The notes under the pieces: generated by a model
The model's database searches: none
What the model was told of the DNA's origin: nothing
Seen by the model: the letters and a program-made list of their open reading frames with translations, nothing else
IMG/VR virus record: IMGVR_UViG_3300033273_000498
Location: 1-36,843 of that record
Strand: one strand, 5' to 3'
DNA from: a virus
Length of the DNA: 36,843 nucleotides
Part shown: piece by piece, positions 1 through 36,843 of the stretch
Layout: every line of letters starts with the position of its first letter
Numbering within the stretch: position 1 is the stretch's first letter
Made by a program: the position numbers and the translations under genes

Positions 1-1371
1 ATTTTTTAAATTTATTGGTGGAAGTTTCTTTCTACCTTTTCTATTCAATTTACCCAATGCTTTAATAATAGGTCCTACCGTTTTTGCGACCCTAATAATA
101 TTTTCTTCAATATATTCATCGTTTAAATTATAATCAATACTCTCTTTCTTAGTTTTGTTACCCCAGTTCTTAGCACCAACTTTACGGCACTTGACTAATG
201 CACCAGATGCATATGCACTTGGCCAAACAGAATAACGTGACTTGACCTTATGATAGCAAGCATCTTTCTTGCCACTACCCTTTCCCTTTATATCTTTACC
301 CTCTTCTACCATCTCACCTTGTGGTTCATAAGAATTTGCCTGAAGACCACTGGTATCCTTAGGTAATTTTGAGTCTACGTCTTTAATGCTTCTAATTGGA
401 CCTTTTGTTCCACGAGGACTACCTTTAGGAGCACCATATCTCTGCAGATCGCCTGGTCTGATCATATCACCATCATCACGATTTCCTTCATCAAGTTGTT
501 CTAAGTCTGCTCTCCAGTTTGAAAATGATGCTTTCATGGTTTTTCTCTTTGGTTTGTCGGTTGCTACGTAAGTTGGTTTTGCTGCATTTCGTTTTGATTG
601 CTGACCCCTATCTTTCTTTTTCTTTCTTCTAGATGCAGATCTTCTTTCTGCAGGTGTCATACTTTCATACTTAGAACGTGACACGCACTTTGGTACACCT
701 TCACCTGGTTCATCACTAGCACAAGTTCCACCTGTTGTGACATTTACCCAACCACCTTTACCATCTTTAGACTTGGATCCTTTGAACCACTTGTGAAGAG
801 TTCCTTCATTCATCTTTCTGAGTTTTTTGATATTTTCCTCAGATTTTTTTAACTGAGATTGTGCCATCGAAATTTCGTGGTCACCTTTCTTTTCTTCTTC
901 CATTGCCTGCTTACGAATAGTAGCAAAGTAAATCTTGGTACCTTCTTCTTTACCATACTGATCAATCATATTCTGCTTCATATCAGATTTATCATACTTT
1001 TTCTTCAGCATGGTGTCCTTCCTCTTTTGAGCAGGACTCATTGTTGCCTCATTTACCTTTTTTCTACCCCGACAGTGTGCTCGCTGAGAGAATCCTTTTG
1101 GATTATCGCAATCGATTGACTTTTTGTACTTTGCACTCCACGCCTCCGATACTCCTCCGCCATTAGAGCCCCCATTAGACCCCCCATTCCCATTTCCATT
1201 GCCATTTGCACCATTTCCGTTGCCATTCTTTTTCGTTTCAGTATCTTCGGACTTTTCTTCTTCTTTACGAAGCCATCCGCCTCCGCCAACATAATATCCC
1301 ATAGGGATTCTCTTACACTTCTTAGAAGAGTAACAGTAGTAATATCCTTTTTTACAGGATTTTTTCGCCAT
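1..1371 (-). CDS. Basic, cysteine-containing mosaic phage protein (C-terminus beyond window)
   Basis: The frame is open for 457 codons from ATG at 1371 to the window edge, so the C-terminus is missing. Its ATG shares one base with the gp16 stop (TGATG), which suggests translational coupling. The protein is rich in Lys and Gly. Visible modules are: an N-terminal Cys/Tyr segment (CKKGYYYCYSSKKCKRIP, residues 6-23); an Asn/Gly/Ser linker (about 50-75); a segment with WSAKYKKSIDC and GFSQRAHCRGRKK (about 78-107); a coiled, charged middle; CVSRSKYESMTPAERRSASR (about 222-241); and a tail with DACYHKVK and VWPSAYASGALVKCRK (about 371-397). I recall such segments recurring in cyanophage and pelagiphage virion or internal proteins (DUF5872-like neighbourhoods), but the function is unknown. 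It is not the large terminase: no Walker A motif is visible. A structural, internal or scaffold-type role is inferred from its position only. Confidence 0.75.
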   Translation of the reverse strand, partial: MAKKSCKKGYYYCYSSKKCKRIPMGYYVGGGGWLRKEEEKSEDTETKKNGNGNGANGNGNGNGGSNGGSNGGGVSEAWSAKYKKSIDCDNPKGFSQRAHCRGRKKVNEATMSPAQKRKDTMLKKKYDKSDMKQNMIDQYGKEEGTKIYFATIRKQAMEEEKKGDHEISMAQSQLKKSEENIKKLRKMNEGTLHKWFKGSKSKDGKGGWVNVTTGGTCASDEPGEGVPKCVSRSKYESMTPAERRSASRRKKKKDRGQQSKRNAAKPTYVATDKPKRKTMKASFSNWRADLEQLDEGNRDDGDMIRPGDLQRYGAPKGSPRGTKGPIRSIKDVDSKLPKDTSGLQANSYEPQGEMVEEGKDIKGKGSGKKDACYHKVKSRYSVWPSAYASGALVKCRKVGAKNWGNKTKKESIDYNLNDEYIEENIIRVAKTVGPIIKALGKLNRKGRKKLPPINLKN

Positions 1372-1802
1372 CATTTGGAGTCAGACTCATTATTATTTAG
1401 AAAACCTTGCTTCAACAGTTTTGATAATTCTGATGTAGATCCAACAAACAGAGCGTTATTTGTAACGTTATTTGGACCTTTTTTGGTATTATCTTCTTCA
1501 AGATCTTTTAATTTCTTCTGCAAATCTGCTAACTTATCAGTGGTATCTGCAACACTTTTAATTAATTGACCAGCAACTTCATATGCTCTAGGACTTGCAC
1601 TTTCTCCTGCAAGTTCCATAATGCCATTGATTGCTTCTTGTCCTTTTTCAATTAAAGAATATAAATTTGCTCTTGTATATTCATAATCTTTTTTAATATC
1701 ATTCTTCTCCTCTTTTGGAGGAGCAGGTTCCATCGGTTTGGATTCAACAATGCTACTTTCAATGTCAAGTGCGTTGTCAATGGACTCATAATTATTACTC
1801 AT
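1371..1802 (-). CDS. 16: Terminase small subunit, T4 gp16-like
   Basis: This 143-residue protein resembles cyanophage gp16, the small terminase subunit that regulates DNA recognition and the gp17 packaging motor at the portal. T4 gp16 is about 164 residues, so the length is comparable. The N-terminus is acidic and low in complexity. The middle is helical (YEYTRANLYSLIEKGQEAIN), followed by a heptad-rich stretch around residues 85-105 (DTTDKLADLQKKLKDLEEDN) that fits the central coiled coil of small terminases. It starts 5 bases after the gp15 stop and ends overlapping the next gene. Family assignment rests on sequence similarity and on its place after gp13, gp14 and gp15. Confidence 0.85.
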   Translation of the reverse strand: MSNNYESIDNALDIESSIVESKPMEPAPPKEEKNDIKKDYEYTRANLYSLIEKGQEAINGIMELAGESASPRAYEVAGQLIKSVADTTDKLADLQKKLKDLEEDNTKKGPNNVTNNALFVGSTSELSKLLKQGFLNNNESDSK

Positions 1803-1807
1803 AATTA

Positions 1808-2653
1808 TTAGATGTCAGTTTTTCTTGTTGGTGAGAACGTCTTACTATCGCTGAAGAACTCTGTAGTTTCGGAGAAACCAAAATCATCTCCAGGTTCAAG
1901 TAATTTGTGATCTGCTTCGTTAATTACACCATCATTATTTCTATCTATCTTGGATGTTGGTGTAACTGTATAGCGCATCTCACGCTTGGCAGATTTAACA
2001 TCAGTATTGGTGTACATATCAACTTGTACCTTACGGATAAGACCGTCACTGGTATCTGCGATTGGACCAAACAGATAAGTTTTTGCAGTGAATGTTAAAG
2101 TGTGAATTAATGCTCTTCTAGTATCAAAACTTCCTTCATAATCATCCTGGAAACTAACTGATTCCAAGACGATTGGAATATCTCTCTTTTCTCCAATCGA
2201 CTCTACTAAATCGATTGTCAAATTAAAATGTGGTTGAAAATATGGGAGGATTTGTTCCAAGATTTGCAATGAATCGTCATTCAACTTGGATAATACATTG
2301 AGTTCAAAACCGATGTTATATGGAACAGGCATAAACACCTTCTTTGCCTTTGTTCCATCTTCGCAAGTTTTGAATGTTTGAACTAAACTTGATTTTCTAG
2401 TGGAATCATATTGAATAGAAGTCATCTCAAATGACATTCTAGGCATAGTAATTTGAACTGCTTTATTCAGATCTGCTTGTTGGGTAATTCTTGCTAAAAA
2501 CTTTTGACTAGGTCCATATGCAAGAGGAACTTTCATATCAGTAATATCATTTCCAGCACCATCCTGATGCCGAATGTGGATATCATTGAATAGAGTACCA
2601 AAGGCAATAATTGTCTTTCTGACAATTTCGTGGTAATAATAAGTTCCTAACAT
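1808..2653 (-). CDS. 15: Tail sheath stabiliser and completion protein, T4 gp15-like
   Basis: This is a 281-residue homologue of T4 gp15 (about 272 residues), the hexameric ring that caps the finished tail and joins it to the neck. The N-terminus MLGTYYYHEIVRKTIIAFGT and the central MPVPYNIGFELNVLSKLNDD segment are typical of the family. The start codon overlaps the gp14 stop (TAATG), so the two are probably coupled. Near the C-terminus, residues 237-248 (DRNNDGVINEAD) match the EF-hand/dockerin calcium loop pattern, with Asp237, Asn239, Asp241, Gly242, Ile244 and Asp248 in place. I do not recall such a loop in T4 gp15 itself. The last ~30 residues are Ser/Thr-rich. Confidence 0.9.
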   Translation of the reverse strand: MLGTYYYHEIVRKTIIAFGTLFNDIHIRHQDGAGNDITDMKVPLAYGPSQKFLARITQQADLNKAVQITMPRMSFEMTSIQYDSTRKSSLVQTFKTCEDGTKAKKVFMPVPYNIGFELNVLSKLNDDSLQILEQILPYFQPHFNLTIDLVESIGEKRDIPIVLESVSFQDDYEGSFDTRRALIHTLTFTAKTYLFGPIADTSDGLIRKVQVDMYTNTDVKSAKREMRYTVTPTSKIDRNNDGVINEADHKLLEPGDDFGFSETTEFFSDSKTFSPTRKTDI

Positions 2654-4095
2654 TATACTTGTCCAAATGGATTAGATTCAGTGAAATCTAAAATGTCGTC
2701 TGCTTGAGATTCAAATTCATCATTCTCTGTATATTTATTGTATGTATCATCATGGTTGTAAATTTGGACTGGATATGCTGCTCCAGAAGTTTTACCTTTG
2801 ATAGTTTCTCCCGAGAAGAATCCTTTTTGAGTTGATCCAATACTTACATTGGAAACTTTAAGAATGAATGTATCTTGATCCCACTCTTTGACTCTTGCTT
2901 CAGTTTTAGATCTTTCTCCAATAACAATTTCATTAAACAGATATGTTCCAAGACCAGATAATGTCTCTGGATCGGAGATTGTAACAGTTGGTTGTGATGT
3001 ATATCCCCTACCAGCGTCTTGAATATAGATTGCTTGTACAGAGTTCTTACCACTATCATCGAGACCCATTGATGCAATACCAACAGCAACTGTTGCTATT
3101 CCACTTGCTGCTGGTGCAGAAACAGTTACTCTTGCATCGGTGCCATATCCAACACCAATATCAGTCATAGAGAATCTAATTACACCCTGACCTGTAGTTA
3201 CCAGAGATGCAGTTGCTGCTGCTCCAGCACCACCGCCTCCAGTAATTGTGATTGTTGGTGCAACAGTATATCCAGCACCTGCATTTGTAAGAAGAATTTT
3301 TTCAAGACCAGTAACACCACCTTTTGTGGTTAGGAAACCTACGGCAGTTGCATTATCACCAATTTGTCCTGTAGGTGATGATGATATTCCAATTTTAGGT
3401 ACTGAAGTATAACCAGATCCATCATTATTGAGGAAAATTTCTTTAATATATCCACTTGGTACAGATCCTGCAATCTGTGCAACTGCTGTTGCTGTTCTTC
3501 CAACACCAATCAAATTGAGTGTAGTAATAAATCCTTCATCTTGAACTTGAGTATCAACTTCAGCGATTGATGTATCGATAAGTTCATCCTCATATTCAAA
3601 GAGTTCACACTTGAGCATATAAACGTAATTTTTACCTAACTGGTAAAATGGATCTTCGTGCTCAACAAATTTAATTTCAAATAAACGCTGACCAAGAGGA
3701 AAATATACTAAATCTCCTTCTCTTGGTCTGGTAGATGTTGGAAGTTCACTGGTATCTGTTCCATCATCTTGACCTGCCATAAATGGTGCGATGAAATCTT
3801 CAAATCTCTCTTTAGAGACCGTAAGCATCAATTCATCTCTTACACTTACACCAAACTTTGTAAGGATATCTCCCGCTCCAGAATATCCATCAAAGTTGTT
3901 TACATATGCTTCGAGAGCAAAGTTATCATCAAACTTTGAAGTTTGAACTTCTTCAAGGATTGTTTTTCTATTGACGTATTTTCTAGGAATGTATATTACT
4001 TCAACACCGTGAAATCTCAGGTGCTCATTAACCAGATCCTGAACAAGACGCTGCTCAGATGCTGTGCCGCCAAGAAAGAAAGGATTAAGAGCCAT
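2653..4095 (-). CDS. 14: Neck protein, T4 gp14-like, with repeat insertion
   Basis: This is the neck protein that, with gp13, completes the head and forms the tail attachment site. Residues 1-190 carry the conserved core (QRLVQDLVNEHLRFHGVEVI, VRDELMLTVSKERFEDF, REGDLVYFPLGQRLFEIKFV), and the C-terminus ends DILDFTESNPFGQV. At 480 residues it is far longer than T4 gp14 (256). The extra length is mainly residues 200-380, a Gly/Ala/Thr-rich beta-repeat insertion with four GxGYxxxPxVxI units at 226-237, 273-284, 314-325 and 362-373. Start and stop codons overlap the neighbouring gp13 and gp15 genes by one base (TAATG at both junctions), a sign of translational coupling within the late operon. 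Confidence 0.9.
   Translation of the reverse strand: MALNPFFLGGTASEQRLVQDLVNEHLRFHGVEVIYIPRKYVNRKTILEEVQTSKFDDNFALEAYVNNFDGYSGAGDILTKFGVSVRDELMLTVSKERFEDFIAPFMAGQDDGTDTSELPTSTRPREGDLVYFPLGQRLFEIKFVEHEDPFYQLGKNYVYMLKCELFEYEDELIDTSIAEVDTQVQDEGFITTLNLIGVGRTATAVAQIAGSVPSGYIKEIFLNNDGSGYTSVPKIGISSSPTGQIGDNATAVGFLTTKGGVTGLEKILLTNAGAGYTVAPTITITGGGGAGAAATASLVTTGQGVIRFSMTDIGVGYGTDARVTVSAPAASGIATVAVGIASMGLDDSGKNSVQAIYIQDAGRGYTSQPTVTISDPETLSGLGTYLFNEIVIGERSKTEARVKEWDQDTFILKVSNVSIGSTQKGFFSGETIKGKTSGAAYPVQIYNHDDTYNKYTENDEFESQADDILDFTESNPFGQV
2956..3498 (-). repeat. Four-copy GxGYTSxPxVxI beta-module insertion in gp14
   Basis: Codons 200-380 of gp14 encode four diverged units ending GSGYTSVPKIGI, GAGYTVAPTITI, GVGYGTDARVTV and GRGYTSQPTVTI, spaced about 40-50 residues apart and joined by Gly/Ala/Thr-rich strands. 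The T4 protein is shorter by about this length, so the block reads as an insertion in the neck protein. Related units occur in gp7, gp8 and the DUF4815 protein of this window. Confidence 0.8.
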
Positions 4096-4934
4096 TATCC
4101 AATAAAGTCGAGAGGTGGTAATTCATATTCAGTCATCATTCTTCCTTTGATGTCCGCAATTTCTGATTCTGCTTGCTGAAGAATTTCTCCTCCGTTTAAT
4201 TCAATTCCACCAGGAAGTTTAACTCCTCTGAACTTACTCAAGTTTCTACCCCACTGTCTCTTAATAAGTGCAGTAAGATATTGTTTCATCCAACTATCAT
4301 TATAAATTTGGGTAAACGATGCAGGATCTAACGCTCTATAGCATTCTATTACAATAAATTCTCCTGCTGGTTGAGAACCCCAATCAATATCAAGATATAA
4401 TCTATCTTGCCTCTTGTTAAATCTTATTTGCTTATCTGGGGTTAATAAGAAATCAATATCCTCAAGATAAGTCTTAGTCATCGCATATTGAAGAAGTTCA
4501 ACTGAATTGAAATAATAAAGATCGTTCAAAAACAGTTGATATTTGATACTGAACATTCCACCAGAAATGGAACTAGAATCAAATTTGAAAATCTTTTCAA
4601 TGCCGATTACTGAATCGGGAACTTGAATATAATTGGAAGTTTCGTAAAAACTGAAGGTAGTTGCTGTTCCAACTATTGAAGTATTTGCTGTTGTAGTTAC
4701 AATTCCTACACCAGCAGTTCCTTTTGCTTTACCTCTATTTACATCATCCTCTGTGATTTTGTACTTGAGGTACATTTTTTCAACGCCGTCAAAATGACGT
4801 TCATTAAAATATTGAATGGCATCATCAACCAGATCATCAATTTGATCATCATCCACGTTGATTTCCAACACTGGAGCACCAAGTTGACGCAAACAGTAAT
4901 CTATCAGTCCTTGCCTAGTTGATGGTTTTGCCAT
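4095..4934 (-). CDS. 13: Neck protein, T4 gp13-like
   Basis: This is a 279-residue homologue of T4 gp13 (309 residues), the head-completion protein that binds the portal and recruits gp14. The N-terminus LIDYCLRQLGAPVLEINVDD is followed by the DDLVDDAIQYFNERHFDGVE helix and the YLKYKITEDDV strand, the family signature in cyanophages. The C-terminal half contains LALDPASF-like text (YRALDPASFTQIYNDSWMKQ) and a long helix running to residue 265. A Shine-Dalgarno AGAAGG lies about 6 bases before the ATG. The gene begins one base after the preceding small gene stops and overlaps gp14 by one base. Confidence 0.9.
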   Translation of the reverse strand: MAKPSTRQGLIDYCLRQLGAPVLEINVDDDQIDDLVDDAIQYFNERHFDGVEKMYLKYKITEDDVNRGKAKGTAGVGIVTTTANTSIVGTATTFSFYETSNYIQVPDSVIGIEKIFKFDSSSISGGMFSIKYQLFLNDLYYFNSVELLQYAMTKTYLEDIDFLLTPDKQIRFNKRQDRLYLDIDWGSQPAGEFIVIECYRALDPASFTQIYNDSWMKQYLTALIKRQWGRNLSKFRGVKLPGGIELNGGEILQQAESEIADIKGRMMTEYELPPLDFIG

Positions 4935-4935
4935 A

Positions 4936-5121
4936 TTAACCTTCTAATTTTGCTTTGAGGTCTGCGTTTTCTTCAAGCAGAGCATCTATTTGTTCCTTAA
5001 AATCTTGAGACAGAGTTGCCAACTTTGCCTCAAGAAGAACGTTTTGATTTGATACTGCTGCTAATTTAGAATTGTATATCTTAATGAGAACATTAACATC
5101 CACTTCACTTTGATTTTCCAT
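4936..5121 (-). CDS. Small coiled-coil protein, 61 residues
   Basis: The function of this gene is not recognised. The product has regularly spaced hydrophobic residues across nearly its whole length (LIKIYNSKLAAVSNQNVLLE, then LATLSQDFKEQIDALLEENA), which predicts one long amphipathic helix that could form a coiled coil. A good Shine-Dalgarno (TGAGG) overlaps the stop codon of the upstream fibre-like gene. The gene sits between that gene and gp13, one base from gp13, so it is in the late structural operon. A small virion, linker or assembly factor is plausible but inferred only from context. Confidence 0.65.
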   Translation of the reverse strand: MENQSEVDVNVLIKIYNSKLAAVSNQNVLLEAKLATLSQDFKEQIDALLEENADLKAKLEG

Positions 5122-5129
5122 TAGTTACC

Positions 5130-6755
5130 TCAGAAAGTACCCCCGTCAAGTGTTGAAGTCCAGTGGGGCTTATTAGTATATATTACGTTAACAGCACTAG
5201 GAACTGAAGCAAGGTTTGCAATAGATCCTGAAGAACCTTCTTTTCTCAAGTTGTTAGAGGTGTTAAATGTACCTTCAACACCAATCAAACTGACTGTGCT
5301 ACTATTAGTAACACCACTTTCAACAACACCATACGCACCGGTGCTATCTTGTCTAATAATATCACCAGTTGTTGCGGTAATATTTGCACCAAGTGTTAAA
5401 GTATTTTTCGTAACGGCAGTAAGAACTTGTTTAGAAGTAATTACTGGAGATGCAACAGCATTGGTAGATCTTTGAAGACCAGTGCCATCAAAATAAACAA
5501 CACCACCAGTAGAATAATCACCAGATTGATAGTAGATACCTTTGATATCAAGGAATCCCTTCGTTCCTGTGACAACACTATTAACAATAGAAGCATCAGG
5601 AACATAGGTCCATCTTCTGCTGTCGTCAGCGTGAGTTCCGTGGTTATCAGCATCCGCCGCACTATTTGCGATGGAACTGTCTTCCATACCAAAGAAACCA
5701 GTCTTATTGTTTGAAACGCCAGAACTGGTATTGAATGCGAAAGAAATACCTCTATCAGTATTACTATCGTATGCGTGAGTAATTGTTACTTGTTCAGTTG
5801 TTGAAATACCAGCAGTTGAGTTTGCTGACATCGTAACAACTTTAGTTCCCGAATTATATGCGGTAACTGAAGTATTTGTTGGAATGCTTCCGTGAGCAAT
5901 GATATCGCCAGTGTTGATACCAACAACAGAATCCAAAGTAATAACATTGGTTCCACTGGTATGCTCTGCCATCACCGTTCTGGTGCTGGTTACATCACCA
6001 AGATGTAAGATAGCATCATTTAATGTAGAAGTTGTGGAGTTGACTGTAGTAGTCGTACCATCAACTTGAAGGTTACCTTTTACGATTACAGTACCTTCAT
6101 TGCTCAATCCATCGGGATATGGATCAAGGTAAAGAGTATCTCCACTACCTGGTACAGTAGAAATGATGTTATCATCAATTCTTACATTATCAAAGTTTGC
6201 TGCACCATTTACTGTTAAGTCAGTCTGCCAAACCCAACGAGCACCAGTTACTTGTACTGAATCGGTGCCATTTTCATCATACTCAATCTTGGCATTTTTA
6301 TCATCACCAAAAGTCAGAAAAGTATCATCCGGAATAACAACTTCTCCAGATCCGTGTGGATCGAGAACGATGTCTCCATCAGTATCTGTAGATGAAATAG
6401 TATTAGCATCTATTCTTAAGTTGTCAACGTTCCATTGATCAACCTTAAGTGATTCTGCACCACCCAGTCCAGAGTTGGTTGCAGGTGCCATAATGGCAAC
6501 AACACCTCTATCTTGGTTTCTGGTGTTGTGGGATGCCGCTGGAATATTACCAGGGGTATGCTCCATCATGGAGGTATAGTAATAACCACCAACTGGATTC
6601 GCATTAGTTCCATCGTCACCGAGGAACACTCTGTCCTTGTATTGGTTTACTCCTCCGTAACTACCAATACCGGTTACGTATCCAAGTTCACCCCATGCAA
6701 GAGTTGCGGGTTTGTTAGTACCTGAGGATCTTTTGATCCTAATAATACTTGCCAT
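5130..6755 (-). CDS. Fibre-like virion structural protein
   Basis: This is a 541-residue protein of a type common in marine T4-like phages and usually annotated as structural or tail-fibre related. The N-terminus (MASIIRIKRSSGTNKPATLA, then WGELGY and KDRVFLGDDG) is a shared head domain for such proteins. Two related beta modules follow: LRIDANTISSTDTDGDIVLD with GSGEVVIPDD (about residues 113-145), and VRIDDNIISTVPGSGDTLYL with GTVIVKGNLQVDGTT (about 195-238). The remainder is Ser/Thr/Gly-rich beta sequence containing ITLDSVVGINTGDII-type repeats. A strong Shine-Dalgarno (GGAGG) precedes the ATG, and the gene starts one base after the 75-residue gene. It could be a whisker or collar fibre in place of T4 wac, but no trimeric coiled coil is seen. 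Confidence 0.75.
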   Translation of the reverse strand: MASIIRIKRSSGTNKPATLAWGELGYVTGIGSYGGVNQYKDRVFLGDDGTNANPVGGYYYTSMMEHTPGNIPAASHNTRNQDRGVVAIMAPATNSGLGGAESLKVDQWNVDNLRIDANTISSTDTDGDIVLDPHGSGEVVIPDDTFLTFGDDKNAKIEYDENGTDSVQVTGARWVWQTDLTVNGAANFDNVRIDDNIISTVPGSGDTLYLDPYPDGLSNEGTVIVKGNLQVDGTTTTVNSTTSTLNDAILHLGDVTSTRTVMAEHTSGTNVITLDSVVGINTGDIIAHGSIPTNTSVTAYNSGTKVVTMSANSTAGISTTEQVTITHAYDSNTDRGISFAFNTSSGVSNNKTGFFGMEDSSIANSAADADNHGTHADDSRRWTYVPDASIVNSVVTGTKGFLDIKGIYYQSGDYSTGGVVYFDGTGLQRSTNAVASPVITSKQVLTAVTKNTLTLGANITATTGDIIRQDSTGAYGVVESGVTNSSTVSLIGVEGTFNTSNNLRKEGSSGSIANLASVPSAVNVIYTNKPHWTSTLDGGTF

Positions 6756-6756
6756 G

Positions 6757-6984
6757 TCAGAAATTTCCTCCGTTGATGTCTAAATTCTGCGTTGCGCCTG
6801 GCGTCAGGGTAAGTGTTGCTTCCCATTTTCTAATGCTGCTGTTGTAAACAAGCACCATACCATTTTGCAAGTTAGAAGCACTAACATCACTGAGTTCCGC
6901 CAAAGAGAGACCCTGGGCACCCGCAAGTGAAGATATAACTTTTACTGCTGGTTGTTGACCTACTCTGACTTTAATTTCAGCCAT
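6757..6984 (-). CDS. Small virion-associated protein, 75 residues
   Basis: The start is MAEIKVRVGQQPAVKVISSL and the centre reads LAELSDVSASNLQNGMVLVY followed by W-E-A-T, a short beta motif also used as a fibre-domain repeat in marine phages (LSDVxxxxxxxGxxLxYN). The gene is the first one downstream of a perfect late promoter about 30 bases upstream, and it is joined to the 541-residue fibre-like gene with one base between stop and start. A role as a fibre adaptor or structural accessory is likely but inferred. No Shine-Dalgarno is obvious before the ATG. Confidence 0.65.
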   Translation of the reverse strand: MAEIKVRVGQQPAVKVISSLAGAQGLSLAELSDVSASNLQNGMVLVYNSSIRKWEATLTLTPGATQNLDINGGNF

Positions 6985-7012
6985 TTATAATGTACAGATC
7001 AGGATGTAAATA

Positions 7013-7020
7013 TATTTATA
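7013..7020 (-). promoter_or_regulatory. T4-type late promoter TATAAATA
   Basis: The minus strand reads TATAAATA exactly, the T4 and cyanophage late promoter -10 element recognised by gp55 with gp33/gp45. It lies 29 bases upstream of the 75-residue gene and overlaps the stop region of the preceding small gene. It probably drives the fibre-like gene and gp13 to gp16. Confidence 0.8.
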
Positions 7021-7195
7021 TTCCTTCAAGTCCCAATCCAGAAACAACTTCTTGTTGCTTCAAATAGAGTTTTGCATAAGATTTTGCAATATCTCTCATT
7101 ACAGAAATGCTATCACAACTATCAAGTTCATTTGCAATTTTCTGATATGCAAATTCTTTTGAAAGACCATTCAGTTTGATGTCATCTGGGTCCAT
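7016..7195 (-). CDS. Conserved small helical protein, 59 residues
   Basis: The start is set at MDPDDIKLNGLSKEFAYQKI because AAGGAG lies 8 bases upstream of this ATG; an in-frame ATG 12 codons earlier would overlap the preceding gene more deeply and lacks such a site. The protein is helical and charged (NELDSCDSISVMRDIAKSYA then KLYLKQQEVV). Similar proteins recur beside structural genes in T4-like cyanophages as hypotheticals. It overlaps the upstream gene by 14 bases. The function is unknown. Confidence 0.65.
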   Translation of the reverse strand: MDPDDIKLNGLSKEFAYQKIANELDSCDSISVMRDIAKSYAKLYLKQQEVVSGLGLEGI

Positions 7196-7403
7196 TAGTA
7201 AGCTCCTTGAGTAAAGATTTGATTTCTTCAATATCTTTCTTTAGTATATCAAGTTCTTCCCGTTCTGTCTGCCTCCTTTGCTTCATTCTCATGTAATGAG
7301 AATACCCAGATGTATCGGTATTAACAATAGCACCTGTTTCTCTATCCCTATAGAGGTTGGTATGACCCTCTACAGGGATTAGATCTTCCTTTGGAATTTC
7401 CAT
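7182..7403 (-). CDS. Conserved small phage protein with NLYRD..TGAIVNTDTSGY motif
   Basis: This 73-residue protein starts two bases after the stop of the giant DUF4815 gene (TAATTATG). The N-terminal half contains NLYRDRETGAIVNTDTSGY, a pattern I recognise from many small hypothetical proteins of cyanophages and pelagiphages. The C-terminal half (REELDILKKDIEEIKSLLKE) is a clear amphipathic helix, probably a coiled coil. A small virion or assembly role is likely from its place in the structural operon, but no biochemical function is known to me. Confidence 0.7.
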   Translation of the reverse strand: MEIPKEDLIPVEGHTNLYRDRETGAIVNTDTSGYSHYMRMKQRRQTEREELDILKKDIEEIKSLLKELTNGPR

Positions 7404-7405
7404 AA

Positions 7406-10400
7406 TTATGCAAGAGCAATTGCTCTGAAATCTTTGAGTTTAACTGGAGTTGCCTCATTCGTGGATGAGATAACGACCTTGATAGCAAATGCTTCAAATT
7501 GGTCGAGATCGTTTACACTGAACTGATATTCGGAGAAACCAGCACCATCATTTGGTGGTACAAATGCATCCGCTCTTCCACTACTCTTGTTTACATCAAT
7601 GATCCTATCACCGAAACCATCACCATCAGTATCTTTCAAGTTATCATAACCAGGGAATGGAACAAACTTTTGATCGGTATTACTAGAATCAACTTTATAG
7701 ATTTGATAGAATACTCTAAAGTCTGCACCCTCTTGTCTGTTAGCACTAATGAGAACTTTCAAACTTGTTGCTGGTTGTGAAAGTGATACTGATTTGGTTA
7801 CGAATACTCCACCGTGAGGATCTCCTTCCAAGTTATTGGATCTTGCATCCTCAACATAATCATCAATTGGTTGATTGGTTTTATTTCTACCAAGAATAAA
7901 TGTTGCATTCTGCATATCCAATACTGGAGATACATTTGAATGTGTAGATGTAAAGTTCACTCTCATAGTAAGAGACTTACTATTTGGTAGTGTGCTCAGT
8001 CTAGCAAGTTCATTTGCTCTGGAAGCAACCATTCTTGGAGTTGGATAATGAATTACCTTATTCAGAGGTACTGGATCATATCCTTGATCTTGGAATGAAA
8101 CTTCAGTTCCACCAGCACTAGTACCAGAAACAGTTCTGACAAGTGCTTCAACTTTAGTTCCTTCTCCAGGTGTAATAACATTGAAGAGAGGTTCAATTGT
8201 GCTGAACTGATAGTTTTGTGAAATTCCAACACTATTACCACCGAATGCTTTATCACCTTCAAAGTTGAGCATTGTTTGACCAGATGCTCTGTTTGTTGGA
8301 GAAGTTCTATCAAACTCAAGATAGTAATTATCAAGATCAGAACTATCCGATTTATAGTAAGTAGATGGAATATCGTGTGTTTTATTGATTCTCATCAATC
8401 CAACACCATCAACTTCATATGGTTGAATAGAATCGCCCTTCAAGTGTGCAACTTTAACGGTATTATTGAGGCTTCTACCATCAATGGTCAATGTTCCTGC
8501 AGGAACTGTTCCCGCAGTAATTCCACTGTAAGAAATAACTTCATTATTCAGAAGCGCGTAACCGCGGCTAGTTGAAATGCCTTCAAATGTTCCGAACGCA
8601 GTTGTATCTGCAACTGATACAACAGTATCATTTACATCAAATCCACCTGTAAGTGTGGTCTTTGGTGTATCTGGTTCAATATCAACAATTTGAATTTTGT
8701 TGTTTGCACCGTGGTGTGCGTGATTATGTTGCTTAATACGGAATACATTTCCAGAATAACGATCATCAATCAATTCTGATGCGTTAGTTCCAACAGTTGC
8801 ATTTGTGTTGGTCTTGGTTGCTCCATTGAAGAATGCAAGGGTACGAGTTGCGGTGAAGTTTTCACCTTGTACTCCTGTGAGATAGATTGTATCAAATGCA
8901 GCAGCACGATTCTTAATTGCAATTCTTGCACCAGAACCCCTTCCGAGGGTTGCTGTTGTAAGTCCAACAATTTCACCAGCAACATATCCACTACCTGTAG
9001 TAGATGTGATTGTTACGTCAGTGATAACGCCATCTGCATTGGCAGTAACGTTTGCAGTTGCTCCAGTTCCTTTTCCTGTTACAGAGAACAGAGGAACTGC
9101 AGATCCAGATGCTGGATATCCACTACCACCACTGAGAATCTCAACTTCACCGGTTCCTGCAATCGCAGCACCGCCAAGATTTTCTACAAATCCAGTAATA
9201 CTGCTACCATCTTCTCCAATCTTAACTCCAGGAACAATGTTAGTTTGTTCTGTTGCTCCAACAGTTCCACCAACATCCAACTTCAGTTTTCTTGGCAGAC
9301 CTTCAATTGGATTATTTTCAAGAGCGGTACTATTATCACCCTTGGCATCAACATCTCCATTATAGAAGGTTGCTGTTCCAGAAGAAACAAACTCTGCTTT
9401 ATAAAGTTTGAATGTCAGATCTTGGAATTGTGAAGGTGTCCAAATTGTTCCGTTCTGTGATTTGAATAGAGAACCGCCAATGTATTGCTTGGTAACAACA
9501 ACATTTTGAACATCGGGAAGATTTTTGGTTCTAACAGTCTTCTTACCCATTGTTGCACACCACATCTCATAACCATCAGAGTTTGGAGATAGGATAACGA
9601 TTGCATATTCTTGTCCAGGTTCCAGATATACTGGGGATGGGAAGCGAATTCTAGTAGGCAGTGGTTCAAATGGATCATCATTTTCATTTGGTGCCTGACC
9701 AGGAACTACAATATCCTTTGGATTGAGTTCAACTTGTGTATAATCTTGAACAAGGAAAGATGTTGGTGTTCCAAGTTCAACAGTTCTCAATTCTACAAAG
9801 ACCTTTGCTTCAGGATCCTTTCTTGCAAAGTAAAGATCGAAAGATGTTAAGAATACACCTGGACCTTCTGCTTCTGCACTAACTGTGAAAGATTGTGCAA
9901 GAGGGTCTCTGTGAGGTGCTTTTACCTGAACGCTGACTTCAGTTGGACGTGCTTGTGGTTTGGGTGGATTTCTAACAGAAACACGCTTGGTATCTTGAGT
10001 TAGAATTGTTCCACTACCACTATAGGTTCCAAGTGCTTCACTACCAAATACGGTAGAACCAGGCAGAGGAGTTACACCAGGTGGAACTGCAGTAACTTTG
10101 ACAGTCTTGGTTCCCGACTTAACTCTTACTGGTGGTTGTGGTTTTGCATTTGGATCGCGGAAGAAGAAGTTTGCAAGAATATCACCCCAGTTATCAGAGA
10201 TGAGATCCATATTTGTGATTACTGCAACAGCACCACTTGTCTGTCCAACAATTCTAGATCCTTTAGTAACGTAACCATAGTATTTGGGAACATTTGCAAG
10301 TGCTCTTACACCAAAGTTAACAAGTTTTGATGTAGGTGAATAACTATCTCCAGGTGCAGGGCGTGAGCGATCATATGGGTCAACAGTATATTCTTCAACA

Positions 10401-13400
10401 AGAACTGCAGGAGATCCTAAACCTGCACCAATATCTGGTCTTGATGTATCACCAAACTTGTGATTTGGTTTTTGAATTCTCATCACACCAATCTTCTTCC
10501 CACTAGGATCGATGATGTCTGCTGATTCAAATATCTGGAAAGTTCCAGATTGCATATCAACTTCAACGAGTTTTGGAATTACATCAACTTGCTGTGAATC
10601 CAGATAATGATAATGTTTTGTAAATGGTCTTAATCCATTTGCATTGAAGTAAACGTTTCTAGAACGCATCCAAGGATCTGCTTCACCAGATATTTTTACA
10701 TCTTCAACATAATCAAACTCTCTAGATGGACCAGTAAGTTTTGGCGTATACTTGGTTGTTCTAGTAGTTGTAGTAGTAACAAGTCTTCTCTTCTTTCTTT
10801 CGCTTCTACCACCACCTTTCTTATATGTTTCAAATCTTACTTTCTTATCAACATTGACAGTAGTTTTTGCTTCTTGCTTCCACTTTGCACCAGTTGAATC
10901 GGTTCTGTGATCATTAATATAAATGGTTCTTACCCAGTTATCAGAAGCAGGATCTAAAACAACAGCACCAACGAATACAATAACGTTGAATGGATTAACA
11001 TTCTCAACATTAGTTGAGTGTGGTTGACTTAGAAATTCAACTTCATTGTACTTGAGAGTTAAAAGATCTCCAGTTTTTTGAATGTTTGGATCAAGAAGTT
11101 TGAGATTCTGTGAAAGATCTGCTTTGGTTACATCAATAGCAGGATCAAGTGCCAACTCTGCTTGCATTGACCAGAGATCTACAGGAGCGATAGCAGTTGC
11201 ACTATCTCTAGCAATATCAAGAGTTGAATAGCGAGGATCCATCAAAGACTTATCTCTGAAATCACTAACAATAAATCCAGACTTAAATCTATCCAGTCCA
11301 TTTGCATCAGTGACTGCAAGAGTTTTTGCATTCAGTTCCAGCATTGTCAAACTGGTCAGTTCTTCAAGATTCTCAATCCTATCTTCTAGTTTACCGATAT
11401 CACGCATTGTGAATCTTCTGTTATCTCTTAACAGAATTTCAGGATCATCTACAGGACTGAAAAGGTATGCTGGATATCTGATTTGTGCAATTTCCATTGC
11501 ATCATCAGAAAGAACTGGCGATTGTGGAGTTTCACTTGGTGTTCCAGTGATAACTTCAACTTCACCAAATCTGTTCAGAGTTACCAAGTCAATTCTTGGG
11601 AGATAGTAGTTGTAGTTGAAGAGTGAACTTTCATCTGGTGTTGGAACATATCTGAAAGTTGACTCATATACTCTATCTTTGAATGCGAATGGAGATCTGG
11701 TTTCAGTTGCTAAATTATAAGGTGCAACTCTTGGGCGGAAATCAATAGTATCGGAAAGACGAACACCATTTGGAAGTGTAGGAATATCACTAGTATATCT
11801 GTCTGCAGAATATGAATTTACGGTAAAGATATCGCCAGCATTGTTATTAGCAACTTCAAATTTATCAAATACAATGTATAATTGCTTTGAAGGAATTGCA
11901 CTACCTGGTCTTCTTACAATTCTAGAATAATCACAGAATTGATACTTATGACCAGTATCTAAACGATAGTTTGCAGTTCTATCAACATAACTTCCTTTAG
12001 TTACATCCTGAACAAGAAGATTCAGAGAGGACTCTTTAAACTTAACGATTTCTTCTTTTTGGAAACTGTTTTGATTCAGAGGTACAAAACTGATAGTGTT
12101 TGATGTTCTACTTACAACTTGAGCAACTGCTCTACTATCTTCACCAACAATTTTCTCACCTACGATAGCATTTTGATCAAGTGCAAGACCTGTAGCAAAT
12201 GTCAGTTTATCGAGAACAGGTGCAGAATTGCCAGTTGACTCATATACTGCACGAACATTTACTACATCAGGAATATTCAAACTGATTTCTTCATCTTCAA
12301 TTCTGGTTCCATATACCTTACTGGTTGTAAGACCTGCAATAACAGATTCGCCAGTAGTTCTAGTAATTGAAAGCGTTTGTCCTTTGATGAAATCTTTAGT
12401 CTTTGTTGTTACTGCACCTTTTTTCAGAGTAGTAATAACTGTAACATTTGCACTTTCATTTGCTTTTGAAAGACCTGTGAAACTAATACTTCCACCACCC
12501 GAAGCAAGAGTAAACTGATCATCAGTTAAAGTCTCTGTCGTACCATCAGCATAGTGAATAGAATATCTTTCAGCGTCAAATGATGTGAAGAATACGCTAC
12601 TGATACCAACACCAGAACCAAGAACACCACTATCTGCAGTGCTAATCGTCATCCCATTGTTAGTAACAGTTTGACCAGTAAGTTGTCTGGTAACAATCAT
12701 TGAAGCGTTGGAAACATCAACAGACTCAATAGCAAATTCTGGGAGTTCCGAATAAAGACCAGAGTTTCCTAATCCACGAATTTTTGCTACACCAAGAGAG
12801 AAGGTATATGTTCCATCATCTACAGAATTATCACAAACACCAGCAACAATAGTAGGTGCTGCAGTCAAATTCAGTTGAGTTTCATTTGTAACACTGGTAA
12901 TTCTATTGAATTGTGGATCGTTATTTCCTGCCTGATAGATGATAATCGCATCTTCTCTAAATCCATTTACTGCAGTGAAGAATCTTCCACCAACCTTACC
13001 AGCATTTGAACCAGTAATTTTCAGATTGTCAGTTTTGGCAAAGTTTGTTGGAGTTCTTGGATAGAGAACAGCATCTGCCATGAAATCTTCTTGAATACCA
13101 GTTCCAATAGAACTAGAATCCTGATATACGGATTTGATATCATCTACAGTAAATTCTCTAACTGCCTTGATACCAGTTTGATATTCAATCTGCCCATTGA
13201 AAATAATTTGCTCACCTGCTTGGAATGAACCCGCAGTTTGTGTCAGACTGTATACAGCACCATTAATTTCAGAAACATATCCAGTTGCTCCACTAGAAAC
13301 ACCTCTAACATAAGATCCTTCAGGAACTTGTGTTGTAGTATATGTTCTGCCAGCAGTGATATTTGTATATGTCTGAACGTCAAACATATACAGATTCCAC

Positions 13401-14821
13401 TCTGTACTTACTCCTTCGTAAGCGCCATCGCTAACCGCATAAGAATATACTCTAGCAGCACCAACTTTTGTACCTAAATCAGCATCAGAATTTCTTGTCG
13501 CAGTCAGTCTTCTGCTGTATAGACCAATGGTGTTTGCTTCTGTAGTTTGTGCTCCAGATGCAGACGCACCAATATTAATATATGGAACACCCTGAACATT
13601 ATTAACTTTCATGACACTTCCCATAGCAAATGGGATATTGCCAGTCTTTGATTTTGATAATACTGTTCTTGGTTTATCTACATCAATAACTGTAGATCCA
13701 ACAAGATCAATATCATAACCTTTAATATATGCAGTTCCTTCAGAAACTTTAATACCCATCTTATCGAGTGATGGGACATTTCCTTGCTCTGTCAGTTCAT
13801 TTTCTCTGAACAGACCACCGTTTCCAGTTTCATCGTTGAGAAGATCTACAACATCTACAGTAAATGGAGTAACTGCATAGTTACCAGATTCTTCGAAAGT
13901 TCTCTTTGCAAAGTAATCTTTGATTACACTGTAGTTTGACTTACTTTCTAACTTCTTAATTACACCATCATCAATCTTAACCAACTCTACAAAGTTGGTA
14001 TCGTCCGTATCTGTGAGTTGTTTTTTGGTAAGATTTAGAGTAATCTTTAATCTATCAGCACCAGGTGCTGCATAGTTCGTGAATCCTTTTGCATTGTCAT
14101 TCAGATCTGGATCTTCATCGGAATTGACAATGGATTCAATAACATTAAATCCAACTCTAAAAGAAGGATTGTTATCATACGGATCAAGAACTACAGTTGC
14201 GTTCTGAACATCTACAAAAGTACCTCTTATAAAATAAACGCCCTCTGCAACACTTACAGCATATCCAGTGTTAACAGCATTTACTTCTACAAGAGTTAAA
14301 ATAGTATCACCAGCATTGATGGTAGTGTTGCCATAAACAACATTCTCATCAAGAATCAGTGTTTCACCATTGACTAGAGTTGCACTTTCTCCATCAGTCG
14401 CACCATCTCTATACTTAACGAAGATAGTAATCTCTTCAACACCCTCTTCTGGTGGGAGAAGATATCCTTTAATTACGCCTGTAGTTCCAGATTCTTGACC
14501 TCTGATCTTTGCACCCTTACCATCATTAGCAGCAACCAAAGAGTCGAGGTAAATTGTAACATCAATGCCCAGATGATTTTGATTTACCTTTATGCTTGTA
14601 TAAGCATTATCGCAAGTTACCCCACCAGGGATAACCATAGATCCTTCTTTGAAAATATGCTGACCAAAAGATTCTACCTGGTTTTGCAGCATAGACTGCA
14701 AACCTGTAAGTTCTCTTGCTTGGACTGGATATCCTGGTTTGAATAGGACTCTATAGTAATTATCGTCCTTATCAAAATCATCATAATAAGGACTTACATT
14801 GAGATTAGTCTTATTGGGCAT
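7406..14821 (-). CDS. Giant DUF4815-type baseplate/virion structural protein, 2471 residues
   Basis: The N-terminus (YYDDFDKDDNYYRVLFKPGY then PVQARELTGLQSMLQNQVES) matches the DUF4815 signature found in large structural proteins of T4-like cyanophages. Around residues 1060-1180 it carries LPRIDLVTLNRFGEVEVITG, DNRRFTMRDIGKLEDRIENL and TSLTMLELNAK. Around 1640-1850 follows a beta domain beginning DPLAQSFTVSAEAEGPGVFL. The region near 1900-2050 has GGSGY repeats, and residues 2397-2405 read DTDGDGFGD, like a calcium-binding thrombospondin type 3 loop. It lies after gp8, where T4 has gp9 to gp12, so it may supply peripheral baseplate or fibre-attachment functions; this is inference. The gene follows the gp8 stop by three bases. 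Confidence 0.85.
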   Translation of the reverse strand: MPNKTNLNVSPYYDDFDKDDNYYRVLFKPGYPVQARELTGLQSMLQNQVESFGQHIFKEGSMVIPGGVTCDNAYTSIKVNQNHLGIDVTIYLDSLVAANDGKGAKIRGQESGTTGVIKGYLLPPEEGVEEITIFVKYRDGATDGESATLVNGETLILDENVVYGNTTINAGDTILTLVEVNAVNTGYAVSVAEGVYFIRGTFVDVQNATVVLDPYDNNPSFRVGFNVIESIVNSDEDPDLNDNAKGFTNYAAPGADRLKITLNLTKKQLTDTDDTNFVELVKIDDGVIKKLESKSNYSVIKDYFAKRTFEESGNYAVTPFTVDVVDLLNDETGNGGLFRENELTEQGNVPSLDKMGIKVSEGTAYIKGYDIDLVGSTVIDVDKPRTVLSKSKTGNIPFAMGSVMKVNNVQGVPYINIGASASGAQTTEANTIGLYSRRLTATRNSDADLGTKVGAARVYSYAVSDGAYEGVSTEWNLYMFDVQTYTNITAGRTYTTTQVPEGSYVRGVSSGATGYVSEINGAVYSLTQTAGSFQAGEQIIFNGQIEYQTGIKAVREFTVDDIKSVYQDSSSIGTGIQEDFMADAVLYPRTPTNFAKTDNLKITGSNAGKVGGRFFTAVNGFREDAIIIYQAGNNDPQFNRITSVTNETQLNLTAAPTIVAGVCDNSVDDGTYTFSLGVAKIRGLGNSGLYSELPEFAIESVDVSNASMIVTRQLTGQTVTNNGMTISTADSGVLGSGVGISSVFFTSFDAERYSIHYADGTTETLTDDQFTLASGGGSISFTGLSKANESANVTVITTLKKGAVTTKTKDFIKGQTLSITRTTGESVIAGLTTSKVYGTRIEDEEISLNIPDVVNVRAVYESTGNSAPVLDKLTFATGLALDQNAIVGEKIVGEDSRAVAQVVSRTSNTISFVPLNQNSFQKEEIVKFKESSLNLLVQDVTKGSYVDRTANYRLDTGHKYQFCDYSRIVRRPGSAIPSKQLYIVFDKFEVANNNAGDIFTVNSYSADRYTSDIPTLPNGVRLSDTIDFRPRVAPYNLATETRSPFAFKDRVYESTFRYVPTPDESSLFNYNYYLPRIDLVTLNRFGEVEVITGTPSETPQSPVLSDDAMEIAQIRYPAYLFSPVDDPEILLRDNRRFTMRDIGKLEDRIENLEELTSLTMLELNAKTLAVTDANGLDRFKSGFIVSDFRDKSLMDPRYSTLDIARDSATAIAPVDLWSMQAELALDPAIDVTKADLSQNLKLLDPNIQKTGDLLTLKYNEVEFLSQPHSTNVENVNPFNVIVFVGAVVLDPASDNWVRTIYINDHRTDSTGAKWKQEAKTTVNVDKKVRFETYKKGGGRSERKKRRLVTTTTTRTTKYTPKLTGPSREFDYVEDVKISGEADPWMRSRNVYFNANGLRPFTKHYHYLDSQQVDVIPKLVEVDMQSGTFQIFESADIIDPSGKKIGVMRIQKPNHKFGDTSRPDIGAGLGSPAVLVEEYTVDPYDRSRPAPGDSYSPTSKLVNFGVRALANVPKYYGYVTKGSRIVGQTSGAVAVITNMDLISDNWGDILANFFFRDPNAKPQPPVRVKSGTKTVKVTAVPPGVTPLPGSTVFGSEALGTYSGSGTILTQDTKRVSVRNPPKPQARPTEVSVQVKAPHRDPLAQSFTVSAEAEGPGVFLTSFDLYFARKDPEAKVFVELRTVELGTPTSFLVQDYTQVELNPKDIVVPGQAPNENDDPFEPLPTRIRFPSPVYLEPGQEYAIVILSPNSDGYEMWCATMGKKTVRTKNLPDVQNVVVTKQYIGGSLFKSQNGTIWTPSQFQDLTFKLYKAEFVSSGTATFYNGDVDAKGDNSTALENNPIEGLPRKLKLDVGGTVGATEQTNIVPGVKIGEDGSSITGFVENLGGAAIAGTGEVEILSGGSGYPASGSAVPLFSVTGKGTGATANVTANADGVITDVTITSTTGSGYVAGEIVGLTTATLGRGSGARIAIKNRAAAFDTIYLTGVQGENFTATRTLAFFNGATKTNTNATVGTNASELIDDRYSGNVFRIKQHNHAHHGANNKIQIVDIEPDTPKTTLTGGFDVNDTVVSVADTTAFGTFEGISTSRGYALLNNEVISYSGITAGTVPAGTLTIDGRSLNNTVKVAHLKGDSIQPYEVDGVGLMRINKTHDIPSTYYKSDSSDLDNYYLEFDRTSPTNRASGQTMLNFEGDKAFGGNSVGISQNYQFSTIEPLFNVITPGEGTKVEALVRTVSGTSAGGTEVSFQDQGYDPVPLNKVIHYPTPRMVASRANELARLSTLPNSKSLTMRVNFTSTHSNVSPVLDMQNATFILGRNKTNQPIDDYVEDARSNNLEGDPHGGVFVTKSVSLSQPATSLKVLISANRQEGADFRVFYQIYKVDSSNTDQKFVPFPGYDNLKDTDGDGFGDRIIDVNKSSGRADAFVPPNDGAGFSEYQFSVNDLDQFEAFAIKVVISSTNEATPVKLKDFRAIALA

Positions 14822-14824
14822 TTT

Positions 14825-16384
14825 TTAGAATTCCAGTATAATTTTAATGTCTTCTTTTTGACGCGAGTTTCTAGCAACGCTAGGTCTGTTGTCCAGGTAA
14901 ATTAAATCTCCTGATCCTTTATTTATTTCAGGACTTGCCATACCACTTGTGAAATTAACACCAAGATTAATTAACTTGGTTCCAGTTGGATTGGTAGTAA
15001 TTCCAGCAAAATTTCTATCAATAGAAGCACTGAAGTTTGCGCTAGAAATTGGATTAGTGGATGACTCAAAAGGATATACTCTACCATTAGTAGAGATACC
15101 AACATAATCTTGCTGATCGTTAGTTGTGTTATTATAATAAAGTGATCTATCTCTAAAATACTTCAACACTTTAGTATCAGTATCATAAGAAGCAACATAT
15201 CCATATGCTCTTCCTTTTCCACTATCAACTATTTGCTCAATAGTATCACCAACTTTTGGTGTTCCTGTAATTGATTCGAACTTGAATGCAAACAGTCCAC
15301 TGAAGGTATCTTCATCATAAATTTGAGTTGTTCCAACTTTAGTTGGATTCTTTACAATACCTACTTGTGCAAAACTGGTATCAACTGGGAAATCTTTTGT
15401 AGAATCGTCAAATCTTGCATAGATGAGAACTTTATCAGTTCCAAGTTCGGTATAAACGTTATAACCGTGTCCCTTTGATGGTGGGATGACTGGAACTAAC
15501 TTTGCAGAAGTTCCTGTGGTGCTTGAATTGATAGCACCCAAATCAACCAATGCATAGTTATAGTCCTTACCACCTGAAGTAACAACTGTATTTGTTATTT
15601 TTCCACCTTCAACATCAACACGAACTTTGCCACCTGTACCGTCACCAAGAATTGCAAACTCTTGTCCTAAACCATTTGCATAGTTAGAACCTTCTTTGTC
15701 AATATAAACCGTTTTGATTTGATTCTCATTGATTGTGGAATCTCCAGATTCTCTAACAGATCTAATCTGTGCATCTGTGGATGTTAACCAAGAGTTTGGA
15801 ACAGTAATATATTCCGTTGAGTCAAACTTAATAATATCGGATGGAGAAATTGTGAAGAGATACTTCCAAATATATCCATCACCACTGTCTCCTGCTCTAG
15901 ATGGTTCTAGATCAGTAAATTTTGGTTGATCCTGGGATACATTTCCCTTTGGATTCTTTCCACTAGAACCATTTTCAATGCAAATGTAGACTCTAAAGTC
16001 CTCATTCATTACATAATAGTTTGCATCATATAATCTAGATGCATTTGATAATGGTGCGGGATTTTCGATGCTATAATCATCACGATACATTTCATATCGT
16101 GTTCCTGCAGTCCATTCGATTTTCCTGACAATTCTTCTGATGTTTGCCGAGGTAATTTTTTTACCATATAGAACAACATCACCTGCGTGACTGTTGTAAG
16201 CAAAACTATCAACAGGTGCAGGGGGATTTTCATTCCAATTGTCAGATCTGCCATACCCAACTGGTGAAGTAATTGGGTTTGGTAGACTTACAGTAACGTA
16301 GTAAGAGTTGTTCGTATTTTCTACTGACTCTACAAAGTTACTGGCATTCAGTATTCTGAATTGATCAGTAATAATCGCTGACAT
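14825..16384 (-). CDS. 8: Baseplate wedge protein, T4 gp8-like (enlarged)
   Basis: T4 gp8 is a 334-residue wedge dimer; this homologue has 519. Shared landmarks are the early strand ending VGYGRSDNW, the segment RVYICIENG, the GDGYIWKYLFTISP motif (about residues 168-181, compare GDGYVWEYLFEI in T4), and the C-terminal LIYLDNRPSVARNSRQKEDI that ends ILEF. The extra length is mostly between about 210 and 450 and includes a GxxYANGLGQEF / GGKDYNYALVDLG beta-repeat pair like that in gp14 and gp7. It sits directly downstream of gp7, as in T4. A late-promoter-like element lies in the 29-base gap upstream. Confidence 0.88.
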   Translation of the reverse strand: MSAIITDQFRILNASNFVESVENTNNSYYVTVSLPNPITSPVGYGRSDNWNENPPAPVDSFAYNSHAGDVVLYGKKITSANIRRIVRKIEWTAGTRYEMYRDDYSIENPAPLSNASRLYDANYYVMNEDFRVYICIENGSSGKNPKGNVSQDQPKFTDLEPSRAGDSGDGYIWKYLFTISPSDIIKFDSTEYITVPNSWLTSTDAQIRSVRESGDSTINENQIKTVYIDKEGSNYANGLGQEFAILGDGTGGKVRVDVEGGKITNTVVTSGGKDYNYALVDLGAINSSTTGTSAKLVPVIPPSKGHGYNVYTELGTDKVLIYARFDDSTKDFPVDTSFAQVGIVKNPTKVGTTQIYDEDTFSGLFAFKFESITGTPKVGDTIEQIVDSGKGRAYGYVASYDTDTKVLKYFRDRSLYYNNTTNDQQDYVGISTNGRVYPFESSTNPISSANFSASIDRNFAGITTNPTGTKLINLGVNFTSGMASPEINKGSGDLIYLDNRPSVARNSRQKEDIKIILEF

Positions 16385-16401
16385 CTTTATCGTTTTTTAT
16401 G

Positions 16402-16409
16402 TATTTATG
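16402..16409 (-). promoter_or_regulatory. Possible variant late promoter CATAAATA
   Basis: The gap between gp7 and gp8 contains CATAAATA on the minus strand, one base from the T4-type consensus TATAAATA, about 18 bases before the gp8 ATG. It could reinforce gp8 transcription after the 13.6 kb gp7 gene. With one mismatch in AT-rich sequence this may be chance. Confidence 0.4.
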
Positions 16410-16413
16410 AGGG

Positions 16414-19400
16414 TTATGGATAGAAACTCATATTGTTAGTGTTTGCTTCTTTCTGGAGTGCTCCACTTCTTCTCAATCCAAAGTTACCTGTTCTGGTAAT
16501 GGTTGGGAATGTCGATAATCCAGAATCAACAACTAAACCAGTAACGCCAATCGAAACTGGATTTGCTCTAGTACCAAAGTTGTACAATCTACCCCAGGAG
16601 AGATATCCAAGAGAAAGTGTTCCATCATCATCGTCGGTATCGAAACTTCCCACTGTTGCAATTCCAGCAATATTACTATTGCTATGAACATTAACAATGA
16701 TCTCGCCCTTATCACCGATGTTAGTCTTGGATGCAACGATGTAAACGTTGTCAAGGAATTGAGTTCCAATACCAACAACCGAAGCGTCATTAGCATCGAT
16801 TGAAGTAACACCTGTTCCAACAGTGGTCTGGTGGATAAGGATTGGATAACCTGGTTGCAAATCAGTTGCATCACCAAGATTCTTCTCACCACCAACAGTT
16901 CTATCTGCTAATGCGCGGAAGTTAATCTTCAATCCCTTGGTATTTCCATTAGTTCCTGTTGTTGCAGTAATTCCTGTAATAATTCCAGTAAATCCTTGGA
17001 TATTCTGGAATGATGGGAATTCTTCAACAGTTGCTGCAGGAATTTCAATAATGGTATTAGGAGTTCCAATAGTGTATCCTAATCCAGGATTTGTGATAGT
17101 AACTGCACTTACTCTGCCATTAGTGATAGTTGCAGATGCAGTTGCTGTTGATCCAATACCAACACCAATAACTGGTGGAGCACTGAACTTAACATCTACA
17201 GGAGATGTTGTATAACCCAATCCAGGATTTGTGATATTGATAGATGAAACTGAACCATTGGAAACAGTAACACTAAATTCTGCTGCTTCGGGTTCATCAG
17301 TATCTACAAGTCTTCCTCCCATACCACCAGTTGGAATGGTGAATGAATAGTGTTGCTCTTCATATTCGAAGAACTGTGCATCATCAACAAAGATTTGAGT
17401 AGATGCGTCAGTAATATCACCAATAACCTTGGCAGTAGGAATAATTGCAGGTTCAATAGACTCTCTCTGCTTGGAAACAAAGTCTCCCTTAATGTAAAGA
17501 TCGCGCTTTTGCTTGATCCATTCAAATGGCTTGAATATCTGTTCATTGATACCTCTACCTGTATAGATATCGGTTTCTGCAATATCGGAGAGAGTGTTAT
17601 CAACGATAGTTCTAGAACGCTCTTGAGACTTGGTTGATGGGTGTAAAGGATGCTTGTAAACGTGAACAGCATCACCAATCTTGATGGTTTCTTCAACGTT
17701 AACGAAGGTTACGTCAACATTGTTTTGACCAACGTAGAAGAAGATATCAACCTTATCATTTACATCAGGTGCTTCAGTGAATACGAATGAAGTACCACCA
17801 GTAAACTGATATGCATATCCAGGAGTCTGAAGAACACCATTGACAAAGATCAGGAGAACAGAATCAAGATCGATTGCACCTGCCAGAGGATCTGTAGAAT
17901 CAATTTCGAAACTTAACAGTTGACCCTGATAGTAAAGTGGGAAGCGAACTCTAGAACCATCTTGGAAGGTAGAAACAGAATCGAGGTAGTTCATTTCACC
18001 GAACGACCAAGAAGAGAAGAAGTCGTTGAATGTTTGAACAACTTCAAACTGTGCATCCTCCAGAGGTGCAGTCAGGTGCTTGCTAGTAACCATACCAACA
18101 GGTCTGAATACATCACCAACTTGGAATGCATAACCGTTTCTAGCGATTTCAAAAGTCTCAATACCAAACAGTGATCCAGGTGCTACAGTTCTTGTAGGAG
18201 TTGTACCAAAGTTTGGATCAACTGCCATTGTGACAATTCCAACCAGAGTGTGAATTGCAGATGCAACGTTTGCACACTGTGCTGGAGTTGTAGATGAAGT
18301 CAATCTATATTCGATTGAATTTGCAGCAGCACGAACAAAAGTATGAACGTATTGCTGACCTGATGGAGATGCACCAACATTTACTCTGAAAGTATTTGTG
18401 GTTACATTATCAATTGTAAGGAATACATTCGCTGCAGGATCTGAAGAACGTGGATAAGAATTTTCACTAACATTACCATCACTTGTACAGGTGAATGTAT
18501 AAGCACCAACTGGCAGTCTTACTTGATCACCGATCTGGAAACCGTGGTTTGCAAGGGTAATAACAAAGTTCCCATTTGATGCAGTATATGTTGCATTAGT
18601 TGCAGTGAAGTAAGAAACTTCATCAATAACAGTGAGATCAAAGAACTGTGTTCTAGTTGTATGACCACCAACAGTGATGGTTTCATTTCTCATTGCCTGA
18701 ACTGCCATCAGTTTTGCCTGACCAAAGGCATAGATGGTTTCATCTTCTTCACCAGAAACATGTGCTCCAGTGATATACAGATTTGCAGCATCTACAGTCT
18801 TATCATTTCCACCGTATCTCAAGTTGTAAATAACAGACTCAAGAACATCAATAATATCATCCTTACAATCTTGGGCATTTCCTGTAGGAATTGTGAATGA
18901 TGGGAATTCATCCAACATTCTGCCATATGCAATATCTGCGATGAACAATTTGTTCTCATCGATCAGATTCGCAGCATCGTAGAAACGATCTCCATTTACA
19001 TTCTTCTGATTAGGTCCAATAGTAAAGTTCATCAAGAGGTTCTTACCAACATCTGTGGTAGCACCAATACCTAATCTAGAAACACCTTCAACAGGAATGT
19101 TCTCATAATTTGGTTCCGGAATGATAATTTCTGGGTTGATATAACCAGATCCACCAGAAGTAACATTCAATGCTAGAGTTCCACCAGCACCAACTGTTGC
19201 TTCAATAACAGCACCTTGTCCAGCACCACCAGCAGGTCCAATATTAACAATAATATCATCATCTGTTGCTGTGAGGATTGCTGTTTGAATACCTGCAACT
19301 GGATCTGTAGATCTTGGATATACCTGCTCGGTATAGTGATAATCTTCAGAGCAAGTGAAAGTCAATGAACCAGTGTCAATTCCAACCGTATCGCTTGTTG

Positions 19401-22400
19401 TTAATCCGTGGTTTGGAATATTCAGGCGGAGTAATCCAGTATGTGAAGTGAATACGGCATCAACTGCAGTATGAGTACTGTTATTTGTAGAAGAATTAAT
19501 ACTCCCAATACCTGCTCTAACGAACTTATGCTCATATGCTTGATCGGTAACTCCGATAGAAACTGGACCTCTATATCCAGATCCTTCTGTAAGCATACGA
19601 TACTGGTAAACACTACCAAGTCCAACATAATGATGGGTGATTGTACTTGTGCCAACCTGAACTCTTGCTCTCTTGGCATCAATAACTCTCTCAATTTCAA
19701 ATGGTCTATTGTGATCTGGGAAGATTGTTGTTGTTACACCACTATATGCTGGAGTGCAAGTGAAGTGGAGACCAACCATCTTAACCAACTCACCAGTCTT
19801 CATATTGTGTGGCTGAGTAGTTTCAATCTCAAGAACACCAGTTGTCTTGGTGTATGCTGCAGTTGAGATACCAACTGGTCTGAAATAAGTGTTGATACCG
19901 ATGACATCAACGATAGAACCGTTGGCATCAAGTTCTGCCTTATATCTTGCACCCTTCAGAGGAGCATAACCAAGACCAGGTGTGGATCCGAGAGAAACAA
20001 TCAGACCGCCTCTTGGAAGTTGATTCTGGTTGATATCAAAATCTGATTTGATGAACGATCCATCAACAGAACTAATACCAGTGAATACAATACTAGTAAT
20101 ACCAGATTGAGTTTCAAAGTCGTAGTTATTTCCTGAATTGTTCAGAGTAGATGGTGTTTGAAATACCCCGTTGATAAACAGAATACCATTACCAGCAGCA
20201 CTGTTACCAAACACTCCAGAACCAGTATTTTGTCCAGGTCCCGTGGTGTTAATGCCATTTACAGTTACGGTATAGGTTTTTCCAATTCCAGTAAATTGAT
20301 CCGAAATGTCATCAAAGACCATATTCTTGGAATAATCCTGTCTCAAGAAGGTTCTTCCAGAGTAAGATGCCTTTACATATGGCAGATTTGATTCATTTCT
20401 TCTTGCTCTGGTATTACCTTTAGGTGCCTCAATAAAGTGAATATCTCCACCAACAATGTTGATTGAACCTCTATGGATTTGAACATTAGCACCATCACTG
20501 TGTGCAACTGCAGTACTACCAACAGATGCTCTAACAACGGATACAGTTGGGAAAGTGTTACCTGTTCCAGCATTGATAATTCCGTTGATAGGTCCAAGAA
20601 GTTGTCCGCCAACATTAGTACTGAGTCCAACTTCAACAACCTTCATGTACTCATCATCAATCTTCAGAAGATCTCTTGGTTGAATTGATGAAATACCCGT
20701 GATATTGAAGGTTGAGATGCCAGCACTAATTCCACCACCGTTGTATGCAAGAGTATGTCTGATAGGAGTGAATGTAATTGGTTGCTGAACAATACCATCA
20801 AGAGCAACAACAGTCTTGGAGAGTTTCTTTGTCATATCCAACTGGTGTGCATTCCCTTCACCAACATCGGTGAAAGTCATCTTGATATCATTATCTGCGT
20901 GATCTTTTCTGGATGCCAGGAAGAAAGTATTAGGAGTTTGTACGATTGGGAATACTCTAGATGGCATTCTATCGGTAACAATACCAAGATAGTTCATTGT
21001 TGCACCAATGCCCATTGCACTTGCACCAACACCAATAAAGGTTGATTTTGGTGTATAGATCAGTTCTTCGCCAGTATTGAAGAAGTGATTAGGAATTGTA
21101 AACAAACCAGTTGTGAGATCTACAGTTGTAGTATCACTTGGAGAGAATGTCTTATTATAGATCGAAATTCCTTCATGAGTAATTGGGAACTTGGTTCTAT
21201 TAGCACGTTCACCATTCAAACCATCAAATGCAGAGAGGAATACTCTTTGCTTGTTTGGTCCATAATTAAGATGTCTTGGATCATTATCAAAATCACTTGC
21301 AGTATAGAATACTTCATTGTAAGAAGAAAGATCTACAGTATATCCTGCATCTGGATAGAACTTAAGAATAAAGTTAGTTCCAGAAATTTCTGATCCAAAT
21401 GTACCAAGACCAGTTACATTATTAACTGGAGCAAATGGACCTGGTATTGTTGTGGTTGATTTTGTATTATTCAGTGCTGCAACCTGATGAATTGCAGAAC
21501 TAGTTCCTGCAGAAACTCTTACGAGAGCATTTACTGAAGTTACATTCCCAGAATTATAGGTACCAACTACAATTGGAGTACTTCCAGAAGCAACCATAGA
21601 CTCAAGTCTAACGCTTCTTTCTGATTCTGGTGGTTGATTTGATACCAAGAATCTATAAGTGCCAACTCCAACAGTTCCAAAACCTACAATGTTTGTGCGA
21701 ATATCGAGAAGATCTTCTTTACCATCGAATTCGTTTCTTGCCATGAAAGAAACAATTCCAGTTGTGGAGTTGTAAGATGCAGTTACAATTCCAATTTGAG
21801 AACTACTATAAGACTGATTTTCGTTATCAAAATAATATTCGCTGATGTAAGTGTTGGTTCCATCAAAGTCTATTGCTGCTTCAATGTATTCAATCTCTTT
21901 GGTAAATCTGTTAACAATTTCAATATTTGCAAAAGCACCATTAAATGCATTTGCATCGTATTCGATAATGGTTTTCTCGGAAAGACTAGAGATTCCTGCA
22001 GTGAAGCGACCATCTACTGTCAAAGATCCAATTGAAACGGTACCAATTCCAGTTTCTCCAACAGGAATTGCATCATAAACATAAGTCTTCTTCAGAACTT
22101 TAATATCATGATCTCTATCAAATGGATCTGTTGGTGTGAAGATTAGGGTCTTTCTTCCAGTATCATCAACATTTGCTTCAAAATCACCAAGTTTTTCTTT
22201 AGTAAAGGTGGTGTACTTTTCAAGAAGATGTGAATCAAGAGAAGTTGATTGGAGAACCAATTCACTAACTTGAGATTCGAATGTATCTGGATCTACAATT
22301 TGAATTGTATATCTTACGTGGGTATCTGCAAAATCAATTTCTTCAATCTCTACAAATCCATCTTTAAAACCTCTACTAGAGAATCTATCACTAATATCAT

Positions 22401-25400
22401 CGTGAATGAGAACTCTATTAGTTCTGCATTCGTTATAATCAGTCAGTTTTCTATTTTGAAGTTTGAGGAACTTGGATTGATTACCTCTACTATCAGAGTC
22501 TGTTACGTTATCAAAGTTATTGATTGTATCAACTCTTTTTTCATTAACAACATCAAGAATTACAACACTCTGTGTTGATCCTTCAAGATTAGCACCACCT
22601 CTAGTTTCTGATGTAATTCCAACATCAGCAAAGTTCTTAAGACCTGCTGGGTGAACAACACTGTTTACAGGATTTGAGAACTCACTCCAAGTAATAGGAC
22701 TCTTAACAGAATAAGAAAGATTCTGATAGTAATCGTTATTTGGAATTCTCTGCTCATCCTCACTGATCTTACCTACATCATCTCTCCAACCAATATCTTG
22801 CTTGGATGCATAATCAACTTCAAACTTGGATCTATTCTTATCAATATTGGTTACAGTTGCAATAGTTCCACTGATTTGTCCCTTGATCTTATCTCCAACT
22901 TGAAGATCAAATCTTCCTCTAATCTTAATGTAATCATCTCTAACAAGAGTTACAAATACATCAGCATCAATAAATCCAGTTCCAGAATCTACAAAGAGTT
23001 TTTCATTTGAAACAAACTCTGCACGTTTCTGAATGACATCAACAACAGGATAATTTTGCTTATTGATCAGAGTTGCATATCCAGATTGATATGTTTTTGC
23101 AATACCTGGATTAGTTGTAACTAAATTACCAAGTTCATCTTTCAACTCAAATTCAACAACTACTGGATTAGTATTCTGATACTTGGTGATCTTGAAGAAT
23201 CTATAATCATAACCTTCAGAGTTCCATCCATCTCCAGATGTACCATTAGAAAGTTCAATACCTTCAATGAAGATTTCATCGCCAACAGAGAACTGTGGTG
23301 AATTGTATCCAAGGATTGGTGTCTTCAGAGTGCAAGTTGCAATACCTGCAGCAGAAGTCTTCATTGAAACGATACCAACACCATTTGAATTATTGACAAA
23401 GATTAACTTATGTGGTTCAGATTCAAGACCAAGAAGTGGTCCAAGTTGAGTAATTTCAGATACTGCACCATTAGGAGTAAGTGCGACGAGAGAAGTTTCA
23501 TCAACAACTTTTTTCTTGGTATCATTCCACAGTTTAACATTAGGAGGATTGATGTATCTTGAACCACCAGAAATGATATTAAGTTCACCAATGGTATCTA
23601 AATCATCAACAGAAACAATCGGTGATACAAATGCTTCTGGGCGGAGAGTTTTATCTGCTGGATAATCATATCCAATATCTCTCATTCTAATACTTTTGAT
23701 TCTACCGATGGATGTAGAAACTGCAACAACGTTTGCATTTCGACCACTTTCTGTGGTTACATCAGTGAATTTGGGAAGTCTATTGAAGTTAAATCCTTTT
23801 GAAGTGATTTTTACTTTACCAATACTTCCGCTAATAGCATTAGAAGATCTAGTTGCATATTCTAGCTTATCAGTTTCACTCTTCTGGTAAGAAAGAACTG
23901 CTGGCAACTTATTAGGAGAAAGTTTGAATGATGCTGTAGAGATACCATAGATTTGATATTCTCCATTATACTCACTATCAACATAGTTGATTTCGGAATG
24001 ATTAACAACATCAATATCAGCAGTGCTAATATATCCACCCTTCTCTAAAGCATAGAAGAGTTTGTTTGGAACACTCTTGGAGAAGTTAACAGAAAGTGAT
24101 GCTGTTCCAAATCCTACACTACCAATGCCAATGACATTAAAATCTCTATCATCAGATGCACTTAAGAATTCTGTCTTAAATTCTCTTTCGCGAAAGATCT
24201 TAAGTTGATATCCTCTTAATGATTCATCGCCAAGTAAGAACTTAATATTGGAATTTCTAACAACATCAATTCTTGGATTGATTGCTGCAATAGAATGTTC
24301 AGATCCACCAATACCAGTAAGATTAATTGATACTTCTGTTTTGGGTTGTGATTCGTAGAATGTTTCTGCTAATCTAAATGAAGTTGAGTTCTCTTTGATG
24401 ACAAAGTATGATCCTGTAGAAAGACCAGCAGCAACCTCATCTGTGGATGTATAATACAGTTTATCACCAGTCTCAAATCCATGATCTGGAATGGTAATAG
24501 TATTGTTTGCAATATTAATTTGAGAAGAATCAAATCCAACTGGATTGACTATCAGTTGTTTGGTATCATCAATGAACTTCAAGGTGAGAGGTGTAGTGCT
24601 TCCAATACCAACGGTGGTATTTGGAATTACACTCAATTTAACGGTATCCCCACGCTTCAATCCGTGAGAAGATCCAGTACTAACAGTTGTTACAATACGA
24701 TCAACAGTTCCAGTAATGTTATCATAATTTGTTTCTAATCTATAGAGATCATTGTCAGATCCATCTGTATGGAAGTACAATCCATCAGTTGAAGTAGTTA
24801 ATCCGATTTGCGTAACTAATCCAATGTGATTCTTACCTTTATTGATAACATATACTGTAGAAGTATTTGTGAAGTTATCTGGAAGGAAGAAAGTGCCAGT
24901 GCTAGTTTCAGTAGGACCAACTGTGAGAGGATCTACACCAGGTGTAGTGGTTTTGCTGAATGTAACTCTATCACCAGTTCTAAATGGGTGTGAAGGCACA
25001 TAGATGCTTCTGTGTGGGATATTAACCATCTGTGTGGTAATACCCACTGTCTGCATCTTGGAAACGGCACTACCAGTTGTTAAACCGATGCCAACAGAAT
25101 CTTTTGCATTGAAATATCTAACTTGATTTCTCTTCGATTTAAAACTATCAGTTGATGCCTTGATCTTAATTCTCTGATTGAGAACGTGAATCTTACTTCC
25201 AAATGTATGTGCTACACCTGGATCTGCAGTTCTATGAACTCTAATGATTCCGTTATCAAATTTGTTTAGTACAGTAACAGTTTCAATTCCTTGTTCGGAA
25301 CTAATTACCATACTGCCGCCAATGGAAACTACTGCAGGTCTTGATACGTAGATATCCTCTGCAATACCACCAGGAACACTATTCCAAGTTCCAGTAGTAG

Positions 25401-28400
25401 CAGCAAGACCAATCGTATCTGTTCCAAAACCAACAATTTTAGATCCAGAAAGATTTAAGATCGAGGATGAAAGACCACTGATAGAGATCTTATCATCATC
25501 TTCCAGATCAAATCCAAACAGAGTATATCCAGAAACTTGATCAGCATTATCCCAAACAAAAACTACATCTTCATAACGATCCAGATCAGTTTCAATCTTA
25601 TCGATGTTAGAACCAATAAGTTCTTGAACTTCTGCCTTCAATCCAGATCCAGTATTTTCAGTTTCATCAAAGTTCAGGCGTTCTCCAATTCTATACCCAG
25701 TTCCACCTTCAATAACTTCAATATCTTCAACTTCTCCTTGAGTTACAGATTTTACAACACTGATCTGTTCAAATGATTCATATGACTCATTGAAGTAATC
25801 ATAATCTGCACCAGGATCATTTACTTTGTATGGGAAAGTATTACGAACAAGAGTTGATGCATTGAAATCAAAACTTTGATCTAAATTTCTATTCTCTTCA
25901 ATCAGATTATTTTTGAATGTATTACCAATAAAGTATGGATATTTTGGGATTAATCTATTGGTTGTTGTACTAGTTTGAACACCTACAAAGTAAGCGTATA
26001 CACCATTGGGGAAATCTGGGGTCTTACAGAATCTGCCATTGTGTCTGTCAAGATCACCAGAGTTAGTGTAGCGATAATCTTCAATAAAATATCCAGCAGA
26101 AAATCCTGCAGGTCTATCTGCAACTGCCGATGCATCAAGTTCATATCCAGATCTAATGATTACTGTAGGAGATTGTGGATCATCTGGATCTTGGGATCCA
26201 TAAGGACCATAGATTGGATTTCCATCATATGCCCATCCAATGATTGGAGAGTGTGTTCCACTGGTTAAATCTTCAAATCCTTCATCTGCCAGATCTTGAG
26301 AATATCCATACATTGAGTATGAAAGACCATCTTTAGTCTCATTTTGATATACGTTTGAGAATATTTGTGTAGTATTTGTCTTTGTGATATTCCCGTAACG
26401 CTCTGCATTATTAAGTTCAAGATCTCTTACTCTGGTTGAGAAGATTGCTCCTGATCCTCTAGGTTTGACGTACAGTGAAGTTGTGTTTGGATCATATCCA
26501 ATACCTTCATTCGTTACAATAACATCAGTAATCTCACCATTAACAATTACTGGACGGAATGATGCTCCAGTTCCACCATTAACATCTGTTGGAATGATTT
26601 CTGGAATAGAGAAGTATTCTGATCCTCTACCCAAAACCTGAACTTCAACGATCCTTCCATTGCTGATGATTGGATTTAATTGAGCATCTTTACCATTCTT
26701 GAGGGTAATGATTGGTTTCTTATGGAGATTTACGATGCTAGATCCATATCCAACACCACCTTCATACAGATATGATCCAGTAATTTCACCAGTAACAATA
26801 GGTGTAAACACAAATGATCCAGCAATGCTAGAACCAAAAGATACGTTAGCAGTAACTTTAATTGGTGGATACTGGAAAATATGATAACCAGATCCAACAC
26901 TAGTCAGATCTACATACTTTCCTCTTGTAAGATCTGTAGTATTTGTTGATGTCTTAAGACCAAGATCAATTAATCTAAACTTATCAGCATCAATCTTGAC
27001 AATAGAGTAATGATTTGCTGTGTTAAGACCACCAATGATAGTACCATCGTTGGAATATTCTACAGTCTCACCAGTCTCAAATCCGTGGTTCTTGAATGTA
27101 ATGGTGTCATAGATTGTAGAGATTCCTACAGATTTAACTCTGAGTTTTCTATGCTCATATCCAGAACCTGAATCGACAACCTTGATTTTTCTAAGTGCTT
27201 TTTGTGGAAGAGTTCTGAACTTATGAATACCACTAGCAGTTGATGTAGTAGAAAGACCAATTGTATTGATGCCTGCAGAATGATCTGCAGGGGTTGGGAA
27301 GAGGCGAATAGTTGAAGAGTTGATAACTCCTGCATAATAGGTGTCACCGCTGCCTAAAATACCTGTAGAGGGTTGATTGGGGTTGAATGCAGCACCAATA
27401 GCAATAGCAGGATTTCCGTTTCTATTGTAAATGATCTCTTGACCATCTACAAAACTATGTGGGGTACGGAAAGTAATTGTTTCAGTATCAATATCAACAC
27501 CACCACCAAGATCAAGACGACGACTATCAAACTCAACTTCTCTAAACTTATCACCAAGAATTGGTTCGAGTAAGCATCCAGAACCATTTCCACCAGTAAG
27601 TGTAAGAGAAACAACAGTGCTTACATCGAAATTATGTGGGTCTACAAGAACCTCTTTTACATTACCAGTGATAATTGGTTCAACTTTTGCTTGTCCACCA
27701 AAACCAGAAGCAATTTCAATTTGAGGAGGATTTGCAACATCATAATCCATTCCCGAATTAAGAATTTCAAACTGTTTGATAGGACCATAGTAAACCTTAT
27801 CATCAGATTCTGGTGCGCTAATTTCAACGCCATCAATCAAAATACCAACACTTCCAGATTCTCTTTTAGAATCTTTGGTATTTTCTTTAGATTGTACTAA
27901 TGGGAACTTTCTTAAGATAGTTTTTGGACCAAGAAGTCTATCCTTCTGATCAATCAAAGTAAATCTATGAACACCACCAAGAGTGTTTGAACCAAATCTT
28001 ACGAACTGGGTAGTTTCTAACAGTGATTTGGATGCATAGAGATAGATCTCATTTGCAGTAACTTTCTTGACAAAGTAGTTTTGTTCAGCAACAAGACCTG
28101 AAAGTGGATTCGTTGCAGTGTAGATAACTTCATCACCATCAATAAAGTCTACTGGTGATGCAAACTTAATTGTAGAAAATGTTTTTAATACTGCACTATA
28201 TCCACCAAGATTGGCATCGGTGCCATCGGGAATACTAGATTCAATAATATTGGACTCAATGTCATATGATGGGAGTGAATATGATGCAACATATCCATCG
28301 GTATTGCTATCATCATTATAAACATTCAGAACGTTCGCAGCATAAGTTGCATTGCCACGATCGATTGTTACACCATTAGAATTTACTTTCTCAATCTTCC

Positions 28401-29982
28401 TACGAATTCTGTATTCAGTATTTACATTTGGTGTAAATGAAGATGGTAAGTTGTTTACATCAACTTCCTGGAGTGCTGCATCAACGTTAGCAATGGTAAT
28501 AGTTGCAATTACAAAATCTCCTCGGAGCAATTCGAAGGTATCACCAACCTTAAGACTTGACTTATCTGGTCTTGATTTTAACTTGAAGGTAGATCCACCA
28601 ATAGAATCGATGGTGTATGATGCTGCAGTGTTGTAAATCCAAGAGTTGGAGAAAACTTCCTTATAAGTTTTATCACCAGTGATTGGATTTTCAACAATTT
28701 CACCAACATTTCTTACAGAGATCTCTTCATCTTTTTCAATCAGTGCAATATCACCAAGTGCTGTAAAGTCTGAAAGAACACCAGTGATACGAAGATCAAC
28801 TCTCTTATCAGTATCTCCATCACCATAACCATAGATGGTTTCATCAACTCTGATCTCATCTGCAGTGTTGATGGTATTTGTGATACCAGTACATCCAAAG
28901 AATTGAGTGATACCCTTTGAAGTATAGGTAATGGTATTATTACCAGAAATCAGAGTGCCAGAGGGTGCAAATCCAATTGTAGAATCAACTGTAATAACGC
29001 TAGAACCCGCTGGAACGGTTTCTATTACCTTGGACCTACCTGGGATAGTAAACACACCTTCAATGAGGTCTCTGTCGTTATATCCAACGAATAGACCAAG
29101 TCTGTAGAATGTTTTATTATCTCTACTAAAGATCTCAACATCAGAAACTGATGCGCTAGTTTTATTATCTGTAGATTTAAAGATCGTTTGTCCTTCCAAT
29201 GAGAAAGGATCTCCAGAAATTGATTCTGCAACGATAACTTCTCTTCTGATATAATCTGCAGAAGATGGTTTGATCAGACGAGTTTCAAGGTCTAATACCT
29301 TTGCACTTACACCATACAGAACCTTAAACAGAATTCTAATCGATTCTGCAATACCTTTCGACTGATAAAAATCTCTAGCGTGCTTGATGAAGTTTCTAAC
29401 ATCAAGATCATCAACAAACTTTTGATCTTCCAATCCAGGAGTAAATGTTCTCTTGAGTTTCTTATAGAACTCTTGCAGGAAGAGAACACTCAAGTTAGTA
29501 ATTGTTGCTGAAGAGTCATGTGCTTCGGCAGAAGAAGTTGAGAAAACAACATTCTGTCTGTTACTATTAGAGAAGTAACTAGCAATACCTACATTATATC
29601 CAGTGATGCCACTGAAACCACGAACACAACCAGTAAAAGTTGTATCAGTTTTTCCTGTGTAAGTAATGATCTCATCACCAATCTTCAGGAGACCATAGTC
29701 ATCTGGAAATCCTTTTGTGGATGAGACCGTTATTGTAGTATCTGTAGCACTGATTGTAGAGGAGAGAGTTGTCTCACCAACGACTACTTCTGGGACAAGA
29801 TTATCAACCTTGATATAGTGATCAAGATTATCAACCAGATCTACATTGCCGCCCTGTTTTTCAAGAGAAGCATAGTATTGCTTGAAGAATTCAACAGCTT
29901 TTGGAAAATCTGCTACTAAAAATTCTGGAAGTTGGCTCTCAATAATTTTATTGAGTTGCACTCTCTTCTCAAAATTCGACAT
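16414..29982 (-). CDS. 7: Giant baseplate wedge protein, gp7-like, 4522 residues, with YHYH domain
   Basis: The N-terminal 250 residues hold the gp7-type core. FLVADFPKAVEFFKQYYASL and the segment VRNFIKHARDFYQSKGIAES with LFKVLYG (about 195-230) resemble the YDFYSTKGIEASYKFLFKVL region of T4 gp7, a 1032-residue protein that clamps the wedge. Around residues 1240-1340 there is a YHYH-type domain (WAYDGNPIYGPYG, then DRHNGRFCKTPDFPNGVYAY). The rest is a long series of beta modules: several HGFETGDxVxY units, GSGYxxPxIxI units, and three FTC units near the C-terminal third (about 3380-3860). Spacing to gp6 is three bases, and GAGAGG-like text (GAGAGG) before the ATG gives a Shine-Dalgarno. Such giant proteins occur in cyanophages; the added modules presumably decorate the wedge periphery. 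Confidence 0.85.
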   Translation of the reverse strand: MSNFEKRVQLNKIIESQLPEFLVADFPKAVEFFKQYYASLEKQGGNVDLVDNLDHYIKVDNLVPEVVVGETTLSSTISATDTTITVSSTKGFPDDYGLLKIGDEIITYTGKTDTTFTGCVRGFSGITGYNVGIASYFSNSNRQNVVFSTSSAEAHDSSATITNLSVLFLQEFYKKLKRTFTPGLEDQKFVDDLDVRNFIKHARDFYQSKGIAESIRILFKVLYGVSAKVLDLETRLIKPSSADYIRREVIVAESISGDPFSLEGQTIFKSTDNKTSASVSDVEIFSRDNKTFYRLGLFVGYNDRDLIEGVFTIPGRSKVIETVPAGSSVITVDSTIGFAPSGTLISGNNTITYTSKGITQFFGCTGITNTINTADEIRVDETIYGYGDGDTDKRVDLRITGVLSDFTALGDIALIEKDEEISVRNVGEIVENPITGDKTYKEVFSNSWIYNTAASYTIDSIGGSTFKLKSRPDKSSLKVGDTFELLRGDFVIATITIANVDAALQEVDVNNLPSSFTPNVNTEYRIRRKIEKVNSNGVTIDRGNATYAANVLNVYNDDSNTDGYVASYSLPSYDIESNIIESSIPDGTDANLGGYSAVLKTFSTIKFASPVDFIDGDEVIYTATNPLSGLVAEQNYFVKKVTANEIYLYASKSLLETTQFVRFGSNTLGGVHRFTLIDQKDRLLGPKTILRKFPLVQSKENTKDSKRESGSVGILIDGVEISAPESDDKVYYGPIKQFEILNSGMDYDVANPPQIEIASGFGGQAKVEPIITGNVKEVLVDPHNFDVSTVVSLTLTGGNGSGCLLEPILGDKFREVEFDSRRLDLGGGVDIDTETITFRTPHSFVDGQEIIYNRNGNPAIAIGAAFNPNQPSTGILGSGDTYYAGVINSSTIRLFPTPADHSAGINTIGLSTTSTASGIHKFRTLPQKALRKIKVVDSGSGYEHRKLRVKSVGISTIYDTITFKNHGFETGETVEYSNDGTIIGGLNTANHYSIVKIDADKFRLIDLGLKTSTNTTDLTRGKYVDLTSVGSGYHIFQYPPIKVTANVSFGSSIAGSFVFTPIVTGEITGSYLYEGGVGYGSSIVNLHKKPIITLKNGKDAQLNPIISNGRIVEVQVLGRGSEYFSIPEIIPTDVNGGTGASFRPVIVNGEITDVIVTNEGIGYDPNTTSLYVKPRGSGAIFSTRVRDLELNNAERYGNITKTNTTQIFSNVYQNETKDGLSYSMYGYSQDLADEGFEDLTSGTHSPIIGWAYDGNPIYGPYGSQDPDDPQSPTVIIRSGYELDASAVADRPAGFSAGYFIEDYRYTNSGDLDRHNGRFCKTPDFPNGVYAYFVGVQTSTTTNRLIPKYPYFIGNTFKNNLIEENRNLDQSFDFNASTLVRNTFPYKVNDPGADYDYFNESYESFEQISVVKSVTQGEVEDIEVIEGGTGYRIGERLNFDETENTGSGLKAEVQELIGSNIDKIETDLDRYEDVVFVWDNADQVSGYTLFGFDLEDDDKISISGLSSSILNLSGSKIVGFGTDTIGLAATTGTWNSVPGGIAEDIYVSRPAVVSIGGSMVISSEQGIETVTVLNKFDNGIIRVHRTADPGVAHTFGSKIHVLNQRIKIKASTDSFKSKRNQVRYFNAKDSVGIGLTTGSAVSKMQTVGITTQMVNIPHRSIYVPSHPFRTGDRVTFSKTTTPGVDPLTVGPTETSTGTFFLPDNFTNTSTVYVINKGKNHIGLVTQIGLTTSTDGLYFHTDGSDNDLYRLETNYDNITGTVDRIVTTVSTGSSHGLKRGDTVKLSVIPNTTVGIGSTTPLTLKFIDDTKQLIVNPVGFDSSQINIANNTITIPDHGFETGDKLYYTSTDEVAAGLSTGSYFVIKENSTSFRLAETFYESQPKTEVSINLTGIGGSEHSIAAINPRIDVVRNSNIKFLLGDESLRGYQLKIFREREFKTEFLSASDDRDFNVIGIGSVGFGTASLSVNFSKSVPNKLFYALEKGGYISTADIDVVNHSEINYVDSEYNGEYQIYGISTASFKLSPNKLPAVLSYQKSETDKLEYATRSSNAISGSIGKVKITSKGFNFNRLPKFTDVTTESGRNANVVAVSTSIGRIKSIRMRDIGYDYPADKTLRPEAFVSPIVSVDDLDTIGELNIISGGSRYINPPNVKLWNDTKKKVVDETSLVALTPNGAVSEITQLGPLLGLESEPHKLIFVNNSNGVGIVSMKTSAAGIATCTLKTPILGYNSPQFSVGDEIFIEGIELSNGTSGDGWNSEGYDYRFFKITKYQNTNPVVVEFELKDELGNLVTTNPGIAKTYQSGYATLINKQNYPVVDVIQKRAEFVSNEKLFVDSGTGFIDADVFVTLVRDDYIKIRGRFDLQVGDKIKGQISGTIATVTNIDKNRSKFEVDYASKQDIGWRDDVGKISEDEQRIPNNDYYQNLSYSVKSPITWSEFSNPVNSVVHPAGLKNFADVGITSETRGGANLEGSTQSVVILDVVNEKRVDTINNFDNVTDSDSRGNQSKFLKLQNRKLTDYNECRTNRVLIHDDISDRFSSRGFKDGFVEIEEIDFADTHVRYTIQIVDPDTFESQVSELVLQSTSLDSHLLEKYTTFTKEKLGDFEANVDDTGRKTLIFTPTDPFDRDHDIKVLKKTYVYDAIPVGETGIGTVSIGSLTVDGRFTAGISSLSEKTIIEYDANAFNGAFANIEIVNRFTKEIEYIEAAIDFDGTNTYISEYYFDNENQSYSSSQIGIVTASYNSTTGIVSFMARNEFDGKEDLLDIRTNIVGFGTVGVGTYRFLVSNQPPESERSVRLESMVASGSTPIVVGTYNSGNVTSVNALVRVSAGTSSAIHQVAALNNTKSTTTIPGPFAPVNNVTGLGTFGSEISGTNFILKFYPDAGYTVDLSSYNEVFYTASDFDNDPRHLNYGPNKQRVFLSAFDGLNGERANRTKFPITHEGISIYNKTFSPSDTTTVDLTTGLFTIPNHFFNTGEELIYTPKSTFIGVGASAMGIGATMNYLGIVTDRMPSRVFPIVQTPNTFFLASRKDHADNDIKMTFTDVGEGNAHQLDMTKKLSKTVVALDGIVQQPITFTPIRHTLAYNGGGISAGISTFNITGISSIQPRDLLKIDDEYMKVVEVGLSTNVGGQLLGPINGIINAGTGNTFPTVSVVRASVGSTAVAHSDGANVQIHRGSINIVGGDIHFIEAPKGNTRARRNESNLPYVKASYSGRTFLRQDYSKNMVFDDISDQFTGIGKTYTVTVNGINTTGPGQNTGSGVFGNSAAGNGILFINGVFQTPSTLNNSGNNYDFETQSGITSIVFTGISSVDGSFIKSDFDINQNQLPRGGLIVSLGSTPGLGYAPLKGARYKAELDANGSIVDVIGINTYFRPVGISTAAYTKTTGVLEIETTQPHNMKTGELVKMVGLHFTCTPAYSGVTTTIFPDHNRPFEIERVIDAKRARVQVGTSTITHHYVGLGSVYQYRMLTEGSGYRGPVSIGVTDQAYEHKFVRAGIGSINSSTNNSTHTAVDAVFTSHTGLLRLNIPNHGLTTSDTVGIDTGSLTFTCSEDYHYTEQVYPRSTDPVAGIQTAILTATDDDIIVNIGPAGGAGQGAVIEATVGAGGTLALNVTSGGSGYINPEIIIPEPNYENIPVEGVSRLGIGATTDVGKNLLMNFTIGPNQKNVNGDRFYDAANLIDENKLFIADIAYGRMLDEFPSFTIPTGNAQDCKDDIIDVLESVIYNLRYGGNDKTVDAANLYITGAHVSGEEDETIYAFGQAKLMAVQAMRNETITVGGHTTRTQFFDLTVIDEVSYFTATNATYTASNGNFVITLANHGFQIGDQVRLPVGAYTFTCTSDGNVSENSYPRSSDPAANVFLTIDNVTTNTFRVNVGASPSGQQYVHTFVRAAANSIEYRLTSSTTPAQCANVASAIHTLVGIVTMAVDPNFGTTPTRTVAPGSLFGIETFEIARNGYAFQVGDVFRPVGMVTSKHLTAPLEDAQFEVVQTFNDFFSSWSFGEMNYLDSVSTFQDGSRVRFPLYYQGQLLSFEIDSTDPLAGAIDLDSVLLIFVNGVLQTPGYAYQFTGGTSFVFTEAPDVNDKVDIFFYVGQNNVDVTFVNVEETIKIGDAVHVYKHPLHPSTKSQERSRTIVDNTLSDIAETDIYTGRGINEQIFKPFEWIKQKRDLYIKGDFVSKQRESIEPAIIPTAKVIGDITDASTQIFVDDAQFFEYEEQHYSFTIPTGGMGGRLVDTDEPEAAEFSVTVSNGSVSSINITNPGLGYTTSPVDVKFSAPPVIGVGIGSTATASATITNGRVSAVTITNPGLGYTIGTPNTIIEIPAATVEEFPSFQNIQGFTGIITGITATTGTNGNTKGLKINFRALADRTVGGEKNLGDATDLQPGYPILIHQTTVGTGVTSIDANDASVVGIGTQFLDNVYIVASKTNIGDKGEIIVNVHSNSNIAGIATVGSFDTDDDDGTLSLGYLSWGRLYNFGTRANPVSIGVTGLVVDSGLSTFPTITRTGNFGLRRSGALQKEANTNNMSFYP
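18400..19830 (-). repeat. Three diverged FTC modules within gp7
   Basis: The gp7 C-terminal third has three related units. Each begins with an N-H-x-(M/L/F) turn, continues to a strand ending FTC, and then a Tyr/Phe-Pro segment: LHFTCTPAYSG...IFPDHNRP, LTFTCSEDYHYTEQVYPRST and YTFTCTSDGNVSENSYPRSS. The first and last are each followed by a (Y/H)xHxFVRA strand. They read as tandem duplications diverged at the protein level. Confidence 0.65.
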
Positions 29983-29985
29983 ATT

Positions 29986-31962
29986 TTATTTCCTCTCTAA
30001 TGATCCGTTTGAGTAACTTGAAGTATAATAGTCTCTTGTGAAAGACACGCCAGAAATATCTTCACCAGATGCAATCACATCTTTAACCATATTTATTGTG
30101 CTACTGGAAACATTAAAACTGATGTATAGATCTTTTAATCCGATAACATCATTTGATTCTGGGAATGCCTGAACCTCAATAATATCGTTATCTGCTTCAG
30201 TACTAACGATGTTTACAGTATTGAGGATGACCTCTCCCTTCTCGTAATCAACAATTCCTGCATCTTGAGAAACAACAACTCTATTGCCAGCCTCATCCAT
30301 CTTAACAAGTGCGACAATACCCTTCTCAATATTAAGAGATTGTGGTCTACTCAAGAATGTTTGCGATGCTTGCTGTGCAGTATTAACTGTATTAACTCCT
30401 CTTCCAATAATTGGAGAATCAGTCAGATAAACAGTTGAAGATTCGCCAGCAATTCTAAATCCAGTTGATTTAATATTGAATCCATTAGGATTAACGTGGA
30501 ACTTATTACCAAAACACAGTTCATACTGTGCAAACTGGTTCTTAAGAACCTTCATATCTCTTCTAATTCTAACTTTTGTGATATTAGAAGTAATTGCATC
30601 ATCAACTCTATCAATAAGTTGAAGAATCTTACTATACTTAAATCGTCCACCGAAGCGATTCATATCAACATCATTAGCATATGTTGCTAATGCACTAGTA
30701 ACATTGGTTTTCAAGTCATCAACATTCGATACTTGAGTTGTATTGTAGTAAATTGAAGAATCAATCTCAACATAAAGCAGTTTGAGATCAACAATTTTCT
30801 GATTAATACCAGCAATTGCATATTGCTTCAGTTTATTAAGAATATTTTGCTTATCAAAATCGGAAACATACGTTCCATTCTTTGGTTTGATACTAATCTG
30901 TACCGTACCAAACTTTGGTGGCGTTAATTCTTCGCCACCAACCACTGCAACAGACTCTGTGCTTGGATAGATCTGTTGAATAATTGCTTCATAGTCCCTT
31001 GCTGTCACCGCTCTGTGCTGCGCGGCGTATAATCTAGGGGCAAAGTACTTAATTGAGGAAAGACCTTCTATATCGCCCCCATTAATCGCCTTCTGAATGG
31101 TTGTAACAGGGACAGTATCTGTTGGAATGACTCTTATACTGCTTTCATCAATAAAATTGCCCTGGAAATCGAATTGTGAAGGTCCATTTCCAGATTCACC
31201 ATCAGTTACAATGTAAGAAACTGTAATAATTGCGTTATTTTCTACTTTTTTACCAAAATATCCATCACCAAACAAGATTTCATACCTTTCATCTTGAATT
31301 TCTTGAATCAAGAAGATTTCAGAGGTGTTATCAAGGTTTAAAATGTTATCAACTTTGTGATATTCGATGCCAAGACCCGTATCACCAGGTCCTCTTACGT
31401 GAACAACGATGGTTGAGGCATCAATATTAGGATTATCAAGGATAAAACGTTGATCAACGGAACCTAACATAACAAATTGCCTTGTTAAGTAGGTTCCTTG
31501 GTAAATTTCTACCGGTTTTTCAGCAGATCCGAACTGTGCAAACCCATTTTTAACGGGTGCAGAGATATCTTCTGGTACGGAGAAACGATAAGAGGTATTA
31601 TCAAAGTTACCAACACAAACCAAACCCGCTTTTAGGGTAATAAACTGACTTGTAGTGCTTGTTGGAACGGAAAATGTTACCTGTGCCTTTGCTGAACTAC
31701 TAGATCTAGGTACATAACCGATATTTCTTGCTAGAGACACCACATTTTCCCTAACTGTCGCTGCATCCAGGAAGGATTCATTGACAACTAGGTTTGCATT
31801 GAATGCATTAATGTAAGTATTATAGGCAAGAGTATCGATCAGTACCGAAAAATTAGACCCTTCAAAGTCAAAATCCGTGAAATTTGAATTTGCACGGAGA
31901 TATGACTTAATTTCAGACTTAATTTGATCGAAATCTAGGTTAGTAAATTGAGTGAAAGGCAT
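29986..31962 (-). CDS. 6: Baseplate wedge protein, T4 gp6-like
   Basis: At 658 residues this is almost the same length as T4 gp6 (660), the core wedge dimer that forms the ring around the hub. The N-terminus (FTNLDFDQIKSEIKSYLRAN, then FEGSNFSVLIDTLAYNTYIN and LVVNESFLDAATVRENVVSL) is the family signature. The central KYFAPRLYAAQHRAVTARDY motif with YEAIIQQIYP is also typical of gp6/J-like baseplate proteins. The upstream gp25 gene ends four bases before the ATG, and GAGGGA lies about 14 bases upstream. It keeps its expected size while gp7, gp8 and gp14 are all expanded. Confidence 0.93.
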   Translation of the reverse strand: MPFTQFTNLDFDQIKSEIKSYLRANSNFTDFDFEGSNFSVLIDTLAYNTYINAFNANLVVNESFLDAATVRENVVSLARNIGYVPRSSSSAKAQVTFSVPTSTTSQFITLKAGLVCVGNFDNTSYRFSVPEDISAPVKNGFAQFGSAEKPVEIYQGTYLTRQFVMLGSVDQRFILDNPNIDASTIVVHVRGPGDTGLGIEYHKVDNILNLDNTSEIFLIQEIQDERYEILFGDGYFGKKVENNAIITVSYIVTDGESGNGPSQFDFQGNFIDESSIRVIPTDTVPVTTIQKAINGGDIEGLSSIKYFAPRLYAAQHRAVTARDYEAIIQQIYPSTESVAVVGGEELTPPKFGTVQISIKPKNGTYVSDFDKQNILNKLKQYAIAGINQKIVDLKLLYVEIDSSIYYNTTQVSNVDDLKTNVTSALATYANDVDMNRFGGRFKYSKILQLIDRVDDAITSNITKVRIRRDMKVLKNQFAQYELCFGNKFHVNPNGFNIKSTGFRIAGESSTVYLTDSPIIGRGVNTVNTAQQASQTFLSRPQSLNIEKGIVALVKMDEAGNRVVVSQDAGIVDYEKGEVILNTVNIVSTEADNDIIEVQAFPESNDVIGLKDLYISFNVSSSTINMVKDVIASGEDISGVSFTRDYYTSSYSNGSLERK

Positions 31963-31966
31963 ATTT

Positions 31967-32368
31967 TTATCGTGTTCCCTCTAAAATGAAGGAGAAGGTT
32001 TGAGTATCCAAATCTAAACCCCTAATATCATATGCAATTTCCACTTCTAGAGTGTTATCATCAGGAAAAGGATTCACATCCACTCGAAGATTAGCAATTC
32101 TAGGTTCAAAAGCGTTAATTGTATTCTCAATTTGGTCCTTCATGCTAATAGCAAGTGGAATAGTAGCGTTTTCAAACAGAGTTTCGCGCAATGTTGACCC
32201 TAAATCTGGGTTAAATGGGCGTTCTGTAAGATTAGTTTCCACTAAATTACGAACTGATCGTGTAATGGCACGCTCATTAATGATGACTGGTAAGTCTTTT
32301 GTAATAGGATGTGGATCAAAGGAGAAACTAATATCCTTAAATGCCCTAGAGATCCTCTGCGATGCCAT
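31967..32368 (-). CDS. 25: Baseplate wedge protein gp25, GPW/gp25 family
   Basis: The 133-residue product matches T4 gp25 (132 residues), the sheath initiator of the baseplate wedge, which has a lysozyme-like fold family name but acts structurally. Family hallmarks are FKDISFSFDPHPITKDLPVI near the N-terminus, ITRSVRNLVETNLTERPFNP (about 35-54), and GSTLRETLFENA (about 57-68), followed by the PRIANLRVDVNP strand. It is the first gene after a perfect late promoter and is followed directly by gp6, the wedge order seen in other T4-like cyanophages. Confidence 0.93.
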   Translation of the reverse strand: MASQRISRAFKDISFSFDPHPITKDLPVIINERAITRSVRNLVETNLTERPFNPDLGSTLRETLFENATIPLAISMKDQIENTINAFEPRIANLRVDVNPFPDDNTLEVEIAYDIRGLDLDTQTFSFILEGTR

Positions 32369-32392
32369 TATAGGGGTAGTTTTTTCTGAATT

Positions 32393-32400
32393 TATTTATA
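32393..32400 (-). promoter_or_regulatory. T4-type late promoter TATAAATA
   Basis: An exact TATAAATA on the minus strand lies 25 bases before the gp25 start codon, in the 41-base gap after a small upstream gene. It fits the gp55-dependent late promoter of T4-like phages and probably drives the whole gp25-gp6-gp7-gp8 run. Confidence 0.82.
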
Positions 32401-32409
32401 CCTACTTCT

Positions 32410-32631
32410 TCAATTTCTACCATATGTTGGTTCTGTACCATATTCCCAATCATCATAATCATCATCATTTCTAATTTGAGAATGAATTTGATTTTGATGT
32501 GTAAAGTTATGCTTTACATCTTCATCTTCACTACGTTTTTGTGGTTTAGTCCAGTAATCCGTGATCAATGATGTGGTACCCCACATTTTGTACATGTAAT
32601 TGGTGTCGCGATCTACAGGTGAATTACCCAT
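32410..32631 (-). CDS. Small hydrophilic protein, 73 residues
   Basis: The function of this gene is not recognised. The product begins MGNSPVDRDTNYMYKMWGTT and continues with LITDYWTKPQKRSEDEDVKH. The second half is polar and acidic (IRNDDDYDDWEYGTEPTYGR), with no membrane segment and little predicted order. It lies between the 42-residue gene and the late promoter of gp25, same strand. Codon use resembles the neighbouring AT-rich genes. Small proteins of this kind are frequent upstream of gp25 in cyanophages. The evidence that it is real is its clean reading frame and packing. Confidence 0.55.
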   Translation of the reverse strand: MGNSPVDRDTNYMYKMWGTTSLITDYWTKPQKRSEDEDVKHNFTHQNQIHSQIRNDDDYDDWEYGTEPTYGRN

Positions 32632-32693
32632 TAGTGTTCTCTCGTTTGAATAAACATCGGAACTTTTTGAGGGGTTACTATCCCTAGAACTAT

Positions 32694-32822
32694 TTACTCC
32701 TCAAGCAATTGAGGTTCATCATCTTTATCAGTATTTTTATGATCACCTGCTACTTCACGAAGCATTTTTTCGTGTTGTTTTGCAGCAAGGTTATCCAAGA
32801 AATCAGAATTAGGTTCAGTCAT
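32694..32822 (-). CDS. Very small acidic protein, 42 residues
   Basis: ATG at 32822 opens a 42-codon frame encoding MTEPNSDFLDNLAAKQHEKM, then a short charged tail ending DDEPQLLEE. The first half could be an amphipathic helix. It starts 12 bases downstream of the terminator of the glycosyltransferase operon. No promoter or Shine-Dalgarno stands out, so the call rests on frame, composition and the lack of any other explanation for the gap. The function is unknown. Confidence 0.5.
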   Translation of the reverse strand: MTEPNSDFLDNLAAKQHEKMLREVAGDHKNTDKDDEPQLLEE

Positions 32823-32834
32823 TGTTATACGAGC

Positions 32835-32863
32835 AAAAAGAAAAGGGAGGTGATTAACCTCCC
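32835..32863 (-). terminator. Intrinsic terminator after the glycosyltransferase operon
   Basis: The minus strand forms a perfect 7-bp stem, GGGAGGT and ACCTCCC with loop TAATC, followed at once by TTTTCTTTTT. This is a classic Rho-independent terminator, 13 bases after the stop of the 48-residue gene. Confidence 0.9.
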
Positions 32864-32876
32864 GTGCGTGTTGATA

Positions 32877-33023
32877 TTATTTACCTTGTCCGCGATACCG
32901 CTTTTTAGCATTGTTGCGAGACGTAGCGGCATACTTGGTATTTTTACCAAAACCCTGGCGAGTCTTTTTAGGTTTTGATTCAATCATCACTTGTCCAGCG
33001 AGACCGATTTTAGCGCGTGCCAT
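32877..33023 (-). CDS. Small basic protein, 48 residues
   Basis: ATG at 33023 opens a 48-codon frame (MARAKIGLAGQVMIESKPKK, then QGFGKNTKYAATSRNNAKKR and a YRGQGK end). It is strongly basic and Gly/Lys/Arg-rich, suggesting nucleic-acid binding or a virion-internal role, though neither is shown. The ATG overlaps the stop of the upstream 53-residue gene (TAATG), and AGAGGA lies about 9 bases upstream, so it is probably coupled to it. It is the last gene before a strong intrinsic terminator. I recall similar short proteins as conserved hypotheticals in T4-like cyanophages. Confidence 0.7.
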   Translation of the reverse strand: MARAKIGLAGQVMIESKPKKTRQGFGKNTKYAATSRNNAKKRYRGQGK

Positions 33024-33184
33024 TAGTTGTCCTCTGTAGTAATTTTAGTTTCAAGATCCGAGGGATTCGGAGACCCAGTGGAGTAGAAGTCCTCCGCTAG
33101 GTCCATCATTTTATCAAGATATTCCTCTTGGGTCAAGCCTTCTGCAAGTACTTTACCCTTGTAAATGATACTGTGACGTTCCAT
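33023..33184 (-). CDS. Small conserved phage protein, 53 residues
   Basis: The start at MERHSIIYKGKVLAEGLTQE is chosen because it lies 13 bases after the glycosyltransferase stop; earlier in-frame ATGs would run deep inside that gene. The product continues EYLDKMMDLAEDFYSTGSPN and ends LETKITTEDN. The pattern of an I/F-YKG turn, a TQEEYxDxMxDLxxxFYxTG helix and a PNPxDLxT motif resembles a recurrent cyanophage hypothetical family. It is sandwiched between the glycosyltransferase and the basic 48-residue protein, in one operon. The function is unknown. Confidence 0.65.
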   Translation of the reverse strand: MERHSIIYKGKVLAEGLTQEEYLDKMMDLAEDFYSTGSPNPSDLETKITTEDN

Positions 33185-33197
33185 TTGCAATGGTACA

Positions 33198-33953
33198 TCA
33201 GATAACGCGAGTTTTTTCGTGACCGACGCGGATGCGAGGATCACACCAGATCTCAAATCCTGCTTCTTTTGCATCAAGACAGAACGAGACATCCTCGCCG
33301 CACATATCCTGCACTTCACCAGACTCAAAGACCTGCATCTTGGGAGCAAACCAAGGATAAGGCATACCCTCGTGTTCAAATACTCCGTGCTTAATCAACA
33401 ACCACCCGAAGCCTGCATAATCTACAGTGAACGGCTTACGACGCTTCTGAATACTATCTAAAGTTTCGTGGTTCATAACACCACCATTGTTTCGGAAATC
33501 ATCTTCTTCCATCCAATGTGCAACACTGGTGGTTTGACCGTCTTCGGTACAATACCAACCACTTGCAATATCCTGGTCCATCAAAACCAACTGATAAAAC
33601 TTTTCACTGTTGAATACAATATCACTATCGATCCACAACTGCCAATCATACTTTAACTTTCCATCCCAAGGTTTCTGATCAGGACCACGAAGAACATTTG
33701 CACCTAAACACTTACAACGTGCAAAGTTCACCATAGAACTATAATCCTGTGAGATCTGAATACTTGCTCCGTTCTGTACAAGATCAAAACACAGTTGTAC
33801 AAAGTTCTTCAAAAATGTGTAAGAGACTCCTCTACCAGGTAAACAGAAGACTACTGTCTTACCTTTAACCATCTCTCTTGCTTTCGCATAATCCCACTCT
33901 ACTTCTTTCTTCGGAGCAGGCGCTTTTGCTTTTACTGTAAATCCTTTTGCCAT
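33198..33953 (-). CDS. GT-A-fold glycosyltransferase-like protein, 251 residues
   Basis: The start at MAKGFTVKAKAPAPKKEVEW is preferred over an ATG 11 codons earlier, because the upstream ATG lies only 10 bases after the -10 element and would have no leader. The protein contains a beta-alpha-beta start (KTVVFCLPGRGVSYTFLKNF), an SRxxxxxxxx-like SMVNFARCKCLG helix, and a DxD motif in WIDSDIVF (Asp109 and Asp111) that would bind a metal and a nucleotide sugar. The C-terminal part has AGFGWLLIKHGVF and GEDVSFCLDAKEAGFEIW, where the ED pair is typical of GT-A catalytic sites. Such genes are common in cyanophages and could modify host or virion glycans. The substrate is unknown. Confidence 0.8.
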   Translation of the reverse strand: MAKGFTVKAKAPAPKKEVEWDYAKAREMVKGKTVVFCLPGRGVSYTFLKNFVQLCFDLVQNGASIQISQDYSSMVNFARCKCLGANVLRGPDQKPWDGKLKYDWQLWIDSDIVFNSEKFYQLVLMDQDIASGWYCTEDGQTTSVAHWMEEDDFRNNGGVMNHETLDSIQKRRKPFTVDYAGFGWLLIKHGVFEHEGMPYPWFAPKMQVFESGEVQDMCGEDVSFCLDAKEAGFEIWCDPRIRVGHEKTRVI

Positions 33954-33991
33954 AATTAGGTCAATTTGAAATGTGAATGCATTCAATAGTA

Positions 33992-34020
33992 ATTATACTA
34001 TGAGAAGCAACGAATGTCCA
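33992..34020 (-). promoter_or_regulatory. Sigma-70 type promoter for the glycosyltransferase operon
   Basis: On the minus strand TGGACA (34020-34015) and TATAAT (33997-33992) are separated by exactly 17 bases. The -10 is perfect and the -35 has one mismatch to TTGACA. It fits a host-polymerase (early) promoter. Transcription would begin about 33985, leaving a leader of about 30 bases before the ATG at 33953. Confidence 0.8.
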
Positions 34021-34022
34021 TA

Positions 34023-34190
34023 TCAAAGTTCGGTGATTACGATAGCATCCCCATCTACTTCCATATTCACTTCTGTACCCTCATACCACCCGAACTCACT
34101 GATCACCCATTCAGGTAACGTGATCACATATTCACCGGTTACAGGATCGACCCCCACGGTGCTTAAATTTTCTCCGGGATTTTTTTGCAT
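34023..34190 (-). CDS. AbrB/MazE-like small protein, 55 residues
   Basis: ATG at 34190 gives MQKNPGENLSTVGVDPVTGE, then YVITLPEWVISEFGWYEGTE and VNMEVDGDAIVITEL. The order D-x-x-G-x-Y-x-(I/L)-x-(L)-P, a short helix, a GW-x-x-G-(T) turn and a terminal DGDAIVI strand is the swapped-hairpin pattern of SpoVT/AbrB-type DNA-binding proteins. I recall similar short proteins in cyanophages. The stop codon lies only three bases upstream of the -35 element of the glycosyltransferase promoter. It may be a transcription regulator or an antitoxin-like protein without a partner; no toxin gene is next to it. Only a weak GAAG precedes the start. Confidence 0.65.
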   Translation of the reverse strand: MQKNPGENLSTVGVDPVTGEYVITLPEWVISEFGWYEGTEVNMEVDGDAIVITEL

Positions 34191-34232
34191 ATCTTCGAAA
34201 TCATTTTTGTTTTATCTATTACTTTTTAATAT

Positions 34233-34865
34233 TCAACCTTTCCTTTTTTTCTGATATACCCATTTACCATTTTCTTTTATAAACGTTCCAGGTTTTCCAT
34301 TTACTTTCCTTGTCGTAATACTTCCATCAGGTAATGTATTCCATGAACTCCCCTTTAATCCTTTATTCCATGGAGGTCTATTACTAGGAATTAAAACCCA
34401 TTCACCATCTTTCTTGATATAATCACTAGTTGATCCACTAGTTGATCCTTTTTTTCTAATAGTTCCTTCAGGTAAACCTGTTTCCTGCATATTCTCCTTA
34501 TGTGTTCCCCATCTTAGATTAGTATAATGATTACACCTATTACCCTTATCACCATGCAATATTTCAGTGTATCCTTCTGGATTAGGAATAAACGTCTCTG
34601 CTACCAATCTATGATTACATTCTTTAATCTGCTTCAACCACTTCCCATTCTCGTCCCGTAATGTAATATTAATACAATGATATTGCTTCTCTGGATACTT
34701 CGGATGACCACGTAATGCTGGTTTCAAATATATTAACCCATACTCATTAATCGACATACGCTCCCCCTTACTTAAAGGTTCCCTATAAGCATCACCATCC
34801 TCACTAATGTAATACCCAGGATACTTCGTTGTTTTTATATTACTAGGTAAATCTCTATAGGGCAT
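34233..34865 (-). CDS. HNH homing-endonuclease-like protein with NUMOD4-like N-terminus
   Basis: This 210-residue protein begins with a NUMOD4-like segment (YPGYYISEDGDAYR, about 15-28). An HNH core follows: CNHRLVAETFIPNP (about 83-96), ILHGDKGNRCNHYTNLRWGT (about 101-120) and HKENMQE. This is the usual form of free-standing HNH endonucleases in phages (I-HmuI-like). The C-terminal 80 residues carry two related units, LPEGTIRKKGS...DYIKKDGEWVLI and LPDGSITTRKV...TFIKENGKWVYQ, which look like a duplicated DNA-binding or NUMOD-like element. A Shine-Dalgarno (CCGGAG) lies about 9 bases upstream. It stands between the AT-rich structural region and the GC-rich block, and may be a mobile insertion. 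The target site is unknown. Confidence 0.85.
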   Translation of the reverse strand: MPYRDLPSNIKTTKYPGYYISEDGDAYREPLSKGERMSINEYGLIYLKPALRGHPKYPEKQYHCINITLRDENGKWLKQIKECNHRLVAETFIPNPEGYTEILHGDKGNRCNHYTNLRWGTHKENMQETGLPEGTIRKKGSTSGSTSDYIKKDGEWVLIPSNRPPWNKGLKGSSWNTLPDGSITTRKVNGKPGTFIKENGKWVYQKKRKG

Positions 34866-34916
34866 AAAATTTTACTCCGGAATTTTTTAAGTCAGGGGGT
34901 TTTATAAAAGCATTTT

Positions 34917-34934
34917 AGCATAATTTTTTATGCT
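34917..34934. repeat. AT-rich inverted repeat AGCATAA-TTTT-TTATGCT
   Basis: This is a perfect 7-bp inverted repeat with a 4-base loop, about 50 bases upstream of the HNH gene. It lacks a T-tract after it on either strand, so terminator function is not supported. It could be an operator or chance. Confidence 0.6.
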
Positions 34935-34997
34935 CTTCCGTAACACTTTGTAGACTGCAGGGACCCATTGAAATTCAAAACGGGGGGCACACGGGCA

Positions 34998-35012
34998 CCG
35001 CCGCACCGGCGG
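34998..35012 (-). terminator. GC-rich hairpin after the 69-residue gene
   Basis: CCGCCG and CGGCGG form a perfect 6-bp stem with a 3-base loop (minus strand GTG), about 60 bases after the stop at 35075. No T-run follows closely, so a factor-independent terminator is uncertain. It could instead protect an mRNA end. Confidence 0.4.
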
Positions 35013-35074
35013 GCGGGGGCGGGGCACTGCCTACCACGCACCCACACTGCTGTCAACCCACCTGTGCCACCTGC

Positions 35075-35284
35075 CTAACCGAACACACAGTCGGCAATGG
35101 CAGCGACTGCCAGTTCGGAATACCAAACCTCCAGTTCCCCAAGGTCCACCCGTTCACCGAACATGTGACCGTAGTCCTGGGCGAACTGCGTCAGAAAGTT
35201 CAAATCGGGGTCAGCGTTCCAGGCGAACTGAACTGCCTCACTCCAGGAGATCGTGCCGTTAGCGTCGGGTGTGGGATGGGTCAT
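35075..35284 (-). CDS. Small acidic protein, 69 residues, in GC-rich block
   Basis: The start at MTHPTPDANGTISWSEAVQF is set by the Shine-Dalgarno AAAGGA 7 bases upstream; a longer in-frame reading would cross the upstream gene. The rest is helical and acidic (AQDYGHMFGERVDLGELEVW, then YSELAVAAIADCVFG). No domain is recognised. It is preceded within 40 bases by the 77-residue gene and there is no hairpin between the two, so they may share a transcript. GC content is much higher than in the structural genes. The function is unknown; the protein is likely cytoplasmic. Confidence 0.6.
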   Translation of the reverse strand: MTHPTPDANGTISWSEAVQFAWNADPDLNFLTQFAQDYGHMFGERVDLGELEVWYSELAVAAIADCVFG

Positions 35285-35324
35285 CGGTGTTCCTTTCGGT
35301 TGTGCATATCCTACCATATCCGAA

Positions 35325-35558
35325 TCACAGTGCAAGGGCAGCGTCGATCTTATCCATGAGGCGCTCACGGGCAGCAGCACGACGGTCGGCGGCGTACTGT
35401 GCCTTAGCGCGACGCTTAACGGCATCCAGGTCATCGACCATCTTAGCGCCCAGACCACGGGCAGGGGTAAAAGTCATTCCACCGCCACTGCTACAACGCA
35501 GACCCTGTCCTTTGAGGTTAGTGTCGGTGCTGCGAGCGGTGCCGATTGCCTTTGCCAT
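35325..35558 (-). CDS. Small basic Ala/Arg-rich protein, 77 residues
   Basis: The start MAKAIGTARSTDTNLKGQGL follows a leader with TATACT and a GC hairpin further upstream. The middle (RCSSGGGMTFTPARGLGAKM) is Gly-rich; the C-terminal half (VDDLDAVKRRAKAQYAADRR, then AAARERLMDKIDAALAL) is a long basic amphipathic helix. No family is recognised. Its charge suggests nucleic-acid or acidic-surface binding, as an inference. Only a weak CGGA precedes the ATG. High GC and codon use ending in G or C set it apart from the genes left of 34900. Confidence 0.6.
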   Translation of the reverse strand: MAKAIGTARSTDTNLKGQGLRCSSGGGMTFTPARGLGAKMVDDLDAVKRRAKAQYAADRRAAARERLMDKIDAALAL

Positions 35559-35594
35559 AGAGTCCGTTAGTTTGTTTGGTACCTTGATAGTATA
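35559..35594 (-). promoter_or_regulatory. TATACT element and leader of the 77-residue gene
   Basis: TATACT on the minus strand (35594-35589) is followed by a 30-base leader rich in A and C that includes CCAAACAAAC. It resembles the leaders of neighbouring genes only in part, since TCAGTTCAAACC is lacking. No good -35 hexamer is seen; the hairpin lies at that place. Confidence 0.5.
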
Positions 35595-35605
35595 AGGGGT
35601 CGGAT

Positions 35606-35625
35606 GGGGGGATCAGCGTCCCCCC
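35606..35625 (-). terminator. GC-rich hairpin GGGGGGA/TCCCCCC
   Basis: A perfect 7-bp stem with a 6-base loop lies 8 bases after the stop of the 69-residue gene at 35634-35843 and 11 bases before the next TATACT element. It may end the upstream transcript. There is no T-tract. Confidence 0.5.
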
Positions 35626-35633
35626 TATGCCAC

Positions 35634-35843
35634 TTATGCGACTGTCACCTTAAGGGTGGGATACTGGGCGACGATCGCATCCATAGTGGCATCAGTGTAG
35701 ATTTTGCCATAGGTGCGGGATCCTTTGCTGTCGTCCCGCCAACCGCCGATAACTGCCTCCCATTGAACGTGACGAACATCGGCGGCATCGTTAGGGTTAA
35801 TCAGGGATCCTGTGATGCGGATGGCGTTGGAAGGGATGGTCAT
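35634..35843 (-). CDS. Small unrecognised protein, 69 residues
   Basis: The sequence reads MTIPSNAIRITGSLINPNDA, then ADVRHVQWEAVIGGWRDDSK and GSRTYGKIYTDATMDAIVAQ, ending YPTLKVTVA. It is predicted as beta strands followed by a helix and a final strand, a compact single domain with no recognised family. It follows a TACACT/TCAGTTCAAACC leader that it shares with two other genes here, and it is followed by a 7-bp GC hairpin. No Shine-Dalgarno is visible in its leader. The function is unknown. Confidence 0.6.
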   Translation of the reverse strand: MTIPSNAIRITGSLINPNDAADVRHVQWEAVIGGWRDDSKGSRTYGKIYTDATMDAIVAQYPTLKVTVA

Positions 35844-35879
35844 CGGTTTGGTGGTTTGGTTTGAACTGAGATAAGTGTA
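35844..35879 (-). promoter_or_regulatory. TACACT element and shared TCAGTTCAAACC leader
   Basis: TACACT (35879-35874) is followed 4 bases later by CTCAGTTCAAACC and an A/C-rich stretch leading to the ATG at 35843. The same arrangement precedes the genes starting at 36233 and 36498. No Shine-Dalgarno is present. Confidence 0.6.
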
Positions 35880-35890
35880 GGCGATGGAGA

Positions 35891-35914
35891 GGGCAGACTG
35901 TGGATCGCCTGCCC
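35891..35914 (-). terminator. Hairpin GGGCAG/CTGCCC
   Basis: A 6-bp perfect stem with a 12-base loop lies just after the stop of the 100-residue gene and 11 bases before the next TACACT. A 12-base palindrome, TTTGTTAACAAA, is adjacent at 35916-35927. No T-run follows, so termination is only possible. Confidence 0.4.
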
Positions 35915-35930
35915 CTTTGTTAACAAACCG

Positions 35931-36233
35931 TCACACTCCCCAGAGGAAACGGGCGATCCGCTCCCGCTTACGCAGCGGCAGGATGCGAGTGTACTCCACC
36001 CAACGGGGACCAAGGTCGTGACGCTTGATCAGTCCCTGTGCTGCCATAACCTTAAGCAGCAGGGAGAGACCAGTGCGTGCCTCATTAGGCATCCCCAGCG
36101 CGGCGTTGATGTCGGTAGGGCGCATCCCGTTCTGCGCTTCGCATCCTGTGCCATTGTCCATCGGCAGAACCGACAGGATCGCCCACTGATAGGTGGCACC
36201 GAAGGAAGAGCGGTTGGTGATGGAAGTGAACAT
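35931..36233 (-). CDS. Possible winged-helix protein, 100 residues
   Basis: Residues 38-84 (MRPTDINAALGMPNEARTGL, then SLLLKVMAAQGLIKRHDLGP and RWVEYTRI) fit a winged helix-turn-helix. There is a short helix, a recognition-like helix ending in GLIKR, and a beta wing that finishes with a tyrosine strand, as in MarR/ArsR-like regulators. The N-terminal 37 residues are unassigned, and the C-terminus is basic (LRKRERIARFLWGV). The start at 36233 follows the shared leader; in-frame ATGs later in the gene are possible. It could be an early transcription regulator. The fold call is moderate and the target is unknown. Confidence 0.6.
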   Translation of the reverse strand: MFTSITNRSSFGATYQWAILSVLPMDNGTGCEAQNGMRPTDINAALGMPNEARTGLSLLLKVMAAQGLIKRHDLGPRWVEYTRILPLRKRERIARFLWGV

Positions 36234-36265
36234 GTCAGGTGTGGGTTTGAACTGAAGTAATCATA
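36234..36265 (-). promoter_or_regulatory. TATGAT element and shared TTCAGTTCAAACC leader
   Basis: TATGAT (36265-36260) is followed three bases later by TTCAGTTCAAACCC and ACACCTGAC to the ATG. The TTCAGTTCAAACC core is the same as in the leaders of two neighbouring genes. No Shine-Dalgarno is present. Confidence 0.65.
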
Positions 36266-36274
36266 CCATAGATC

Positions 36275-36292
36275 GGGGGGATGCAACCCCCC
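36275..36292 (-). terminator. GC-rich hairpin GGGGGG/CCCCCC
   Basis: A perfect 6-bp G/C stem with loop TTGCAT lies 14 bases after the stop of the 63-residue gene and 9 bases before the TATGAT element. No T-tract follows on the minus strand. Confidence 0.5.
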
Positions 36293-36306
36293 AAATCTTA
36301 AGAAAA

Positions 36307-36498
36307 TCAGAACTCTGTGACGCTTGGCGTGTGATCGTAGACGACGACACGGGATGCGTCAGGATTCCGCTCCCGCATCGACCGCGCCACACCATAGGCG
36401 GTCTCCTTAAGGTCTGTCCAGTGGTCAGACTCCTTGCCATCGGGCATCAAGCAAACAACCTGAAAACGGTAAGAAGACTTTAAGCGAGTGTAGGTCAT
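36307..36498 (-). CDS. Small unrecognised protein, 63 residues
   Basis: The start at MTYTRLKSSYRFQVVCLMPD is chosen because it follows the TATACT/TTCAGTTCCAACC leader; a longer in-frame reading from 36603 would translate across two hairpins and this promoter. The rest reads GKESDHWTDLKETAYGVARS and MRERNPDASRVVVYDHTPSV. A strand-helix-strand layout is visible (FQVVCLM, a helix over about 30-43, then RVVVYDH), a small alpha/beta domain with no recognised family. GC-rich codons match its neighbours. The function is unknown. Confidence 0.6.
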   Translation of the reverse strand: MTYTRLKSSYRFQVVCLMPDGKESDHWTDLKETAYGVARSMRERNPDASRVVVYDHTPSVTEF

Positions 36499-36528
36499 GG
36501 TCGGTGGGTTGGAACTGAACTCAGTATA
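36499..36528 (-). promoter_or_regulatory. TATACT element and shared TTCAGTTCCAACC leader
   Basis: TATACT (36528-36523) is followed by GAG and TTCAGTTCCAACCC, then ACCGACC to the ATG. One base differs from the TTCAGTTCAAACC core found at two other genes. No -35 hexamer or Shine-Dalgarno is obvious. Confidence 0.65.
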
Positions 36529-36541
36529 AGGGTGGAGGAGG

Positions 36542-36557
36542 GGGAATCGGTGTTCCC
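36542..36557 (-). terminator. Hairpin GGGAA/TTCCC upstream of the 63-residue gene
   Basis: A 5-bp stem with a 6-base loop is followed on the minus strand by C-rich DNA and then TATACT. A second hairpin, CAGTT-CGGA-AACTG, lies beside it at 36565-36578. They occupy the same place as the hairpins in front of the other small genes, but here no supported gene stop lies immediately upstream. Confidence 0.35.
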
Positions 36558-36649
36558 ACTGTGCCAGTTTCCGAACTGTCCATAATCCGTCCACCCTCCC
36601 CATAGGATGCTAGACTGAAGGTAGACCCTCCGGTTGGTTGGGTTTGTGT

Positions 36650-36676
36650 TAATTAAAGGGGAGCAATTGCCCCCCT
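36650..36676 (-). terminator. Intrinsic terminator after the right-edge gene
   Basis: The minus strand forms an 8-bp stem (AGGGGGGC with GCTCCCCT, one G-T pair, loop AATT) followed by TTAATTAA. It lies 16 bases after the stop of the edge gene. The T-run is interrupted, but stem strength and position fit a terminator. Confidence 0.75.
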
Positions 36677-36692
36677 GTTGTTTATATCTTAA

Positions 36693-36843
36693 TCAGAAGT
36701 TATCACAGAAAACATAACCATCTTCGATGGAATAATCATAGTAAAGTTGGTCCCACGTTGCTTCCCAATCAATGCAAACAAAGGCGGGAATGTCCAGGCA
36801 GTAGCAGTCAGAAACAATAAACTCTGCAAAATGTGCGCCTGAC
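36693..36843 (-). CDS. C-terminal part of an ArdA-like antirestriction protein (start beyond window)
   Basis: Only the last 50 codons are present; base 36843 belongs to an incomplete codon. The readable part includes AHFAEFIVSDCYCLDIPAFV, then CIDWEATWDQLYYDYSIEDG and YVFCDNF. The pattern (F/Y)-x-x-(I/V)-D-(W/Y)-E-A-x-x-x-x-L-x-x-D-Y, then GYVF, resembles the C-terminus of ArdA, an acidic DNA mimic that blocks type I restriction enzymes. The strong acidity supports that, but the match is short. It ends 16 bases before an intrinsic terminator. Base composition is nearer to the AT-rich part of the window than to the GC-rich block. Confidence 0.5.
   Translation of the reverse strand, partial: SGAHFAEFIVSDCYCLDIPAFVCIDWEATWDQLYYDYSIEDGYVFCDNF

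Follow-up and report, generated by a model that had tools for sequence, protein, structure and literature searches.

The question raised by this locus is why neighbouring small phage genes should begin behind the same short untranslated sequence, and whether that sequence would act as part of a promoter or in the messenger RNA. The window, by which we mean the whole 36,843-nucleotide stretch of DNA analysed, is a virus record with T4-type structural genes (gp15, a neck protein, gp25, gp6 and the terminase small subunit), and among isolates it comes closest, at this locus, to Synechococcus phage S-SRM01, which was obtained from a reservoir in Singapore. Two giant ORFs were also observed, of 2471 aa (7406-14821) and 4522 aa (16414-29982), part of the latter matching baseplate wedge, tail fibre and virion structural families.

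The repeated unit in the window

The repeat lies in cassettes within a block of small genes that spans 2 kb and is separated from gp25-gp6, downstream of it, by a few genes (Table 1). The three genes that the earlier note had described as sharing a hexamer and TCAGTTC(A/C)AACC were confirmed: three exact copies of the 12-mer are present, each upstream of an ATG and all on the minus strand, against a mean of 0.01 and a maximum of 1 in 300 dinucleotide shuffles. When two mismatches were tolerated, 15 sites were found and 8.4 expected; for this reason only exact copies were counted, and the mismatched cores elsewhere in the window were set aside as looking like chance. The gap between the hexamer (TANNNT) and TCAGTTC, given in the earlier note as two to four bases, is exactly 4 nt in every copy (TATACT-gagt, TATGAT-tact and TACACT-tatc in cassettes 1, 2 and 3, respectively).

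The unit is also larger than first described, a palindrome further upstream and a fourth cassette having been missed. The fourth promoter has the palindrome and a leader that differs from the TCAGTTC type. Two window promoters thus carry the palindrome (cassettes 1 and 4) and two, in cassettes 2 and 3, have a G+C stem-loop and no palindrome, so the palindrome is not required for all of them. The site of cassette 1 has the best composite matrix score in the window (33.3), and that of cassette 4 (30.4) is the second and last promoter match on the minus strand. A search of the region against Rfam returned sub-threshold chance matches only.

The cassette genes have 54-60% G+C, compared with 36-38% for the structural genes; the block at 34900-36843 as a whole has 51-63%, compared with 36-40% across most of the remaining window. 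This contrast suggests a different origin or selection of the genes in the block. Adjoining it on the downstream side is an HNH endonuclease gene (34233-34865, 35% G+C), possibly a homing insertion.

Table 1. Features of the four cassettes in the window, listed in the direction of transcription.
Feature	Position	Strand	Remarks
Palindromic putative operator, cassette 1	36560..36583	-	ATGGACAGTT-cgga-AACTGGCACA; 24 bp; right half 31 nt upstream of -10
G+C stem-loop GGGAA...TTCCC, cassette 1	36542..36557	-	between operator and -10; read from sequence
-10 hexamer TATACT, cassette 1	36523..36528	-
Leader core TCAGTTCCAACC, cassette 1	36507..36518	-	4 nt from -10; predicted transcript start A, 36516
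Small ORF 1, 63 aa	36307..36498	-	without homologue in isolated phages
G+C stem-loop GGGGGG...CCCCCC	36275..36292	-	upstream of cassette 2; read from sequence
-10 hexamer TATGAT, cassette 2	36260..36265	-	without palindrome upstream
Leader core TCAGTTCAAACC, cassette 2	36244..36255	-
ORF 2, 100 aa	35931..36233	-	predicted winged-helix DNA-binding protein
G+C stem-loop GGGCAG...CTGCCC	35891..35914	-	upstream of cassette 3; read from sequence
-10 hexamer TACACT, cassette 3	35874..35879	-	no palindrome scored
Leader core TCAGTTCAAACC, cassette 3	35858..35869	-
Small ORF 3, 69 aa	35634..35843	-	without homologue in isolated phages
Palindromic putative operator, cassette 4	35626..35649	-	GGTGACAGTC-gcat-AAGTGGCATA; 31 nt from -10
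-10 hexamer TATACT, cassette 4	35589..35594	-	different A/C-rich leader (ATCAAGGTACCAAACAAAC)
Small ORF 4, 77 aa	35325..35558	-	without homologue in isolated phages

Fixed spacing and the upstream palindrome

Related loci were fetched through homology to the 100-aa ORF 2 protein, independently of the motif, and were analysed together with S-PM2 and five contigs. Searching these relatives for the core upstream of ATGs, as the earlier note had proposed, placed 94 of 97 TCAGTT[CG]VVMC sites no more than 25 nt upstream of an ATG. The spacing to the -10 hexamer is 4 nt in 75 of the 78 unique sites from the same sequences; behind every one of the 78 begins an ORF of 30 aa or more (median 71.5), and the distance from core to ATG ranges from 11 to 26 nt among the unique sites of the homology-fetched set. 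With its distance fixed to the -10 and variable to the ATG, the core is therefore anchored to the promoter or the transcription start. The pattern TANNNT-N4-TCAGTTCMNAC was matched 20 times in 24 related contigs and its reversed form not once. Across IMG/VR, among the matches listed, several copies were present in 21 of 115 contigs (reversed control, 0 of 119), and an ATG followed 132 of 142 matches (reversed control, 38 of 119). The leaders are short (mode 16 nt) and rich in A (42%) and C (31%).

Alignment of the IMG/VR copies selected by the motif brought out the palindrome, and a consensus was built from 186 non-redundant elements. The fuller cassette reads TGTGNCAGTT-N4-AACTGNCACA, 29-31 nt, TATAMT, 4 nt, TCAGTTCAAAC, an A/C-rich leader and the ATG of a small gene. 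The palindrome consists of two 10-bp half-sites separated by 4 bp in 85 of 87 cases. The right half-site is present in 151 of the 186 elements (30 in the reversed control), a set in which conservation of the core itself is partly built in by the selection, and it ends 28-32 nt before the -10 in 132 of the 151. Independent of the feature tested are the 24 related contigs, the homology-fetched loci, phage Syn9 and a scan anchored on the palindrome, which covered 5.6 Mb (both strands of the fetched loci). In that scan the best -10 lay at 29-30 nt in 618 cases, compared with about 10 per position elsewhere; a secondary distance of 46-48 nt was discounted, as in our reading it mostly reflects the left half-site matching the right-half matrix. 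The leader core followed the palindrome in 121 of 857 palindrome-anchored cases, the others including several different leaders. Operator and leader are thus separable modules. Further leaders were observed after the same operator and -10 in loci L312-L430, for example AGTAGTATAACAAACAAAC and ACATTTGTTGATTTGAGG, and such alternatives point to lineage-specific leader families. Changes in one half-site are not matched in the other, and pairing between the two is no better than expectation; this lack of covariation marks the palindrome as a DNA site and excludes an RNA hairpin.

The hexamers (consensus TATAMT/TANNNT) are TATAAT-like, as in a standard sigma-70 promoter. In the aligned elements there is neither a conserved TTGACA with 16-18 nt spacing nor a conserved box about 30 bp upstream of the start, the position of a MotA box, and a promoter scan of the window found no -35 at these genes. 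The late-promoter octamer NATAAATA is not present, the window hexamers being TATACT, TATGAT, TACACT and TATACT. The 29-31 nt between palindrome and -10 have no conserved -35 and often contain a G+C stem-loop; a stable fold was found in the 32 nt before the -10 in 49% of elements and in 15% of shuffled sequences, which is consistent with a terminator for the preceding gene.

Distribution among phages and hosts

A 79-nt consensus probe matched 173 of 50,697 phage records, of which 172 are named Synechococcus phage, Cyanophage or Prochlorococcus phage and one is a Microcystis phage, and the element is both conserved and abundant in T4-like cyanophages. In Syn9, 11 operator promoters were found (none in the reversed control). 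Many sit in a small-gene cluster at 43-53 kb that immediately precedes gp25, and the remainder are scattered, some of them ahead of cobS; the leader at several of the 11 is AGTCAAAG. Eight core copies lie within 2.5 kb in S-PM2, some neighbouring ones near-identical, and this cluster (22-25 kb) is also just upstream of gp25-gp6, as in the window and Syn9. One 91-kb contig has eleven copies between 73.7 and 76.9 kb, and cobS, or the gene in the equivalent position, follows the element in S-SM2, Bellamy, S-T4 and S-SCSM1. The proteins encoded downstream of the elements are unrelated or have no homologues in isolates, from which it follows that the element is conserved independently of the genes behind it.

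Bacterial and archaeal genomes totalling 257 Gb contained the full palindrome 13 times, compared with more than 120 viral loci, and 386 cyanobacterial genomes contained a shorter form 27 times, compared with 8 for the control. Being rare in host genomes and frequent in viral loci, the palindrome does not mark a host regulon, and that candidate was excluded. Palindromes on Mojavia, Cyanothece and Xenococcus contigs were rejected, there being no clear -10 at the phage distance; the Mojavia sites sit among host genes. On one Mojavia contig (L300; 3109 and 5193) two operator-type palindromes were observed upstream of two paralogous repeat proteins.

ORF 2 is predicted, with moderate confidence, to encode a winged-helix protein. 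Its structural model has a mean pLDDT of 73, with best matches of the ArsR, PerR and MarR type (E at least 0.0057), and MarR_2 was detected in 10 of 17 homologues (best E 0.002). Relatives were found at 33 IMG/VR loci, behind several leader types, and the sole isolate relative is in S-SRM01; no homologue was detected in Syn9 or S-PM2. ORF 2 is therefore not the general operator-binding protein, its distribution being too narrow. The S-SRM01 homologue (locus L004, 5032-5334) was observed to have its own TCAGTTCACACC promoter, and the gene is unannotated in MW015081.1.

Probable promoter function, rival explanations and known systems

The recurring parts, their spacings, the phage specificity and the synteny can all be read directly from the sequences, and we consider it quite probable that each repeat supplies the promoter and 5' end for a small gene of a T4-like cyanophage that is transcribed on its own, the promoter being most likely of an early type. 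We infer that the -10 (TATAMT/TANNNT) is read by the host's sigma-70 RNA polymerase; a -35 is absent. The usual gap from -10 to start is 6 nt; if this is assumed, transcription would begin at about the A of TCAGTTC, the core would form the start region and first leader bases, and the palindrome would be centred near -54. A palindrome near -54 and no -35 would be the arrangement expected if the promoter works with the host sigma factor and depends on an activator. In the fuller form, the polymerase would be recruited by a dimer-forming protein bound to TGTGNCAGTT-N4-AACTGNCACA, the midpoint of which would lie some 54 bp before that start. The short A/C-rich leader would be translated without a Shine-Dalgarno sequence, and the stem-loop between operator and -10 would often terminate the gene before it, so that every small gene would form a cassette complete in itself. 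Early timing is probable, as judged from the gene type (small orphan genes) and from the reported element taken up below. A wider proposal is offered tentatively, with some doubt on our part: T4-like cyanophages would share a promoter class in which a dimeric factor binds the 24-bp operator, which serves no bacterial regulon, and lineage-specific leaders like TCAGTTCAAAC would form a second recognition or expression signal; on this proposal, if the genes are early, the factor must come with the virion or be a host protein diverted to a phage-only site.

Promoter and stem-loop lie between unrelated small genes, the copies gather in a variable region of small genes ahead of gp25 (in the window, in S-PM2 and in Syn9) and reach 11 in about 3 kb of one contig, and the cassette genes stand apart from the structural genes in G+C content. 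All of this would suit PeSL-type recombination cassettes, in which the repeats are chiefly homology for the shuffling of small genes and any promoter role is secondary. The exact spacings and the palindromic symmetry with freely varying half-sites speak for protein recognition over plain homology, however, and the sequence between the parts is unconserved, so we regard this as rather unlikely to be the chief role; shuffling and promoter activity can be compatible.

In another reading an ordinary promoter lies upstream and the shared stretch works at the RNA level, whether as a translation enhancer, an S1 site, a stabiliser of the mRNA 5' end or a target of sRNA/antisense RNA. The core does lie mostly inside the predicted leader and differs by phage lineage (AGTCAAAG in Syn9), and the A/C-rich leaders generally have no Shine-Dalgarno sequence, as the earlier note had claimed, any SD-like tetramer being present in only 17 of 197. 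We nevertheless consider it unlikely, because the distance to the -10 is invariant and that to the ATG is not, and because conservation starts two bases before the predicted transcription start. A promoter-anchored sequence can act in the mRNA too, and the two readings are to that extent compatible. Of the options in the earlier note, a promoter particular to the phage, together with a common leader, has strong support: the element recurs, keeps a fixed spacing to the -10, stands in front of small ORFs and is specific to phages. The constant distance to the -10 and the variable distance to the ATG leave the sRNA/antisense target and the ribosome-binding element unsupported.

The palindrome might instead be a repressor operator, or an RNA hairpin or terminator, since it lies close behind the upstream stop codon and ORF 2 in the window has a predicted repressor-like fold. 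We think this improbable: a centre near -54 is an activator-like position, no -35 is present to give the promoter strength alone, covariation between the half-sites is lacking, and neither in Syn9 nor in S-PM2 was a homologue of the winged-helix gene detected. Least probable are ordinary host sigma-70 promoters whose leaders are alike as a by-product of recent cassette duplication in one phage, which would fit the -10 consensus and the near-identical neighbours in S-PM2 but not the missing -35, the phage-specific palindrome or the same core and spacing before unrelated genes in diverse phage genera.

Among known systems, the T4 middle promoter consists of a MotA box at -30 and a sigma-70 -10. 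The promoter proposed here would be similar in having an activator site in place of the -35 and a host -10, but it has a 24-bp palindrome near -54 and no -30 box. A cyanobacterial promoter activated by an NtcA-type protein combines GTA-N8-TAC with a -10; the likeness would again be an activator palindrome plus -10 and no -35, but the palindrome and its position are different, and ours belongs to no host regulon. Cyanomyoviruses are without motA, asiA, alt and modA, and because these functions are missing, early/middle transcription, that is pre-late gene switching, was called unclear in a 2010 review (PMC2984593). The precise consensus, fixed spacings and phage-only operator make this switching testable, and the protein that binds the operator could be fished out with the site as bait. 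The cassette can also flag small host-takeover genes in cyanophage genomes, several of them unannotated, such as the S-SRM01 homologue of ORF 2.

PeSL (promoter early plus stem-loop) cassettes of T4-type phages (Arbiol et al. 2010; Comeau et al. 2014, via PMC4503421), so far as that source describes them, likewise have a promoter and stem-loop between small variable genes, in many copies and with a likely role in gene shuffling. Their density was judged low in the S-PM2 region studied there (PMC4503421), which differs from the 22-25 kb cluster. Promoter and stem-loop occur together in intergenic regions here as well, by the fold frequencies given above and, in the window, by eye; the difference is that the place of the -35 is taken by a palindrome specific to phages and that the predicted start site falls within the core. 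No cyanophage paper on the core sequence was found in the literature searched. A transcriptome study of Syn9 and P-TIM40 (Doron et al. 2016) is reported to have described a previously unknown element that controls early genes and is shared by the T4-like cyanophages; it reportedly did not extend to freshwater members. That element, as reported, has in common with ours the phage group, the conservation across it and early-gene control, and Syn9 itself bears the palindrome promoters found here, with a leader different from TCAGTTCAAAC. The palindrome promoter is probably the same element, so that, with the PeSLs, the earlier note was probably wrong to know of no described element of this kind. 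The operator is probably already known in outline, and the TCAGTTCAAAC leader class, the exact spacing and the use in freshwater relatives may be new to description.
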